Position numbers and translations under genes: made by a program. Below, one piece after another: positions 1 through 64,000 of a stretch of 64,000 nt of DNA (its first letter is position 1; each line of letters opens with the position of its first letter). The notes under the pieces were generated by a model. That model saw only the letters and a list, made by a program, of their open reading frames with translations. It had not been told where the DNA came from and ran no database searches. This stretch comes from Candidatus Obscuribacterales bacterium. Its GTDB lineage: Bacteria; Cyanobacteriota; Vampirovibrionia; Obscuribacterales; Obscuribacteraceae. The DNA lies in the NCBI GenBank assembly GCA_020050685.1, contig JAGVKG010000021.1:1-64000 (forward strand). Direction: 5' to 3'.

Positions 1-1298
1 CTAAACTCTCTGTGTGTTCTATCAACCAAATAACCTAACTTCCTCGCGTCTATGAAAAGAGTTTGCCCTCGCCTATCTCTGAACTTGCCGCCTTTTTTAT
101 TACGAGACAAAAACCAAAGGCAAGCCGGAATTTGCGTTCCGTAAAAGAGTTGACCAGGTAAAGCAATCATGCAGTCAACTAGATCTGCTTCGATAATCCG
201 CTTCCTGATTTCCCCCTCCCCTGAAGTGTTAGAAGACATGGAACCATTTGCCAGAACAAAGCCCGCTACTCCATTTGGTGCCAAATGGTGAATCATATGT
301 TGTACCCAACCAAAGTTGGCATTGCCAACTGGTGGCGTTCCATATTTCCATCTAACGTCTTCGCGCAATCTGTCACCGCCCCAGTCACTTACATTGAATG
401 GGGGATTTGCCAGAATATAATCTGCTTTTAGATCTTTATGAAGGTCATTATGAAAGCTGTCAGCGTGATGCGGTCCGAGGTTTGCATCAATGCCACGAAT
501 GGCAAGATTCATTTTGGCCAGCCGCCATGTGGTTGGATTCGATTCTTGTCCGAATATTGAAATGTCACCAAGCCTGCCACCGTGTTGTTCAATAAATTCT
601 TCGCTCTGAACAAACATGCCGCTTGAGCCGCAGCAGGGATCATACACCCGTCCCTTGTAAGGCTCGATCATTTCTACTAAAAGCCTTACCACGCACCGAG
701 GCGTATAAAATTCCCCGCCGCCTTTTCCTTCTGCTCCGGCAAACTTGGCTAAGAAATATTCGTACACGCGGCCCAGGACATCTTTGGAGCGGCTTTCGTC
801 ATCGCCAAGTGCGATTGTACCGATTAAATCTATTAGCTCGCCAAGTCTCTGCTTGTCCAGAGTTGGCCGCGCATAATCTTTGGAAAGAACACCTTTCAGC
901 GATGGATTCTCTCGCTCTATGGCAATCATTGCCTCATCGAGCAGTTTGCCTATGTTTGGCTGCTTCGCGTTTGCTTGCAAGAAAGACCAACGCGCTTCCT
1001 TGGGTACCCAGAACACGTTGTCTGCCGTGAACTCGTCACGATCTTCTGCCAATTTATATCGAGCCGTTGGCTCTTGCACATACAATGAATTTTTTGGATC
1101 TGATGCTTGCTCAATGATTTTCTTGACTCTTTCTTCGTAAGCATCCGAAATGTATTTCAGGAATATCAGCCCAAGCGCAACATGCTTATACTCACTCGGG
1201 TCCATGTGCCCGCGCATTTTGTCAGCCGCTGCCCAGAGCTTTTCTTCAAAGCCAAGATTGGCACCGTTATTACTGTTCTTCTTCTGGTTCTTTGCCAT
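1..1298 (-). CDS. hsdM: Type I restriction-modification N6-adenine methyltransferase subunit, 3' end beyond window
   Basis: This is the modification/core subunit of a type I R-M enzyme; it transfers a methyl group from S-adenosylmethionine to adenine N6 together with a specificity subunit HsdS. The frame starts at the ATG at 1298 ([10 protein letters not shown]) and stays open to base 1, so about 432 residues are seen and the C terminus is missing. Visible signatures are the HsdM N-terminal helical domain ([20 protein letters not shown]), GEFYTP near residue 195, the SAM-binding [10 protein letters not shown] near 214, the catalytic NPPF near 296, and [18 protein letters not shown] at the edge. 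It follows a hydrolase gene on the same strand after 28 bp. hsdS and hsdR would be expected to the left and cannot be seen. Confidence 0.95.
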
Positions 1299-1326
1299 TG
1301 TTTCCTTCGTTGAATTTATTTTGTCC

Positions 1327-2403
1327 TTACTTGGTCACTCTAAACAAATGCTGCTTCTCCTGCAAAAACAAATACTTGTTGGAGTAACCACCTTCCTGTT
1401 GCCGAATTAGGTCTATGAATATCGGCAATGGAAAAGCATGCGTTTTAAAATAGAGCCCCTCTATTCCATACAAATCTGCCCCTTCTGTTTTGATGAGTTT
1501 GTTTAACGCATTCAGTGGTGCACCCAATCTTCCATAGAACCCTCTTTGTACCTGTGACCCTAGTAACGCCGGATCGGTATTATTTTTTGTAACTATGATG
1601 TGCTCGCTATTAAAGGCTATACCAGGCTCGTCGCTGGCAAAATCGTCGACATTAACATCAGCGCAGCCAAATCCTACAGCTCTAAACTTAGGATAAGCAG
1701 GATTGCTACCATGGTTCCAGTATCTGTACTTCAATGTTTCATGCAAGAACCGATTTCCCATGCTATGTGCCAACAGCACTATGCGATCACTTCCAACGCC
1801 TTGTTCCAGACTTTCCAAAAATTCAGTAAATGCCTTTGCCCCATTTCGCTGCCGGATCTCATTTTCCCGATATTGCTCCATCGTTGGCGGTTTTGCTGCC
1901 CAGGCGTACACCAATACAGGCGCATCTAAGCTGCTTGCAATCTTCGCCCCGTCTTCAAGACTTTTGTCGAAGCCAATGCAGCATCCATTTACGTAAACTA
2001 TTAGCGGTCTGTTTTCTGGTCCATCATCTATGATCTTTTTTATCTGTGAGATGAGCTGTTCGCTATTCAAAGTTGTGTTGTTAACCAATGGTTTTCCCGG
2101 ATCGGTACCAGGTAAAACATTCCACCAGCCCAGTCCATGAATCCGATCAAAATCTGAAATGTCAGGCTGATCAACGAGAACAATATTTTTGATTCCGCAA
2201 CTTACCGCAACAGGCTTAGCCTGATCATCTGTAAAGGCAATGTTTGCGGTATAGCTGCTGTTTAAGACTCGATCTGTTGCGTAAAAGATAGGAATTACAA
2301 GCTTATTTGAAGCAAGGCTTGGCAAACAAGACCATGCCAAGCAGGCTAACTGAAGCAAGCCAAATATTGCTATTTGCCAGATCCACTCAATTGCACTTTT
2401 CAT
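1327..2403 (-). CDS. Exported DUF900-type alpha/beta hydrolase
   Basis: A 358-residue protein with a hydrophobic N terminus (about residues 7-30, probable signal peptide ending near SLAS) followed by FYATDR, the usual opening of DUF900 hydrolases. An oxyanion/beta-strand segment [11 protein letters not shown] lies near 135-146, and the nucleophile elbow AHSMGN at 212-217 puts the catalytic serine at 214. DUF900 proteins are predicted esterases or lipases of unknown substrate. It lies directly upstream of hsdM on the same strand, but nothing in the sequence ties it to restriction. The substrate is unknown; an exported lipase or esterase is the most that can be said. Confidence 0.8.
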
Positions 2404-2788
2404 TCTTCTTTACCTTGCAAATAAAAGCAGACAAATTCGTTCGACCCTTTCTAAATATCTTCCGCCAGAATGGCTTTTTCAAATTAGTTCCAAGCATCAT
2501 GTCTGTCCTAGATTTAACTCAACAGCAACCATTTCCGGAAACATTGGCATCCCGCAATTCAAAAATCCTAGCAAATAACGCCAAGCGGTTCATTGGTCTG
2601 AGTAAATCATTTGGTATGTGATCGTGCTCCACTCCCCAATTTACAGTACATTGGGTCTAGCGGGTGAATTCCCGCCAAAAGCACGCGTGGCGCTTGACAA
2701 GCGATAGCAAATACAACTGTTTGTTTGATTAACTGATCGGCTATAAGCGTGATGTGCGCCAAGCGCTTGTCTGACTTTTACACGATCC
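2404..2788. other. 385-bp spacer with short palindromes, no gene
   Basis: No convincing gene is seen between mrr and the hydrolase. The spacer holds a small hairpin (GCGGG, 6-nt loop, CCCGC at 2660-2675), an inverted repeat CGCTTG-A-CAAGCG at 2691-2703, and the 10-bp palindrome CAAGCGCTTG at 2760-2769 that repeats the same half-sites close to the mrr stop. The two CGCTTG/CAAGCG elements could be terminator or protein-binding sites; no T-run follows them. Confidence 0.4.
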
Positions 2789-3706
2789 TCAATCCTCAAC
2801 AAAATAATCCGAATCAATTCTTTTTAGCTCGTAGACCTTCTCTGTCGCCACGCCGATGTTGTGATCAACCAACAACTGCATGAGTTCCACGCCGTCGATC
2901 AAAACGATTTTGCTGTCAATCCTCGATGTGTAGTCTTGCGCTTCATCTGAGAATCGGGACGTGGTAATGAATACGCCCTTACGGGCGCGGTGCATTTGTA
3001 GTGCGCCTGCAAATTTCTGAATTTCTGGTCTGCCTACGGTCGTTCCATCCCAGCGTTTTGCTTGTACATAAACAGAGTCGAGTCCCAGGCGATCTTCTTT
3101 GATAATGCCGTCGATGCCACCATCACCGGATCTCCCAATTGCTTGCCCGGCATCTTTGCGTGATCCGCCGTATCCCATTTTGAGCAATAGCTCTACAACC
3201 AGGTTCTCAAAAAATTGCGGAGAACAGTTCTTGATCTTTTGCAAAAGTTCAAGCTCAAGAGCTGACCGAATTTTGTGATAGCCGGATTCGATTGATTCCT
3301 CTGGAGTACTTTCTAAGTCGAGTTGGCTTGTTGTATTTGGTATACCAGCTTCTTCGCTGCTTCCTCGCCCATAGAAGTCTGTGAATTTCGAAAAGCTCTG
3401 CAACGCACTCACGTCTATCGCGGGAGGTGCGGTCTTGAGAAAATCAATTCCCTGTGGCGTGATCTTGAATGTGCCTCTTCCAGTACTCTGAAGCAACCCT
3501 GCCTTGACAAGATAAGTCTTTGCCCAGCCAACCCTGTTGTCGACAATTGCTTGTTGCCCGCTGGGTAAACGCTCTTTAAGTTCAGCTTCGGACAATTGAA
3601 ATTGTGCCGCTAAGCGATTGACTGCATCTCTAAAGTTTAGTTCCTGCTGGCTCTCTGCCAAGTTTAGAAGTGGCAGCATAAACTCGTGGTATTTTGGAAT
3701 TGCCAA
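2789..3706 (-). CDS. mrr: Mrr-type restriction endonuclease
   Basis: Mrr enzymes are type IV restriction nucleases that cut methylated DNA. I place the start at the TTG at 3706, because AAGGAG lies 7 nt upstream and the product then begins LAIPKYHEFMLPLL, the normal Mrr N terminus, giving 305 residues (E. coli Mrr has about 304). The N-terminal winged-helix domain covers about residues 1-95. The C-terminal Mrr_cat PD-(D/E)xK domain shows FENLVVELLLKMGYGG, the acidic residue in GIDG (D199), and QAK at 215-217. A longer reading from 3826 would add 40 residues unlike the family. It sits between a type I methylase and a toxin-antitoxin block, typical of a defence island. Confidence 0.9.
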   Translation of the reverse strand: MAIPKYHEFMLPLLNLAESQQELNFRDAVNRLAAQFQLSEAELKERLPSGQQAIVDNRVGWAKTYLVKAGLLQSTGRGTFKITPQGIDFLKTAPPAIDVSALQSFSKFTDFYGRGSSEEAGIPNTTSQLDLESTPEESIESGYHKIRSALELELLQKIKNCSPQFFENLVVELLLKMGYGGSRKDAGQAIGRSGDGGIDGIIKEDRLGLDSVYVQAKRWDGTTVGRPEIQKFAGALQMHRARKGVFITTSRFSDEAQDYTSRIDSKIVLIDGVELMQLLVDHNIGVATEKVYELKRIDSDYFVED

Positions 3707-3893
3707 GAAATTGCTCCTTGAAATTTGGAAAGCTCCAGTTTGCCATTTTTCTCCTGGTTGGAAGTTGAGTGCAGATTCGTATATACGATCTGTACCACTT
3801 ATTGATGAAGTAACGATGTGTCTCAAAGTTTTGTTACAAGGTATGGTGGGCGAAAGCGCAACAGGTGCGGAAATAAAATTTGCTGGGTGATTT

Positions 3894-3928
3894 TACTGCA
3901 CGTATTTCGCAGTCTGATCGACTACAAT
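3894..3928 (+). promoter_or_regulatory. Shared-motif promoter A (truncated AAA+ copy)
   Basis: ACTGCA (3895-3900), a 7-nt spacer, CGCAGTC (3908-3914), exactly 8 nt, then the -10 hexamer TACAAT (3923-3928). The imperfect palindrome replaces a normal -35 box. Four other promoters in the island have the same spacing. It lies about 100 bp upstream of the ATG at 4013. Confidence 0.65.
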
Positions 3929-4362
3929 AAAAGCAACTTATTAACTCCGCATTTCTTCCCTCTTCTCCCCACTCATCCGTGAGTGAGAGCAATTTTGCTC
4001 AGAAGTAAATCTATGAAAAATAATAACAAAGACAAATTACATTCTGAAACGGACTACATTCTCACCGCCGGCAAAAAGTCGATACGGCTTGAACTATTCC
4101 GCGGTGGTGACTCGGCGCGTGCTTCTATTAATAGTATGCTCAGGGAGCATTTTGGCTGCGATCCTAATCTGTTTCCGATTGTAGAAATTGCTGTGCCACC
4201 ATATGACGTGCCCAATCTTTCACGTGCGGTGGATAAATATCTGGAAGCGGATGCATGCTCTGCTAAGTTGATTGGTGTTCGCAGTGAATACGGCAATACG
4301 GACATGAGCGATTTGCTGCGCGATGAAAATGACGCGAGCGCTGCAATGTACTGCAAAGGTTC
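3895..4362 (+). repeat. Direct duplication, copy 1 (468 bp)
   Basis: This stretch matches 6584-7051 with a constant offset of 2689 and no net indel. It covers the promoter, leader and first 117 codons of the AAA+ gene. The two copies differ at only 7 of 117 residues. Similarity stops abruptly after 4362, where foreign sequence begins. Confidence 0.92.
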
Positions 4363-4411
4363 AAAGCAACCCGTATCAGGTTGCGCGTCCGGCACCGTGT
4401 CGCACCAATAG
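4013..4411 (+). pseudogene. 3'-truncated duplicate of the AAA+ ATPase gene
   Basis: The frame encodes the first 117 residues of the AAA+ protein at 6702-8093 almost unchanged (for example ILTAGKKSIRLELFRGGDS and VPPYDVPNLSRAVDKYLEAD). It then runs into unrelated sequence (KQPVSGCASGTVSHQ) and stops. All ATPase motifs are lost, so it cannot be an ATPase; it could still make the N-terminal domain alone. It keeps a promoter of the shared type with a good -10 box. The abrupt join at 4362 marks the edge of the inserted Fic/AbiE segment. Confidence 0.85.
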
Positions 4412-4687
4412 CTTTTTCTCGACCAAGCTGCGGAAATGCTCTTTGAGCGTATTGCCGCTTGCACCGGTGGCGCGCACAATGTCGCGCATGGTCACGCGGC
4501 CTTGATCGCGGGCATAGTCCAGAATTTTGACAGCCAATTCCGGCAAGTCGGCAAGTACGATTTTTTCGCGCTCGACTTTAACGGCCAGTCGCCGCATGTG
4601 CTGCTGCAAAGCGCGCATGAAAAATTCTAGCCAGACAAGCTGAACGGCAACGGGACGGGTTCTAGTTGCAAGTGACCGGCTAAATGG
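4376..4687 (-). pseudogene. Remnant of the C-terminal winged-helix end of a Fic-family protein
   Basis: The minus-strand frame, open from 4687, reads VQLVWLEFFMRALQQHM, then ELAVKILDYARDQGRVTM and GASGNTLKEHFRSLVEKKLL, ending HGAGRAT before TGA. This resembles the C-terminal winged helix of Fic (filamentation induced by cAMP) proteins, which usually end GR(A/G)TWY. The stop replaces that Trp codon (TGG to TGA) and the next codon is still TAC. No Fic catalytic motif is present and the upstream frame is closed by TGA at 4688-4690. It is therefore a relic, cut by the duplication junction at 4362 just downstream. The Fic assignment rests on recalled family resemblance. Confidence 0.55.
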
Positions 4688-4804
4688 TCAAGATCTTTGT
4701 AGGGATAGCGGGTCAACTGTTACAAATGCCCATCCGTGTGTTGACGATGACCGGATAAATATGTAAGATTCTGATATGTTTAGCCGGTCAACATTTACAA
4801 ATGC
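4673..4804. repeat. Inverted and direct repeats upstream of abiEi, probable AbiEi operator
   Basis: TGACCGGCTAAA (4673-4684) is the exact reverse complement of TTTAGCCGGTCA (4779-4790), with a one-mismatch direct copy TGACCGGATAAA at 4748-4759. A second pair, GGTCAAC-N2-TTACAAATGC, occurs at 4711-4729 and 4786-4804 (17/19 identical). The last copies overlap the abiEi start. Known AbiEi antitoxins bind repeats upstream of their own operon, which fits. Confidence 0.55.
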
Positions 4805-5591
4805 GCGGTTCTTCGCCAGGCACCCGGTATTTACTACCGATGAGTTTGCTGCTGCCAATCAGCGCACCAAGCGCGAGTCAAAGCACTCGCTGCTGGCTTA
4901 CAACCGCCGGTCCGGTCGGTTGTTGAATATCCGGCGCGGTCTGTACGCAGTGGTGCCGGATGGCATGGAATCGGAATCTTACATGGTCAATCCGTTTCTG
5001 GTGGCCGGCAAGGCGACTGTGGACGCGGTACTTGCTTATCATGCAGCCTTGCAATTCCATGGTTATGCCTACAGCCACTTCAATACCGTGACCTATCTGA
5101 CTAGCCAGAAGGAGTCGAAGAAATTCACGTTTCAAGGTACCGAATACATCGGCGTGACGCAACCGAAGATCCTCATGCGCAAGGAGCAGCAAAATTTTGG
5201 CGTCGACATCGTCGACCAGCTGGGCATGGACATCCGCGTCACTTGCATCGAGCGCACGCTTGTTGATTGTTTCGATCGCATCGATCTGTCCGGCGGCATC
5301 GAGGAAGTATGGCGCTCATTGCAGCTCGTGCCGTACCTGCGCATGCAGCGCATCCTGGATTATTTGGCGCTGCTGGATAATGCGGTGACAACAGCCAAAG
5401 TTGGCCTCTTCTTCGAAACTTATAAAGAGCACTTGCGAGTTAAGGACGAAGACCTTGCCACTTTGCGCGGCCGCAAACCGCTTCACCGCTGTTACATGTT
5501 TCCCGGTGAGCATGGTGGCAAGCTTGTTTCCGATTGGAATTTGATAGTTCCTCAGGCCGTTCTTGAACGCAATTGGGAGGAACCGCTTTGA
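4776..5591 (+). CDS. abiEi: Type IV toxin-antitoxin AbiEi-family antitoxin
   Basis: A 271-residue protein of the AbiEi family, whose winged-helix N terminus represses its own operon and whose C-terminal part neutralises the AbiEii nucleotidyltransferase. Visible family features are the opening ARFFARHPVFTTDEFAAA, the wing segment RRSGRLLNIRRGLYAVVP (about 45-62), and VTCIERTLVDCFDRIDLSGG in the middle. The ATG at 4776 has no strong SD and sits inside the repeat block. The stop overlaps the TTG start of the toxin gene, so the two are translationally coupled. The gene is GC-richer than the neighbouring island genes, suggesting transfer from elsewhere. It may also be read from promoter A through the truncated AAA+ copy. 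Confidence 0.88.
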   Translation: MFSRSTFTNARFFARHPVFTTDEFAAANQRTKRESKHSLLAYNRRSGRLLNIRRGLYAVVPDGMESESYMVNPFLVAGKATVDAVLAYHAALQFHGYAYSHFNTVTYLTSQKESKKFTFQGTEYIGVTQPKILMRKEQQNFGVDIVDQLGMDIRVTCIERTLVDCFDRIDLSGGIEEVWRSLQLVPYLRMQRILDYLALLDNAVTTAKVGLFFETYKEHLRVKDEDLATLRGRKPLHRCYMFPGEHGGKLVSDWNLIVPQAVLERNWEEPL

Positions 5592-6553
5592 AAATTTCAA
5601 GCAATCGCCTCAACGAAATCGCTGCCGAGACAGGCTTCCGGCCTGACGCTCTGGAGAAAGTCATTCGGCTCCTGGACCTGCTCAATCAAATTTTTGAAAC
5701 CGAGTCTCTCAAAGACAAACTCGTCTTAAAGGGTGGAACCGGGCTCAATTTGTTCGTCTTCGACGTTCCACGCCTATCCGTGGATATCGATCTCAATTAC
5801 ATCGGCGCTGCCGATCTTAAAACCATGCAGGCGGAAAGACCAGACGTTGAAGCTGAGTTGCTGAGCATCTGTCGGCTCGCGGACTTCACTGTGAATGAGA
5901 TTCCATCTGATGATCATGCCGGTGGCAAGTGGAGGCTTTCATATCAGACCGCGTTCGGCTCTGCATCTAATCTGGAGCTGGACCTGAACTTTATGCATCG
6001 CGTCACCTTCCATCCGGTGAAGTTGCTGGATTCCAAAATCCTCGGCACATATCAGGCATCAAAGATTCCGGTGTTGGACACCATGGAATTAGCAGCCGGA
6101 AAACTGTCGGCGTTGCTCACGCGCAATGCCAGCCGCGACCTGTTTGATACAGCCAAGTTGAGTAAATTTGTTGACGTGGACAGCGAAGACTTCCGAGTGA
6201 TGCATGTATTGTATGGTGCGATGAACCCGCGCGCAGACTGGCGGCAAGTCGGCATTGATAACATCTCCGCCGACTTGAAAGAACTGAAACGCAAACTTAT
6301 TCCGGTACTGCGCACAAAGGATCTTGGCGCAAAGCGCGATGATGAAACACTGATCCAAAACTTAATCGATCAGTGTCGGCAATTTGTTTCTCACTTGTTT
6401 CCCCTGCGCGAACAGGAAGTCCAATTCATCGCGCTTTTGCGGGACCAGGGCAAAGTGGCGCCCGAGCTTCTGACCGCCGATCCTGACCTGGCTGAACGAA
6501 TCCACCGGCATCCGGGAATTCTCCGAAGGGCTGCCTCGGCGATAGCCGATTAG
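5588..6553 (+). CDS. abiEii: AbiEii-family nucleotidyltransferase toxin
   Basis: Toxin of the AbiE system: a DNA polymerase-beta-fold nucleotidyltransferase (DUF1814) that in studied relatives modifies tRNA acceptor ends and stops growth, including during phage infection. The start is taken as TTG at 5588, because GGAGG lies 7 nt upstream and the TTG overlaps the antitoxin stop (TTGA); this gives 321 residues. Motifs: KGGTGLN at 48-54, VDIDL at 65-69 carrying the metal-binding acidic pair, and a later Lys/Asp segment AGKLSALLTRNASRDLFD. All key motifs are intact, so the toxin is probably active. The stop lies 30 bp before the second duplication copy. Confidence 0.88.
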   Translation: MKISSNRLNEIAAETGFRPDALEKVIRLLDLLNQIFETESLKDKLVLKGGTGLNLFVFDVPRLSVDIDLNYIGAADLKTMQAERPDVEAELLSICRLADFTVNEIPSDDHAGGKWRLSYQTAFGSASNLELDLNFMHRVTFHPVKLLDSKILGTYQASKIPVLDTMELAAGKLSALLTRNASRDLFDTAKLSKFVDVDSEDFRVMHVLYGAMNPRADWRQVGIDNISADLKELKRKLIPVLRTKDLGAKRDDETLIQNLIDQCRQFVSHLFPLREQEVQFIALLRDQGKVAPELLTADPDLAERIHRHPGILRRAASAIAD

Positions 6554-6582
6554 CCAAGGACACCCAGTTTGCCAAGTGACGT

Positions 6583-6617
6583 GACTGCAAGTATTTCGCG
6601 GTCTGGCAGATTATAAT
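6583..6617 (+). promoter_or_regulatory. Shared-motif promoter B (intact AAA+ gene)
   Basis: GACTGCA (6583-6589), a 7-nt spacer, CGCGGTC (6597-6603), 8 nt, then a perfect TATAAT (6612-6617). The right half-site is weaker than in the other four promoters (5 of 7 paired), but the spacing is identical. It drives the intact AAA+ gene whose ATG is at 6702. Confidence 0.6.
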
Positions 6618-7051
6618 AAGAGCAACTTATTTACTTCGCGTTTCTTTCCTCTTCTCCCCACTCATCCGTGAGCGAGAGCAATTTTGCTCAGAAATAAATC
6701 TATGAAAACTAATAGCAAAGACAAATCACATTCTGAAACGGACTACATTCTCACTGCTGGCAAAAAGTCGATACGGCTTGAACTATTTCGCGGTGGTGAT
6801 TCGGCGCGCGTATCTATTAATAGTATGCTCAGGGAGCATTTTGGCTGCGATCCTAATTTGTTTCCGATTGTAGAAATTGGTGTGCCACCATATGATGTGC
6901 CCAATCTTTCGCGTGCGGTGGATAAATATCTGGAAGCAGATGCACGTTCTGCTAAGTTGATTGGTGTTCGCAGTGAATATGGCAATACGGACATGAGCGA
7001 TTTGCTGCGCGATGAAAATGACGCTAGTGCTGCAATGTACTGCGAAGGTTC
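6584..7051 (+). repeat. Direct duplication, copy 2 (468 bp)
   Basis: Matches 3895-4362 base for base at a constant offset of 2689. This copy runs on into the complete AAA+ gene, so the full gene sits right of the AbiE cassette and the truncated copy left of it. Confidence 0.92.
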
Positions 7052-8093
7052 GCTTCAATATGCTCACGTGGAACTTCCTGGCAAGCAGAAAATTGCTTGC
7101 GTTTCGCAGGGCTTGTACATGATTTGTGCCGGCAATCTTCGTTTGGCTGCTTTGATTAGTGAATCTCGCAATGGCTTCAAGCTCGAAGTTACTTCCAGCA
7201 CCAGAGAGGTGGCGGATGAGTTCATCAGCTCAATTCTTGCCGTTATGCCGGATGTGAATATTTACAAAGGCAAGATAGTTTCCGCAGTTCAAAACGATTC
7301 GGGTGCAATGGAGCTCAAGTTTCAGGAGCTGCCGAGCTTGACGCGCGAAGCTTTGATTCTGCCGGAGGGAGTTCTTGATTTAATCGAGAGACACACGATT
7401 ACTTTTTCAAGAAGAAGCGCGCGTTTGTTGAAAGCGCGACGCCATCTAAAACGTGGCTTGTTGCTGCACGGCGAGCCGGGCACGGGCAAGACACTTACGG
7501 CAATGTATCTTGCGCAGGCAATGGAAGGTCGCACTACCGTATTGCTTTCCGGATCAAGTATGTCGGTGCTTTCCGGTGCTTGTCGCTTTGCGCGAGAGCT
7601 GCAACCGGCAACATTGATATTGGAAGATATCGATCTGATTGCGGAGGACCGAAGTCGAAGCACTTCCAATAGTTTGCTATTTGAGTTGTTAAATGAAATG
7701 GATGGGCTGGCTGAGGATGCCGATATATTGTTTGTTCTTACAACGAATCGTCCGGAAGTTTTGGAGGCGGCATTGTCTCAGCGACCGGGACGCGTGGACT
7801 TGGCTGTGAAAATACCGTTGCCGGATGACAATTGCCGTCGGCGATTGTTTGAATTGTATGGCGAAGGTCTTAATTTGAATGTGGCTGAGCTTGATCATTA
7901 TGTTAAGCGCACCAGTGGCGCAAGTGCTGCGTTCATACGAGAGTTAATGCGCAGAGCGTCGCTACTCGCCGATGAAGATGGCGAGCTTTTGCGAGTCAAC
8001 GATGAGCACCTAAAGCAAGCGCTCGATGAACTGTCTACCAAAGATTCTGGATTGACGCGGAGCGTCTTGGGGTTTAGTGGCAGTCGTCTGTGA
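6702..8093 (+). CDS. AAA+ ATPase with an uncharacterised N-terminal domain
   Basis: A 463-residue protein. The C-terminal half is a classical AAA module: Walker A GEPGTGKT at 257-264, Walker B LILEDID at 305-311, sensor-1 TTN at 347-349, and an arginine-finger-like RPGR at 361-364, followed by a helical lid. The order resembles FtsH/Cdc48-type AAA proteins, but there is no protease motif. The first 220 residues match no family I recognise. The ATG at 6702 is preferred because it is conserved in both duplicate copies; a TTG at 6684 is an alternative and no good SD is seen. The leader has a GAGCAA-TT-TTGCTC hairpin just before the start. Function unknown; probably a remodelling ATPase of the island. 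Confidence 0.85.
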   Translation: MKTNSKDKSHSETDYILTAGKKSIRLELFRGGDSARVSINSMLREHFGCDPNLFPIVEIGVPPYDVPNLSRAVDKYLEADARSAKLIGVRSEYGNTDMSDLLRDENDASAAMYCEGSLQYAHVELPGKQKIACVSQGLYMICAGNLRLAALISESRNGFKLEVTSSTREVADEFISSILAVMPDVNIYKGKIVSAVQNDSGAMELKFQELPSLTREALILPEGVLDLIERHTITFSRRSARLLKARRHLKRGLLLHGEPGTGKTLTAMYLAQAMEGRTTVLLSGSSMSVLSGACRFARELQPATLILEDIDLIAEDRSRSTSNSLLFELLNEMDGLAEDADILFVLTTNRPEVLEAALSQRPGRVDLAVKIPLPDDNCRRRLFELYGEGLNLNVAELDHYVKRTSGASAAFIRELMRRASLLADEDGELLRVNDEHLKQALDELSTKDSGLTRSVLGFSGSRL

Positions 8094-8161
8094 TTGCCCG
8101 CCGGCAAGCAATTGTATGTAAAGGTGATATGCGTGGAAACGTTTGATTATGCACGTTGTGG

Positions 8162-9442
8162 TCATAAGGGGAACGACCAGAGCATCGACAACGGCAAGGC
8201 AATCCGGCCGGCACCGAATGACAGCAGATCGCTGCCCAGATAAACGACGAAACCTATACCTTTATAGCTTTTCCCGGGACCTTCGCTCATGAACCAGTTG
8301 ATATGGCGAAAGTCATCAGCTCCCACCTTGCCAGAGGCTTTCATTTCAAAAAGCGCTAGCAACCTGCCAGGTGCTTCAGCAACGATGTCGACTTCGCGCG
8401 CATCTTGCCTCCAATGATAAAGGCGCCAGCGCTTGCCCAAGTGCGGCAATGACTTCTCCAGTTCCGCGAAGACAAAGCTTTCAAGAACGTGCCCAAAAGC
8501 TACAGGATCGGCTCCAAGGCCGAAGCTGCTGCTGTCCTCTCCGCGTAGTGCCGTAGCGCAACCAGTGTCAAGAAAATGAAGCTTTGATGCCTTAATTTCA
8601 CGCTTGGCGCCAGAAGAAGTCCAGGCACCAAGGCGGTGTATGACACCCAGTCTGCAAAGAATATCTATATAACTGTCTACGGTTTCTTTGCGCGCCTGCA
8701 ACGCTTTACAGAGTGCAGCAACGCTGAGTTCCTCAGCCGTTCGTGCCGCTAACTGGTCGATGAGGCGGCGCAAAATGTCAGGCTTGCGAACCTCGGCAAT
8801 AGGAGCTACATCACGTTCAATGATGCTATCCAGGTAGCTTATGTATCTATGAGTGCGATCTTGATCACCAAGCTTACGGATTTCAGGGAACCCGCCGCGC
8901 ACGATTAGATCGCGAGCTTGCGCCCGCGTAAATGACAGCGCTTTGGGCAATGCGCCCAGGCAATCTTTAGGATACTCAAACACAATGTCGAGCAACCGGC
9001 AAGGACCCTGCTTGGCTATTTCCGGTGCACTCAGCGGGCGCAGCGTCAGTGTCATTACCCGGCCGGCCAGTGAGTCATATGCGTTGCCGGTCGTAAAAAT
9101 GTCCGATGAACCAGTCAGAATAAATTGTCCCGGTCGGCGATCGGCATCAACAATTCGTTTTAACGCCAGGGTAATTTCGGGCAGTCGCTGTACCTCGTCA
9201 AGCACGATAGGACGTCTCGACCCTTGCGCCTCTTCGCAAAGAAGCTCAAGCTGTCCATATGGGTCTGCTGCTAGTGCTGCCCGCATGCGATCATCGTCGA
9301 GACTCACATAGCGGCTTGTCAGGATAAGCTCCTTGACCAGAGTTGTCTTGCCTGCTTGCCGTGGCCCAACGATATTGACGACCCTGCTTGTGCCCAGAGC
9401 GCGCTCTACCCTTATTGCCAGATGACGCGTTAGTACTTTCAA
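8162..9442 (-). CDS. AAA_14/DUF4143 ATP-binding protein
   Basis: A 426-residue member of the large AAA_14-DUF4143 family, often scattered in accessory regions and of unknown function. Walker A GPRQAGKT is at 26-33, Walker B IVLDEVQ around 79-85, and a sensor-like ILTGSS follows. The middle part is a helix-turn-helix-like region, and the C-terminal DUF4143 domain carries EVDIV then FEMKAS, a pattern like PD-(D/E)xK nucleases. The ATG at 9442 faces the HipBA operon across a 250-bp divergent spacer holding four phased repeats. Some relatives are proposed to act in defence or as toxin-like ATPases; the sequence alone does not decide. Confidence 0.85.
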   Translation of the reverse strand: MKVLTRHLAIRVERALGTSRVVNIVGPRQAGKTTLVKELILTSRYVSLDDDRMRAALAADPYGQLELLCEEAQGSRRPIVLDEVQRLPEITLALKRIVDADRRPGQFILTGSSDIFTTGNAYDSLAGRVMTLTLRPLSAPEIAKQGPCRLLDIVFEYPKDCLGALPKALSFTRAQARDLIVRGGFPEIRKLGDQDRTHRYISYLDSIIERDVAPIAEVRKPDILRRLIDQLAARTAEELSVAALCKALQARKETVDSYIDILCRLGVIHRLGAWTSSGAKREIKASKLHFLDTGCATALRGEDSSSFGLGADPVAFGHVLESFVFAELEKSLPHLGKRWRLYHWRQDAREVDIVAEAPGRLLALFEMKASGKVGADDFRHINWFMSEGPGKSYKGIGFVVYLGSDLLSFGAGRIALPLSMLWSFPL

Positions 9443-9483
9443 TTTGGTTCCTCTGGATATAGGAAAAATACCGAGGGCAAAAT

Positions 9484-9560
9484 GCTATCACAAATACTAC
9501 AAAAAGGCTATTAGAAAGCTCGCGAATTAGCTATTAGCGACCCCGTAAATCGGCTATTAG
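9484..9560. repeat. Four phased GCTATTAG repeats, 23-bp period
   Basis: GCTATTAG occurs at 9507, 9530 and 9553, each exactly 23 bp apart, and a degenerate copy GCTATCAC lies one period earlier at 9484. The DNA between the repeats is not conserved. The block sits in the divergent spacer between the DUF4143 ATPase and the HipB/HipA pair, so a DNA-binding site array (perhaps for the HipB-like protein) is the simplest reading. Confidence 0.65.
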
Positions 9561-9691
9561 GATTAGGGCTGTAATGGTTGAGCTAAATGCTGGTCTTGCT
9601 ACAGGGCTGCATTGCCCGGGTTGCTCGAGTTGATAATAAGTGGTAAAATATTGCTCATTAGATCCTTAAATTGGAAATAAGAGGCAATATT

Positions 9692-9997
9692 TTGCACTTT
9701 GAGTTAGCGGCTACTGACGAGATCGCCCGGGAGTTCGGCAATCGACTTCGGGCTCACAGGCTGGCTGAAAACCTCCAGCAAAGTGAGCTAGCCGCCCGCG
9801 CCGGTATATCTCGAAGGACACTGGTCAACTTCGAGCGCAGCGGGCGCGCCTCTTTCGATGTGTTCTTGCGCATAGCAACGGCGCTCGGCCTCGTCGAGTC
9901 CATGTCGAACTTATTTGAGCTAAAGCCAAAATCCATCAAGGCTATGGAGCGAGCTAATCAAAAGCGCCAACGAGCATCGCGGAGACAATCCGAATGA
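9692..9997 (+). CDS. HipB-like Xre-family antitoxin
   Basis: A 101-residue helix-turn-helix protein. The Xre domain covers about residues 14-75 (FGNRLRAHRLAENLQQSELA, GISRRTLVNFERSGRASFDV). I choose the TTG at 9692 because GAGG lies 7 nt upstream; a TTG at 9671 would add seven residues and lacks a ribosome site. The gene overlaps the next one by four bases (ATGA), the usual layout of hipBA operons. It is expected to bind HipA and repress the operon, possibly through the phased repeats upstream. The basic C-terminal tail (RANQKRQRASRRQSE) is likely disordered. Confidence 0.85.
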   Translation: MHFELAATDEIAREFGNRLRAHRLAENLQQSELAARAGISRRTLVNFERSGRASFDVFLRIATALGLVESMSNLFELKPKSIKAMERANQKRQRASRRQSE

Positions 9998-11223
9998 AGA
10001 AGTTGAGCGTGATCTACATGGGCTGGGGGGAGCGATTCGAGTTGGGAGTGCTGGCGGACGACGGCAGAGAGCTTCTTTTCGAGTACTCACCTCAAGCGAT
10101 AAACCGCGGCCTTGAACTTTCGCCTCTCAAACTACCGTTAAGTTCGAAATCGTTTGGTGATTTTCCGGAACATCAGTTTCGATTGCCCGGACTGGTGAGT
10201 GATGCCTTGCCAGATGGCTGGGGCATGTTGTTGATGGACAGGCTCTTTCGTAAGCAGGGAAGGGATCTGGCTCAGATCTCTCCTTTGGATCGACTGGCGT
10301 TCATTGGCGACAAAGCGATGGGAGCACTCGCCTTCGAGCCAGCCGAGCGCGAGTCACTCACACTAACAGATGTGCAATTGCTGGATCTCGCACGCGATGT
10401 TCGCCACGTAATGGATGATGAGAGCGAGGTTCTATTGCGTAAACTTGCTCTGATGGGCGGTTCGCCTCACGGTGTGCGTCCGAAGGTCTTGGTGAATTTT
10501 GATCGCAAAAGCAATCGCATGTACAGTTCGGAGAGTGGTGAAGGAAGCCCTATTTTGGTGAAATTTCCAGCACAGCATGAGCACAAGGATGTATGCGCGG
10601 TGGAAGCAATGTACAACCGGATCGCTAGTGCGAGTGGGATTCGAGTTCCTGTAATGGAATACTTTGATCTCGACACGGAGCTTTCAGCGTTTGGTATCGA
10701 ACGCTTCGATCGCTTCGAGAGCATGCGCATACCAATGCACACGGCGGCCGGAGCGGCGCATGTGGATTTTCGGATTCCGCAGCTCGACTACATTGCTTTG
10801 TTGCGATTGACGCAGTTCATGACCCGCGATGCACGGGAGGTGCTGCAAGCGTTCAAGCGATGCGTGTTCAATGTAATGTTCAACAACCGGGACGACCATT
10901 CGAAAAACTTTTCCTTCTTAATGGGGAAGGATGGCAGATGGCAACTTTCGCCCGCCTATGATCTGACATTCAGCCAAGGACCGAACGGTGAACATCAAAT
11001 GGATATTTGCGGCGAAGCACGCGCTCCTGCACGCAAACATTTGCTGCAACTGGCAAATAAGAGTGGTATCGCGGAACGAGCGGCTGCGGAAATCATCGAG
11101 CGAATTGCTACTGTGGCGGAAGGCTTCAGTGACTTTGCCAGTGCTTTACCGATCAGAGCCGAAACACTGAAGCTAATTGAGAAGGCAGTGAAGTCGAATC
11201 GTGCACGGCTCGTCACAAATTAA
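9994..11223 (+). CDS. HipA-family serine/threonine kinase toxin
   Basis: A 409-residue HipA-type kinase. HipA toxins phosphorylate targets such as glutamyl-tRNA synthetase and induce dormancy. Family segments visible: ELSPLKLPL in the N-subdomain, LPDGWGMLLMDRLF, GGSPHGVRPKVLV near 153-165 (ATP-site region), the catalytic NNRDDHSKNF near 297, and SPAYDLTFSQGPNGEHQM near 318. All key kinase residues are present, so the toxin is probably active. The start overlaps the antitoxin stop. The stop overlaps the stop of the convergent nuclease-helicase gene (shared TTAA at 11220-11223). Confidence 0.9.
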   Translation: MKKLSVIYMGWGERFELGVLADDGRELLFEYSPQAINRGLELSPLKLPLSSKSFGDFPEHQFRLPGLVSDALPDGWGMLLMDRLFRKQGRDLAQISPLDRLAFIGDKAMGALAFEPAERESLTLTDVQLLDLARDVRHVMDDESEVLLRKLALMGGSPHGVRPKVLVNFDRKSNRMYSSESGEGSPILVKFPAQHEHKDVCAVEAMYNRIASASGIRVPVMEYFDLDTELSAFGIERFDRFESMRIPMHTAAGAAHVDFRIPQLDYIALLRLTQFMTRDAREVLQAFKRCVFNVMFNNRDDHSKNFSFLMGKDGRWQLSPAYDLTFSQGPNGEHQMDICGEARAPARKHLLQLANKSGIAERAAAEIIERIATVAEGFSDFASALPIRAETLKLIEKAVKSNRARLVTN

Positions 11224-14200
11224 GTATTTTGTTGATCAACAATTCGGCAGAACAAATTCACAAGTTGCATCTGCTCGACGCTTGTGCAATTTGCGTTTGA
11301 TAGTGCGGGATTTGCGACAACAATCGCAAGCGTTTCGGCGCGAGAGATGGCGACGTTTAGTCTGTTTTTGCTGAAGAGAAAGTCTAATCCGCGGGGGGAG
11401 TCGGTGGCGTTGCTTGCGCACATCGATACGATCACGACGGGCTTTTCGCGGCCTTGGAATTTGTCCACGGAGGCAACGAGTGCGTTAGGCAATCGACTCT
11501 TGATCTTGCGCACCTGCATGTTGTAGGGCGCAACGATTAGGATGTCGTCTAATTTTAATGGGCGGTTAACCTTGGCTTCTTTATTATACACGCTGCAATG
11601 CAGTAGCTCTTCTACTAATTGTGCGATCATGTCTGCTTCTTCGTCGCTGCCTTGGGTGTTGCCTTCATGTTGAACCGGCACGAACAACAATCCGGCCGTT
11701 TTGGAAATGTGTTTGATACCACTTTCGGGAATGGTGAGTATGCGCGCGGCGGCGTCCGGGTGTGAATGCAATCTGTCTTGATAAATTGCGCCGGAGGTGA
11801 ATTTACAAATTTCTGGATGCAGTCGATATGTAAGACCAAGGAATATGCCAAGATCTTCTGGTATGACTTGATGTTCGCCAAGAAAATATTCAAGTGCAGA
11901 CTTTCCACTTTCTCCAGGATGTGCACCTTTCATCGGCTGGCTCAATTGCATTTGATCGCCAATCAAAACAATATTGGTTGTGCTTGGTGCCATGCCGACG
12001 ATGTTGGCGACAGCTACCTGACCAGCTTCATCCACAAATAGATAATCAAGCGTGCCAGTAGCACCTTCGTCGCTAAAAGCCCAGGCGGTGCCGCCTACTA
12101 AATCAAATATACATGCACCGGAAGCAAAACCAGCTTTTGCATCTTTCACATGACGCACCAGACCGGTATTAAATAATTCGTGGTCTGATTCACCGGCAAG
12201 TTTAGCGGCGTTCAGTGCGAGCCCGGCTTCTTTTGCTTTCTTGGCAGTAGCAAGCAGCAAATTGCAAATCGCTTGATGGGAATGGGAAGTGATGCCTATT
12301 TTCTTTCCTGCCTTGAGGAGCTCAACAATAATTGCGGCTGCGGTTGTGGTTTTGCCACCACCAGGTGGACCTTGAATGCACAATGTCGTGTTGTCCATAT
12401 TGCGCACAACATCAATTGCGGATTGCCTTAAATCAACACCATCTGGAATGATTTTACCTGCGGTTTTGCCAACAATTCTAGGACGTTTGCGCAGAAGAAA
12501 GTCCTCAATTGCCTGAGGCAATTCACCTTCGTCGTGCCAATGCAAAACAGTTCGATAAATTGATGCAGCGATTTTTTCCGCGCCCACAAAGTCTTGTGGG
12601 ATAAGACTCAAACGCTGTGGAGGTGGTAGCACCTTGACGCCAAGTTTGATTGAAGCCAAGCCGGCTTCTTCATCAAGACTGTAAATTGAAGTTCCCGAGC
12701 TGAGATCGTGCGCATAAATGCATTTATCACCCGTGGCAAGCTTTGTGTCCTGCACGGGATCATAACTATATTCGTATGCAAAGGATCGTTTTACTTGGAC
12801 AGGTGGCGTGCCTGTTCTTTCCAATCCGCCTAGGCAATCAATATTATCTATAAGTTGTTGCTCCGTCATCGCATGCCGGTCGTACCTTGCCCAGAAAACT
12901 GGCTTTGCTTCCCGCCAGTGAAATTCCAATAAGTGCGCAAGCAGTTCTTGTAGCTCGCAGTCTTGCGAAAACTCATCGGGCTCAGGCAAATCGGACAACA
13001 ACATTGCTGCCAATTGGGCAGCATCGTTTCTGCGATCGACCTTTTCCGAATCAATTGCCTTCTTTTCTTCCGGTGGTACCCATGTAATTCCATTTGACTT
13101 TTGCACATCGCGCAGCCAACGCGCAAGTTGCCAGGTTGAATCACAATCGTCTTGGTTGTAATCGCGAATGTCCTTGAGTGTTTTGGAGGTCTGCCAAGTA
13201 TCACCATCCCGCTTTTCCAGCCAGCGTTCATAAAAGACAATTGAATCAGTGGCTTTGGCCACTTCACCTTTGCGTTTTTCGCGATAAAGATGTTCGACGT
13301 TCTTAATTGAATAGCTTGGTTCACCAATGCGCAGACCCTGGCGAACTACAGTGTATAAATCAACGAACACCTCGTTGCGCAAGAGGTCATCTACTTCCTG
13401 CTCGCGTGTGCCATAGCGCCCCATCAACTTACGCAGAGCAGCAACTTCATATACGTTGTAATGGTAAATGTGCATGGTCTTGTCATTCAACCAGCGTTCG
13501 TGTACCCAATCAACAAATTCTTCAAATGCTTGTCTTTCTTCCTCGCGATTGTGTGCCCACCAGTCTCGGAATTCCGGCTCGCCGTCTTGTATGTAAGTTG
13601 CGCCAAACAAATATTCCAATCCGCCTTGTACGTGGGGATAACCCTCCATGTCGAAGAACACATCATTGGCGGATGCGGGAGGTAAGAGCGTTAGACCGCG
13701 GCGAGGGTTCTGTGGATTTTGTGCTATCAACTCGTATTTTGGTTTGGGTAAACCGAGAGATTCCAATTGCAGGCGCGCTTGTTGCTTGAGTGTGGCAAGA
13801 GTGTCGGACTGCATGTCCGGGATATAAGACAACTGTGATTGAGCAAGCTCTGTGAGCGTGTTGATGCCAGCGCTCTTGAGCTTCTTAATTTGCGTTGCGC
13901 GAATGTTTGCCACGCGACTTAGGTGATCGCATTCCTCCATCAATTGTTCTGCGTGACTTTGCCAGCGTCCCAATTTTTCTAACGCAGACACCTCTGGAGC
14001 TTTGTTCGGATCGAACGTGGCTTGAGCCTTAAGAAAAGATTCCTTTAGGCTTTTGTAAAAGTAGAAATAATCTGCGGTGCGGAATGAGCGCAAGTCTCCA
14101 TTCCCTAGTACAATTTGTAATACGCTGGGCGTCACGCCCTGAATGGTCTCGAGCATTTCCGCGTAGCAGCAAAGTTGAATGATGAAGTAAGGTTTTGGTT

Positions 14201-14612
14201 TGAGCGCAAGCTTGGTATCTGACACCAAATAATGGAAATCGCCCAGGTTGGATTTGCCTTCTGCTCTGGTGAGGAAATCCGCAAAGCCGGCGAAGCCGTC
14301 GCTGCGTAATGCCGCTTGATAGATGACATCGGCGCCGCTCTTCATTGCTTCCAGGGTGAGAGCTTGCGCGTCCCCTTTGTTGCTGGCGATCTCGCATACG
14401 TTCTTATGAGTTTGTTTCAGTCGATCGAGATAGGCAGCTTCGTGCTTGAGCCCGTGCTCGCGTAAGATGCGCATTTCCTCGCCTGCTTCATCGGGCTTAA
14501 CCTGATCGGGAAACTCTAGATAGAAGCGGTCCATGTAAGACGCGAACGGCGATTCCATGAATGTGATTAGGTCCGATGGCGAATAGACTAATGTGCCGTT
14601 TTGTTTCTTCAT
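11220..14612 (-). CDS. TM0106-type RecB-like nuclease fused to RNase H-like domain and SF1 (Dna2-like) helicase
   Basis: An 1130-residue multidomain enzyme. The N-terminal part is a RecB-type PD-(D/E)xK nuclease (GFADFL near 105, SDTKLALK near 128, QLCCYAEM near 145). A central RNase H-like domain begins FFDMEGYPH near 319 and ends NQDDCDSTWQL. The C-terminal half is a superfamily 1 helicase of the Dna2/UPF1 kind: GPPGGGKTTT near 746, FVDEAGQ, GDQMQLSQP near 879, YRLHPEI, and KFQGREKPVV with NVAISRA near the end. It should unwind and degrade DNA or RNA-DNA structures, in repair or defence. The start is the ATG at 14612. A shared-type promoter (site C) lies about 40 bp upstream, so it is predicted to be co-regulated with the thermonuclease operon and WYL gene. 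Confidence 0.9.
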   Translation of the reverse strand: MKKQNGTLVYSPSDLITFMESPFASYMDRFYLEFPDQVKPDEAGEEMRILREHGLKHEAAYLDRLKQTHKNVCEIASNKGDAQALTLEAMKSGADVIYQAALRSDGFAGFADFLTRAEGKSNLGDFHYLVSDTKLALKPKPYFIIQLCCYAEMLETIQGVTPSVLQIVLGNGDLRSFRTADYFYFYKSLKESFLKAQATFDPNKAPEVSALEKLGRWQSHAEQLMEECDHLSRVANIRATQIKKLKSAGINTLTELAQSQLSYIPDMQSDTLATLKQQARLQLESLGLPKPKYELIAQNPQNPRRGLTLLPPASANDVFFDMEGYPHVQGGLEYLFGATYIQDGEPEFRDWWAHNREEERQAFEEFVDWVHERWLNDKTMHIYHYNVYEVAALRKLMGRYGTREQEVDDLLRNEVFVDLYTVVRQGLRIGEPSYSIKNVEHLYREKRKGEVAKATDSIVFYERWLEKRDGDTWQTSKTLKDIRDYNQDDCDSTWQLARWLRDVQKSNGITWVPPEEKKAIDSEKVDRRNDAAQLAAMLLSDLPEPDEFSQDCELQELLAHLLEFHWREAKPVFWARYDRHAMTEQQLIDNIDCLGGLERTGTPPVQVKRSFAYEYSYDPVQDTKLATGDKCIYAHDLSSGTSIYSLDEEAGLASIKLGVKVLPPPQRLSLIPQDFVGAEKIAASIYRTVLHWHDEGELPQAIEDFLLRKRPRIVGKTAGKIIPDGVDLRQSAIDVVRNMDNTTLCIQGPPGGGKTTTAAAIIVELLKAGKKIGITSHSHQAICNLLLATAKKAKEAGLALNAAKLAGESDHELFNTGLVRHVKDAKAGFASGACIFDLVGGTAWAFSDEGATGTLDYLFVDEAGQVAVANIVGMAPSTTNIVLIGDQMQLSQPMKGAHPGESGKSALEYFLGEHQVIPEDLGIFLGLTYRLHPEICKFTSGAIYQDRLHSHPDAAARILTIPESGIKHISKTAGLLFVPVQHEGNTQGSDEEADMIAQLVEELLHCSVYNKEAKVNRPLKLDDILIVAPYNMQVRKIKSRLPNALVASVDKFQGREKPVVIVSMCASNATDSPRGLDFLFSKNRLNVAISRAETLAIVVANPALSNANCTSVEQMQLVNLFCRIVDQQNT

Positions 14613-14650
14613 GGCTAGCTGTCCGAGTTCCCTTTGGCTTCCCTTCTTCG

Positions 14651-14685
14651 ATGATACAGCGAGTCACTGCATTAAGTTTGCAGTG
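14651..14685 (-). promoter_or_regulatory. Shared-motif promoter C (nuclease-helicase gene)
   Basis: A perfect palindrome CACTGCA (14665-14671), 7 nt, TGCAGTG (14679-14685). On the minus strand an 8-nt gap is followed by the -10 hexamer TATCAT (14656-14651). Flanking bases also resemble site D upstream of the thermonuclease gene (GATGATA then TCACTGCAT). Confidence 0.75.
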
Positions 14686-14817
14686 CGCTGATGTCGCAGC
14701 CACAATCGCAACACGGACATCGATTCCGCGCTTCGTCACAGATTTTAACAACTGACAACCGGATTCCTTTGAACTTTTTTGCGGGTTATTCGTCTTTATA
14801 TATGGGAAGTCCAGCGC

Positions 14818-14857
14818 GTCCACTTGGCGTGGACTTAACTTAAATGTTAATATTAAC
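14818..14857. promoter_or_regulatory. Hairpin and 12-bp palindrome upstream of the Xre gene
   Basis: GTCCAC-TTGGC-GTGGAC (14818-14834) can form a hairpin, and GTTAATATTAAC (14846-14857) is a perfect palindrome 53 bp upstream of the Xre start. The second is a plausible operator for the Xre protein. A three-codon frame (ATG at 14872) lies between. Confidence 0.4.
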
Positions 14858-14910
14858 AAGGAAGCTAAATTATGAACCAATAATCCAAATCATCAAGGAA
14901 GGCTGATCGC

Positions 14911-15360
14911 ATGATAAGGACAGAAGCTGAATACAATGAGTGCCTAAAGCGCTTGAAACAGGATAAGGATTTCATTTCCAAGCAGAAGAAGGCGTTGGTG
15001 GCCGAAGGCTTATCTAAGGAGACTGTTCAACGAGCGCTGCAGCCATCTTTGTCTTTTCACGAGCGGATGGTTGAGGATGTCCAGTGGTACGAAAGAGTGA
15101 AACGACGTGATTTCGGTGCGTTAACACAATTGACAGATCTAGGGCAGTGGCTTATTGCGCTACGTATTGCTAATGCTATCAGCCAGTCCGAGTTGGCTAG
15201 ACGTTTGGGTGTAAAAGAATCGCAAATATCACGGGACGAGAAGAATGAATATCACGGTATCACCCTTGAGCGGGCTCAGCGCGTTTTGGACGCACTGCAA
15301 GAGGAGCTCGAAATTTGTGTTTCAGAGAAACGAACTCGAAAGAGGCATCGCGTGTTATAG
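14911..15360 (+). CDS. Xre-family helix-turn-helix regulator
   Basis: A 149-residue protein. The N-terminal part is a charged helical region (MIRTEAEYNECLKRLKQDKD), like antitoxins that precede an Xre domain. The HTH domain covers about 80-135 (GQWLIALRIANAISQSELA, GVKESQISRDEKNEYHGITL). AAGGA stands upstream of the ATG at 14911. No toxin gene is adjacent on the same strand: the next genes are convergent exported proteins, and the divergent neighbour is the nuclease-helicase. It may be a solitary regulator of that divergent gene. A palindrome at 14846-14857 could be its operator. Confidence 0.8.
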   Translation: MIRTEAEYNECLKRLKQDKDFISKQKKALVAEGLSKETVQRALQPSLSFHERMVEDVQWYERVKRRDFGALTQLTDLGQWLIALRIANAISQSELARRLGVKESQISRDEKNEYHGITLERAQRVLDALQEELEICVSEKRTRKRHRVL

Positions 15361-15384
15361 GAGTGGACATTCGGCGCAAAATGT

Positions 15385-15720
15385 TTATTCTTCTATTCCG
15401 GGTCCCCAAATTGTATAGCCATTGCCGAACGGTGTTACATTTACGATGCCATTGACCGGACCACCCCAGACGGTGTATCCATTGCCAAATGGTGTTACGT
15501 TTATGATGCCGTTTATTGATCCGCCCCAAACGGTATAGCCATTGCCAAATGGTGTGACGTTTATGATCCCCGGTGCTGCGAAATCGCGTGCCGGATAACG
15601 CCGAGCATATTGCATAAACATATTGTTTGAATGGCGATTGTAATGACCAAAACTTTGTGCCTGTGCCGGCAGCGTCGCCAGTAAGATTGTTGTCGCGAGC
15701 AAAACTTGTTTCTTAAACAT
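15385..15720 (-). CDS. Small exported protein with three 21-residue repeats
   Basis: A 111-residue protein with a clear signal peptide (MFKKQVLLATTILLATLPAQA, cleavage after AQA). After a His/Arg-rich stretch come three tandem repeats of about 21 residues, each containing G-I-(I/V)-NVTPFGNGYT-(V/I)-WG, encoded by 63-bp DNA repeats between about 15403 and 15568. It is the last gene of a four-gene operon (gaps of 22 and 17 bp and an overlap) headed by the thermonuclease. I do not recognise the repeat. The aromatic/glycine composition suggests an extracellular beta-rich or surface-binding peptide. AGGAGG stands before the ATG. Confidence 0.75.
   Translation of the reverse strand: MFKKQVLLATTILLATLPAQAQSFGHYNRHSNNMFMQYARRYPARDFAAPGIINVTPFGNGYTVWGGSINGIINVTPFGNGYTVWGGPVNGIVNVTPFGNGYTIWGPGIEE
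15403..15568 (-). repeat. Coding tandem repeat, about 63-bp unit, 2.6 copies
   Basis: Three copies of a segment encoding NVTPFGNGYT(V/I)WG lie in tandem with a 63-bp period inside the small exported protein gene. The copies are about 90 percent identical, so the expansion looks fairly recent. Confidence 0.8.
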
Positions 15721-15741
15721 TGTGACCTCCTCGATATCAGA

Positions 15742-17169
15742 TCATAATTTTGATGTTTGCATAGCTGTATTTACCGGTGCCACTTTGTTTTTACGCCAGA
15801 GTGGTGCCGTTATATTGTCAGCCAGAAAATCCAGACGGACAGATTCTTTACCTTTGACAGTCACTGGCAATAGCCAGAACATCGCTTCTTCATCGGCAAG
15901 CAAGTAAGCGTAGAGATAGTACTTGCCTTCGGGAACGTTTTTTATCTGAAATTCTCCGCCCTTGTCTGTCTCGACAATTGTGACCGCATCCTGGCTGACC
16001 ACACGATTTATTTCCAATAAGAGATCGCGCGCCTGGGCCTTGATGCCTGGCCATTTGCCTATGAAATTCTCTGTTTTTAGCCCGAATTTGCCGGCGAATT
16101 TATGAATGGCTTCGATCATTCTTGGTTCAACGGATTCTCTGCACAGAGCAATTTGCACCTCTTTGACATCATTTACCTTGGCCTCGTCTTTGATTTTGCT
16201 CTCGGTGTGAGTTTCCGCCTTCTCGCCGCTAATTGACTTGTTTATGCTTTTGAGTTCGACGCGATCTATTGGCACTTGCATGGTACCGTATATGGTGCAC
16301 ACCTTTTCGTTCATCGCCCTCAATTGGGCCAGGGCATCGGCCAATGCTTGTTGTTCGGCTAGCTTGCGCGCAGCTTCGATGTTTTCCTGGTCGATGATGT
16401 TTTCGGAAGCCAGAAGAAGTGGACGAAGTGCATTTCTAGGTGGTGCAAAGATCGAAACTGGAATTTGTCGCGATGTTGCGCCTGTCTTTCGTATTATCGA
16501 ATAGGCCTGGCTTTCGTATTGTTTGCCGTGGACGGTATCAAGATTGTCATAGTAGGCGCAGGCGACATGCATCAGACTGGCGGCAACCTGCTTGTGATTA
16601 GGCCCCAGGAGTTTGCGGCGAATGTCGGCGGAATTTCTGTATAAAGCAATTGCTTTCTCATACTGATGATCGATGCGATAGACGTGGCCGAGGATATCCT
16701 GAGTAGTGGCAACTTCCAGGCTGTGATCTCCATTGCAAGACTGTCTTGTTTCCAATGCTTCATTGAGATATTTGAGCGAATCAGTGAACAGCCCCTGTTT
16801 GTAATAATAAGCTCCCAGGTTTTCCAAACAGGAGGCCAGTTGTTTTGGCTCTTCCGCTTGATGTGTGCGAGCAATATCGAGCGCTTGTTTAAGCTTGGTT
16901 TCGAGTTCTTTTAGTTTCTTTATTTCGCGGTGCTTGGTTGGAGGATGGACGGTTGCCGGTCTGTTATTGATTATGAACGCGACGTCGTCTGCCTGAGGAG
17001 TCATTGCTACTTCTGCTGCCGAGCCGCTTTCAGTTGAGAATTGCCAAAAATTGTCTTCTGCATTTTCTCCATGCGCGGAATTGATCGTGGCAAGATTGCC
17101 GGTGCCGATAATCAGCAATACTATAAACCAGTAGCGACTTTGATCGAAGATGCTTGATTGTGTAAACAT
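15742..17169 (-). CDS. Exported TPR protein with a C-terminal beta-sandwich-like domain
   Basis: A 475-residue protein with an N-terminal hydrophobic segment (YWFIVLLIIGTGNLATINSA) that should direct export. Kinesin-light-chain-type TPR repeats run from about 90 to 220 (LASCLENLGAYYYKQGLF, EVATTQDILGHVYRIDHQYE, KQVAASLMHVACAYYDNL). A coiled, charged region follows. The C-terminal end has DAVTIVETDKGGEFQIKNVP and EGKYYLYAYLLADEEAMFWL, a pattern like carboxypeptidase-regulatory (transthyretin-like) domains. Third gene of the thermonuclease operon, 17 bp downstream of the hypothetical exported protein. Likely a periplasmic or surface scaffold; no enzymatic motif seen. Confidence 0.75.
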   Translation of the reverse strand: MFTQSSIFDQSRYWFIVLLIIGTGNLATINSAHGENAEDNFWQFSTESGSAAEVAMTPQADDVAFIINNRPATVHPPTKHREIKKLKELETKLKQALDIARTHQAEEPKQLASCLENLGAYYYKQGLFTDSLKYLNEALETRQSCNGDHSLEVATTQDILGHVYRIDHQYEKAIALYRNSADIRRKLLGPNHKQVAASLMHVACAYYDNLDTVHGKQYESQAYSIIRKTGATSRQIPVSIFAPPRNALRPLLLASENIIDQENIEAARKLAEQQALADALAQLRAMNEKVCTIYGTMQVPIDRVELKSINKSISGEKAETHTESKIKDEAKVNDVKEVQIALCRESVEPRMIEAIHKFAGKFGLKTENFIGKWPGIKAQARDLLLEINRVVSQDAVTIVETDKGGEFQIKNVPEGKYYLYAYLLADEEAMFWLLPVTVKGKESVRLDFLADNITAPLWRKNKVAPVNTAMQTSKL

Positions 17170-17185
17170 TGTTGCACCTCTGCAA

Positions 17186-17962
17186 TTAGGGACTTGTTGC
17201 TAAGCGACTATCGGCGGGAATTAGGTTGGTCATGCCATGAGTTTGCAAATATTCGGCAAACAGTGCGCGCATATTTTTCCCGCGATAAACATTCCAGGGT
17301 GAAAATGGCGCGACTCGCATTTGATAGCAAAGGCCTTTGGCCATGCGAATTGGCTTGCCTTCCTCATCAAATGATTTGATGGAGAGTTGCACTTTGATTA
17401 GTCCCGGAGCGCAAGGAGTGTATACCTGTATTGCCTCGGTTTGAGAGCTGCATCTGATGATTTGATAGGTTTTATCCACCAGAATGCCGGTGCTGACAAA
17501 CTTGAGCGTCATGCTCTGTTCCGACACATCGAGCGGTTCGAAATATTTGACCAAATGATAGGACCAGGCGTCGTTACGCTCAGTTTCTGTTATGTAATTG
17601 TTATAACAGTATTCCCATATCTGTCCTTGAAAATCTTTTTGCCAGCCACGCGTTTCATCGGAGCGCGCCATAAATGTATCCTGCAAATATAGCTTGTCGT
17701 TTGTTTGATACGTGTAATGAAAATAATTCGTCTGCTTCTCAAAGTGCCACGTGCCGGCAGCCCAAGCCGGAATGCGATACCAGAGATTGTTTGGCGTGAG
17801 AGCCTTCAGTTTTGTTGTGTCGATGGCGACACCAGGGCGCAAAGATGCATCAACAGGCGGCAGGCTGTCGCTGTGTTCGATGCGCCCGTGGAGCACCATC
17901 TGGGCATGCGCAGGTTGCCCCAGGAAAAGTATGATCATGATCGCTAACATCAGGTTAGACAT
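17186..17962 (-). CDS. Exported protein of unknown function
   Basis: The ATG at 17962 is chosen because it overlaps the thermonuclease stop (TAATG) and AAGGAG lies 10 nt upstream; a start at 18001 would overlap the previous gene more. The 258-residue product begins with a signal peptide (MSNLMLAIMIILFLGQPAHA). The mature part has many Trp/Tyr residues (WYRIPAWAAGTWHFEKQTNY, GQIWEYCYNNYI) and a Cys pair (IRCSSQ, YTPCAPG), in keeping with a small beta-barrel or lipocalin-like fold, but I recognise no family. Second gene of the operon driven by promoter D. Confidence 0.7.
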   Translation of the reverse strand: MSNLMLAIMIILFLGQPAHAQMVLHGRIEHSDSLPPVDASLRPGVAIDTTKLKALTPNNLWYRIPAWAAGTWHFEKQTNYFHYTYQTNDKLYLQDTFMARSDETRGWQKDFQGQIWEYCYNNYITETERNDAWSYHLVKYFEPLDVSEQSMTLKFVSTGILVDKTYQIIRCSSQTEAIQVYTPCAPGLIKVQLSIKSFDEEGKPIRMAKGLCYQMRVAPFSPWNVYRGKNMRALFAEYLQTHGMTNLIPADSRLATSP

Positions 17963-18492
17963 TATTTGTGTCGCTCCTTGTTTTCTTTTCGAAATTGCCA
18001 AGGAGCGATGCTCGTGGAATCTGCCCAGAGCCCGCGATTGTGATATTGAGCTTCTGCTTCCAAGGCGGCTAGCTCCTTATCGTGAGAAAATCTTCGATAC
18101 CACCAGGCATAGCCGGCTCGAACTAGATTGTGATTAAGAGATGTTCCGTCAGGCAAGATGACGTTGCCCAGCATGCGACCATATTTGTCCTTGCCTTCCA
18201 CGCTGATAGTCACCTCTTTGCCGAATACAAGATCAGAAGTGAATTGTTTGGCTTTCGATCCAAATGGCTGGGATTTTTCCGGGCAATCAATTCCAGCAAG
18301 ACGCACGCGGGCCGGTTTGCCATTGAACAGAACGTGAAGTGTGTCACCATCGGCGATACCAACGACTGTGGCCGTGTATTGCTGCGCACATACTGATAAC
18401 GGTTTGGCACAAAGGAAAAATAACAGGAGTAGGGTGGTACTGGTGAGCAGTATTCTCGATTTTGCTTTGCCAAAGCAATGCCCAGTCATCAT
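17962..18492 (-). CDS. Secreted thermonuclease (SNase-fold)
   Basis: A 176-residue staphylococcal-nuclease-type enzyme, which hydrolyses DNA and RNA using calcium. A signal peptide covers about 1-36 (ILLTSTTLLLLFFLCAKPLS). The SNase domain follows: VVGIADGDTLHV, VRLAGIDCPEK with the conserved Arg and Asp, VEGKDKYGRMLGNV, and RAGYAWWYRRF. AGGAGG lies 6 nt before the ATG at 18492. It heads an operon of four exported proteins and has a shared-type promoter (site D) about 75 bp upstream. It probably degrades extracellular or incoming DNA. Confidence 0.92.
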   Translation of the reverse strand: MMTGHCFGKAKSRILLTSTTLLLLFFLCAKPLSVCAQQYTATVVGIADGDTLHVLFNGKPARVRLAGIDCPEKSQPFGSKAKQFTSDLVFGKEVTISVEGKDKYGRMLGNVILPDGTSLNHNLVRAGYAWWYRRFSHDKELAALEAEAQYHNRGLWADSTSIAPWQFRKENKERHK

Positions 18493-18551
18493 GGATGACC
18501 TCCTTGCGATGTTTGAGAGTTAACACCGGCGTTTGGCTAGTCTTAGTATCG

Positions 18552-18586
18552 ATGATATACGGCGTCACTGCATAAGGAGTGCAGCG
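18552..18586 (-). promoter_or_regulatory. Shared-motif promoter D (thermonuclease operon)
   Basis: CACTGCA (18566-18572), 7 nt, TGCAGCG (18580-18586). On the minus strand an 8-nt gap is followed by the -10 hexamer TATCAT (18557-18552), the same hexamer as site C. It lies about 60-95 bp upstream of the thermonuclease start and just beyond the WYL gene stop. Confidence 0.72.
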
Positions 18587-18614
18587 AAACGCGGTTTATA
18601 TTAAATCGTACGAA

Positions 18615-19577
18615 TTACGTGTATTGTTTTATGGCTGCTTGTAGTTCGCGCCGCACAAGATCGCGTAAGAGCGCGGGCTCTATTACTTCGGCTTCGCTGC
18701 CATAGGTTAGCACCCAGCGTTTTGTTTCATCAAGGCTGCTTGTGCGAAATTCCATTATGCAAGATCCGTCTGCATGCTCGACGAGCATTTGCGTCGGATG
18801 CCAACTTCTTTCGCGAATGTATCTGGCGGCAGTCGGCTGGAAGTGAATTTTTACTGTTTGCGTATCGTCGCCATGCTCGAGTAAGAACGCAGAATTGAGC
18901 CAGGCATCAATGTCAAAATCCTTGCGTCGCTCAAAATGTTCGCTTAGCATTTCATATTCTTTAATGCGGTGCAGAGCAAACAGGCGAAAGTCCTGGCGCA
19001 TTTGGCAATAAGCAAGCAAATACCAGGTGCCTCGATTTTCTAGGAGTTTATAAGGATCAACTTGTCTCGCGGAAACTTCGCCTTTGCTTGCAGCGTAATA
19101 GACAAGCCGCATACGTTTGCGCTTATGGCAGGCTTCGTTAAGCGTGCTGAACATATTCCAGCTCAACGGTATCAATGCCACCGGATCAAATTTCACTTCG
19201 CTGGTGTTGGCATCGCCATTCGTGTTCTTCTTTTCAGAAAGACGCTCTTCGATTTTTTCCATGGCGCTATCCAGATACGGTTGAACAGTGGCGCCACTAT
19301 ATTCGGCAAGCATAGTTTTGCTCAACCTGAGCGCACAAAGCTCCGTCTCCGTAAGCTCGAACATGGGTAAAGTCTTTTCGGGGTTGGCATTGAAGTAACC
19401 ATTGCGATACCGATCGTAAACAATTTCCATGCCCATTTCTTCGCGCAACGCCCGCACATCGTCGTAAAGAGTGCGTTCTTTAATTTCAAACATGCGGCAC
19501 AAAGTGACAACGTCCGGATAACGCCCTTTTCTGATCTCGTTGAAAATCCCTACTAGTCTCTCGAGACGATTCGGCAT
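18615..19577 (-). CDS. WYL-domain transcriptional regulator
   Basis: A 320-residue regulator. The start is taken at the ATG at 19577 (MPNRLERLVGIFNEIRKGRY), because GAGGAAAA precedes it and this is the usual N terminus; a start at 19634 would add 19 residues. An N-terminal winged helix (TLCRMFEIKERTLYDDVRAL) is followed by a linker and the WYL domain (RMRLVYYAASKGEVSARQVD, LLENRGTWYLLAYCQMRQDF, RLFALHRIKEYEML) plus a C-terminal WCX part. WYL proteins sense nucleic acid or nucleotide ligands and often control defence or DNA-damage genes. Its own promoter has the best copy of the shared palindrome, so it is the leading candidate for the protein that binds all five sites. Confidence 0.9.
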   Translation of the reverse strand: MPNRLERLVGIFNEIRKGRYPDVVTLCRMFEIKERTLYDDVRALREEMGMEIVYDRYRNGYFNANPEKTLPMFELTETELCALRLSKTMLAEYSGATVQPYLDSAMEKIEERLSEKKNTNGDANTSEVKFDPVALIPLSWNMFSTLNEACHKRKRMRLVYYAASKGEVSARQVDPYKLLENRGTWYLLAYCQMRQDFRLFALHRIKEYEMLSEHFERRKDFDIDAWLNSAFLLEHGDDTQTVKIHFQPTAARYIRERSWHPTQMLVEHADGSCIMEFRTSSLDETKRWVLTYGSEAEVIEPALLRDLVRRELQAAIKQYT

Positions 19578-19627
19578 AGGCTTTTCCTCGCCCGTTAACC
19601 ATGCAACAGAGAAGCGCAAACCCTTGA

Positions 19628-19643
19628 GCTGCAAGCTTGCAGC
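19628..19643. promoter_or_regulatory. 16-bp perfect palindrome in the WYL leader
   Basis: GCTGCAAGCTTGCAGC, 51 bp upstream of the WYL start. It contains the same CTGCA and TGCAG half-sites as the shared motif, but with a 4-nt spacer instead of 7. It may be a second, weaker autoregulatory site. Confidence 0.45.
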
Positions 19644-19689
19644 CCAACCCAGTTATTCGCCAGTTTTATACCCTACCTTTTATATACCC

Positions 19690-19726
19690 AACATATATCA
19701 ACTGACTGCATTATTTTTGCAGTCAG
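19690..19726 (-). promoter_or_regulatory. Shared-motif promoter E (WYL regulator gene)
   Basis: CTGACTGCA (19702-19710), 7 nt, TGCAGTCAG (19718-19726): perfect 9-bp arms, the longest of the five sites. On the minus strand the TGCAGTC half is followed by 8 nt and then TATGTT (19695-19690) as -10. Confidence 0.75.
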
Positions 19727-19834
19727 CAAATTAAAACTACCTTGTTAAGCCACATACAAGCGTATGCATAAAGGAATAGCCAAATACTTCAACATCATAG
19801 ACCGCGGTAACATCCAACCGCCGCCAACCCACAG

Positions 19835-20890
19835 TTACTCTACGGATGCGGGCTCGTCTATGATCTCAAACGTTGAGAGTCCTGTTTCCAACTCTTCAAT
19901 TGTCGGAAGCTGCCCCCTCAACTCCTCAGGCAATGCCTCAGTTAGTTGATATGCCGATACACCAATTGGCTTGTTAACATCACGCAGGGCATACTCGGCG
20001 ACGAGCTTGTCTTGTTGCTTGCACAGGATCAGTCCTATGCTTGGCTGGTCATCCGGATGCCGAAGCAGATCATCAATCGCCGAAAGGTAGAAGTTCAACT
20101 TGCCGGCATACTCTGGTTTAAACTTGGTTGCCTTCAGCTCGATGACAAAATAGCAACGCAACTTCAAATGGTAAAAGAGCAAGTCGATGAAAAAGTCTTG
20201 ATTGCCGATCTCCATGTGGTACTGCCGCCCAACAAAAGCGAATCCAACGCTAAGCTCTAGCAAGAAGTGCTGAATGTGATTGACTAATGAATTCTCTATA
20301 TCTCGTTCATGAGCTTCGGAGTCCAGACTTAAGAAATCAAATGAATATGGATCTTTCAAGATTTGATCAGCTAGGTCAGATTGTGGGCTTAGCAATGTTT
20401 TGTCGAAATTGGTAATTGCTTTACCTTGGCGTTGGTACAAACGTGATTCTATTTGTAGCACTAGTACATTTCGGCTCCATCCATGCTGTAGGGTTTGTTG
20501 TATGTACCAACGGCGCTCGGTGTCGTCGTTAACATAGTCAAGAATGCGGACATTGTGGCCCCAGGGAATTTGTGCAACAGCCTGTTGCACAAATTCAAAT
20601 TCAGGGTACGCCCCGGCGAAAGCCCTCATGTATTTTAGGTTCCGGGACGAAAACCCTTTCATTTCCGGGAAGCTGGACCTTAGATCTAGGGCAAGCTTGT
20701 CGATGACCTTAGCACCCCAACCCAGAGCATCTTGGCGCTCAAGAATATCCCGCCCAATTTGCCAATAAAGCACGACCAACTCTTTGTTAACGGAAAGCGC
20801 TGCACGAATCTGCGCTGTTCGGATACGATCCTTCAGTTCGTTGAGAAACTCAGTATAGCTATGTGATGTCTCTGGCAAGTTTTTTGTCAC
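19835..20890 (-). CDS. DUF1016/YhcG-type PD-(D/E)xK nuclease-domain protein
   Basis: A 351-residue protein starting at a GTG (20890) with AAGGA upstream. The N-terminal DUF1016_N helical region has LSVNKELVVLYWQIGRDIL, SFPEMKGFSSRNLKYMRAF and IPWGHNVRILD. The C-terminal YhcG domain shows a PD-(D/E)xK layout: NQDFFIDLLFYHLKLRCYFV, IELKATKFKPEYAGKLNFYL (Asp, Glu-x-Lys). Relatives are accessory genes linked to restriction or mobile elements; the function is not established. It is 258 bp from the WYL gene on the same strand, and no shared-type promoter was found upstream. Confidence 0.88.
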   Translation of the reverse strand: MTKNLPETSHSYTEFLNELKDRIRTAQIRAALSVNKELVVLYWQIGRDILERQDALGWGAKVIDKLALDLRSSFPEMKGFSSRNLKYMRAFAGAYPEFEFVQQAVAQIPWGHNVRILDYVNDDTERRWYIQQTLQHGWSRNVLVLQIESRLYQRQGKAITNFDKTLLSPQSDLADQILKDPYSFDFLSLDSEAHERDIENSLVNHIQHFLLELSVGFAFVGRQYHMEIGNQDFFIDLLFYHLKLRCYFVIELKATKFKPEYAGKLNFYLSAIDDLLRHPDDQPSIGLILCKQQDKLVAEYALRDVNKPIGVSAYQLTEALPEELRGQLPTIEELETGLSTFEIIDEPASVE

Positions 20891-21034
20891 AAGGCAATCC
20901 TTTTAATCGGATTCACTTGTTGCTTGCGCTTCGCCTTGAGAAATCAAGTGGCAAGTGAATACACGTCTAATTACTAAGACGCTCGAACCCCCCCCAAAAA
21001 AGTTCAAAATTTTTGGATTAAATTCTAAAAGGAA

Positions 21035-21535
21035 CTAATCATTTTCCACCGGTGTCCAGAAACCACGTTCGCGACCGCAGTTTATGCACTTGTAATCTGT
21101 ATTCAAATCATCCTGCCAGATATTGGCGCCGCATGGGCAAATCCATTTGAATTTACCAAAGGATAGGCAGCTCTTTTCGTTGGACAGGCGGCAACGCTCG
21201 CAAACGATTATGCTTGTTCCTCGAGTTATCCGTTTGCCATTTATTTTCTCATCGCCCAAGCCGAGTAGAATACAAGGTACATCAGGATTATCATCGTAGC
21301 AACGGAAACACGGAATTCTCTTTTGCCCTGGCTCAACCCGACTTATTTTGCGACATGCAGGCCAATGCCGATTATTAAAAGTCAATTCCGGAGGATTCTT
21401 AATTGCCTTCTTGCCGGAGGACGTATAATGCCAGACTTGCTTTGCCCTAATCTCTAAGTCGCTTTTCGCCATGCAAAGCCATAGCCCAGTAGCCGTGAAA
21501 AACGTTTCGCCCACTTCAAATTCATCTTTTCTCAA
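21035..21535 (-). CDS. Small zinc-ribbon protein of unknown function
   Basis: A 166-residue protein with four cysteine pairs that could bind two zinc ions: CFRC, CERC, CPCG and CINCG. The first part (GETFFTATGLWLCMAKSDLE, VWHYTSSGKKAI) is unlike any family I know. There is no signal peptide, so it is probably cytoplasmic and could contact nucleic acid. It stands alone on the minus strand, downstream-facing to the DUF1016 gene across a 144-bp spacer that contains a run of eight C and six A. Confidence 0.6.
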   Translation of the reverse strand: MRKDEFEVGETFFTATGLWLCMAKSDLEIRAKQVWHYTSSGKKAIKNPPELTFNNRHWPACRKISRVEPGQKRIPCFRCYDDNPDVPCILLGLGDEKINGKRITRGTSIIVCERCRLSNEKSCLSFGKFKWICPCGANIWQDDLNTDYKCINCGRERGFWTPVEND

Positions 21536-21662
21536 TTTGTTCCGTCTTCAAAGAGACGCTTGTAACCTCTACTAATATTTTAGAACGACTTTTATATGTT
21601 TGTTCTAGGCGTGTGATAATTTAAGCTCCATCCGCGTCGGTAGTTGAATTGGGAGCTGAAAA

Positions 21663-22196
21663 ATGCCATTGGTTGTACTCGCCTATCCGAAGATTTCAGA
21701 TGAGGACTCTTCTTGGATTCAATCTGTGCGAGATGAGCACGATGAGCTAAATGGAAAGGCTCTGGGACCGCATTTCACTTTTGTTTTTCCCATTGTTATG
21801 GAGCCTTCGTTGTTGATTCCGCATGTTCGGAGCCGTGTTGGACAAGCATCGGCATTTGATTTTACTTTGAGATGCGCCACCGTTGTGAAAGATTCATTCA
21901 ATGAGTACACACACGTGTTCTTGGTGCCGGATGAAGGTCACAGCAACATTGTCAAATTGCACGACAATCTTTATACCGGCATGCTTGAAAAAGAACTGCG
22001 ATTGGATATTGCCTACATTCCGCATGTGGGAATTGCAAATTCTACTGATGCGCAGTCTTGTAAAAAACTTGCTGACCGTCTGAATGCAACTGACTTTGCA
22101 ATTCGCGGAGTTATTGATGCTCTCGACGTAGCCACTTATGAAGGTGAGCACGACCTAGTCAAGACAATTGAGCGCATTACACTTTCCACCAAATAG
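21663..22196 (+). CDS. 2H-superfamily (LigT-like) phosphodiesterase / 2'-5' RNA ligase family
   Basis: A 177-residue protein with the two His motifs of the 2H family: HFTFVFP near 38-44 and PHVGIAN near 121-127. The second motif has Gly where Thr or Ser is common, so activity could be altered. 2H enzymes act on cyclic phosphates or 2'-5' linkages in RNA. Start ATG 21663, preceded by GGGAGC. It stands at the boundary between the accessory island and the household region and could belong to either. Confidence 0.8.
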   Translation: MPLVVLAYPKISDEDSSWIQSVRDEHDELNGKALGPHFTFVFPIVMEPSLLIPHVRSRVGQASAFDFTLRCATVVKDSFNEYTHVFLVPDEGHSNIVKLHDNLYTGMLEKELRLDIAYIPHVGIANSTDAQSCKKLADRLNATDFAIRGVIDALDVATYEGEHDLVKTIERITLSTK

Positions 22197-22262
22197 GATT
22201 CTTGCTAGTCTTATATCTGATCAATGAGTGGCGCGTCTGATTACAAGTAGAGTTCAATAATA

Positions 22263-23324
22263 ATGACAACAAGACAGAAAAGAGTTTCAAAATTTGTAGT
22301 ACGGCTTTGGTTGGCGGCGGTAGTCGGATTTATGTCTTTGCCGGCAGAGGCAATAAACACGATGGTTGTTCCTGGCAAGCCGACGAGTGACAATTCACCA
22401 ATTGCTATTGTTAACACGTACGATGTGAAGATGTCGCACAAACCGATAACCGTTGGTGAATATGTATTTGTGCCGAAGGTTGGTAAGTGTTGGAATGTCG
22501 GCCACTACAAATTGCGTCGCGGCACTCAGGTGTTGGCTCACGGTGTACCGGACAAGTGGTGGCCGAACTCTACTTACTTCACTGTGATAACGCCACTAAT
22601 AGTTCCCTCTGCGAAGGTGCTGCCGCGGAAGCTTGGCAGCAACCCTGGATTCTTTGTCGACAATGTGAAGGCACCATTGAAAGTAGTTGTGCCCGGCTAT
22701 AACGTGTGCGGCAGCGGCAGTCCGGAAATGATCGTTGAGCGTGCTAATTGTGGTGCCAAGTGTCTCTACGAATACTTCATTTTTTCGCTCGGCAAGAATT
22801 TCAAGCAAGTGACCAAGCTTGAGAGCGGAAACGATCCAATCAACTTCATCGATATTGGCGGCGACGGAACAATTGAAGGAATTGGAATTGAAAACACCTT
22901 CGATTGCTGGAATTATTCTTCCGCCAGCTCTCCGCGTTTTACGGTTGCCTTGCGTGTGAAAAATGGCAAAGTGCGATTGGCAACGGATTTGATGAAGACG
23001 CCACCACCATCTGCTGCGTACATGAATAAGATTGTTGCTGAAACAAAAGCAAAGCTGGTGCTGGCGAAGGATGAAAAAGGAAATGATACCAACGAGATAA
23101 TTGCGCCATTTGAACTTGTGACAAACATGCTTGAACTGATCTACAGTGGCAATGGCGAATCAGCTATGGAATTTGTGGATCAGGTTTGGCCAAATCAAGA
23201 CGTTACATGGGAATCGACCCTGCCAAGGCGAAGCGTCAACAAACAACAGTTTATTGCTGAGGTAAAAGGACAACTCGCAAAGAGCCCATATTGGCATGAT
23301 GTGAAAACAATGAACAATTGGTAG
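22263..23324 (+). CDS. Exported protein of unknown function
   Basis: A 353-residue protein with an N-terminal signal peptide (FVVRLWLAAVVGFMSLPAEA). The mature part has several cysteines (GKCWNVGH, VCGSGSPE, ANCGAKCLYE, TFDCWNYS) likely forming disulfides, and a segment FIDIGGDGTIEGIGIE that looks like an FG-GAP or calcium-binding style loop. No family recognised. It precedes the S46 peptidase gene by 45 bp on the same strand and may be co-transcribed with it. Confidence 0.65.
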   Translation: MTTRQKRVSKFVVRLWLAAVVGFMSLPAEAINTMVVPGKPTSDNSPIAIVNTYDVKMSHKPITVGEYVFVPKVGKCWNVGHYKLRRGTQVLAHGVPDKWWPNSTYFTVITPLIVPSAKVLPRKLGSNPGFFVDNVKAPLKVVVPGYNVCGSGSPEMIVERANCGAKCLYEYFIFSLGKNFKQVTKLESGNDPINFIDIGGDGTIEGIGIENTFDCWNYSSASSPRFTVALRVKNGKVRLATDLMKTPPPSAAYMNKIVAETKAKLVLAKDEKGNDTNEIIAPFELVTNMLELIYSGNGESAMEFVDQVWPNQDVTWESTLPRRSVNKQQFIAEVKGQLAKSPYWHDVKTMNNW

Positions 23325-23369
23325 AAATTTAGAGACAAGTAGGAATTGGAGTTAAAAGGAATAAGTGTT

Positions 23370-25487
23370 ATGAGAAATGTAAAACTGGCGGCGACGGTGA
23401 CTTTGGCTCTCTCAATGTTGATGGGTAGCTCGGCTGCTTATGCAGATGAGGGAATGTGGTTGTTCAATCATCCGCCGGACAAGATTCTCAAGCAGAAATA
23501 TCAGTTTGATGCTAACAAGCAATGGCTTGAGCATTTGCAAAAATCATCGGTGCGATTCAACAGCGGTGGTTCCGGATCGTTTGTGTCTTCTAATGGTCTG
23601 GTGATGACCAATCACCACGTCGGGCAAGATTCGCTGCAAAAACTCAGCCCTCCCGGAAAAGACTACATTATGTCCGGTTTCTTCGCGAAGAACGCCAGCG
23701 AGGAACTGAAGTGTCCTGATCTTGAGTTAAATGTTCTCATGGACATTGAAGATGTTACGGACAAGGTGAATGCGGCAGTCAAGCCGGGCATGTCGTCGGA
23801 AGAAGCGTTCAAGGCAAGACGCGCGATCATGAACACTATCGAAAAAGAATCGCTCGATAAAACAGGTTTGCGAAGCGACGTGGTCACGCTTTATCAGGGC
23901 GGGCAATATCACCTCTACAAATTCAAAAAATACACCGATGTTCGCTTGGTGTTTGCGCCAGAAAAGGACATTGCCTCGTTTGGTGGCGATCCGGATAACT
24001 TTGAATATCCTCGTTATGACTTAGATATTTGTTTCTTTCGCGTGTATGAAAACGGAAAAGCAGTACAGCCAGAGCACTTCTTAACCTGGAGCAAAGCCGG
24101 AGCCGGCAATGATGAATTGATATTTGTATCCGGTCACCCAGGCAATACAGATCGCTTGGACACGATTTCTCATCTCGATTTCCTCCGCGATGTGGCCTTG
24201 CCGGGCAAATTGAGAGATTTGTACCGCATGGAAGTCATGCTCAAGGCTTATAGCGAACGTAGTCAGGAAAATACCAGACAAGCAAAGGACGAATTGGCTG
24301 GCGTGCAAAATAGCCGCAAAGCACGTCTTGGAATGTTGGCAGCATTGCAAGATCCCACGCTTGTAAACGAGAAAGTCGAAGCGGAAAAAGCATTTCGCGA
24401 TCAGGTAATGAAAGATGCCAAACTCAAAGCCGAGTGTGGCGATGCATGGAACAACATTGATACCACGATCGCTCTGTATAGGACGGTTTATCCTGATTAT
24501 GTTTTGCTGGAAAGAGGCACAGCGTTCCATAGCCAGCTGTTTGATATCGCTCGCACTTTGGTTAGACTTGCCGATGAAAATGCCAAACCAAACACAGATC
24601 GATTGAGAGAATACCGTGAATCAAATCTTGATTCACTAAAACTGGAATTGTTCTCCGATGCGCCAATTTATGACACGTTGGAAGTCGCCGAGCTTGCAGA
24701 TTCTCTCAGTTGGCTCGAACAAGCAAAAGGCGCAGACAATGAATTTGTGAAAAAGGTATTGGCAGGCAAGTCGCCGCATGATCGCGCAGTAGAACTTGTT
24801 TCCGGAAGCAAGCTCAAGGCTGTTGCATTACGCAAACAATTGGCAGAAGGTGGTCAGGGTGCGATTAAAGCTTCGACCGATCCCCTAATTCAATTGGCGA
24901 TACTCGTTGATCCTCAGGCTCGCGAAGTAAGAAAGACCTACGAAGAGAAAGTGGAAGAGCCGTTGCGCCAATCGTATGCAAAATTGGCTCGTGCGCATTT
25001 TGCAGTTTCCGGTCCAGATGCATATCCTGATGCAACATTTACTTTGCGTCTTGCTTATGGCGTCGTAAAAGGCTACGAGGAGGACGGCAAGCCTATGCCG
25101 CCATGGACAACTCTTGGCGGTGCATTTGAGCACGCTGCTGCTCACAACAATGTGGAACCGTTCAACTTACCGAAGCGCTGGATTGAGGGCAAGGATAAAC
25201 TTACTGCCAGCACGCCACTTAACTTTGTGTCGACGGCAGATATCATTGGCGGTAATTCCGGCAGCCCTGTCGTCAATCGCAAAGGCGAACTAGTTGGAAT
25301 CATCTTCGACGGAAACATCCAGTCGCTTGCCTTGGATTTCGCCTACACCGAAAAACAAGCAAGAGCAATTTCCGTTCATTCAAGTGCGATTAAGGAAACA
25401 CTCGAAAAGCTCTACGATGCAAAGTCACTTGCCGACGAGTTAGGAACTTCCTCTAGTCTTGCCCAAAAGAAAAACGGCAGCCATTAG
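23370..25487 (+). CDS. S46-family dipeptidyl-peptidase, DPP7-like
   Basis: A 705-residue exported serine peptidase that removes dipeptides from oligopeptide N termini. ATG 23370 has AAAGGAA upstream and gives a signal peptide (LAATVTLALSMLMGSSAAYA). Chymotrypsin-like triad: TNHHVG at 80-85, Asp in YPRYDLDICF near 217-219, and GGNSGSPV near the C terminus. The helical insertion between the lobes is present, so length and layout match S46. After the serine the text reads FDGN; in DPP7 this position is Gly, whereas DPP11 has Arg (FDRV), pointing to hydrophobic rather than acidic P1 preference. The following DUF488 gene starts 6 bp downstream. Confidence 0.92.
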   Translation: MRNVKLAATVTLALSMLMGSSAAYADEGMWLFNHPPDKILKQKYQFDANKQWLEHLQKSSVRFNSGGSGSFVSSNGLVMTNHHVGQDSLQKLSPPGKDYIMSGFFAKNASEELKCPDLELNVLMDIEDVTDKVNAAVKPGMSSEEAFKARRAIMNTIEKESLDKTGLRSDVVTLYQGGQYHLYKFKKYTDVRLVFAPEKDIASFGGDPDNFEYPRYDLDICFFRVYENGKAVQPEHFLTWSKAGAGNDELIFVSGHPGNTDRLDTISHLDFLRDVALPGKLRDLYRMEVMLKAYSERSQENTRQAKDELAGVQNSRKARLGMLAALQDPTLVNEKVEAEKAFRDQVMKDAKLKAECGDAWNNIDTTIALYRTVYPDYVLLERGTAFHSQLFDIARTLVRLADENAKPNTDRLREYRESNLDSLKLELFSDAPIYDTLEVAELADSLSWLEQAKGADNEFVKKVLAGKSPHDRAVELVSGSKLKAVALRKQLAEGGQGAIKASTDPLIQLAILVDPQAREVRKTYEEKVEEPLRQSYAKLARAHFAVSGPDAYPDATFTLRLAYGVVKGYEEDGKPMPPWTTLGGAFEHAAAHNNVEPFNLPKRWIEGKDKLTASTPLNFVSTADIIGGNSGSPVVNRKGELVGIIFDGNIQSLALDFAYTEKQARAISVHSSAIKETLEKLYDAKSLADELGTSSSLAQKKNGSH

Positions 25488-25493
25488 TGCAAA

Positions 25494-26006
25494 ATGAGCA
25501 AGGGGATTTTCACTATCGGGCATTCTAATCAAACGCTTGCTTCATTTGTGGAGCAGTTGCGGATGAATTCGATTGACGTGGTTGTGGATGTGCGGTCTTA
25601 TCCGATTTCAAAATATGCACAGCATTTTTGTATTGATCAGATCAAGGCATCTTTGCCGCAGGAAAATCTCAAATATTTGTTCATGGGCGATCAACTTGGT
25701 GGCATGCCGCGCGGACAAGAGTTTCGTGATGAGGAAGGGAATGTTTCTCATGCGAAGATTGAAAAGTCTGCGCCATTTCAGACCGGGATTGAGCGAGTGC
25801 GCATTGGTGTAGACAAAGGTTTTCAGATTGCACTTATGTGTGGTGAAGAAAATCCTTCGAACTGTCATCGTCGACTCTTGCTCGGTCGCGTGCTGGAGGA
25901 TAAGGGATTGGAAGTTAAACACATTCGCGCCAATGGGATAATTCAGACAGAGAATGACTTGAAACAAAGTGAAGCTCCGGAAGCCGAACAACTGACTATT
26001 TTTTAA
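25494..26006 (+). CDS. DUF488 family protein
   Basis: A 170-residue DUF488 protein. Family signatures are IFTIGHSNQ at the start, VVVDVRSYPISKYA near 29-42, and LMCGEENPSNCHRRLL near 114-130, with conserved Cys and His. Members are widespread, often near DNA repair or restriction genes, and their function is unknown. The start ATG lies 6 bp after the S46 peptidase stop; the ribosome site would lie within the peptidase end, so translation is likely coupled. Confidence 0.88.
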   Translation: MSKGIFTIGHSNQTLASFVEQLRMNSIDVVVDVRSYPISKYAQHFCIDQIKASLPQENLKYLFMGDQLGGMPRGQEFRDEEGNVSHAKIEKSAPFQTGIERVRIGVDKGFQIALMCGEENPSNCHRRLLLGRVLEDKGLEVKHIRANGIIQTENDLKQSEAPEAEQLTIF

Positions 26007-26221
26007 GTATCGGCTCGCGTTTTCGGTAATAGTCGCAAATCACAAGATTTGTTGCGAGAATTTATTATCGTGGCAACGCGGTGTACGCGCCTGTCTTGCC
26101 GTTCGCCCGCTCGTATCGCCGAAAAACGCCATCCCGCAACTGTTATGATGGGGATAGGAAATGCTGTTAATGCGTGCGGCGAGATAATTCCGACGAATTT
26201 TTTCGACCGGAAGGAATAGTC

Positions 26222-26350
26222 ATGCAAACTGAATTGATCATCACGGGGCTTGCCTTGGTAGTTACTGTTGCCGCCGCATTGATATTTCCAATCATGATTG
26301 GTGTTTCGCTATGGTTCGGGATTCAAGAGGCCAACGACCCAGCGGCGTAG
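26222..26350 (+). CDS. 42-residue membrane peptide
   Basis: A short frame beginning MQTELIITGLALVV and ending QEANDPAA. GGAAGGAA stands about 6 nt upstream of the ATG. Residues 5-33 form one strongly hydrophobic helix, so it is a single-span membrane peptide. It ends 7 bp before the desaturase ATG, so the two are probably translated from one message, and the peptide could be a small partner or stabiliser of the desaturase. No homologue is known to me. Confidence 0.6.
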   Translation: MQTELIITGLALVVTVAAALIFPIMIGVSLWFGIQEANDPAA

Positions 26351-26357
26351 GTGATTT

Positions 26358-27149
26358 ATGGTATTTGCGTTTGTCATAGCTTTCATCCTCTCTTATGTGT
26401 GGCACATGATGGGTGTGACCATCGGATATCATCGCTTGCTTTCACACCGTTCCTTTCGCTGTTTGAAAATAGTCGAGTACTTTTGGGTAATGGGTGGATA
26501 CCTTGCTTTCGAGGGATCGCCAATTTGGTGGGCAACGATTCATCGCGCTCATCACCGCTACACAGATCAGCCGCTTGATCCGCATGCTCCGCGCGATGGT
26601 TGGATCAATGCGTATTACGGTTGGATCTTTCACTCGCGCTATCCGGACTACATAGATCCGCCGGTGCAAGCGAAAGACTTGGTCAAAGATCCGCTTTATC
26701 AATTTCTTGAGCAAGGTGGTAACTGGGAAAGGGCTCACACGCTTGCTGTCGTCCTCGGGATAGGATTCAGAATCATACTGTTAATCTGCTTTGGCTGGCC
26801 TGTTGCGCTTGCTAGCCTTTTGGCAGCAATTGTAGTACAGCAAGTTCCGTTGCTCTTAAATGTTGTATGTCACCTGCCCAAACTTGGTTACAAGAATTAC
26901 CAAACAGGCGACGATAGTGTAAATGTCTGGTGGGTTGCGTTGTTAACTGGAGGAGAAGGCTGGCACAACAATCATCATGCGTTCCCTGGCTCTGCGCGAA
27001 GCGGTTTCAAGCGTTTCGAAATTGATCCATCGTGGATAATGATCAGGATCATGAAAGCGCTAGGGCTTGTTGTATGGACGCACGAGGAATCAATTGATTC
27101 TCCATATGAACCAGACAGTACGCTGGTATCCAAGCCAGTATCCACCTGA
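26358..27149 (+). CDS. Membrane acyl (delta-9 type) fatty acid desaturase
   Basis: A 263-residue diiron desaturase that introduces a double bond into acyl chains. The three histidine boxes are intact: HRLLSHR near 25-31, HRAHH near 62-66 and HNNHH near 204-208. Hydrophobic pairs surround them. The protein starts close to the first transmembrane helix and is shorter at the N terminus than many acyl-CoA desaturases; no better upstream start is seen because the small membrane peptide stops just before. It should set membrane fluidity, using ferredoxin or cytochrome electrons from elsewhere in the genome. Confidence 0.9.
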   Translation: MVFAFVIAFILSYVWHMMGVTIGYHRLLSHRSFRCLKIVEYFWVMGGYLAFEGSPIWWATIHRAHHRYTDQPLDPHAPRDGWINAYYGWIFHSRYPDYIDPPVQAKDLVKDPLYQFLEQGGNWERAHTLAVVLGIGFRIILLICFGWPVALASLLAAIVVQQVPLLLNVVCHLPKLGYKNYQTGDDSVNVWWVALLTGGEGWHNNHHAFPGSARSGFKRFEIDPSWIMIRIMKALGLVVWTHEESIDSPYEPDSTLVSKPVST

Positions 27150-27184
27150 TCGGCTGTGCCTTGATTTTTATGTCAGCTTATCAA

Positions 27185-27202
27185 GCAATCAACAATGATT
27201 GC
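27185..27202. terminator. Possible stem-loop between convergent genes
   Basis: GCAATCA-ACAA-TGATTGC, a 7-bp stem between the convergent desaturase and MTHFR-fusion genes. There is no T-run directly after it on either strand, so the terminator role is uncertain. Confidence 0.35.
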
Positions 27203-27206
27203 CGAT

Positions 27207-29165
27207 TCATGCGCGAACTTTGGACTTGATGTTACGGACAAGCGTGCACATGTCGTCGTAGCGGCCGAAGGAAGGGACGACGTAAACGCCGCGGGCGATG
27301 GTGCGCACTTCGTCTAGTAATTCTTCGGCGAGTTCGAGACCAACTTTGGCACCTTCTTCGCCGGCCTTTTCTAAAGCGCTGCGAATGTGATCTGGAATTG
27401 TGATGCCAGGCACTTCGTTGTGCAAATATTCAGCGTGCTTGTGGCTGTGCAGCGGCATGATACCAACGAGAATTGGAATTGGGCACGGACCAAAATCGTC
27501 GAGGAAATCTGTTAAGTCACTCAATTGATAAATCGGTTGAGTCATAGCAAAGTGCGCGCCTGCTGCTATCTTGTTGCCGAAACGCTCCTTTTCGAGAGCG
27601 CGATCTTCGGCGGTTGGATTGAGCGCACAAGCAATGGAAAGATGCGTTGGCGATCCAATTGAGTTACCAGCAATGTCTTCACCTTGATTCAATTTGTTGA
27701 TGATCTTAATCAAGCCAACAGAATCAACATCGTACACAGCTGTCGCGTGCGCATAAGCACCAACTGAAGGCGGATCGCCAGTCAGGGCAAGAATGTTATT
27801 GATACCGAGTGCCTGGCAGCCGAGCAAATCTGCTTGAATGCCCATAAGGTTGCGATCGCGAGTGGTGAAGTGAATGATGCAAGGAATGCCCACTTGCTGT
27901 TGAATCAAATGGCAAGTTGCAAGCGACGACATACGCACGCGAGCCATCGGACTATCACCAACGTTGATGGCATCTGCACCAGCTTCTTGCAATTTAATTG
28001 CGGCTTGAATGATCTTTTTCGCTACAGATCCTTTGGGCGGATCTAATTCGACGGAAACAAAGAAATCATCTTTGGCTTTATTCTGCAATCTTTCAGCAAA
28101 TCCAGATGTGGGCAATGCGCCTTTGGCAACTTTCGTTGCTGACTCATCTTGATCCAGTCCAGCATTTGAGACGGATGAAACTTCTACGGGATTTCTGACA
28201 CTGCCCTTTGCCTGAAGGGATTTTTCCAAATTCAGGAATGCATCAATAGCCTGCCGCATAGCGCGAATGTGATCCGGTGTTGTTCCACAACAACCGCCAA
28301 ATAATTTCACGCCTTCTTGAGCTAATGGTTTGACAAATGACGCGCAATAATCCGGACGGCTCATGTACATGTAGCGTCCGCCAACCATCGCCGGCAATCC
28401 AGCGTTTGGCAAACAAGAAAATGTCAGTCTGTCCGCAGGCAATTTCAATTCTTCGATTGAAGCAATCATGCGCGTCATGTAATCCATGACTGGTCCGGGA
28501 CCGGCACCACAATTTATACCGACGACGTCCGGCATATCACCGCCGAGCTTTTCCAACAATGCTTTTACATCTTCTGGATTCACGCCCATTAGCGTGTGAC
28601 CTTCCGGCGAAAAAGAAATCTGTGCCACCACAGGTAGTTTCGCCACCTTGCGCGCCGCACGCACAGCAATTTCCATCTCCTCGAGACTTGCCATCGTTTC
28701 GATCATGAACAAGTCAACGCCACCAGCAAGCAACGCTTCCATTTGCTTGGCGAAGGCATCTTCAATATCTTGCGGTTTGGTATCACCAAGCGGCGCCAAC
28801 ATTTTTCCTGTTGGTCCGACGGAGCCAGCAACGAAAGTCGCTTGCCCGGCAATTTCCCGAGCGTTACGCGCCACTTTTGCCGCCCACAAATTCACATTCC
28901 AAACCTGATCTTCCAAGCCAAAGGCAGCCAAGCGAAAGTGCGTGCCGGAAAAGGAATTGGTTTCAATGACATCCGCGCCAGCGTTTATGTAGTCAATGTG
29001 TACTTGCTGGACCAAATCTTGCTTGGTCAAATTGAGCTGTTCGAAGCTCGATTCGGACGATGCCCCACGCGCATAGAGCAGTGTCCCCATAGCGCCGTCA
29101 CACAAAAGCGGCCTTGCCTTCAACTGCGCGAGAAATGGGTGCCTAGCCTCAGTATTTTCGTTCAT
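27207..29165 (-). CDS. Bifunctional homocysteine S-methyltransferase / methylenetetrahydrofolate reductase
   Basis: A 652-residue fusion. The N-terminal half (about 1-320) is a homocysteine methyltransferase with the zinc ligands in GINCGAG and FGGCCGTTPDHI, the second pair being Cys-Cys. A linker of about 50 residues leads to the MTHFR half, beginning DDFFVSVELDPPKG, with the barrel segments ADAINVGDSP and LALTGDPPSVG. The enzyme would reduce methylene-THF and make methionine. It is divergent from lepA across 174 bp. No SAM riboswitch was recognised in that spacer. Confidence 0.92.
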   Translation of the reverse strand: MNENTEARHPFLAQLKARPLLCDGAMGTLLYARGASSESSFEQLNLTKQDLVQQVHIDYINAGADVIETNSFSGTHFRLAAFGLEDQVWNVNLWAAKVARNAREIAGQATFVAGSVGPTGKMLAPLGDTKPQDIEDAFAKQMEALLAGGVDLFMIETMASLEEMEIAVRAARKVAKLPVVAQISFSPEGHTLMGVNPEDVKALLEKLGGDMPDVVGINCGAGPGPVMDYMTRMIASIEELKLPADRLTFSCLPNAGLPAMVGGRYMYMSRPDYCASFVKPLAQEGVKLFGGCCGTTPDHIRAMRQAIDAFLNLEKSLQAKGSVRNPVEVSSVSNAGLDQDESATKVAKGALPTSGFAERLQNKAKDDFFVSVELDPPKGSVAKKIIQAAIKLQEAGADAINVGDSPMARVRMSSLATCHLIQQQVGIPCIIHFTTRDRNLMGIQADLLGCQALGINNILALTGDPPSVGAYAHATAVYDVDSVGLIKIINKLNQGEDIAGNSIGSPTHLSIACALNPTAEDRALEKERFGNKIAAGAHFAMTQPIYQLSDLTDFLDDFGPCPIPILVGIMPLHSHKHAEYLHNEVPGITIPDHIRSALEKAGEEGAKVGLELAEELLDEVRTIARGVYVVPSFGRYDDMCTLVRNIKSKVRA

Positions 29166-29339
29166 TCGGTCAACTGCCCTGCACTCTGTTATCCAATATT
29201 TTTGCGGCTATGAATTACGTGTAAGCCCCAGCATCACAGATCTTACACAAGTTCCTGCTAATATAGCTGCTTATATTCTTGTTTACCCCTCAAATTGTAA
29301 ACTCCACAAGTACCTTCATAAGAGGGATCTCAGGTTCGC

Positions 29340-31139
29340 GTGACCAACCCTGCATTAATTCGTAACTTCTCAATTATTGCCCACATCGATCACGGCAAGT
29401 CGACTCTTGCTGACCGTTTGCTTGAGGCGACCGCGACACTTTCCAAGCGAGAAATGCAAGCCCAGGTTCTGGATACCATGGATTTGGAGCGTGAGCGTGG
29501 CATCACCATCAAAGCCCAGCCAGCGCGCATGGAGTACAAGGCAATGGACGGGCAGACCTATATCTTGAATTTAATCGACACGCCTGGTCACGTAGATTTT
29601 GGCTATGAAGTGTCGCGCAGTCTTGCCGCATGCGAGGGCGCTCTCTTGGTTGTTGACTCAACTCAGGGCGTGGAAGCGCAGACATTGGCAAATGTACATT
29701 TGGCGGTTGATAACAATTTGGAAATTGTTCCGGTAATCAACAAGATTGATTTGCCGTCTGCAGATCCTGAGCGAATTGCACAGGAGATAGAAGAAATCAT
29801 TGGTCTCGATTCCAGCACGGCTGTCTTAGCTTCTGCCAAAAACAACATTGGTATCATTGAGACGTTGGAAGCAATCGTCAAATATGTTCCGCCGCCACAA
29901 GATACATCAAGCGAGCCTTTGCGTGCTTTGGTGTTTGATAGTTTCTATGAGAGTTATCGTGGCATCATTGTTTATTTCCGCGTGAAAGATGGATCAATAA
30001 AGCTTGGCGATCGCATCCGCTTCATGAACAATAAAAAGGACTTCGAAGTTTTAGAGCTTGGCGTTTTGCGCCCGCACCAAGTTAGAGTCAATGAGCTTGG
30101 TCCTGGAGAAGTGGGATATCTTGCTGCCTCCATCAAGGATGTGTCCGTTCTTGTTGGTGATACGATCACGCACCTGGCAAGACAAGCAACTACGGCGTTG
30201 CCTGGCTATCAGCCGGCAAAACCAATGGTGTTCGCCGGAATTTATCCTGTAGACAATGAGCAATATCCGGAATTACGTGAGGCGTTAGATAAGCTCAAGC
30301 TCAATGACGCGTCGTTGTTCTTCGAGCCTGAATCATCAGATGCTTTGGGTTTCGGTTTCCGTTGCGGCTTCCTTGGCTTGCTGCATATGGAAATCATTCA
30401 AGAGCGTCTTGAGCGTGAATATAATTTGACGCTGATTACAACCGCTCCATCCGTTATTTATCGCGTGACGAAATCTGGTGGTGAAGTGATCATGGTCGAT
30501 AACCCATCACATTTGCCCGACCCAAACCATCGCGAGAAAATGGAAGAACCATTTGTGCTCGCCTCCATTATGGTGCCTAACGATTATGTTGGCGCGCTCA
30601 TGGAGTTGTGTCAGGGGCGCCGGTCTATATTTAAGGACATGAAGTATCTGGACAAGCGCCGCGTCATGTTGCACTATGAGATTCCACTGGCGGAAATCAT
30701 CACCGATTTTTATGATGAATTGAAATCGAGATCGCGCGGTTATGCTAGCCTTGATTATCATTTCCACGAATATCGCGAAGAGCGTTTGGTGAAGCTGGAT
30801 ATTCTCATTGGTGGCGAACCGGTTGATGCACTTTCTGCAATTGTGCATTATGATCGTGCCGCCTCACTTGGTAGAATGCTGGCAGAGAAATTGCGCAAAT
30901 TAATTCCACGCCAAATGTTTGAAGTGCCAATTCAGGCAGCTATCGGTGGCAAGATTGTGGCTCGTGAAACAATTTCCGCTCAACGCAAAAACGTTCTGGC
31001 AAAATGCTACGGCGGCGACATCAGCCGTAAGCGCAAACTTCTAGACAAACAAAAAGAAGGCAAAAAGCGCATGAAGAACGTGGGCAAAGTAGAAATCCCG
31101 CAAGAAGCTTTCATGGCCCTCTTGAAACTAGACAAATAG
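29340..31139 (+). CDS. lepA: Elongation factor 4 (LepA)
   Basis: A 599-residue translational GTPase that back-translocates stalled ribosomes. The start is GTG 29340 ([19 protein letters not shown]). G motifs: AHIDHGKST (G1), DTPGHVDF (G3), NKID (G4). The C-terminal LepA-specific domain ends [20 protein letters not shown]. Full family length. The neighbours are the divergent MTHFR fusion and a convergent DUF4239 gene. A short fossil of its 3' end is found at 32031-32080. Confidence 0.97.
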
Positions 31140-31165
31140 TTCAAACGTGCAAATCTTGTCCGACG

Positions 31166-31966
31166 CTAATCCGTGATAGCACCATGGCCGTCCTTTGAAA
31201 ACCTCGGCGCATCATCAGACTGGATAAAAATGTTCTCTTTCAGGAACCTGAGCATTTTCGGCTCAATTTGGAACACACCGGCATATGGATGTGCAAACTC
31301 GGAAAGCAAATGAGCATTCAATGTGATCGGTACCAACAAGCACACTAGTTGTAGGAGGTGCAACATTTTGTTTTCCGGCGCCAGTAAGAAGGTTGCCCAC
31401 AATATGGACGTTGCGCCGAAACCAATAATGAGCCAAGAAGTAAGCGGCAATCCCTCGGAATTTGTTCCTAGACGCATTCTTCTGGCAGCTGTCAGCTCGT
31501 CCGTTGCATCAATCAGTTTGGGCAGAATAATTTGTTGGCGTAGTGAATTTGGGTTGACCGCAAATACAGCATCTGAAAGCTGCATCATTGTCGAAGTGGT
31601 ATTTGGACTATATTTACTGAAAGCCAGGAGCGGCCACTCTTCGTCCATTAACACGTCGGCATAGCGACGACATAAGCCGCGTATCTTCCTTCGGTCGGTA
31701 TCGTCCAAGTTGCGTGCTAGTCTGAACACCGTACCAAGCGAAATTGCTTCGCGGTTTACGTTTACTTTGTCTGCGGTAAAGTCTGTTGCAGATTGCGTGA
31801 TAAAGAACCCAAGCAATAACGCAAATTGCACACCGAGTACAGTTAGCGTTGGTTGCATAACCGGTCTGAGCGCAATGCGTGTCGCCATTGGCACCAAGCG
31901 CGTAATGGCATAAGCGCCGCCGCAAGAGGCAATCGTCAACACGGCTACAAAGTAAACTACATCCAT
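31166..31966 (-). CDS. DUF4239 membrane protein
   Basis: A 266-residue membrane protein with hydrophobic segments near 5-22, 40-58, about 177-197 and 203-221. The central part REAISLGTVFRLARNL, GLCRRYADVLMDEEWPLL is the typical DUF4239 cytoplasmic region (Glu-Ala and Arg-rich helices). This family is related to bestrophin-like proteins; the function is unknown. It converges with lepA (27-bp gap). Confidence 0.75.
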   Translation of the reverse strand: MDVVYFVAVLTIASCGGAYAITRLVPMATRIALRPVMQPTLTVLGVQFALLLGFFITQSATDFTADKVNVNREAISLGTVFRLARNLDDTDRRKIRGLCRRYADVLMDEEWPLLAFSKYSPNTTSTMMQLSDAVFAVNPNSLRQQIILPKLIDATDELTAARRMRLGTNSEGLPLTSWLIIGFGATSILWATFLLAPENKMLHLLQLVCLLVPITLNAHLLSEFAHPYAGVFQIEPKMLRFLKENIFIQSDDAPRFSKDGHGAITD

Positions 31967-32030
31967 ACACTTGCCCTCGAAGGTCGTTTAGATTCTAGCA
32001 GACCTGGATGGTCGGCTTGAATAGAAAGGA

Positions 32031-32080
32031 TCGGCCGTAAGCGCAAACTTCTTGAGAGACAAAAAGAAGCCAACAAGTAA
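32031..32080 (+). pseudogene. Fossil fragment of the lepA 3' region
   Basis: 47 bases match 31021-31067 of lepA at a constant offset of 1010, 41 of 47 identical, in the same orientation and frame (GRKRKLLERQKEANK then stop, against [15 protein letters not shown] in LepA). The rest of the gene is absent. It looks like the relic of a partial tandem duplication spanning the DUF4239 gene. Confidence 0.6.
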
Positions 32081-32084
32081 TCGG

Positions 32085-32597
32085 TTAAGGCTTAGTGCTG
32101 TTCGCAAGTTTATAGTCCTCAACAAACTCTTTAACTTCAGCCTCGACGCGATGTAAAAGATAGTCGTTGAACTTTGGATCGATTTTGCGTGATGCAAGGT
32201 CGGAGTCGTGCCAAAATGTTCCTTGCTGTAATCCATGTGTGGTTTCAACTACCTTAGAAAGTTGTAGCTCTGTAATGCAGGCAACCCACTGTTTCTTATC
32301 GTCTGTGCAATAGCGTATGTACAGTCTAAGTTCCGGTACCCCTTCCTTCTTTGATTCTATTTTGATATCACCGAGTGCATGTTTCATGCAGTCGATGAGT
32401 TCTGTTTGGGACGGATGCTTGATTTCAGGGTTGTTGCTAATGTAGGCAGCAATCGAAATAGATTTTATTCCTTGTAGCGCCTTCCACCGGCTCTGATAAG
32501 CAATCGCCAGCTGTGAAAGGCCAATAGTGACGACAAGTACTAGAGCGAGCAGCAATGTGACTTTTCTGAGACTTGAGTGGTTCACGGATTCATCCAT
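32085..32597 (-). CDS. Hypothetical membrane-anchored protein
   Basis: A 170-residue protein with one N-terminal hydrophobic helix (about 12-33, VTLLLALVLVVTIGLSQLAI), then a soluble domain with alternating polar and hydrophobic strands (LRLYIRYCTDDKKQWVACIT) and a C-terminal charged helix. Could be a signal anchor or uncleaved signal peptide. I recognise no family. It stands alone on the minus strand, head-to-head with the next plus-strand gene across 93 bp. Confidence 0.55.
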   Translation of the reverse strand: MDESVNHSSLRKVTLLLALVLVVTIGLSQLAIAYQSRWKALQGIKSISIAAYISNNPEIKHPSQTELIDCMKHALGDIKIESKKEGVPELRLYIRYCTDDKKQWVACITELQLSKVVETTHGLQQGTFWHDSDLASRKIDPKFNDYLLHRVEAEVKEFVEDYKLANSTKP

Positions 32598-32690
32598 CCT
32601 TTAAAACGCGAACGTTTCATATAAAAATGATACAGCAGGGACGAGAATTAATCTGATCGAGCTTGGCACATTTGCGGGATCAAGTCTAGT

Positions 32691-33545
32691 ATGTTTGTAG
32701 TAAAACACAATCGGGGACAGCAAATGGTTGATAACACAAGCGAGTCCGACGCAATAAAAAGGCAGACAGATGGCTCGAGCGCGGTTGACCAGATTGCCCA
32801 TAAAGTCCTGACTGAGAATCAGAATTCTAATATTAGATTGCCTGAGGAGCCGGGCAAGGCTATGGTTCTAGGCAATGAGCTGATCTGCTCAAATCCATAT
32901 CCGACGGATACTTGGACTCCAGCTTCTAAAAAACTAGAAGGTGGTGTGCAGCATCAGGATCTTGCTGCGCCGCCTATACAAGGTGGTGCTGACATGAATC
33001 AGCCACCGGCTGAACAGGTCCAACAAGCACCTAGGACCGATCGTGTTCAGGAAGTGACGCAACCGCAAATTCCTTATACGCAAGATGGCTCGGTCGATAT
33101 CAATCAAATGCTTCGCAACTACGGCGGTGACTTAGCTGCGGGAAGCAACACAATTTCGTATCAGAATATGCCGCTCTATGATAGTGCCGGAAGACAGGTA
33201 GACACGATTAAGGGTTCGTTTACACAAAATCTAGCGATACCATACCCATTGCCTGAAGACGCACGAATTAGCTATCGGGTTGAAAATATCATGTCCGACG
33301 GAAGCGTGCAGCCGACAGGCGATGTGGTCAAAGGTAGAATTTACACGGATGAAGACGGCTATCCGCATTTTGATGGTACTGTACAACATACATACCTGAA
33401 AGATCAATCAATCCCACAGCGATATTGGGGTACTAACATTACCGTGCCGATGAACTTTCCTTTAATCGATAGAATTCCTGGCCGTCAGCCGCAACAGCAA
33501 GAACAACCGCAGCAACAGCCATACATGCGCGATTCCGGATTCTAG
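32691..33545 (+). CDS. Pro/Gln-rich protein of unknown function
   Basis: A 284-residue product with low-complexity Gln/Pro stretches at about 80-135 and at the C terminus (QPQQQEQPQQQPYM) around a more ordered middle (SYQNMPLYDSAGRQVDTIKG, SYRVENIMSDGSVQPTGDVV). No signal peptide or membrane segment. The ATG at 32691 has no clear SD; ATG 32724 is an alternative that loses 11 residues. Similar disordered proteins recur in this window, so it may be a lineage-specific structural or secreted protein. Function unknown. Confidence 0.55.
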   Translation: MFVVKHNRGQQMVDNTSESDAIKRQTDGSSAVDQIAHKVLTENQNSNIRLPEEPGKAMVLGNELICSNPYPTDTWTPASKKLEGGVQHQDLAAPPIQGGADMNQPPAEQVQQAPRTDRVQEVTQPQIPYTQDGSVDINQMLRNYGGDLAAGSNTISYQNMPLYDSAGRQVDTIKGSFTQNLAIPYPLPEDARISYRVENIMSDGSVQPTGDVVKGRIYTDEDGYPHFDGTVQHTYLKDQSIPQRYWGTNITVPMNFPLIDRIPGRQPQQQEQPQQQPYMRDSGF

Positions 33546-33565
33546 CTCAGAGCCCTAGTTAAGAA

Positions 33566-33904
33566 TTAGCGAGCTTTGCCAATCTTGGCGGCGTAATCAA
33601 TCGCGATTGAAACTTGCGACTTGCCACCATTGGCTTTCACGTCTTTGAGTTTGCCTAATGCAACTTCGCCCCAAGCATCAGAGCGTGGTGTCATTGCCTC
33701 ACCAACTTGAGCGAGCTTGATAGTATCGTCAGTTGTATTTTTCTTTTGGAAAAAACCGCTTACTTCCACGACAATAGTGGTGGCACCATCTTTTTGTTTG
33801 GCGGAAAGAATTTTGCCTTCGCCAATTGGTGTCCAGATTTGATTGAGGGTGGTTGTTCCCTCACCCCACTCGAGAAGTTGCACTGGCTTGTTTAGCCTAA
33901 TCAT
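33566..33904 (-). CDS. Small beta-rich protein of unknown function
   Basis: The ATG at 33904 is chosen because GGAAGGA stands 7 nt upstream; a TTG at 33919 would run through that ribosome site. The product has 112 residues, no signal peptide, and is rich in alternating strands (TTIVVEVSGFFQKKN, SQVSIAIDYAAKIGK). I recognise no family. It converges with the Pro/Gln-rich gene and precedes the epimerase on the same strand by 90 bp downstream. Confidence 0.55.
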   Translation of the reverse strand: MIRLNKPVQLLEWGEGTTTLNQIWTPIGEGKILSAKQKDGATTIVVEVSGFFQKKNTTDDTIKLAQVGEAMTPRSDAWGEVALGKLKDVKANGGKSQVSIAIDYAAKIGKAR

Positions 33905-33994
33905 GTTCGGTCCTTCCAAAATTGAGACTACTGGTAAGTTAGCATATTGACGCGCATGATCACTTAAATTGGCACTCAGGTTGACATCTGTTGT

Positions 33995-34936
33995 CTAGGA
34001 AGATTCGCCGCTCTCTGTGTCTTTCTTGAAATCGCCAAGCGACATGGATTTATCGAGAAATTCGGCAAATGATTGCGGATTGATTTGAAATTCTCTTTGC
34101 ATCGGTTCCGGGCTTGCTTCCATCTCGGTTGTCAAAAGCCTGAGCAAGTCCACCGACATTGCCGAATTAGGCATGACCATTTTTGAAAGACGCGCTAATT
34201 GTTTGGCGATGCCAAAGGGAATGTTGACCTGTGCCTTGGATTCTCCCGGCATGCAGGCGATCATTTGGACGAAGTCGGTCACGGGGTACGACTGCTTGCC
34301 AACCAGTTCGTAAGTGTTATCTGCGGTTGAACTTTGATAGATAGATTTGACCAGGCATTCGGCAACATCTTCCACCCATATGGGCTGAATGTGGTTGAGA
34401 CCAGTACCAATCACGGGCAGGACCGGAGTCTTCTTGAGAATCTTCTGTAGCTCCGCAAGCAAAGGACAGTCGTCGCCAAAAATAAAAGAGGGGCGAAAGA
34501 TGGTCCAAAAGAACTTGCCTTTCTTGACAATTTGCTCGCTTTCCCAGCGAGAGCGCAAATATTCCGAATCACTAAATTCGTGCGCGCCCAAACAACTGAG
34601 GTGAATAAATCGCTTGACGCCGGATTCATCACAACGCGCGACAAAATCGCGCATGGCGTCGACATGGACGTCGCGAAACGTCACGTCTTTTGTTTCGTAC
34701 ATCAACCCAGCGCAATTCACAACGCAAGTGCATCCATCCAAAGCTTTTTCAATGTGGCGCTTGTCGCGTAGGTCGCCAAAAATTACGTCAATGCCTTTCT
34801 GACGCAAAGAAGTAATGGCAGAATCTTTCCAATCAGACTCGCCGCGCGAAAGCATGCGAATCGGCTGACCGGTTGCCACCAGTCTTGGCAAAACTTTCGA
34901 TCCCACAAAACCAGTTCCGCCCGTCAATAAAATCAT
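33995..34936 (-). CDS. NAD(P)-binding epimerase/dehydratase, atypical SDR
   Basis: A 313-residue extended-SDR-like protein with the Rossmann motif TGGTGFVGSKV at 5-15, a D(L/V)RD segment near 55, and VVNCAGLMYE near 72-81. The usual YxxxK is not obvious, so it fits the atypical SDRs related to complex I NDUFA9 and NmrA. It may bind NAD(P) as a chaperone or act on sugars or quinones. It lies 9 bp downstream of the repeat-bearing exported protein gene on the same strand, so the two are co-transcribed. Confidence 0.85.
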   Translation of the reverse strand: MILLTGGTGFVGSKVLPRLVATGQPIRMLSRGESDWKDSAITSLRQKGIDVIFGDLRDKRHIEKALDGCTCVVNCAGLMYETKDVTFRDVHVDAMRDFVARCDESGVKRFIHLSCLGAHEFSDSEYLRSRWESEQIVKKGKFFWTIFRPSFIFGDDCPLLAELQKILKKTPVLPVIGTGLNHIQPIWVEDVAECLVKSIYQSSTADNTYELVGKQSYPVTDFVQMIACMPGESKAQVNIPFGIAKQLARLSKMVMPNSAMSVDLLRLLTTEMEASPEPMQREFQINPQSFAEFLDKSMSLGDFKKDTESGESS

Positions 34937-34945
34937 GGATTATGG

Positions 34946-36580
34946 TTAAAACCCGAAACCTGGATAGAAGCCGCCACTGCCAAAACCAAAACGCAATCCA
35001 CTGCCACCAAAACCGCTTGAGCCGAAGCCGCTTGTGCCATAAGGTGAAAAGCCGCTGTTGAAGCCGCTGAAGCCTGAGCCGTACATTGGGCTAACACGTT
35101 GGCCTACGATAGCTCCAGTCAGAGGATCGATCAAGTTTCCGGAAAGCTGATCGAACAAAAGTCCGGTTTGTGGATCGGTAACCAACGAACCGCGCGTTGT
35201 GTATCCGTTAGTGTACCCACCGCCACCCAGCATGCTGCCGATTGAATTGATTATTTTGCCCAATCCGCCACCTTGTCTTTGTGGCGCCGGTTGAGGGACT
35301 TGAGAAGAATAAGGGTCCGGCATGTTACCAAAATCCGGATCGACCGCGCGATTGGAATTTCCCGATTGAGAAATTTGCATGTCGTTGGAAATTGGCACAA
35401 CGGAAATCAATCGTTTGACACGTTGCGGCAAAGGCACGTCCGATGCTGGTGGCTGCTCAGGAAACACCGTGCTTTCCAAACGTGTAAGTCGAGAAGGCAA
35501 CGGCTCTTTCGCGAACATTTTGCCAAAAATTTCTCTTTCCAATGCACTAACTTGCTGATTCAAGCCCATGCCGTTTGCTTGTCCAATAGGCGGTGCATAT
35601 TGCGGTGCGCTGCTTGGTTGCCTGCTGTAACTTGGTGCAGGACTGCCATAGCTTGGAGCGGTCTGTGGCACAAATTGTGGCCGACTGGTGGCACCAGAAC
35701 TGGAAGAATAACTCGTGGATGGTGGCGCACCAAATGCTTGCTGCATGTCGCGACGTACATTGCGTCCACTGAAACTGCGACCATCCGGATCTGTGTACTT
35801 AAGTGGTGCGCGAGAACCAGAGGCGATTTCCGGAAAGTCTAAATCGTCTTCCGACCAATCGCTTCCTGGCGGTGCTACTTTCGCGACGTCGATGCCGGTT
35901 CGCTCTTTCAAACGATCAACGCGATAGCTGAGATCGTCGGCACCGGAGACATGACCAAATACTTTTACTTCCAAGCGCTCCAAACGCTTGTTGACTGGTT
36001 CTTCGGCAAAATCCTTGCCAAACATTTTGTTTTCAATGGCAGTGACTGCCGGATACTTACTGGATTTTTCCGGAGGTAAATTGCCATCACCCATCTGATC
36101 TTGCTCTTGCGCTTGCTCTTGCCGTGCTGGTTGCTTTGATTTGCGCGGCGAAGTTCTCTCTGTATTATCAGCGCTGGATGCAGAAGACGGAGCTGTGGAT
36201 TTAATTGCCGGTGTGGCTTCCGGTTGGCTTGTAGCAACGATGGACATCAAAGCGGCCAGTCGGTCAGAGGGAGCGCCTTCCTTTGCTTCGCCAAAAACCA
36301 ACTTTTCTAAGCGATCGAGACGTGCATCGAGTGTTTCTTTGTCGTAGTCGTGCTTGAAGTACTTTACTTCTAGTTGGGCAATGGTATCTTCTTGCGAGCT
36401 TGCAGCCGCCTGACTATTGCCGGCAAAAATTCCCACGGTAAGCAGGCTGCAAGTCAGAGCCGTTAACAAAATTCTCTGAGGCAAAATCCCGGATTCGATT
36501 TTTGGCAACCGAGACGGTGAGAAGAAATCAATTTTTTTGCGTCGTAACAAATACATCGGCGGACCTTTGAACAAAGCCAC
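34946..36580 (-). CDS. Exported protein with three E/K-x-FG...RLxRLExxVFG repeats
   Basis: A 544-residue protein. The N terminus has a charged stretch then a signal-like helix (ILLTALTCSLLTVGIFAGNS). Three copies of a 35-40 residue unit follow, at about 70-110, 180-225 and 330-380, each with an aromatic start, an EP or ET pair and RLxRLE..VF. Between them are Ser/Pro/Gln-rich linkers. The tail is Gly/Phe-rich (GFGSSGFGGSGLRFGFG). ATG 36580 or 36556 are both possible; the SD is weak. I know no named domain for the unit, which could be an oligomerisation helix pair. It heads a two-gene operon with the epimerase. Confidence 0.65.
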   Translation of the reverse strand: MALFKGPPMYLLRRKKIDFFSPSRLPKIESGILPQRILLTALTCSLLTVGIFAGNSQAAASSQEDTIAQLEVKYFKHDYDKETLDARLDRLEKLVFGEAKEGAPSDRLAALMSIVATSQPEATPAIKSTAPSSASSADNTERTSPRKSKQPARQEQAQEQDQMGDGNLPPEKSSKYPAVTAIENKMFGKDFAEEPVNKRLERLEVKVFGHVSGADDLSYRVDRLKERTGIDVAKVAPPGSDWSEDDLDFPEIASGSRAPLKYTDPDGRSFSGRNVRRDMQQAFGAPPSTSYSSSSGATSRPQFVPQTAPSYGSPAPSYSRQPSSAPQYAPPIGQANGMGLNQQVSALEREIFGKMFAKEPLPSRLTRLESTVFPEQPPASDVPLPQRVKRLISVVPISNDMQISQSGNSNRAVDPDFGNMPDPYSSQVPQPAPQRQGGGLGKIINSIGSMLGGGGYTNGYTTRGSLVTDPQTGLLFDQLSGNLIDPLTGAIVGQRVSPMYGSGFSGFNSGFSPYGTSGFGSSGFGGSGLRFGFGSGGFYPGFGF

Positions 36581-36804
36581 TCACGCCCAAGGTCATCTTA
36601 CCACGCAGCTTAAGAGTAATAACGCCATTTCCATAGGTAAATCCATGCCAAGTCAAAGCTGTCCCGCCTGGATTTTTGCTGTCCTTCTCCCCATCGGCTG
36701 CTGCAAAAAGTGAGGGCAGGATGAGTGGTAGTCCTGCCCCTTAGGCTACCCAGACGACCAACTTGAATCATTGTTCCCGGATTTAATGTGAGATAATTGC
36801 CGTC

Positions 36805-38373
36805 GTGGCTGCAAAAGAATCCGAGTCATTACTAGAATCCAAGGCGTTGTTAATAGATGGCGACAGCTTGGCGCTTGCCGATCTCGAGCCGGTCGCCAAT
36901 GGGCGCAAAGTTGCGCTCGCGCCGGCAGCACAGACCAAACTGAGCCAAAATCGCCAAGTGGTCGAGGCAATTTTGCAGGAAAACAAAATTGTTTACGGCA
37001 TCACCACAGGCTTTGGCAAATTTAAAGACGTAGCAATTAAGCCTGAGGACGGCAAAGCCCTGCAAGTAAATTTGGTTCGCAGCCATGCCTGTGGTGTGGG
37101 CGATTTTTTTGATCGAGAAACCTGTCGGACGATTTTGCTTTTGCGTGCCAATGCCTTGGCAAAGGGATATTCCGGTGTGCGTCCGGAACTGGTTAACTTG
37201 ATTTGCCAGTTCTTAAATCGCGGTGTACATCCACAAATTCCGGAAAAGGGATCGCTTGGAGCATCCGGCGACCTGGCACCGCTTGCACATTTGGCGCTTG
37301 TACTTATGGGTGAAGGCGCGGCGGAATATCAAAGGCAAATTTTGCCGGGCGAACATGCCCTCAATCGGGCCGGTTTAGAGGCGATCAGCTTTGAGGCGAA
37401 AGAAGCAATTGCGCTTACCAATGGCACGCAAATGATGGCGGCTGTCTCAAGTTTGGTTTTGCTTGAGGCCGAGCGTTTAGCCAAAGTTGCCGACATCATT
37501 GGTGCGATGTCGCTTGAAGCACAATTGGGATCGGCTAAAGCATTCAGCAAAGAAATTCATCAAGCGCGCCCTCATCCCGGACAATTAGCCTCGGCTGCTA
37601 ATTTGACGAAACTTTTGGCAAACAGTGCGCTGGTTGAATCACATGCCGACTGCACGATGGTGCAAGACGCGTATAGTTTGCGGTGCATGCCGCAAGTGCA
37701 TGGTGCATCCAGACAAGCCTTTGTTCATGCCAGACAAGTTTTGGAAATTGAAATCAATTCGGCAACCGATAATCCACTCGTATTTAAAGACGGCACGCTT
37801 TCCGGTGGTAATTTCCACGGACAACCACTGGCGCTGATTGCCGATTACATGAGCATTGCCTTGGCGGAATTGGCCAACATTTCCGAACGGCGCACAGAAA
37901 GACTTGTGAATCCAGCGCTTTCCAATGGACTGCCGGCATTTTTGACTGCTTATGGTGGTTTGAATTCCGGCTTGATGGTGGCACAGTACACTGCTGCTGC
38001 TCTTGTGTCGGAAAATAAAAGTCTGGCTCATCCGGCTTCTGTGGATTCAATCCCTACATCGGCCAATCAAGAAGATCATGTTTCAATGGGTTCAATCGCG
38101 GCTTTGAAGGCTCGCTCAATTTTGAGAAATTTGCGGAAAGTGTTGGCAATTGAGCTTATGTGTGCGGCTCAAGGACTAGATTTTAGGTTAAGCGATAAGA
38201 ATGCGCCTCTGCCGGGACCGGCTATCCATGCGGTTTGGCAATTGGTCCGCCAGGACATCGAACACGTTGATCAAGACAGACAGTTATATTCCGATATTGC
38301 CAAAGCCGAAGAACTGATAGCCTCCGGTGCTGTTTTGTTGGCGGCTGAAAATGCCATTGGACCACTGGCTTAG
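36805..38373 (+). CDS. hutH: Histidine (aromatic amino acid) ammonia-lyase
   Basis: A 522-residue enzyme converting histidine to urocanate and ammonia with an autocatalytic MIO cofactor. The MIO tripeptide Ala-Ser-Gly lies in GSLGASGDLAPLAH near 150-163; YGITTGFG near 63 and the NGLPAFLT and SANQEDHVSM segments are also conserved. The start is GTG 36805; the ATG-less N terminus is normal for the family. No other hut genes are nearby, so it is an orphan. Phenylalanine or tyrosine cannot be excluded as substrate from sequence alone, although a His in the active-site region fits HAL. Confidence 0.93.
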   Translation: MAAKESESLLESKALLIDGDSLALADLEPVANGRKVALAPAAQTKLSQNRQVVEAILQENKIVYGITTGFGKFKDVAIKPEDGKALQVNLVRSHACGVGDFFDRETCRTILLLRANALAKGYSGVRPELVNLICQFLNRGVHPQIPEKGSLGASGDLAPLAHLALVLMGEGAAEYQRQILPGEHALNRAGLEAISFEAKEAIALTNGTQMMAAVSSLVLLEAERLAKVADIIGAMSLEAQLGSAKAFSKEIHQARPHPGQLASAANLTKLLANSALVESHADCTMVQDAYSLRCMPQVHGASRQAFVHARQVLEIEINSATDNPLVFKDGTLSGGNFHGQPLALIADYMSIALAELANISERRTERLVNPALSNGLPAFLTAYGGLNSGLMVAQYTAAALVSENKSLAHPASVDSIPTSANQEDHVSMGSIAALKARSILRNLRKVLAIELMCAAQGLDFRLSDKNAPLPGPAIHAVWQLVRQDIEHVDQDRQLYSDIAKAEELIASGAVLLAAENAIGPLA

Positions 38374-38487
38374 AATTTTTAAAATTCAAATTGCCAGCAA
38401 GTAAATTTTGGCAACTGAAATCCCGAACAATAAATGTTGCCAAGGGGTGTTCACAAGCCGGATGTAGTAAGATCTCTTTACGGTTAT

Positions 38488-38562
38488 GGGCGATTAGCGC
38501 AGTGGTAGCGCAGCACGATCACACCGTGAAGGTCGGGGGTTCAAATCCCTCATCGCCCACCA
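38488..38562 (+). tRNA. tRNA-Val (anticodon CAC)
   Basis: A 75-nt cloverleaf with CCA encoded. Acceptor GGGCGAT pairs with ATCGCCC, D-stem GCGC/GCGC, T-arm GGGGG-TTCAAAT-CCCTC. The anticodon loop ATCACAC has T33 and anticodon CAC. The anticodon stem has one G-A mismatch at its outer end (GCACG with CGTGA). Confidence 0.9.
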
Positions 38563-38580
38563 ATTTTATTTGGGTCCATA

Positions 38581-38623
38581 CCGGACACATAGGTTACAGA
38601 ACGTTCCGAACACACGGGTTACA
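38581..38623. repeat. Two direct 18-bp repeats next to the tRNA
   Basis: CCGGACACATAGGTTACA (38581-38598) and CCGAACACACGGGTTACA (38606-38623), 15 of 18 identical and 25 bp apart, begin 19 bp after the tRNA-Val. The second overlaps the stop of the TPR gene. The pattern resembles transposase-binding ends of some insertion sequences, but no transposase is present. Confidence 0.45.
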
Positions 38624-39641
38624 CTTTTGCTTGGCGGCACTTTTGCAAGCCGGCTCTCGCCCGCTCGGCTTGTTCCGGATTTGGATTTGGCAATTTGCTG
38701 ATTATGGTTAATGCCGATTGGTAATATTCCTCAGCTTTGGCAAAATTCTTTTGGGCAAAAAATATGCCAGCTAAATTGCTTAGTGCTTGTGCGGTTTCTG
38801 GGTGTTCGTCGCCGTAAATCTTTTGGCTGATGGAAAGCACTTGCCACATGTGCGGCTCGGCATCGAGCAATCTTGTTTGCGCACAATAATTGAGAGCCAG
38901 ATTTTTTAAAACGGGAATTAGGTCCGGATGATATTCGCCAAATAAACTTTGGAAGATGTGCAATGAATTGCGATAGTGTTGTTCAGCATCATTAAAGCGG
39001 GCTTGCTGTTTGTAAAATAAGCCGAGACTATTATGAGCGGTGGCAAGATCCGTATGTGTTTTGCCCACAGTCTTTTCGAGCGTTGTAATGGTTTTGAGGT
39101 AAAACTCTTCGGCGTTGGCGTACTTGCCTTGTTGTTTGTAGAAATTTGCCAAACGCAAATAACTATGGGCAACTTGTGGATGATTGGCGCCGTGAATTTG
39201 TTCAATAATAGTCAGCGCTCTTTTGTACAAGGCTTCGGAAAAGGCGTACTGACCCTTAACCAAATAAATTTCTGCTAGATCATTTAAGTCGGAAGTTAAT
39301 TGCAAACAGCGATTGCCCCAAGTGCGCTCTTTGATATTGAGAAGTTTTTTGAGCAGCAACTCGGCTTGATCGAAATTGCGTTGTACTTTGTAGATTTTGG
39401 CAAGGCTGGTATAGATTGGTATCAGATCGGTTTCTTGCTTGCCCTCTTTTTCTGCCTTGGACAAAGCAAGTTTGTAATTTTGTTCTGCCGATTGCAGTTT
39501 CTTCTTGCTTGGCTGCTGGTTGCCTAGAGGTAATCCGACTTTGCCGGGAAAGAAAGTTTCGTGCACGTGATCGCTTGTATCCGCCCAGATCAGATCGACT
39601 GAACCCTGATTGTCTGTCTGATTGTTGGAATGGGGGGACAT
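38619..39641 (-). CDS. Kinesin-light-chain-type TPR protein
   Basis: A 340-residue cytoplasmic protein made almost wholly of 42-residue TPR units from about residue 50 on (LIPIYTSLAKIYKVQRNFDQ, SDLNDLAEIYLVKGQYAFSE, VAHSYLRLANFYKQQGKYAN, ATAHNSLGLFYKQQARFNDA, ALSNLAGIFFAQKNFAKAEE). No signal peptide. Such arrays act as protein-docking scaffolds. The partner is unknown. The 3' end lies in the direct repeats beside tRNA-Val. Confidence 0.82.
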   Translation of the reverse strand: MSPHSNNQTDNQGSVDLIWADTSDHVHETFFPGKVGLPLGNQQPSKKKLQSAEQNYKLALSKAEKEGKQETDLIPIYTSLAKIYKVQRNFDQAELLLKKLLNIKERTWGNRCLQLTSDLNDLAEIYLVKGQYAFSEALYKRALTIIEQIHGANHPQVAHSYLRLANFYKQQGKYANAEEFYLKTITTLEKTVGKTHTDLATAHNSLGLFYKQQARFNDAEQHYRNSLHIFQSLFGEYHPDLIPVLKNLALNYCAQTRLLDAEPHMWQVLSISQKIYGDEHPETAQALSNLAGIFFAQKNFAKAEEYYQSALTIISKLPNPNPEQAERARAGLQKCRQAKV

Positions 39642-39935
39642 GATTTGGCTGACTTTCTAGTCCGAAGTAGCAACGACCAAATGATACCACAATCAGATCT
39701 TCTGAAAAATGCTTACGATACCACCAGTGGTGTCATATTGATTTTGCCAGATTCAACAAGCTGATAACTTTGTCCGTGATCTTGCCCACGGCTTTCCAGT
39801 TCAATGATGGTGTAATTCGGATGTATATTAATGATGGATATAGATAGGCATGGCCATCACCCTGGAGCAAAAAGGACTGTAAATCAAAGTCAGGCATGCG
39901 ATAAGCCCCGATTGATTAACTTAATCCGAAAGGGG
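39642..39935. other. Spacer without a gene
   Basis: I see no gene or RNA here. There is a small hairpin ACCAC-CA-GTGGT near 39720. The PerR-type promoter begins at 39936. Confidence 0.5.
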
Positions 39936-39967
39936 TTGACAATGTCTTGGTTTAGACTTATTCTAAA
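39936..39967 (+). promoter_or_regulatory. perR promoter with overlapping PerR/Fur-type box
   Basis: TTGACA (39936-39941), 17-bp spacer, TATTCT (39959-39964). The -10 is covered by the inverted repeat TTTAGA-N5-TCTAAA (39951-39967), so bound repressor would block RNA polymerase. This matches autoregulation of a peroxide-type Fur protein. Confidence 0.8.
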
Positions 39968-39985
39968 TGCAGAAGGGGGACAATT

Positions 39986-40396
39986 ATGACAACTGAGAAT
40001 ATCGAAGAATTATTACTCAGGCACGGTGTTAAACCGACCGCCCAACGTGTAGTGATTTGCGAATATATGATCGGCACAAAGTCTCATCCAACTGCAGACG
40101 ATGTATTGCAAGCCGTGGCGCGCAAATTGCCTGTTGCTCTTTCTCGTGCCACTGTCTACAACACATTGAATTGTTTGGTTAACGCCGGCATCATTAGAGA
40201 AGTGGTGACAGAGCCGGACCGAACGCGTTATGACGCCAATATGTCTGACCATCATCATTTTGTTGATGTGAAGACTGGCAAGATTCTCGACATTCCCGCC
40301 GAGGAAATCGCCCGCCTGCATCCGACAATCGGTGACAACTACAAAGTTCACAGCTACCAAATAACTTTCTTCGGAGAAATAGTGAAGAACAAGTAG
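39986..40396 (+). CDS. Fur-family regulator, PerR-like
   Basis: A 136-residue Fur-family protein. The N-terminal winged helix has GVKPTAQRVVICEYMI and LSRATVYNTLNCLVNAG. The regulatory metal site is SDHHHFVDVKTGKILDIP near 86-103. The Cys-pair structural zinc site of many Fur/PerR proteins is absent from the C terminus. GGGGA stands before the ATG. The next gene is rubrerythrin, and both have the same type of operator, so peroxide response (PerR) is the best reading, though Fur cannot be excluded. Confidence 0.88.
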   Translation: MTTENIEELLLRHGVKPTAQRVVICEYMIGTKSHPTADDVLQAVARKLPVALSRATVYNTLNCLVNAGIIREVVTEPDRTRYDANMSDHHHFVDVKTGKILDIPAEEIARLHPTIGDNYKVHSYQITFFGEIVKNK

Positions 40397-40421
40397 TCGT
40401 AAATTTTTTTTGGCCATCAAG

Positions 40422-40436
40422 TTAGACAAAGTCTAG
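40422..40436 (+). promoter_or_regulatory. Second PerR/Fur-type box, upstream of rubrerythrin
   Basis: TTAGAC-AAA-GTCTAG, an inverted repeat with perfect 5-bp inner arms, 31 bp upstream of the rubrerythrin ATG. It matches the box in the perR promoter in its half-site TTAGAC. Confidence 0.65.
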
Positions 40437-40466
40437 CTGTAGAAATTATCTAAAGGAGGTAATATC

Positions 40467-40967
40467 ATGAACAACTCAGAGCCAATTAGCAAAGAAAAAA
40501 ACAGTGGGCACGGTTTGCATCAAACTGAGACGGAAAAGAATTTGCACGCCGCCTTTGCCGGCGAGTCCATGGCCAATCGCAAGTACTTGTACTTTGCTAA
40601 AGTGGCTCGCAAACTAGGCAATGAGGCTGTGGCTTCCTTGTTTGAAGAAACCGCTCATCAAGAAACCGGACATGCATTTTCTCACTTGAACCTGCTTTAC
40701 CCGGAAGCAGAACTGACAGTAGAAAAACTTTTGCAGCTAGCCATTGAAGGTGAGCTCTATGAAACCAATCAGATGTATCCCGAATTCGAGCGCATTGCCA
40801 TTGCCGAAGGAAACACGGCTGCACAAGCCGAGTTTGTTGAGCAAGGTCAAGAATCAGCCGAGCACGCCAAAGTGTTTCAAGATGCCGCTAAGCGCTTTGC
40901 TGCCCTTAAACTGGTAGAAGGCTTCCACGCCAACCGCTACCAGAAGGCCTTGGACAACATTGCCTAG
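40467..40967 (+). CDS. Rubrerythrin-family diiron protein without rubredoxin domain
   Basis: A 166-residue peroxide-reducing diiron protein. AAAGGAGG stands 8 nt upstream of the ATG, a near-perfect ribosome site. Ferritin-like helices with the iron ligands: LHAAFAGESMANRKY, LFEETAHQETGHAF, LAIEGELYETNQMY, and QGQESAEHAKVF. The C-terminal rubredoxin (four-Cys) domain of classic rubrerythrin is missing, as in sulerythrin and related forms, so electrons must come from a separate donor. It lies 70 bp downstream of the PerR-like gene and is probably also transcribed from it. Confidence 0.93.
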   Translation: MNNSEPISKEKNSGHGLHQTETEKNLHAAFAGESMANRKYLYFAKVARKLGNEAVASLFEETAHQETGHAFSHLNLLYPEAELTVEKLLQLAIEGELYETNQMYPEFERIAIAEGNTAAQAEFVEQGQESAEHAKVFQDAAKRFAALKLVEGFHANRYQKALDNIA

Positions 40968-40985
40968 GTTTTTCGACTGAAAGCA

Positions 40986-41015
40986 AAAGGGGCACCCAAG
41001 AGTGCCCCTTTTATT
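40986..41015. other. Core reading of the same region before the aminotransferase stop
   Basis: The hairpin bases fall in the line 40981-41020; see the terminator entry spanning 40986-41015 below. This entry only marks that the region between the rubrerythrin stop (40967) and the aminotransferase stop (41038) holds the hairpin and nothing else. Confidence 0.5.
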
Positions 41016-41016
41016 A
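40986..41016. terminator. Bidirectional Rho-independent terminator
   Basis: The stem AAAAGGGGCAC (40986-40996), loop CCAAGA, then GTGCCCCTTTT (41003-41013) forms 11 perfect pairs and is followed by ATT. It lies between the convergent rubrerythrin and aminotransferase genes and has a T-run on both strands. These coordinates supersede the low-confidence wider entry for the same hairpin. Confidence 0.92.
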
Positions 41017-41037
41017 GATCGAAGTTTCGCTCACTAA

Positions 41038-42390
41038 TTATCTTTTCTTTGAGTGTTTGCGAGGTTTCTTTACTTTGATTTTTTTGTTATCCACATCATC
41101 CAAAATTGATTCCAATGTATCAACCATAAAGTTGATTTGGGATTCTGTGATGATCAATGGTGGCTCAATCCGCACGGTGCGGTTTGCGTTCATGGTGGCA
41201 GCCACCAGAACACCACGGTGGAACAGTTCGACTTGAGCCGCTTCACGCAATTCTTTGGAAGTAAATTCCAAACCAATCAATAGTCCGCGACCACGCACAT
41301 CACTAATGTATTGTGGATAGCGTTTGCGCAGTTGATTCAGTCGGCGCATGAAGTGGTTGCCCATAACAGCAGCACGTGCGGGCAAGTGCTCTTCCTTGAG
41401 CACATCCAAACATGCCGATGCTGCCGAGCAAGCAAGCGGGTTGCCACCAAAAGTGGAATTGTGGATGGATGGGTTTGATTCAAGTGCACGCCAAATCTTG
41501 GACGTGGACATGAAACAACCAATCGGCATTACGCCACCACCGAGAGCTTTTGCCAAACAAAGAATGTCTGGCTCAACACCTTCATGCTCACAAGCAAACA
41601 TGCGTCCGGTACGGCCTAAGCCGGTTTGCACTTCGTCCAAAATCAAGAGCACACCTTTTTTCTTGGTCAATTGTCTGACTTTCTTCAGATAACCGACTGG
41701 TGGCACATTGATACCACCCTCACCTTGAATTGGTTCAAGAATTACAGCGGCAGTATCCTTGGTGATTGCTTCTTCCAAGGCTTTGATGTCGCCGAATGGA
41801 ACATGGGTGAAACCATTCAAAAGCGGCTCAAAGGGCTCACGAAATACAGCACGACCGGTGGCGGAAAGCGCTCCCAATGTTACACCGTGATAGGCATTCT
41901 TGGTTGAGATAATCTCTGATTTGCCGGTAGCCAGACGAGCCAACTTGATTGCACCTTCCACTGCTTCCGTTCCGGAATTGCAGAAGAAGCTGTATTTCAA
42001 CTTGCCTGGTGCTAATTTTGCTAATTGCTCGGCAAGATGCGCAGCCCAGGGATTGAGCAAGTCTTGGCTGTGCAAGCAAACTTGATCTAATTGATTGCGA
42101 ACTGCAGCAATTACTTTTGGATGGCGGTGACCAACGTTGAATATGCCATAACCACCGAGGCAATCTAGGTAACGCTTGCCGTGATTGTCGTATGTGTATA
42201 CGCCACCATCACGAAACTCTACGGCACCCTCGGCTCCGCAAAGCTTTTGTCCGTATGCATGGTTCAAGTGTTCGATTGAATTTTCCAGTGCCTTGCTCGC
42301 GATTTTCTCATAATGATTATCGGCGCGCTCATAAGCACGATCAAACGTAGAGCCGTTGTAGTTTACGTTGCTTTTCTTATGGACTGTCAT
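41038..42390 (-). CDS. Class III PLP aminotransferase (putrescine/acetylornithine type)
   Basis: A 450-residue PLP enzyme. Signatures: FFCNSGTEAVEGAIKLAR near 135-152, the aspartate motif LILDEVQTGLGRTG near 255-268, and the PLP-binding lysine in CLAKALGGGVMP near 288. The N-terminal 60 residues and overall layout resemble putrescine aminotransferase (YgjG) more than ArgD, but the substrate is not settled. The C-terminal 15 residues are very basic (KKIKVKKPRKHSKKR), which is unusual and could be a nucleic-acid or membrane contact. It shares the bidirectional terminator with rubrerythrin. Confidence 0.88.
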   Translation of the reverse strand: MTVHKKSNVNYNGSTFDRAYERADNHYEKIASKALENSIEHLNHAYGQKLCGAEGAVEFRDGGVYTYDNHGKRYLDCLGGYGIFNVGHRHPKVIAAVRNQLDQVCLHSQDLLNPWAAHLAEQLAKLAPGKLKYSFFCNSGTEAVEGAIKLARLATGKSEIISTKNAYHGVTLGALSATGRAVFREPFEPLLNGFTHVPFGDIKALEEAITKDTAAVILEPIQGEGGINVPPVGYLKKVRQLTKKKGVLLILDEVQTGLGRTGRMFACEHEGVEPDILCLAKALGGGVMPIGCFMSTSKIWRALESNPSIHNSTFGGNPLACSAASACLDVLKEEHLPARAAVMGNHFMRRLNQLRKRYPQYISDVRGRGLLIGLEFTSKELREAAQVELFHRGVLVAATMNANRTVRIEPPLIITESQINFMVDTLESILDDVDNKKIKVKKPRKHSKKR

Positions 42391-42968
42391 AAAGACCTAA
42401 CCTTATATAATGCGTTTTTGGGAACGTTTCTGGCATGAAGCAGCTAGCCTTATTACTACGAATGAAGGCAGCAAGTCTTGCCACTGCTACAGAAAGTTCA
42501 ATTGATATTTTTGATTCTTTGACATAAATTAGCCTCGCCCAATCTAGAGTTATATGAGGCACTAGACTTCAATGTGCTTGGAGGCGCACCCCAGTTGGTG
42601 AGCCAATTTCATGCACATTTGATTCGGTCTATCTACTCTAAATCTACACTGCATGCGGCATTGCAAGCAATGTGCAACTTGTCCAAAAATTGCTTGTGGA
42701 AATTAGCCAAACTGTCTAAGGAAACGCTTGAAATCGATATATACTTTTTTGCCAGGGCTCAGGCAGGGCGGCAGGCGGGCTCGTGCTTGACATCGGGCGA
42801 GATCGGACGGTGCTTTTCAAGGGCTGGTTTGATTAGCAAATGCACTAATTTCTATATCAATTGGCTGATTTAAGGCGTTTTCAATTTGAACATAAGGCAT
42901 AATTGAATCGCCAAGCTGGCCTGGCAAACGGCTTTTGTAAAAATAAGTTGACAAGCAGGAGCAAAAGA
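42391..42968. other. 578-bp divergent spacer
   Basis: The spacer between the divergent aminotransferase and TPR genes must hold both promoters, but none is clear. A TTGACA at about 42519-42524 has no good -10. A minus-strand TATATAA-like box lies near 42405. I see no gene, RNA or repeat I can support. The part 42903-42968 is in frame with the TPR gene but precedes the preferred GTG start. Confidence 0.4.
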
Positions 42969-45134
42969 GTGAAGCGAACCGTCTTACTATCTTTTTCAGC
43001 AGTTCTATTCTGTGCCATCAGTCTGCCACTGTCTTGCGAGAAATCCTTGGCCGGCGGCATCGTGCGTGATCCGGCGCTGCCTAAGCCGCTTTTGGATCGT
43101 TACTATAAAGGTATTGCCGATTTTAAGGCGGGCGACCTTGAACATGCGATGACGGCCTTGCAACAAGTAGTCATGTCTGCGCCTGGCGATCCGCTTGTGC
43201 ATTTGTCCTTAGCTGCGGTTTTGCAACAGCATGGTGACGTTGACGATGCAATTGCCGAATACAAACAAGCAATTGCTTTGCGTCCTTATGATGCTTTTGC
43301 TCGTGTATCGTTAGGATTGCTTTTGCAATCACAAGGGCAGCTCGCCGAAGCAGTCAAAGAATACGATGAGGCGTCGCGTGCCCGTCCAGACGTGCCGCTT
43401 TTGCACTTGAACGTGGGCATTGCTCAAAGAGTTCTCGGCAACAAGGATGCAGCGGTCATTGAATTCAAACAAGTGCTCAATGCTTACCCGCAAAATTTGA
43501 AAGCGCGCGCGCAATTAGCGGCCTGCTATCAAGACAAGGGTCAATATCAACTTGCTTGTGCTGAGTACAAAAAGGTTCTCATGCATGAGCCCGGTAATTT
43601 TTCCATTCACTACAATTTGGGAACTTGTTATTTAGCGCTGAAAGATTACGCTGGTGCCAAACAAGAATTTTCGCAAGCCATCAAACTTGAGCCTAATGTG
43701 CCGGAGCCACACGCGCATTTGGCAACCGCTCTGAATGCAGATGGCGATCTGCAATCCGCAATTACTGAACTGAGAAAGGCAATTGCCCTGAAGGGTGATA
43801 GAGCGGAATGGCATTCGCAACTGGGTGATTTGTTGGCGGCACAAAAGAACTATCAGCCGGCCATCGAAGAATACAGACAAGCCCAGAGGATCAATCCGAA
43901 AGACCTGGATACTACCTATAATCTTGGTTATTTGCTGCAAGTGACAGGAGATAATGGTGGCGCATGTGGTGCTTATGAACGAGTGCTGAGCGTTAATCCC
44001 AATAATGAGAACGCACACTACAATCTTGGTATCATCAAACAAAAAACTGGTGATTTGAATCAAGCCGTGCAGGAATTCAAAACAGCTTTGTCCCTCAATC
44101 CAAATGATGGTCAGGCTTTCATTAACCTGGGGCGGACATACTTCCTCAAGGGTGATTTAAATGAGGCGGTGACTTGCTATCGCCAAGGACTGGGGCTGGA
44201 GCCTAACGATGGCAATGCATATGCCGAATTGGGTAGTGCATTAATGAAGATGAAGGATTACTTTGGCGCACGCTCGGCTCTGCAATCGGCACTCACCTTA
44301 ATGCCGGACGACAAACAAACTCTCTTACAAGTAGCAGCGCTGGATCAAATTGAAGGCAAGTTGGCTGATGCGGAAACTATCTATCGTCATTATTTAGAAA
44401 TGACGCCGGGAGATATTTCGGTGCTTACCTTGCTGGCGGACAATCTTGAATCGCAAAATAAGGATGATAAAGCAATTGCAGTTTATCAGCAGCTTGTGCA
44501 AATTAACCCCAAGTCTCCTGATGCTTTCAATAACCTTGGTCTTTGTTTGCAAAGGCATGACGATTTGACCTCGGCTGCCGCTCAGTACAGACGGGCATTG
44601 GCGATTAATCCCAATTTTGTCGAAGCCCTGATCAATTTAGGTAACGTTTATTTGGTGCAAAAGAACTTTGCCGATGCAACGGTTCAATATCGCAAAGCCT
44701 TGCAAAATGACCCGTCCTCGGTGCAGGCGCACTACAACTTTGGTTTGTCGTTGGCGGCAACCGGCGACAATGTTCAAGCCATGTCTGAGTATCAGCAAGC
44801 TTTGAAGCTCGATCCTAAGTATGGCAATGCCCAATATGCAATCGCGCTTGCTTATCTAGCTCAGAACAATCCGGACAAGGCGACGGAAGCGTTCCAGCAA
44901 TATTTGGCTATTGAACCAAATGGTGCTTACAGTGAAACAGCCAAGCAGCACCTGGCTTCAATTTCTGGTCAAGCTAACCTGCAGCCAGGTGATGGCAGTG
45001 CTTCGCCACAATCAACTGGCCAGGCAAACGTCCTGAATTCCGCCGCCCCCAATGGGGGACAAGGCCCAGCTGGCGATCCGGCGGATCCAGCCAGGGCGGC
45101 TGTTTCCAGACCGGACGAAAGCCTGACCCGCTAG
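42969..45134 (+). CDS. Large exported TPR protein
   Basis: The GTG at 42969 is chosen because AGGAG lies 7 nt upstream and the signal peptide then starts at once (MKRTVLLSFSAVLFCAISLP, probably cleaved after SLA); a TTG at 42903 adds 22 residues without a ribosome site. The 721-residue product consists of about 18 34-residue TPR units from about residue 40 to 690 (for example DAFARVSLGLLLQSQGQLAE, FSIHYNLGTCYLALKDYAGA, NENAHYNLGIIKQKTGDLNQ). The end is Gly/Pro/Ala-rich and likely disordered. It resembles O-GlcNAc-transferase-style TPR arrays without the enzyme domain. It precedes the cNMP-binding gene by 74 bp. Confidence 0.85.
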   Translation: MKRTVLLSFSAVLFCAISLPLSCEKSLAGGIVRDPALPKPLLDRYYKGIADFKAGDLEHAMTALQQVVMSAPGDPLVHLSLAAVLQQHGDVDDAIAEYKQAIALRPYDAFARVSLGLLLQSQGQLAEAVKEYDEASRARPDVPLLHLNVGIAQRVLGNKDAAVIEFKQVLNAYPQNLKARAQLAACYQDKGQYQLACAEYKKVLMHEPGNFSIHYNLGTCYLALKDYAGAKQEFSQAIKLEPNVPEPHAHLATALNADGDLQSAITELRKAIALKGDRAEWHSQLGDLLAAQKNYQPAIEEYRQAQRINPKDLDTTYNLGYLLQVTGDNGGACGAYERVLSVNPNNENAHYNLGIIKQKTGDLNQAVQEFKTALSLNPNDGQAFINLGRTYFLKGDLNEAVTCYRQGLGLEPNDGNAYAELGSALMKMKDYFGARSALQSALTLMPDDKQTLLQVAALDQIEGKLADAETIYRHYLEMTPGDISVLTLLADNLESQNKDDKAIAVYQQLVQINPKSPDAFNNLGLCLQRHDDLTSAAAQYRRALAINPNFVEALINLGNVYLVQKNFADATVQYRKALQNDPSSVQAHYNFGLSLAATGDNVQAMSEYQQALKLDPKYGNAQYAIALAYLAQNNPDKATEAFQQYLAIEPNGAYSETAKQHLASISGQANLQPGDGSASPQSTGQANVLNSAAPNGGQGPAGDPADPARAAVSRPDESLTR

Positions 45135-45208
45135 CTGAAGAGGCCAGCGCATGTAATACTTCAGATAGTGGTAGAAAGTAATAAGAAGTAAACAACCGAA
45201 CGGATCTG

Positions 45209-46537
45209 ATGGTTCAAGCAAAACAGCAGCTAGTTGACTTTCTCAAAGAGCATTCGATCTTTAAGGTGCTCGATGAGCGCGTCTTGTCGGCTCTTAGCCA
45301 GCTATTTCAAGAACAAAGTATTCCGGCTAACGAAGTGATTTTCCGCCAGGGTGAAACAGCCGATGCAATTTACATCGTTAAGGAAGGCCGTGTAGAAGTT
45401 TTGCAAAATGATTCTCCCGATCCAATTGCTATTTTGCGCACGGGTGAATGTTTTGGTGAAATGGCTGCCTTCAATGAAAAAAGAAGAACAGCCTCGGTGC
45501 GCGCGCCGGAAAAAGCGACAGTCTTGAAGTTGCCGATGCAATCTTTTGATGAATTGCAAGTTTATTTTCCAGAGGTGCGCACGGAATTGATCCGTTTGAT
45601 GGATCAACGCATGGCTTCGCAAGCTCCTAAACAACAACAAACAACCGGCACACCTGGTTTGCAAGGCAACCTGGCTTTGTTTGATTTGCCGACGGTCATT
45701 CAAACAATTGTTGGACCGCGCCAAGTCGGTACGCTTTCTTTGCGTTCGCGTGTCGGCCGACTGACCGCCAGGATATCCGTACGCAACGGCAAAATCATGC
45801 AATGTACGTTTGCGCATTTAAGTGGCGAACATGCGCTTTATGAATTGCTTTCGCACAACGTGCCAATGGATTTTGTTTTTGAACAATTACCGGAAGATGC
45901 CGTGTTGGCAATGGACAAATCAATGGCCAGCAAAGAGCCATATCATTTGTTGATTGAGGCAGCAAGGCGTGCCGATGAATTGCCTAAGATGATGATGAAT
46001 TTGAGCTGGCCGGCTGCTATTTACAAACAGGCAGTGGCGCAGCCGGAATGGTCGACTTTGTCGGAAGAAAATCAAATCATTGGACGCAAGATCTGGTTCA
46101 TGCTGGAAGTTGGTGTCACTGTCCAACAATTGACGGAGAAATTGCCTTTTGACCGCTATGCAGTACTGTCCTGCATCGCCGAGATGTTGAGCAAAGGTTA
46201 CATTCGCACCAGACAAGCAAGTCCTAAGCCGCAAGAAAATTCACAGGTGATCAACTTTATTGAAGAATCAGTTGGTGCGGTCAATGGATTGGTATCAAAT
46301 CTTTGCGCCATTCTTGGATCGAACAAGACCAATTTGATTTTAAAGCAAGCCCTTCAGGAAGCAAGCGATCACCACCCACAAATTTCTGGTTTGGTAGTCG
46401 ATCCAGAGACCTTGAAAATCGAATACAAGTCGCATGAAAAATCAGAAGCCGCCGTCAAAGCGCTAGAACAATTAGCCCTAACCATAATTGCCTTAACCGC
46501 CAAGTCACATCCACCCGATCAGCCCACGCCTGAGTGA
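45209..46537 (+). CDS. cNMP-binding domain plus DUF4388 (PATAN) signalling protein
   Basis: A 442-residue cytoplasmic protein. The N-terminal cyclic-nucleotide-binding domain covers about 15-125 (IFRQGETADAIYIVKEGRVE, phosphate-binding cassette GECFGEMAAFNEKRRTASVR). From about 150 to 260 is a DUF4388 domain (LQGNLALFDLPTVIQTIVG, GTLSLRSRVGRLTARISVRN). The C-terminal part contains a winged-helix-like GVTVQQLTEKLPFDRYAVLS and a final domain similar to roadblock-type dimer modules. It probably senses cAMP or another nucleotide and signals by protein contacts. Confidence 0.85.
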   Translation: MVQAKQQLVDFLKEHSIFKVLDERVLSALSQLFQEQSIPANEVIFRQGETADAIYIVKEGRVEVLQNDSPDPIAILRTGECFGEMAAFNEKRRTASVRAPEKATVLKLPMQSFDELQVYFPEVRTELIRLMDQRMASQAPKQQQTTGTPGLQGNLALFDLPTVIQTIVGPRQVGTLSLRSRVGRLTARISVRNGKIMQCTFAHLSGEHALYELLSHNVPMDFVFEQLPEDAVLAMDKSMASKEPYHLLIEAARRADELPKMMMNLSWPAAIYKQAVAQPEWSTLSEENQIIGRKIWFMLEVGVTVQQLTEKLPFDRYAVLSCIAEMLSKGYIRTRQASPKPQENSQVINFIEESVGAVNGLVSNLCAILGSNKTNLILKQALQEASDHHPQISGLVVDPETLKIEYKSHEKSEAAVKALEQLALTIIALTAKSHPPDQPTPE

Positions 46538-46560
46538 TGAATCGGTCGAGAACAAGCCTG

Positions 46561-49188
46561 TTAGCCGGAACCCATGTAGTCGGCGGCTTGTGAATCTAGT
46601 TTGGCTTTGATTTGTGTTTTTAGAATTGGGTGATTGTTGAGGTCTGGATCTTTTTTGATCATGTCGATTGCGGCTTGTCGAGCTTCTTCCAAAATTTTGG
46701 CGTCGGCAATTAAGTCGGTTAGACATAAATCTGGTAGACCGCTTTGGCGCGTACCGAGAAACTCTCCTGGTCCGCGCAGCTCGAGATCTTTTTCTGCCAC
46801 CACAAAGCCATCGGTGGTTTGAACTAGAACGCCCAACTTTTGTTTTGTTGTTTCTGATTTTGCATCTGCCACCAAGAAGCAATATGATTTCTCGCCGCCC
46901 CGGCCAACGCGACCTCGTAATTGGTGTAATTGCGCCAGACCGAAACGATCGGCGTTTTCAATTACCATGACTGTGGCATTTGGTACGTCGACGCCGACTT
47001 CAATGACTGTGGTGGAGACGAGAATGTCGAGTTTGCCTTGGCGGAACTCGTCCATTACTTCTTCTTTTTCTTGCGGCTTCAATTTGCCGTGCATCAAGCC
47101 CATGCGCAAATCAGCAAACACCGTCTGTTTCAATTTCTCAAATTCGGCAGTTGCAGCTTTGGCAGAAAGTGTTTCTGATTCCTCAATTAATGGGAAGACA
47201 ATGTACGCTTGTCTGCCATCTTCAACTTGTCTGCGAATGAATTCCCACAATTGACGCTTTTGTGCTGTCGTCAGTGTGCGCGTTTCAATTGGTTTGCGGC
47301 CTGGTGGCAACTCATCTATTTCTGATACGTCCAGATCGCCATGCATGGTAAGCGCAAGTGTTCTTGGAATCGGCGTTGCTGTCATGGTCAGAAGTTGTGG
47401 TGATTGACCTTTGGCTTTCAGTTGGGCTCTTTGTTTGACACCGAAGCGATGTTGCTCGTCGATGATGATCAAACCTAGATTTTGGAATTCAACGCCTTCT
47501 TGAATCAGAGCATGAGTGCCGACGGCAATGTGGATTTGACCGGTGGTTAATCCTTGATAGACTTCGCGCCGCTCGGCCTTGCCTTGTCTGCCAAGCAAAA
47601 GTGCTGTGCGAATTCCTAATGGAGAAAGACGCATTTGGAATTGACGGAAATGTTGTTCGGCAAGAATTTCCGTTGGTGCCATCATTGCACCTTGGAAGCC
47701 GTTTTCTATGGCGATGAGAAACGCCATGATTGCCACCACGGTCTTTCCGGATCCGACATCTCCTTGCACAAGACGATGCATTGGTTTGGTTGACGCCATG
47801 TCTCGAGCAATTTCGCGGAAGACGCGTTCTTGTGCACCCGTTAGTTTGAAGGGTAAGCCGGCGACGAACTTGTCCACAAGTCCGCCTTCTGTTTTATGTA
47901 ATGCCAGCGCGGAATTTTCTACGTCTTCGTGATGTCGCTTCCAAGCTAGTTGCAATTGAATTGAGAATAACTCATCAAAAACAATTCTTTGTCTAGCTTC
48001 GTCTTTGGCTTCCACACCTTCCGGAAAATGGATCCACCGTAGTGCCTGGGTTAAACCAATTAGGCCGTACTCCTTGCGAAATTCTTCTGGAAACGGTTCT
48101 TCAATTTTGTTTTCGTAGGCTTCCAGTGCGTTATGAATCAAGTTGCGCAAATAACGCAGGCTCAGACCTTCCGTTAAAGGATAAACAGGGACCAGGCGAC
48201 CGGTGTGAATTGTCTCGAGCTCATCATTGGCTTCTCCCAGTCCGCCAAGAAATTCTATTTCTGCATTTTTGAGTTTGAACTTTTTGCCAAAGCGATCCGG
48301 CTCGACAATTCCGGAGGCAAGAACTTGCGCACCTTTAGGATATTGCGCCTTGTAGCGATCTAAAAGATGTTTGTTCGATTTGCCACCAATGAAGCGAGTG
48401 ATACTAATTACACCAGTTGCGTCACGAATGGAAATAGTCAGAATCGAGACATTGGCATTGCGTGACTGAAATGCAGAGACAGAGGAAATGGTGCCAAAAA
48501 TTGTTACTTCTTGTCCGGCTTGGAGTTGGGCAATTTTGAGATGGTTTTGGAAATCCAGATGCTTGCGCGGGTAATGCCGGATCAAATCCTCGGCGGTGTA
48601 AATGCCGAGATTATTTAGCAGTGCTCCGACTTTCGGTCCAACACCGCGTACGTATTGCACATCTACTTGGCTTGGATGAAGGCTGAGGACTTTGTCCTTG
48701 ATGGCTTTCGATTCTGGTTTTGCTTTGTATTCTGGAGTCTCATCAGGCGATGGAGGCGCTCCTTCTTCTTTGCCTGATGCTGAAGGCGTTTTCTTCGCCG
48801 CAATTGTTTGTGATGAAACTTTTGTTGTTGGTGCTGGTGTGATTGGCGCTTGTGGCTTGGTCTCTGGTTTGGCCACCGGAGCGGATTCTTTGTTGTCATC
48901 CGGGGGGACGAGTATCTCTTCCACGCGGCGTAAAACAGAGATGCGCGTAGCCGTGTCCAAGGTTTGATACTGACTGAGTAATCCGCGGATGGTGACCCAG
49001 CGTCTATCCAAAGGAAACTGGCGGGCAAGAGTATCGGCAGTGCGGCGCATGAATTGCGAAAATGTTGATTTGCGTCCTTGGAAATCAGGATAGCGAGCTT
49101 TTCGTTCCACGACAATGGCGCGCAAGAGTGCAGATATTTGCACTTTGCGATTTGTCGCGGCTTGCTTGGCTATTTCGGAAGCGGTCAT
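46561..49188 (-). CDS. recG: ATP-dependent DNA helicase RecG with N-terminal extension
   Basis: An 875-residue branch-migrating helicase that reverses stalled forks. The wedge/OB domain starts near LHPSQVDVQYVRGVGPKVGA (about 172) and includes VTIFGTISSVSAF. Helicase motifs: LVQGDVGSGKT, the DEQH box LIIIDEQHRFGVKQR, TATPIPRT, and QLRGRVGRG. The first 170 residues are an added helical domain followed by a Pro/Ala/Lys linker, as in cyanobacterial RecG, which supports the proposed affiliation. It converges with the cNMP gene (24-bp gap). Confidence 0.96.
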   Translation of the reverse strand: MTASEIAKQAATNRKVQISALLRAIVVERKARYPDFQGRKSTFSQFMRRTADTLARQFPLDRRWVTIRGLLSQYQTLDTATRISVLRRVEEILVPPDDNKESAPVAKPETKPQAPITPAPTTKVSSQTIAAKKTPSASGKEEGAPPSPDETPEYKAKPESKAIKDKVLSLHPSQVDVQYVRGVGPKVGALLNNLGIYTAEDLIRHYPRKHLDFQNHLKIAQLQAGQEVTIFGTISSVSAFQSRNANVSILTISIRDATGVISITRFIGGKSNKHLLDRYKAQYPKGAQVLASGIVEPDRFGKKFKLKNAEIEFLGGLGEANDELETIHTGRLVPVYPLTEGLSLRYLRNLIHNALEAYENKIEEPFPEEFRKEYGLIGLTQALRWIHFPEGVEAKDEARQRIVFDELFSIQLQLAWKRHHEDVENSALALHKTEGGLVDKFVAGLPFKLTGAQERVFREIARDMASTKPMHRLVQGDVGSGKTVVAIMAFLIAIENGFQGAMMAPTEILAEQHFRQFQMRLSPLGIRTALLLGRQGKAERREVYQGLTTGQIHIAVGTHALIQEGVEFQNLGLIIIDEQHRFGVKQRAQLKAKGQSPQLLTMTATPIPRTLALTMHGDLDVSEIDELPPGRKPIETRTLTTAQKRQLWEFIRRQVEDGRQAYIVFPLIEESETLSAKAATAEFEKLKQTVFADLRMGLMHGKLKPQEKEEVMDEFRQGKLDILVSTTVIEVGVDVPNATVMVIENADRFGLAQLHQLRGRVGRGGEKSYCFLVADAKSETTKQKLGVLVQTTDGFVVAEKDLELRGPGEFLGTRQSGLPDLCLTDLIADAKILEEARQAAIDMIKKDPDLNNHPILKTQIKAKLDSQAADYMGSG

Positions 49189-49409
49189 TATATATATGCT
49201 CCGTCGCCTCGCGGCTCCTCCGCATGATTGCTCGCTTCACTCCGCATCGGATCCAAAATGAATTTGGCAATGCTGCGTTACGCTGAGTTTTCGATATCGT
49301 CATTCGTCTCCGCTCCTGCGGGCGACGATGATCAGGGCATGCGCGGGCTCGTCCTTACAAATGGTAGGACAAAGCGAGGATTTTTTCACGAGAGAAAATC
49401 TAAATAGAT
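49189..49409. other. GC-rich, repeat-bearing spacer
   Basis: No gene is seen. It holds two imperfect tandem units ending CTCCGCAT (about 49210-49250), a GC-rich inverted segment around 49310-49330, and a hairpin GTCCT-N10-AGGAC (about 49351-49370). The composition differs from the flanking genes. Confidence 0.4.
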
Positions 49410-49988
49410 CTATTGCAAGCGGTTGAGAATGAGCTTGGAGATTGCCTTAAGCGTGGCAAATACGCCGAGACCTTCGGAAGCAACGGCTTCGAAACTCGGG
49501 ACTCCGCGGAGGTTTAGCTCTTTTTCTAAACGCTCGATTGGCACGGCTGAAGCCAAGTCGCGCTTGTTGTACTGCAAAACCCATGGCACATTATCAAGAG
49601 TCAGGCTGTACTCAGCCAAGTTCTCCACCATGTTTTGCAACGACTCGACATTTTCTTTCGAACGCATTACATCAGAGTCGGCGACAAAAATAATTCCATC
49701 CACGCCGTTCAGAATCAACTTTCGGCTGGCATTATATTCGACTTGTCCAGGAACCGTGTAAAGGGAAAATCTGGTTTTGAATCCTTGGACTGAACCTAGA
49801 TCCAATGGCAAGAAGTCGAAGAACAAAGTCCGTTCGGTTTCGGTAGCCAAGCTGATCAACTCGCCGCGAGTTGTGGGGGCAAGTTGGCTGTGAATATATT
49901 TCAAGTTAGTGGTTTTGCCACCAAGGCCGGTGCCATAGTAGACGATCTTGCAGTTGATTTCTCTCGCCGCGTAGTTTACTAATGCCAT
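49410..49988 (-). CDS. MglA-like small Ras-family GTPase
   Basis: A 192-residue Ras-like GTPase. P-loop [11 protein letters not shown] near 19-29, the switch-II variant [10 protein letters not shown] near 77-86, and the guanine-specificity motif QYNKRD near 139-144 match MglA of Myxococcus, which controls cell polarity and gliding or pilus motility. Start ATG 49988. No MglB (roadblock) gene adjoins, although the cNMP/DUF4388 protein nearby has a possible roadblock-like end. Its job is probably polarity or surface motility. Confidence 0.9.
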
Positions 49989-50411
49989 TTTCTAAATTCT
50001 CACCCTTACGCCTGACTCCGCAACTGCTTGCCTTGTGTGCTTTTCAGCTCTTTTAGTAAAGTGAATGCGTCTCATAAGTAAAACAAACAATTCCGCCAAA
50101 AGACTACCACGAGCAAAGTCTTATTTTCCAATTCATAGTGTAGCGGTTATTTGTCATTCTGTTACTAGGCAAATCGAAAAATTTGCCGAAGACAAGTGGA
50201 TTTATATACACCCGTGCTACAATTAGCTGTTCGGAAGTAGTCTTGGGCTGATTCTTGCGCAATGCAAGTGCGGCAATTCCGGAGTCGTTGGCAAATCCGC
50301 CAATCATTTGGTAGCCAGAGATGGTAGCCAAGCGGCTCTCCGCAAGACCGACAATTAAAGTCAAACGACCTTGAGTGGTTTGAACAAAGGCGATTAAGAA
50401 GGATTTAAGAA
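49989..50411. other. 423-bp spacer upstream of rpmB
   Basis: No certain gene. On the minus strand a frame runs from about 50410 to 50104 and reads like protein (VQTTQGRLTLIVGLAESRLA, IAALALRKNQPKTTSEQ), so it could be a decayed gene. A plus-strand TACAAT near 50217 could serve rpmB, but no -35 box matches. Confidence 0.35.
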
Positions 50412-50615
50412 ATGGCAAAACGCTGTGATGTTTGTGGAAAGGGCCCAATGACGGGTCGCAACTACACCTTTTTGCGTTCACACTACAACCCTCACAATAA
50501 GAGGCGTTGGCTCCCAAACCTGCAGCCTGTAAGAGCTCTGGTTGGTGCAGCCGTTAAGCGAATGAAGGTATGTGTCAGCTGCATTAAGGCTGGCAAAGTT
50601 CGCCGCGCTGTATAA
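50412..50615 (+). CDS. rpmB: 50S ribosomal protein L28
   Basis: A 67-residue ribosomal protein. [20 protein letters not shown] at the start, and [14 protein letters not shown] at the end, show the zinc-binding four-Cys (C+) form. AAGGA lies 8 to 12 nt before the ATG at 50412. Normal length for L28. It stands alone on the plus strand between minus-strand genes. Confidence 0.95.
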
Positions 50616-50671
50616 GAGTTTCAAAGAAGTATTTTGCAGAAGCAGGTCGTAATTGGCCTGCATTTGCGCTT

Positions 50672-51553
50672 TTAACTGCCGCTTCCCTGAATTAGATCCA
50701 GGAGCCGCTCCTTGCCAACCAAATAAGGCTCATTGCAAAACTGGCAGCGTCCTTCGGCTTGCCCCTCTTCTTCCGCCATGGAAATGATCTCTTCTTGATC
50801 CAAAACTTTTAGTGCTTCAAAAAATCTCTCTGGCGAACACTGACAGTGAAACTTGAGTGGTTTGACCTCGCCAATTGGGTGTACATCAAAACCTTTGAGA
50901 ATGCGTTTGAGCATGTCCTCGAGTCCCATGCCTCGACGCATCAGGAAAGTGAATGTGCCGAACGTCGTGATGTTGTTTTCGATTTGGCAAATGGTTTCTT
51001 CGGTGTGATCGGGCAGCAACTGTACAAGCAAACCGCCGGCTGCTTCAACGCCGCGCGAAGTTATATGCGTGCCGACAATAATCAGTGATCCTTTTTGCAC
51101 CGAACTAACCAGAAAGTGATTGATGTCTTCGCCTACTTCGCCGGACGCAAGCTCAACGGTAGATGAGCATGGCATGCCAATGCCGCTGTCCATCGTAACG
51201 TGCAAATAACCTGTCGAACCAATGGCACCGCCAACATCAAAATTCCCCAGGGAATTGAGGGCCAATTCAATCTGGGGATTTTCAACGAAGCCTCTTACGG
51301 TTCCTTTCGGTGATGCGTCAACCATCACCTTTCCCAGAGGCCCGTTGCCCTGGAACTTTAATGTGACTTGCCCATCTTTAGCTCCCATAGAAGCAAGAAG
51401 CGCCCCACCAGTGAGCGCTCTTCCTAAAGTTGCCGTTGCTGTGTAGGACAGATTATGTCTGCGTCTGGCTTCAGCGACTAAATTTGTGGTGGTGGCGATT
51501 GACGCGCGTATTGTACCGTCCGTCGAAATCGCTCTTAATATGCCATCTTCCAT
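50672..51553 (-). CDS. hslO: Redox-regulated chaperone Hsp33
   Basis: A 293-residue cytoplasmic holdase activated by oxidation. The zinc-binding C-terminal switch is intact: HCQCSPERF and GRCQFCNEPYLV. The N-terminal domain shows ATLGRALTGGALLASMGAKD, GNGPLGKVMVDASPKG and GGLLVQLLPDHTEE. ATG 51553 is chosen because AAGGTGGTG precedes it; a GTG at 51562 is an alternative. Likely last gene of a prfA-prmC-hslO operon (67-bp gap). Confidence 0.95.
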   Translation of the reverse strand: MEDGILRAISTDGTIRASIATTTNLVAEARRRHNLSYTATATLGRALTGGALLASMGAKDGQVTLKFQGNGPLGKVMVDASPKGTVRGFVENPQIELALNSLGNFDVGGAIGSTGYLHVTMDSGIGMPCSSTVELASGEVGEDINHFLVSSVQKGSLIIVGTHITSRGVEAAGGLLVQLLPDHTEETICQIENNITTFGTFTFLMRRGMGLEDMLKRILKGFDVHPIGEVKPLKFHCQCSPERFFEALKVLDQEEIISMAEEEGQAEGRCQFCNEPYLVGKERLLDLIQGSGS

Positions 51554-51620
51554 AAGCACCACCTTATAGAGGAGCCTGATTTCTCCATTCTAGCGCATTC
51601 TAAAAATATTCAAACTAGAT

Positions 51621-52490
51621 TTAATTCCGTTGAGCTAGAACAACCCGGGCTAGGCCATTTATGTCGGATTTTGTTTCGATTTTGTTCCAGCCGGCGTCGC
51701 GCAAAATTGTCTCCACAGCTGGCTTTTGCCCATCACCGAATTCGAGAACCAAGATGCCGTCGGCCGCGAGATACTTGTTTGCCGCGGTGCTGATTTGTTT
51801 GTAGAAGGCCAGTTCGTCGTCACTTTCTCCAAATAAGGCAAGCTCGGGCTCCCAATTGCGAACTTCAGGAGTTAGCACGGCTTGGCGTTCTACATAAGGA
51901 GGATTGGAAACAATTGCGCTTAAGGAATTTGGTTTGCAATTAGCTTCTAAGGCGTTTGACCAATTGTCGTGAACAAGTTTCAGGCTGCCGAAAACTCCAT
52001 GGGCAATGGCATTGGCTTTGGTTTGGGCAATTGCTTTTTCTGAAAGATCAATGGCAATTATTTCGGCTTGGGGCAGGGCTTTTAACAAGGCAATGGAAAT
52101 AGCACCGGAGCCGGGACCGATTTCGCAAAGGCGTGGAGATTGAATGTTCTTAAGTGCAGCAACTGTTGTCGTGACGATTGTTTCTGTGTCTGTTCTGGGA
52201 ATGAAGACACCGGGACCAACAGCAAGTTTGAGCCCACAAAAGTAGGCGTATCCAAGGCAGTACTGCAGCGGTTTTCTTAACTCACGCGCTTGGGCAATTG
52301 CTTCGATGGCTTGTAATTGTTCGTCATTTAAATGTTCATCGACATTGAGGAATTGTTCGGTCTTTGACCAACCGGTTACGTGCTCAATAATCAAATCGGC
52401 TTGAGCCTGTGCCTCGGCTTGCTCAATTTCTAATTGATTGAGTCGTGCTGCCAGTTTGTTTTTGATTTCTTTGAGACTAGGCAAGCTCAA
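51621..52490 (-). CDS. prmC: Peptide chain release factor N5-glutamine methyltransferase
   Basis: A 289-residue SAM-dependent enzyme that methylates the GGQ glutamine of release factors. Key segments: [20 protein letters not shown], the SAM site [15 protein letters not shown], and the catalytic VSNPPYVE. The start is TTG 52490, inside the last codons of prfA (14-bp overlap), so it is translationally coupled to its substrate gene. Confidence 0.95.
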
Positions 52491-53559
52491 TTTCTTTTTC
52501 TAACAATTGACGTTGACTTTCAAGAATGTTGGCTTCAATCATTTTGTCCAAATCGCCTTCGAGAATTTGCAAGAGGCTGAAGTTTTGATTTAGTCTGTGA
52601 TCTGTCACGCGATTGTCTTTGTAATTGTAAGTGCGGATTTTTTCTGAACGATCGCCTGTACCAACTTGCGAACGGCGCTCGTTCATGATTGCTTGTTGCT
52701 GTGCTTCCATTTCGATCTTGTAGAGTTTGGCGCGAAGAATCTGTTTGGCCCGCTCTTTGTTCTGCAGCTGCGAGCGTTCTTCCGAACAGGCCACCATGAT
52801 TCCGGATGGCTTGTGCACAATGCGGACTGCAGTTTCCACTTTGTTGACGTTTTGTCCGCCGGCACCACCGGAACGCATTGTGGAAATGTCCAAATCGTTT
52901 TCGTTTAATTGCACATCAACTTCATCGACTTCAGGCATAACAGCAACTGTTGCAGTGGATGTATGTACTCGTCCTGATGCTTCCGTTTCTGGCACACGTT
53001 GCACACGATGTACGCCTGATTCATATTTGAGTTTGCTGTAAACGCTGTCGCCTTTGATGTTGACGATAATTTCTTTGTAGCCGCCAAGTTCGGCTTCGGA
53101 GAAACTGACAATCTCCGGCTTCCATCCTTTCTTGTCGGCATACTTCAGGTAAAGACGCAAAAGATCGCCGGCAAAAATCGATGCTTCATCACCACCAGCA
53201 CCAGCTCTGATTTCCACCATGATGTCTTTTTCGTCATTGGGGTCTTTAGGCAAAAGCATTATTTTCAGTTGGTCTGCAAGCTCATCGCCTTTTTTCTTGA
53301 GCATATCAACTTCATGCTCGGCAATTTCGCGAATCTCTTTGTCGGATTCCGTGCGCAAAATTTCCTGGGCGCCAGCCAATTCGTTGCCCACTTCCTGCCA
53401 ATGATGATAGGCATCAATCGTAGTTTCTAATTGATGTCGCGCCTTAGCTAGACGACGGAACTCCGCTTGGTCAGCCAAAACAGCCGGATCTGAAAGCTTT
53501 ATCTCAAGGTCCTTGTAGCTTTTTTCTATTTCTTCTAGTCGTGTGATCAGGTGGTCCAT
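52477..53559 (-). CDS. prfA: Peptide chain release factor 1
   Basis: A 360-residue RF1, which ends translation at UAA and UAG. The stop-recognition PxT motif is present as PET in [10 protein letters not shown], where RF2 would have SPF, and the catalytic GGQ is in [17 protein letters not shown]. Start ATG 53559. Overlaps prmC, which would modify its GGQ. tRNA-Ser lies about 190 bp upstream on the same strand. Confidence 0.97.
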
Positions 53560-53675
53560 ATAAGTGTCTCAGGATAATTTTTCTGGATCAAAATCGCAGC
53601 TCAATAAGCTTGGCGCATCTATACGCTAACAATAATAACCCACAAGTAAAGAGGAGGCGGTAGCCTTAATCTCTT

Positions 53676-53720
53676 TGTAAGTCTCAAGGTTGTAAGCCTC
53701 GAGGATGTAAGTCCTTGGTC
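53676..53720. repeat. Three tandem 15-bp units
   Basis: TGTAAG starts 15-bp units at 53676, 53691 and 53706, the first two 11 of 15 identical. The block lies between prfA and tRNA-Ser. It is probably a small tandem expansion without function. Confidence 0.5.
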
Positions 53721-53751
53721 GTGGTGCTTAAAAATTTGCCATTTTAAAATT

Positions 53752-53838
53752 CGGAGAGGGAGGGATTCGAACCCTCGCTGCGCTTTCACACAGACAGTCT
53801 TTCCAGGACTGCACAATAGACCACTCTGACACCTCTCC
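53752..53838 (-). tRNA. tRNA-Ser (anticodon GGA)
   Basis: An 87-nt class II tRNA on the minus strand. Acceptor GGAGAGG pairs with CCTCTCC, anticodon arm CAGTC-CTGGAAA-GACTG gives GGA, a long variable arm follows, and the T-arm is GAGGG-TTCGAAT-CCCTC. CCA is not encoded, unlike tRNA-Val in this window. Confidence 0.95.
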
Positions 53839-53969
53839 ATGCGCCCAGTTCCGTTTGATCCAAACCGTATTACTGGACTTCAGAACCGATCATTATAGCT
53901 GATGGCTAGCGGTCTATTTAACAGCCAGGCGAGCTATTTGAATAGGTATATTGGCAACGCGTCAGAGGG

Positions 53970-54773
53970 CTAGGACTTGGTTGGTGCCAAGCGCAGCTTC
54001 TTTTGTGTGGCTGTGATCAGGGCAAGAAATTCTTCAGCATTGAGGCTGGCGCCACCAACCAGTGCACCATCCAAATCGGATTGCTCAAGCTGCTCTTCGA
54101 TGTTGCTTGGCTTAACCGAGCCACCATAAAGAATGGGAATGGAGTCGGCCAGGTCTGGCATATTGTGCAGGTTGGCGACAGTCTTGCGAATCAGCTTGGC
54201 AACGCGATTGGCTTCGGTTGCTTCGCAGACTTTACCTGTGCCAATTGCCCAAACCGGCTCATAGGCAATGAGAATGCCTTTAATTTGTTCGGCGGTTAAA
54301 TCAATCAGGGCTGCGGCAATTTGTCTGGCAATCACGGCATCGGTGAGATTGTTCTCGCGCTCATCCAGAGTTTCGCCTACGCAAACAATAGGTATCAAGT
54401 GATGTTTGATAGCAGCCTGCAATTTCTGATTGACTGATTGGTTTGTCTCACCGAAAAACTGACGGCGCTCGGAGTGGCCGATGATCACATATTTCACGCC
54501 GAGATCGACAAGCATGGGTGGTGAAATTTCACCGGTAAAAGCACCTTGCTCGCGCCAGTCCATGTTCTGCGCGCCAACCTCAACGGGGCTGCCTGCGGTC
54601 TCTGCAAGTACTGTTTCCAGTCCGGTGAAGGTCGGACAAAGCACTATCTGTGGCAAGTCGCTTTGACCTTTGACGGCATTGACTACCGCGGAAGCAAGCT
54701 GCTTTGCTTCTTGTTTGGTTTTGTGCATCTTCCAATTGCCAGCAATCACTGGCTTGCGGCCTGGGTTAGTCAC
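53970..54773 (-). CDS. tpiA: Triosephosphate isomerase
   Basis: A 267-residue glycolytic enzyme. The start is taken at GTG 54773, 6 nt after GGAGGA; a GTG at 54788 would run through that site. Catalytic residues: Asn/Lys in AGNWKMHK, His in YVIIGHSERRQF, and Glu in IAYEPVWAIGTGK. The phosphate-binding GGSVKP and GALVGGASL are also present. The N terminus and length match the family. Confidence 0.96.
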   Translation of the reverse strand: MTNPGRKPVIAGNWKMHKTKQEAKQLASAVVNAVKGQSDLPQIVLCPTFTGLETVLAETAGSPVEVGAQNMDWREQGAFTGEISPPMLVDLGVKYVIIGHSERRQFFGETNQSVNQKLQAAIKHHLIPIVCVGETLDERENNLTDAVIARQIAAALIDLTAEQIKGILIAYEPVWAIGTGKVCEATEANRVAKLIRKTVANLHNMPDLADSIPILYGGSVKPSNIEEQLEQSDLDGALVGGASLNAEEFLALITATQKKLRLAPTKS

Positions 54774-54880
54774 GCGAATTCCTCCCACCTCGTAGATACT
54801 AGGAAATTTTAACCGACTGGCAAGGACACGGCTACATTTCTTTTATTTGTCATAAAATACTTAGATAATCAGCTTTTAAA

Positions 54881-55816
54881 TTGTGGGTTGCGAAAGTGTC
54901 GGAAATCAAATTGTCAGAAGAAGCCAGCGCCAATCGAATAGATCTGTCGCTTGAACGGGAATTACCTTTGCGCTTGCCGGAATGGGTGAAACGCTCGGTA
55001 TTGAATACTGAGGAAAATCGCCAGGTCAGGCAGATTTTAAAAGCAGAGAAGCTGAACACGATTTGCGAATCTGGACGCTGTCCTAACAAAGGTGAGTGTT
55101 ATGCGTCTGGGACGGCGACATTTTTGCTTATGGGCCCGATTTGCACGCGCACTTGTCGATTTTGTTCGGTGAACAAAGGTCTGCCACCACCGCTTGAGGA
55201 AGATGAGCCTCTGCGTGTGGCGCGCGCTGCCAAAGAAATGGGTCTCAATCATGTGGTTTTGACTTCGGTTAATCGTGATGAATTACCCGATCAAGGTGCT
55301 AATCATTTTGCCAAAACGATTCAAACACTTTATGACACCATACCTGGTGTGGCAGTGGAGATCTTGACTCCGGACTTCCAAGGACGTAAGGAATCCATCG
55401 AAATTGTTTTAGCTGCCGGACCGACTGTTTTCAATCATAATGTCGAGACAGTGCCAAGATTGTATCGTCGCGTTCGACCGGGATCGAAATACGACCGATC
55501 TTTGAAAGTATTAGCAATGGCAAAGGAAATCAATCCGGAGATTAAGACGAAGTCCGGATTGATGTTGGGCTTGGGTGAAACTCAGGAAGAAATCAAAGCA
55601 GTGCTTTGCGATTTGCGCAAGGTTGATTGTGATTTCTTGACGCTGGGACAATACTTGCGCCCAACTCGTGATAATTTGCCGGTGCAGCGTTATGTTACTC
55701 CGCAAGAATTTGAAGAACTGGCTGATTATGCATGGTCGGTGGGATTCAAGATGGTGCATTCCGGGCCGCTTGTGCGTAGTTCTTACCACGCTAAAGAAAT
55801 GGCAGGAAAGTTGTAA
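54881..55816 (+). CDS. lipA: Lipoyl synthase
   Basis: A 311-residue radical-SAM enzyme that inserts sulfur into octanoyl domains. Both 4Fe-4S clusters are supported: the auxiliary CESGRCPNKGEC and the radical-SAM CTRTCRFC. RSSYHA near the end is the conserved Arg-Ser-Ser-Tyr. The start is uncertain: TTG 54881 or GTG 54896 (VSEIKLSEEA). The following TPR gene begins 3 bp after the stop. Confidence 0.96.
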   Translation: MWVAKVSEIKLSEEASANRIDLSLERELPLRLPEWVKRSVLNTEENRQVRQILKAEKLNTICESGRCPNKGECYASGTATFLLMGPICTRTCRFCSVNKGLPPPLEEDEPLRVARAAKEMGLNHVVLTSVNRDELPDQGANHFAKTIQTLYDTIPGVAVEILTPDFQGRKESIEIVLAAGPTVFNHNVETVPRLYRRVRPGSKYDRSLKVLAMAKEINPEIKTKSGLMLGLGETQEEIKAVLCDLRKVDCDFLTLGQYLRPTRDNLPVQRYVTPQEFEELADYAWSVGFKMVHSGPLVRSSYHAKEMAGKL

Positions 55817-55819
55817 GGT

Positions 55820-57127
55820 ATGACACAAGTAGCGGAAGCATTGACGAAAGCAAAAGCGCATTTAGACGAGAGACATTTCGATCGCTGTTTTGTTCAATTG
55901 CAATCTTATTGGTTGGAGAATCCCGACGACGAAGACGCCGTGAAGCTTTTTGCTGAGCTGATGCAAAAGGTGGATAAGAAAGATTTGGCTGTCTTGTTGA
56001 ATAAATTGGCAGAGGGAAACAATCTAGCCGAAGACGCGCAAACGCTTTTTGAAGTAGCCTTTTACTTGATCGATGAAAGGGCCAATGATTTGGCAGTCAT
56101 GCTTTTGGAACGTTGTGCCAAACTGGTGCCGCATGAGGCAACTGTTAACTATGAACTTGGCTTTGCGCTCATGTCGCAAAAGCAATTTGATCGGGCAGTT
56201 GGATACTTTGAACGAGCGGCAAGTGCAGAGAAAAATTTTGATTTGATTTTGAATCAAGTTGTTTGTTATACAATGCTCCGCCAAATTAAAAATGCGGATA
56301 AGGCAATTGCGGAATTGTCAAAACTTGCCCGAAGCGAAGATGAATTGATTCAACTTGGACAACAAAAATTGGTAATCGAGCGCTTCAAGCTGCTGGCAGA
56401 CAAGGAAACCTTTGATGCACGCGATTGGTACTATATATTGTATGGCGGCCTGTTGATCCAGAAGTCTTCGGCTGAGACTGTTGCAGCCGACTCTTCTAGT
56501 CACGACCCTCAAGCTTGTGACTATGACAAAATCGCCGAGACACTCTGCGCGCTTGCTCAACTGCTTTCCGAGATTAAAGAAAAGTTTGCTTCTGTAGAAT
56601 ATTACAATCAAGATGCCAAACCGTTAGCGGCCTGTCTGGGCGAGGTAATGTCGTTGCCGGTGGAAAGCTATCAGGGTCCCGATCGCACGGGGCGTGCACT
56701 ATTAGTTCTGGCGTGGGCTGCGGAAGTTATTGGCCCGCATAAGAGCTTCGTTGAACTGGACGATAAGCGAACAATTTTTGCTCTCGCACTGCCGGGAGAG
56801 GACTTGTTACCACTTGCTCCGGAAATTGTTGGTTTGATTTCTGACATCCCCTTTGCGCCTTGGTCCAATCCGTTGGAAAACGATTTGCATTTGCTTGGCA
56901 CCGGCTACGAACCAGCTTTGCCAGAAGCAGAACTGGAAGACACTAGAAAAAAAGAAACAGAGCGCGCCGGCATTAAGTTGATTGAGCTAGCTAAGAATTT
57001 GCACAAGTCTCAAACTTCTTTGACGAAAGAACTTTTGCAATTTTTAGACGCAGAAAAGCGAAACAAGTTGCTGCTCTGCAATCAGACAACTATCAAGCAG
57101 CGCCCTGAGTACAGCGCGGAGATTTAA
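55820..57127 (+). CDS. TPR-containing cytoplasmic protein
   Basis: A 435-residue protein whose first 200 residues are TPR-like helical pairs (EVAFYLIDERANDLAVMLLE, TVNYELGFALMSQKQFDRAV, NQVVCYTMLRQIKNADKAIA). The second half is an unrecognised alpha/beta part (RALLVLAWAAEVIGPHKSFV, ALALPGEDLLPLAPEIVG). No signal peptide. It starts 3 bp after lipA and is co-transcribed with it, but no link to lipoate metabolism is visible. Confidence 0.7.
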   Translation: MTQVAEALTKAKAHLDERHFDRCFVQLQSYWLENPDDEDAVKLFAELMQKVDKKDLAVLLNKLAEGNNLAEDAQTLFEVAFYLIDERANDLAVMLLERCAKLVPHEATVNYELGFALMSQKQFDRAVGYFERAASAEKNFDLILNQVVCYTMLRQIKNADKAIAELSKLARSEDELIQLGQQKLVIERFKLLADKETFDARDWYYILYGGLLIQKSSAETVAADSSSHDPQACDYDKIAETLCALAQLLSEIKEKFASVEYYNQDAKPLAACLGEVMSLPVESYQGPDRTGRALLVLAWAAEVIGPHKSFVELDDKRTIFALALPGEDLLPLAPEIVGLISDIPFAPWSNPLENDLHLLGTGYEPALPEAELEDTRKKETERAGIKLIELAKNLHKSQTSLTKELLQFLDAEKRNKLLLCNQTTIKQRPEYSAEI

Positions 57128-57129
57128 GA

Positions 57130-58545
57130 CTAGAAGGTCGGCCCTTCGCTTCTTGGCGGTGGTGGTGCCAACTCTGGCAATTCCTTTGGTTGTGGTGCGC
57201 CAGGAAAAAGTGATGGGTCGGATTGCGACTGTGGTGATTGCACTTGTTGTGCTTTCGGCGTTGCCTGAGCTGGCTGACCCTGTGCCGGTTGACCTTGGCC
57301 TTGGACGGGCTGACCGGGCTCGCCTGGTTGATCGGTTTTAAGCAATAGCGGCGGCGCCAAAGACTTTGGTTGTGGTGCACCAGGAAATAATGCTGGCGGA
57401 CCCTTTGGTGCCTCGGGTGTAATTTGTTGTTGAGCGTCGAGAGCTTGTCCTGCCTGCTCCGGTCCAGGTTGAGTTTGCGTCGGGGGCTGCTGCCCTTGTT
57501 GTTCTTGCATGCGGAAATTATGCTGCATTTCCATCATTTCTTTTTGCCGCTCAAAATTCTTACTCTGAGTTTCTTGCAATTGCTTTTGACGCTCAGCTTT
57601 TTCTTGCTCCATTTTCGCTTGCCATTCTTTTACCTTGTCTTGGTAATCGGCGCGATCGCGATTGATCTTTTGAATTAGATCTGTGCGCTTAGCGCGAAAG
57701 TCAGCCACATTTTGTGTGTCATTTTCTTGGGCGCGCCTGGCTGCTTCGCGAATCGCAATGTAATCTTCCTTCGTCTTGGCATTGTCCAGAGCCTTGTGCA
57801 AAAGATAGCGATTGATGTCGTGCAATTGCAGCGGTTCGATTTGATTCAGCAGCCAACAAAGTTTGCCTGGCTCATCTTCACCATCGACAATTCCTTTTAG
57901 CACTCTGCGGCTTAAATCAGACGCACCAAAGTTTTTTGCAATACCGGCAAAGTTGAGAAGATCATTTATCGAATGAAGTTGAACAACTGCGCGCTCGAGC
58001 GCCAAATGTGCAACATCAGATAGAGAAAGACCAGCCGCCTTGTCTGCTAGCTGATAAAGTTCGTCAACTGTCTGAGCGTTCTTGGATAAGGAAGAAATCG
58101 CGCTTTTGGCAATTTCGAAAAACTGATACTTGCGCGCGGCAGCTGCAACTAAAAGCAAATCGTCTTGCGTCTTGCACATCTGCAATGCCTTGCTCACACA
58201 AGCGCGACGCGTGGCCATCAATGGGAATCCATAGCTTTCGGTGAAGCTGGCCAAATTCAAACAACTTTGCACGTCCGTTGTGGAATCCAATACAGAATTG
58301 AGCAGTTGGTTAGCTTGTTGCGGTTTGCCTGCCTTGAGAAGCCTTCTTGCCTTTTCCAACTCGATTTGGGTTGGATCAATTGGTGCCTTCTTTGGTTTCA
58401 GCGGTTTGAAATCCTCGGCAATTAAGCGCTGGGCATCTGCATGTGCTGGTATTGTCTGTGGTGCCGCAAAGCAAAGCAGACCACATAGTGGCAGGGCAAA
58501 ATAAGGGAAATAAGCTCTCTTGGCAATCAAATTCATACACCTCAT
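57130..58545 (-). CDS. Exported Pro/Gln-rich protein with helical N-terminal domain
   Basis: A 471-residue protein. Signal peptide about 10-37 (AYFPYFALPLCGLLCFAAPQ, ending PAHA). A TPR/HEAT-like helical region runs to about 270. Next is a long coiled-coil (NRDRADYQDKVKEWQAKMEQ, QKQLQETQSKNFERQKEMME). The last 120 residues are Pro/Gln/Gly-rich with two copies of LFPGAPQPK. ATG 58545 or 58536 are both possible. Probably a periplasmic or cell-surface structural protein. Head-to-head with the P1 peptidase gene across 34 bp. Confidence 0.68.
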   Translation of the reverse strand: MRCMNLIAKRAYFPYFALPLCGLLCFAAPQTIPAHADAQRLIAEDFKPLKPKKAPIDPTQIELEKARRLLKAGKPQQANQLLNSVLDSTTDVQSCLNLASFTESYGFPLMATRRACVSKALQMCKTQDDLLLVAAAARKYQFFEIAKSAISSLSKNAQTVDELYQLADKAAGLSLSDVAHLALERAVVQLHSINDLLNFAGIAKNFGASDLSRRVLKGIVDGEDEPGKLCWLLNQIEPLQLHDINRYLLHKALDNAKTKEDYIAIREAARRAQENDTQNVADFRAKRTDLIQKINRDRADYQDKVKEWQAKMEQEKAERQKQLQETQSKNFERQKEMMEMQHNFRMQEQQGQQPPTQTQPGPEQAGQALDAQQQITPEAPKGPPALFPGAPQPKSLAPPLLLKTDQPGEPGQPVQGQGQPAQGQPAQATPKAQQVQSPQSQSDPSLFPGAPQPKELPELAPPPPRSEGPTF

Positions 58546-58579
58546 TTTATAATGGCAGAAAATAAATGGAAGGTGTTAC

Positions 58580-59719
58580 GTGAAGAAACAATCAAAATCA
58601 GATAAAACGTCCAAGACTCGTCTTGTGTCAAGAGGCGAGGGGGCAAGAAAATTGCCTGCAGGACTGAAGATTGGCCATGCACATGATCCATTTGGCTTAA
58701 CCGGTTGCACGGTTTTGTTGTTTGACCCCCAAGCACAAGCAAAAGCAGAAATCCGCGGGTCAGGTCCGGCAACCAGCGATTTTTCTCGTCTCGATCCTTT
58801 ACATGCATCCGGCAGAATTGATGCAATTTGTTTTACAGGTGGCAGTTCCTTCGGTCATGGTGCGGCAGTTGGTGTGGCTAGATTTTTGGAAGATCAAGGA
58901 CGTGGCTTTGATGTCGGTGTCACATGCGTGCCTAATGTTCCTTCGGCGGCGATTTTTGATCTTATAGTTGGTGATTACACTGCACGTCCAACACCACAGA
59001 TGGCACTTGATGCTTGTTTGGCGGCAACTGATGAATATCCGCAAGAAGGTTCAGTTGGTGTGGGCATGGGTGCAACCGTTGGTAAATTTCTTGGTATAGA
59101 AAATTCTATGCGGGGTGGATTTGGTGTGGCATCAGCGGTCTCACCAAATGGTGCGGAAATCTGGGCATTTGCCGCAGTCAATAGTTTTGGTGATGTATGG
59201 GAAGCTGGTCGCGGAAAGATCATTGCCGGCGCGCGCAAAGCAAATGACAGTTTGGAATTTGCCAACTCAGGCGCATTAATTGCTTCCGGTTGGCAGCGAC
59301 TTGGTTATGGTGGAGCATTGGAAGTTGTGCCACCAGAAAATCTTAGCGCCAAAGAAAAATCATCAATCAAACCATCACTTAAAGGTAAGCGAAAGAAATT
59401 GTCAGCCGATTTGGATGAAGGCGGTCCAGAAAATACAACTTTAGTTGCAGTAGTGACAACGGCTGCCCTTGATTCTCTTTCTGCCCGAAAGTTGGCCGAA
59501 GCAAGTCACTGCGGTTTGTCCGACGTGGTTTATCCTGCGTACACTATTTATGACGGCGACCTAACCATCGCTGCCTCTTGTGGAAAAGTAAAAGAAGATC
59601 TCAGCACTCTATGCGTGCTTGCTCAAAAGGTGGTATCAGAAGCCATCATCAGCGCAGTATCGAAAGCAAGTTCGATAGAAGGCATCCCATCAGCGAGAGA
59701 TCTTTTGGGCTGTAAGTAG
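58580..59719 (+). CDS. P1-family (DmpA/BapA-type) aminopeptidase
   Basis: A 379-residue N-terminal-nucleophile hydrolase of the P1 (S58) family, related to DmpA and beta-aminopeptidase BapA. It is predicted to self-cleave before a nucleophilic Thr in PENTTLVAVVTTAAL near 285. The glycine-rich FTGGSSFGHGAAVGVARFLE and GSVGVGMGATVGKFLG loops are typical. Start GTG 58580 with GGAAGG upstream. No signal peptide, so the enzyme is likely cytoplasmic. Substrates are short or beta-amino-acid peptides in characterised relatives. Confidence 0.88.
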   Translation: MKKQSKSDKTSKTRLVSRGEGARKLPAGLKIGHAHDPFGLTGCTVLLFDPQAQAKAEIRGSGPATSDFSRLDPLHASGRIDAICFTGGSSFGHGAAVGVARFLEDQGRGFDVGVTCVPNVPSAAIFDLIVGDYTARPTPQMALDACLAATDEYPQEGSVGVGMGATVGKFLGIENSMRGGFGVASAVSPNGAEIWAFAAVNSFGDVWEAGRGKIIAGARKANDSLEFANSGALIASGWQRLGYGGALEVVPPENLSAKEKSSIKPSLKGKRKKLSADLDEGGPENTTLVAVVTTAALDSLSARKLAEASHCGLSDVVYPAYTIYDGDLTIAASCGKVKEDLSTLCVLAQKVVSEAIISAVSKASSIEGIPSARDLLGCK

Positions 59720-59824
59720 AAAAATCGTTGCTTGACCTGACCCCCAATTTAGTGTGGGTTAATCGCTACCTGCGTTGTAGCTATATGAACCAAACAAAAA
59801 TTGAACAAGGATGATCCGGGACAC

Positions 59825-60646
59825 TTAATATTTTTCCGGTATCCAATTACGCTTTTTCATAAGGCTTATATCATCGTAGGCATTCTTCGTATCCCGCTTG
59901 GGTAGCTTCACCTTTTCCCGCTTGATTTTCTTGTAAGGGATTTGACTAAGAAGATGGGAAATTACATTCAGCCGCGCCCGTTTTTTGTCGCTGGAATTAA
60001 CGATGTACCATGGGGCTTCTTCTGTGTCTGTAAGGCGCAGCATGGCATCACGGGCTTTTGAATAGTCATACCAGCGAGCTCTAGATGGCAAATCCATGTT
60101 GCTCAATTTCCATTGACGCAGCGGGTCGTCAATTCTTGCCTGGAAGCGGCGCTCCTGCTCTTCATTGCTTACTTCCAGCCAGTATTTGATAAGTCTGATG
60201 CCGTTTTCAACCACATCCTTTTCAAAATAAGGAGCACGTTCGAGAAATTTATGATATTGATCTCCGGTGCAAAAACCCATCACGTGCTCAACATTGGCCC
60301 GGTTGTACCAACTGCGATCAAAAATGATAATTTCGCCGCCTGCCGGAAAATGCTGCACGTATCGCTGCGCGTACAATTGTGACTTTTCCCGATCGGAAGG
60401 CACCGGCAAGGCTACGACTCTAAAAACTCTTGAGCTCACCCGCGCCGTTATTGCCTTGATCAGTCCTCCTTTACCAGCAGCATCCCTGCCTTCGAAAACA
60501 ATTACTATGCGCTCACCGGTTGCTCTCACCCACTCTTGCAAGTAACACAACTCTGTTTGCAGTTTCAGCAATTCGGCTTCGTATTCCTTTTTCTTCATCT
60601 TCTCCGGAGCACGGGCAGTCGTCTTGGCTTTTTGTTTTGTGCTCAT
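59825..60646 (-). CDS. ppk2: Polyphosphate kinase 2 family
   Basis: A 273-residue single-domain PPK2, which transfers phosphate between polyphosphate and nucleotides. Walker A FEGRDAAGKGG near 51-61, Walker B IIIFDRSWYNR near 107-117, and the lid segment WYDYSKARDAML. The N terminus is a Lys-rich tail. Length fits class I (NDP) enzymes, but the class is not proved. It lies 6 bp downstream of a TPR gene, with which it is co-transcribed. Confidence 0.93.
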   Translation of the reverse strand: MSTKQKAKTTARAPEKMKKKEYEAELLKLQTELCYLQEWVRATGERIVIVFEGRDAAGKGGLIKAITARVSSRVFRVVALPVPSDREKSQLYAQRYVQHFPAGGEIIIFDRSWYNRANVEHVMGFCTGDQYHKFLERAPYFEKDVVENGIRLIKYWLEVSNEEQERRFQARIDDPLRQWKLSNMDLPSRARWYDYSKARDAMLRLTDTEEAPWYIVNSSDKKRARLNVISHLLSQIPYKKIKREKVKLPKRDTKNAYDDISLMKKRNWIPEKY

Positions 60647-60652
60647 TTTGAT

Positions 60653-61420
60653 CTACACTCCAAACATTTTTTTTGCTTCTTCTAGCTTTGCCTGATTGCC
60701 CTGTTCGGTAAGCACCTTAAAATACTCCTTAAGTGCACGGGCAACATTAGGATGTTTGGCCCCACAGAGGTACTCAATACGCCTAATGCCATCCATGACC
60801 AATAAAGCGCGCTCTTCTTCCGGCATGGGCCGGCTGATTTTGTAAATCATATCAACACGGGTGTATTCCGGAGAGCCAGGTTCTAAAGCTCTTCCCACGA
60901 TCTTCATAGCTTCAGTAATGTAAATTTCCGCCTCTTTATGTCGACCGGTTACCAGATAAAGCTCGCTTAGATCAGCCAGGGAATACGACAATTGAACTAG
61001 GAAGTCTTCGCCCAATCCTCTCAAAATGGTAATGGATCTCTGTAATTCCCTCTCGCCGCCGCGTTCATCATTAGTCTCGATCAGTGCCTGAGCGTAGAAC
61101 CGAAGCGCCACAGCCAGCAATTCCTTGTGTTCGTTGCCAACGGAGCCTTCCAGTCCGGCTACAGTTCTTTGCAGATAAGCCAATGCCTCAGATGAGCGCC
61201 CCTCAGCCAATTGGACAGCACCAATACCCACCTCAACGGCGTTCAAGGCAAAGCCGTGCTCCTGCAAGTGCTCAGCCATTTCCCGCGCCCTTGCCAATAA
61301 ACTTTCGGCTTGGCGAAATTCCCCTGTCTCATAAGCCATGCGAGCGGCAGCAAACGTTGATTTCCAGCGCCTGGTTTTTTCATCAGTGGACTTGACGGAA
61401 TCTGTAATTTTCTTCACCAT
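60653..61420 (-). CDS. TPR-like cytoplasmic protein
   Basis: A 255-residue all-helical protein. ATG 61420 is preferred because AAGGAA lies 8 to 9 nt upstream; a start at 61447 adds nine residues over that site. TPR-like units include STFAAARMAYETGEFRQAES, LAVALRFYAQALIETNDERG and YSLADLSELYLVTGRHKEAE. No signal peptide. It precedes ppk2 by 6 bp and could be a partner of the kinase, but nothing shows that directly. Confidence 0.72.
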   Translation of the reverse strand: MVKKITDSVKSTDEKTRRWKSTFAAARMAYETGEFRQAESLLARAREMAEHLQEHGFALNAVEVGIGAVQLAEGRSSEALAYLQRTVAGLEGSVGNEHKELLAVALRFYAQALIETNDERGGERELQRSITILRGLGEDFLVQLSYSLADLSELYLVTGRHKEAEIYITEAMKIVGRALEPGSPEYTRVDMIYKISRPMPEEERALLVMDGIRRIEYLCGAKHPNVARALKEYFKVLTEQGNQAKLEEAKKMFGV

Positions 61421-61501
61421 GGTGACATTTCCTTTTGGTCTATCCAAGCAATTTACCTAAGATGTCTTGTCTTTGGTTCGCTTTTCCTTTCAGCTGGTCA
61501 G

Positions 61502-64000
61502 CTATAGATGAGAGGAAGGATCTAGCCTTAGTGTCTTAAGTTCGTTGGCGGTGAAATTGATGGAGACGGGATTGCCATGGACTTGTTCGCTTGCTATGTC
61601 GTCGAGGGAGCATATTTCTATTTTCTTGCAATCGAAACCGAGCGTGAGATCCGCAGTTTGATCTTGGTAGGTAACGTTTAGTAGACGCAGCGTAAAGTGT
61701 TTGTGATCTTCTGAAATGGCCAGCGAAACGACTCGAATTGCGGGATTGTCGATTGAGATCAGAGAATGATCTTTGAGATCATTCTCGTTGCGAGCCAGAC
61801 AGGCCCAAACTCGGCCGTCATATTGATCTGCAAGTCTGTAGGCTTTAGTAATTGCCGGACTATTGAGTTTGTCATCGGATGATAATAGAAGTGGTGACCA
61901 GGCATAGCTTGCTTGGTTGGGTCCGAGACAGTTGGCTTCCGGTGTAGGCAAATGTGGGCCGGCACCTCCACCGCGGGTGCGTAGTGCTCCGCGGGAAAGA
62001 TAGGAGATGGCGCGCAAAAGTGTAATCGAAACATTCTCGTCTTCGACGCCGTATTCTGGTAAGCCACAATTGAGAAATAATTGATCGTTAGCAATGAAAA
62101 ATCTTTGACAGGGGAAACGATCACAGGGTGCTTCTTTTTCGGGCTCAACCGGCAAAGTGATTTTTTTCGGTTTGTGTGATCTTTCAACCAAGCTGAAATG
62201 ATTTTCGGACTGTGTCTGGCTCACAGATTTGCCAGTATCAAAGAGAACTTCAAGGCGATGGTCTTGCGAGCGGTTGTCCCAAGTTGTCTCGAAAGAGACG
62301 ATTGGACTTTCAGCTTGCAGTGAAATTTCGGTGGTAATTTTATGCGTGATCAAATGCGAAGATTTTGCGTGCTCGGCGATTGTTGCCGGATCGACTGCGG
62401 AAAGTTTTTCCTTGGTCACCGGTTCAAGTTTTTCTGGAATTTTTATTTCGTAAGTAAGAAACAGCGAGCCGATTAACGGGCCACGCTTGCCAGCGTGAGT
62501 AAAGCGGAATGATGCGTAGGTAGGCTCGTCGCCTTCTAGCGGATCAAAGTTGTATGAGTCACCAGCATCACTGACATCGCGAAGCTTGTGCTTGAGCAAA
62601 TATGCTTTTGTTTCCCCGGAATTTGATTTGACGGTAGCTTTAAGCGAGCCTTCGTCAGTTACTTCCAATTCGATAATGCCATTGGCAAGTTTGTTTCTTT
62701 CAACAGACACGGGACGCGGCTGACCAGCTTCGTCTTTAATAGGCGGCCAGGCAAGCGTCTTATGCCCGAGAGCAGGAATATCGTTTGCCCAAACCCAGCC
62801 ATTATTGAGGGCGACCGGCTTGTAATATGTCACCACATTTGGTGCGGCGAATAATTCATCGCGTACTTGCGATGAATCTAGTTGCACTAATGCCGGTGCT
62901 TTCTTGTCGTTCACTGGGGAAATCCAACAAACGGGAACGACTTGCGACGAAGTTTGTCCGGAGAGATTATAGACAACCAAACTGTTTGGCTCGTTTTCCG
63001 GATCATAAGGTACGCGCGCGGCTTGAAGAGGGCTTTCGTTAGGGCTGATTGCAAATGCCGCTTGATGTTCTAATGTGCCAAGAATCTGATTGATTTTTTC
63101 ATAGCGCACAAGCATCTCTCTGTGCACCGAATCAACAGAACAACCACAAATACTGTCATGTGGATGGTTTTTCAACAAGAGCTGCCAGGCGCGCTTGAGT
63201 TCATTGTCGGGATATTTCATTTTTCCTTCTAAAGCTAGAAGGCTAAAGAGTGGTTCGCATATGTGAATCAATTTGTGCTCGGCGGATCGGTTTTCGCGCT
63301 TGAGATAAAGTCTTGTAGACAATACCCCAGGCAAGAGAAATGCACGCTCAAACAAATGCGCTCCGCTATTGTCTCGCAGCTCGCCCATATAATCAGATGT
63401 GCTTGATGATTCGATAGAGCCTTCTACTTGCTCAAGATATTTACTGATGGAAGTGGTGAGCACTTCAATTGATTTTGAATTTGCGCCGCTTAGGCTCTCG
63501 TTCAGACTTGTGATCGTTTGATCGAAATTGGTTGGTGGGAATAAGTGATCGCCACCGACCGGTTGCAAAATGGAATTATTTGGTTTGAACAAATGGTGAT
63601 TGTTGGCGGACTTTCCGCTGCCACCATTGGCGGTGCTAAACAATTGCGAGATTGACGAGGCAAGATCGTCTGAGGACTTGCCTTCATGAAAGGCGGTGAG
63701 ATAATATCCCTGCGCCAAATGATAGGTGAGTACCGCGGAACCATCTGGGCTTTGCCAATTGAACACGGGGCTTGCACACTCTGGTGGCACTCCTCGCCAA
63801 ACCATTGCCCATTTGATGCCAAAGCCGGATAAAATGCGCGGCAGATCCTGGCTATGTCCAAAAGTGTCCGGGCAATAACCAATCTGACTTGGTGTGCCAA
63901 ACCGGGTTGTAATTTCTCGACCGGATTTTAAATTGCGAATTAAGGCCTCGCCGGAAACCAACATTTGGTCTGCCAGCACATACCAAGGTCCAGCTTCAAG
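61502..64000 (-). CDS. Alpha-mannosidase, glycoside hydrolase family 38, 5' end beyond window
   Basis: The frame is open to base 64000, and the last bases read EAGPWYVLADQMLVSGEALI, a standard GH38 segment, so the gene starts outside the window; at least 832 residues are seen. The catalytic Asp is in YCPDTFGHSQDLP, and the domain order (catalytic barrel, helical HDSICGCSVD metal-site region, beta-sandwich C-terminal domains) is normal. It removes terminal alpha-mannose from glycans. No signal peptide can be judged. It is upstream of the TPR-ppk2 pair on the same strand (81-bp gap). Confidence 0.94.
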   Translation of the reverse strand, partial: LEAGPWYVLADQMLVSGEALIRNLKSGREITTRFGTPSQIGYCPDTFGHSQDLPRILSGFGIKWAMVWRGVPPECASPVFNWQSPDGSAVLTYHLAQGYYLTAFHEGKSSDDLASSISQLFSTANGGSGKSANNHHLFKPNNSILQPVGGDHLFPPTNFDQTITSLNESLSGANSKSIEVLTTSISKYLEQVEGSIESSSTSDYMGELRDNSGAHLFERAFLLPGVLSTRLYLKRENRSAEHKLIHICEPLFSLLALEGKMKYPDNELKRAWQLLLKNHPHDSICGCSVDSVHREMLVRYEKINQILGTLEHQAAFAISPNESPLQAARVPYDPENEPNSLVVYNLSGQTSSQVVPVCWISPVNDKKAPALVQLDSSQVRDELFAAPNVVTYYKPVALNNGWVWANDIPALGHKTLAWPPIKDEAGQPRPVSVERNKLANGIIELEVTDEGSLKATVKSNSGETKAYLLKHKLRDVSDAGDSYNFDPLEGDEPTYASFRFTHAGKRGPLIGSLFLTYEIKIPEKLEPVTKEKLSAVDPATIAEHAKSSHLITHKITTEISLQAESPIVSFETTWDNRSQDHRLEVLFDTGKSVSQTQSENHFSLVERSHKPKKITLPVEPEKEAPCDRFPCQRFFIANDQLFLNCGLPEYGVEDENVSITLLRAISYLSRGALRTRGGGAGPHLPTPEANCLGPNQASYAWSPLLLSSDDKLNSPAITKAYRLADQYDGRVWACLARNENDLKDHSLISIDNPAIRVVSLAISEDHKHFTLRLLNVTYQDQTADLTLGFDCKKIEICSLDDIASEQVHGNPVSINFTANELKTLRLDPSSHL

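Follow-up and report, generated by a model that had tools for sequence, protein, structure and literature searches.

An exported thermonuclease operon with the promoter class of a WYL regulator and defence genes in an Obscuribacterales bacterium

Results

Computational analysis of a 64,000-nt stretch of DNA from a Candidatus Obscuribacterales MAG (contig JAGVKG010000021.1, positions 1 to 64,000; the window) established the gene order, export signals, nuclease active site and promoter class of a four-gene operon headed by a secreted thermonuclease (SNase). In this genome the promoter is limited to one island, and in relatives it is linked to WYL regulator genes and defence genes. As the operon is under a switch common to defence genes, it looks like the part of an inducible immune or DNA-damage response that faces outward. 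That it is the exported branch of a WYL-activated immune/DNA-damage regulon is our preferred reading, held with slightly better than even confidence. The regulatory part of this reading is well supported, and an anti-DNA function outside the cytoplasm is what we infer for the exported proteins.

The operon consists of four ORFs on the minus strand: SNase (17962–18492, 176 aa), g2 (17186–17962, an exported all-beta protein of 258 aa), g3 (15742–17169, an exported TPR protein of 475 aa) and g4 (15385–15720, a small exported protein with three 20-aa repeats, INVTPFGNGYTVWGG). The gaps between them are -1, 16 and 21 bp, with the g2 ATG sitting within the SNase stop codon (1 bp overlap), and a terminator scan found no minus-strand intrinsic-terminator-like site within the operon; the four genes are probably co-transcribed. 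Each protein starts with a hydrophobic, signal-peptide-like stretch, as judged by eye and by hydrophobicity, a crude test. The first-pass annotation had proposed a one-strand operon of four genes, signal peptides on all four products, their coordinate export and a single promoter at a site named D, and our results bear out each of these proposals. Site D comprises an operator with one mismatch (GCTGC-N9-GCAGT, 18567–18585, minus strand) and, exactly 9 bp past it, a -10-like TATCAT (18552–18557) that faces the operon. The feature is best extended to ~18586, which takes in operator D. Upstream on the same strand, at a distance of 122 bp, is a WYL gene that carries a promoter of this type itself (E).

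The common motif is ACTGC-N9-GCAGT followed exactly 9 bp downstream by a -10 element, TAnnnT. Five such promoters (A–E) were found in this MAG, none of them more than 16 kb from this island and all within one defence/toxin-antitoxin (TA) island. When the 4.2-Mb genome was scanned for ACTGC-N9-GCAGT-N9-TAnnnT with at most one mismatch, A–E made up five of the ten matches. The others, all one-mismatch matches that include the same palindromes read reversed, are about as many as a reversed-pattern control gave and are at chance level. Promoter A (3895–3928, plus strand; operator without mismatch and TACAAT) faces an ORF at 3983–4411 and an AbiE pair at 4776–6553 (PADLOC AbiEii, 1.5e-95). Promoter B (6584–6617, plus strand; operator with one mismatch and TATAAT) precedes the gene for an AAA ATPase similar to IetA from the Iet defence system (6684–8093, plus strand; PADLOC IetA, 1.9e-17). 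Promoter C (14651–14684, minus strand; operator without mismatch and TATCAT) serves the gene for a TM0106-type RecB-like nuclease (RNase_H_2) fused to an SF1 helicase (11220–14612, minus strand, 1130 aa; TIGR03491 3e-76, and Pfam); in at least four relatives this gene forms a divergent pair with WYL. Promoter E (19690–19723, minus strand; operator without mismatch and TATGTT) belongs to the WYL gene itself. The island also contains a HipBA pair. Assignment of site A to an Mrr gene (2789–3826) was dropped because the -10 element is on the other side and faces the plus strand. Taken by itself, the broad motif CTGCA-N7-TGCAG was not selective enough, with 5/8 genome matches outside the island, and a two-mismatch scan performed no better than shuffles.

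SNase belongs to the staphylococcal-nuclease family (Pfam PF00565, 1.6e-28; 99.7 bits against a cut-off of 21) and aligned to solved thermonucleases with an E of 2e-14. In the alignment D50, R64, D69, E72 and R106 correspond to D21, R35, D40, E43 and R87 of the S. aureus nuclease, and the active site is intact as read from these residues. Matches to the NCBIfam EcnA and NucI models were far under their cut-offs. In PADLOC, SNase matched only a generic SNc+LTD model (6.9e-19) and no catalogued anti-phage system. Such a promoter precedes 3/41 SNases of the family, the window's own included, and most lack it. Compared with other ORFs of the same loci, the excess of full promoters before SNases was modest (p 0.04 with the window) and not significant once the window was left out.

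None of the three partners scored above cut-off against curated NCBIfam models. The g2 protein matched no Pfam or NCBIfam family; its AF2 model has a pLDDT of 90, and no PDB fold gave a confident match (best E 3e-3, query TM <0.3). It had been called Trp-rich; tryptophan is mildly elevated, at 7/258 aa (2.7%), so the label holds only in a mild form. The g2 family is large, with as many as 11 members in a single Obscuribacterales genome, and lies mostly outside the regulon; a scan of genome contigs for g2 gave no matches where the search ran. In g3, the TPR region is clear (Pfam TPR_12, 2.8e-23) and the C-terminus matches transthyretin/prealbumin-like domains weakly (Pfam fn3_3, 1e-3); a scan of viral contigs for g3 gave no match.

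Part of this evidence would also suit a DNA-scavenging or eDNA-remodelling unit for nutrition or biofilms, one that uses a stress regulator for timing only and shares it with defence genes since both respond to lysis or damage. We consider this doubtful, though worth serious attention. Extracellular nucleases do act in the acquisition of nutrients and the turnover of biofilms (PMC6085458), other SNases of the family are solitary genes with ordinary neighbours, and most g2 copies are not in the regulon. Against it, the five WYL promoters of this genome are all confined to the defence/TA island, and there are no phosphate or nucleotide uptake genes among the operon's four genes.

The protein encoded upstream (18615–19634, minus strand; true start probably 19577) is a WYL-WCX regulator. 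Its WYL (4.2e-24) and WCX (1.9e-20) domains are above the Pfam cut-off and HTH_11 is below it (13.7 vs 25 bits) at the expected N-terminal place, giving the HTH-WYL-WCX arrangement of the family. Profile matches were strongest to PafBC (2e-25) and DriD (1e-15), far above BrxR (2e-8), which places BrxR/CapW as more distant relatives. Across distinct exact operators, TAnnnT stands at exactly +10 in 41/81, while other offsets average ~1.6 (p ~2e-47); this fixed spacing, over the -35 position, is also that of all five window sites. Likewise, DriD sites overlap the -35 at a fixed distance from the -10 (PMC12340889), and PafBC promoters read tTGTCRgtg-8nt-TAnnnT (PMC5656591). The fixed geometry together with the sequence similarity suggests a DriD/PafBC-like, ssDNA-responsive activator and not a BrxR-like repressor, and a DriD/PafBC-type activator is most likely.

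The opposite mode, in which a BrxR/CapW-like repressor silences the island until infection relieves it, would leave the defence regulon in place, and we judge it unlikely. A 2023 paper describes the WYL regulators so far identified in phage defence as repressors and those linked to damage as activators (PMC10693628); the sites of BrxR are inverted repeats in front of defence genes (PMC9122601), and the WYL gene here is itself preceded by a site, as the genes of autorepressors are. However, about half of the exact operators occupy the -35 place at a set distance from the -10, as in DriD, the protein itself is closer to PafBC and DriD, and BrxR recognises 11-bp repeats with a 5-bp gap, whereas this operator has short arms and a wider gap.

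A further reading is a self-directed programme in which the exported nuclease and its partners attack the cell's own envelope or the DNA released on death as an abortive step. DriD controls bapE, which is tied to an apoptosis-like response in Caulobacter (PMC12340889), and the island carries AbiE and HipBA toxin-antitoxin pairs. Such a programme is nevertheless improbable: the signal peptide directs SNase away from the chromosome, and no lysis or holin-like gene is found among the operon's four genes.

In relatives, the motif tracks the WYL gene across Obscuribacteraceae, with an operator density of 0.50/Mb in 16 genomes with WYL versus 0.041/Mb in 20 without (p 2e-11). Genes behind the operator include WYL, the same nuclease-helicase, Cas1, Cas6, JetA and JetC (Wadjet), a DrmD-like helicase (DISARM-like), an m5C methylase, PDC-S37, PDC-S02 and an AddB-like nuclease, as well as several without defence annotation. 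Helicase genes of relatives without an adjoining WYL gene have no operator. Relatives in Chloroflexi, Abditibacteria and Firmicutes have the same regulator with TGCA-N7-TGCA-N9-TAnnnT before itself, and also before an AddAB-like operon or a CRISPR-Cas-like locus (operons read by eye, from N-termini). The earlier claim of control by the island regulator is supported, and that of a link to defence gained support from this motif search and from the regulator's own promoter.

Conservation of the four-gene order in other genomes, which the first-pass annotation had put forward as a check, was not found; the full order was seen in this genome only, and what is kept elsewhere is the g2-g3 pair (G006, G034). 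SNase homologues have the full promoter in G026 and in G010 (C90) and the operator only in G015. The g2-g3 pair stands behind the operator in G034, a TPR-g2 pair stands behind a promoter/operator in G010 (C61), and g3 homologues adjoin g2 in these two genomes and in G006. The g2-g3-SNase set has one further occurrence together with WYL genes, in G006 (one other genus), where the operators lack the stereotyped -10. The g4 gene recurs together with WYL and the helicase in G031 only, behind the WYL promoter there (53–66% identity). Chance landing of an ordinary SNase and exported genes in a defence island could account for the unkept order and for SNases and g2 being common in the family, but it is hard to credit, since the same partners occur with WYL in G006, g2-g3 with the operator in G034 and G010, and g4 with the WYL promoter in G031, and recurrence in other genera already disfavours chance.

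Discussion

Our preferred reading, an exported branch of a WYL-activated regulon, can be put as a mechanism. WYL dimers would bind the 19-bp palindrome ACTGC-N9-GCAGT, which takes the position of the absent -35 box, and bring RNA polymerase to the -10 element 9 bp downstream. The trigger would probably be binding of ssDNA or oligonucleotides, from infection or DNA damage, by the WYL domain. One signal might then turn on WYL itself (E), the nuclease-helicase (C), the AAA ATPase (B), the AbiE side of the island (A) and the SNase operon (D). SNase would leave the cytoplasm for the periplasm or the exterior, with g2, g3 and g4 as putative envelope partners, and could cut DNA or RNA there, either incoming phage DNA or DNA from lysed neighbours; the benefit would be protection from foreign DNA. 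In its most specific form, an activator that senses nucleic-acid fragments would induce defence inside the cell and, at the same time, the export of a nuclease with dedicated envelope partners, and these would destroy phage DNA outside the cytoplasm; we offer this form only as a tentative possibility. Against the preferred reading stand the four-gene order limited to this genome, the G006 operators without the stereotyped -10, the scarcity of such promoters before SNases, the many g2 copies outside the regulon, the mismatch in site D and the operator-driven genes of relatives that have no defence annotation; the sequence is also compatible with repression.

Throughout this bacterial family, and very likely in further phyla, defence genes carry a promoter architecture of the damage type, which ties DNA-damage sensing to immunity. 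The promoter signature is searchable and can be used to find new defence genes. An exported nuclease as part of such a WYL regulon was not found described in the literature searched; if confirmed, 'extracellular' immunity becomes testable.

Several known systems resemble parts of this one. Secreted thermonucleases of the S. aureus Nuc type and EcnA family share the SNase domain, catalytic residues and signal peptide with the enzyme here but differ in partners and regulator. BrxR/CapW are likewise WYL regulators beside defence genes that they control through inverted-repeat sites, yet they are a weaker sequence match, act as local repressors and use another site geometry, and the parts of their reports that we consulted describe no exported operon (PMC9122601, PMC9122588). 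SiwR, a WYL activator of M. smegmatis, has a 19-bp imperfect palindrome in the promoter that it activates, and its known control is limited to an adjacent DinB-like gene pair (PMC10693628). The mycobacterial DNA-damage activator PafBC, the best profile match, also has a motif at a fixed distance from TAnnnT; however, it is heterodimeric and its motif is non-palindromic, in contrast to the palindrome here. DriD of Caulobacter, a homodimeric WYL activator, is likewise an HTH-WYL-WCX protein with a site before its own gene, and its ~20-bp pseudo-palindrome over the -35 at a fixed distance from the -10 is alike in placement (PMC12340889). By analogy with DriD, the WYL protein here may activate transcription and sense ssDNA; the DriD regulon includes recJ and bapE (PMC12340889), whereas the regulon here comprises defence genes and exported proteins.

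An operon headed by a secreted thermonuclease

The window corresponds to contig C39 in a genome of 4.2 Mb (98.7% complete) from Candidatus Obscuribacterales, a non-photosynthetic, cyanobacteria-related lineage. ORF positions bear out the first-pass annotation of four genes on a common strand (minus, 15385-18586) with gaps of -1, 16 and 21 bp, and a terminator scan of that strand found no terminator-like site inside the operon. Signal peptides were assigned to the encoded proteins by eye and hydrophobicity only. The thermonuclease (SNase, 17962-18492) has the expected domain and a complete set of catalytic residues, g3 (15742-17169) is a TPR protein whose C-terminus weakly matches a transthyretin-like domain, and g4 (15385-15720) contains three 20-aa repeats. 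The product of g2 (17186-17962) has no family match in Pfam or NCBIfam; its AlphaFold model is all-beta and confident (pLDDT 90), with no convincing match in the PDB. It is one of a large family of exported beta-proteins lacking a Pfam entry (also G000:C44:39327 and G000:C21:70820), with up to 11 copies per Obscuribacterales genome, that occurs in most Obscuribacteraceae genomes searched and in almost no other family of the class. Facing the operon in convergent orientation is a gene for an XRE-type regulator (14911-15360), for which no toxin partner was identified.

A search of 60 relatives did not recover the exact four-gene order. One relative (G006) has the order WYL-g2-g3-SNase-WYL, with identities of 45% (g2), 28% (g3), 50% (SNase) and 44% (second WYL). 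In G034, a WYL gene is located close to a g2-g3 pair; in G010 (contig C61), g2 is preceded by a g3-like gene; and a g4 homologue (53-66% identical) adjoins WYL and nuclease-helicase genes in G031.

A palindromic operator with a fixed -10 element

Comparison of intergenic regions yielded the palindrome ACTGC-N9-GCAGT. In the window it occurs without mismatch at 3895, 14666 and 19705, and with one mismatch, in promoters, at 6584 and 18567. When the motif was narrowed slightly, 73 matches were listed across 50 family genomes, compared with ∼11 for the reversed control. Operator density reached 0.50/Mb among 16 genomes carrying the WYL regulator gene, compared with 0.041/Mb among 20 that lack it (P = 2e-11, kinship ignored).

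Flank alignment revealed T at +10, A at +11 and T at +15 downstream of the operator. The resulting TAnnnT lies at offset 10 in 41 of 81 distinct exact sites, compared with ∼1.6 at other offsets (P about 2e-47; the offset had been spotted in part of this site set, a bias that an effect of this size makes negligible), and on one side of all five window sites. Site D, the operon promoter, reads GCTGCACTCCTTATGCAGT-GACGCCGTA-TATCAT, with 59 bp from the end of the -10 to the SNase start and no -35 recognisable by eye.

The other promoters precede the WYL gene itself (E; 18615-19634, minus strand), whose product has named relatives mainly in Candidatus Obscuribacterales MAGs, a TM0106-type nuclease fused to an SF1 helicase (C; TIGR03491, 3e-76) and an IetA-like AAA protein (B), or point toward an AbiE pair (A). 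HipBA, PDC-S01, PDC-S02 and a type IV Mrr nuclease are also found in their surroundings. A dense defence/toxin-antitoxin island occupies 2789-9442 and 19835-20890, with Mrr, AbiEi/AbiEii, the IetA-like AAA protein, PDC-S01, HipBA (9671-11223) and PDC-S02. An own-genome search for the full promoter (at most one mismatch) listed ten matches, five being A-E; the rest all carry one mismatch and approximate the reversed control in number, some being the same palindromes reversed. Therefore, the WYL regulon in this genome is essentially the window's island.

Regulon members in relatives

Among relatives, genes found behind the operator or full promoter include WYL, the same nuclease-helicase (divergent from WYL in G012, G030, G023 and G033), Cas1, Cas6, JetA/JetC, a DrmD-like helicase, m5C and Dam-type methylases, PDC-S37, PDC-S02 and an AddB-like nuclease. 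Since these loci were partly motif-selected and several downstream genes lack annotation, this list is a description rather than a calibrated enrichment. Small ORFs (66-88 aa) with related N-termini (PEQ...E.AL.) lie directly 3′ of the WYL promoter in several genomes (L125:9962-10162, L127:11682-11882, L132:3775-4041, L133:9174-9419). In one genus, a Cys-containing family (173-177 aa; L299:3609-4130, L303:3532-4062, L305:3652-4185) follows one or two operators; one member checked had no Pfam match.

Exported genes also occur behind the full promoter: SNase in G026 and G010 (contig C90), g2-g3 in G034, a TPR-g2 pair in G010 (contig C61), and a g4 homologue with an exported TPR protein in G031. 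In G015, SNase is preceded by an operator without the -10. Within the same loci, 3/41 SNases and 7/455 other ORFs carry the full promoter (Fisher P = 0.04), several of the seven being regulon members themselves; the excess loses significance once the window is left out. In G034 (L229:530-2101, contig C602), a second, more distant WYL gene is divergent from SNase across an operator whose -10 faces WYL. G010 has two operators with near-identical flanks on different contigs (L306:3248-4240, L307:3281-4495), one before a gene for an exported protein of 330 aa and one before a g2-like gene with an exported product; this similarity suggests promoter duplication.

Predicted function and relation to known WYL regulators

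Induction of the exported nuclease is predicted to coincide with that of intracellular nucleases and defence genes. In the simplest interpretation, foreign or released DNA would be destroyed beyond the cytoplasm, and g2, g3 and g4 would aid localisation, stability or surface retention. DNA scavenging, biofilm turnover or a death programme are possible alternative roles for the operon. WYL-controlled defence islands and DriD-type activation are already known separately; the open-access literature searched yielded no example of the two combined with an exported nuclease operon.

Chloroflexi, Abditibacteria and Firmicutes relatives keep TGCA-N7-TGCA-N9-TAnnnT upstream of the WYL gene, of an AddAB-like operon (in Chloroflexi) or of a locus resembling CRISPR-Cas in its N-terminal sequences, and so the switch appears old. 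Its fuller form, A(C/G)TGCA-N7-TGCA(C/G)T-N9-TAnnnT (L136, L138, L148, L151, L153, L155), would be a promoter signature of defence genes that spans phyla.

A profile of 12 WYL orthologues matched PafBC (2e-25) and DriD (1e-15) better than BrxR-named (2e-8) and CapW (1e-4) entries. The DriD site is a pseudo-palindrome overlapping the -35 at a fixed distance from the -10, and ssDNA switches DriD on (PMC12340889); PafBC, also ssDNA-activated (PMC11804915), acts at promoters ending in TAnnnT with fixed spacing (PMC5656591). The WYL operator shares this fixed spacing to the -10. In contrast, BrxR is a repressor with sites of 11-bp repeats and 5-bp gaps (PMC9122601), unlike ACTGC-N9-GCAGT. Based on the profile match, the shared spacing and the contrast with BrxR, we favour activation by the WYL regulator, in the manner of DriD and PafBC.
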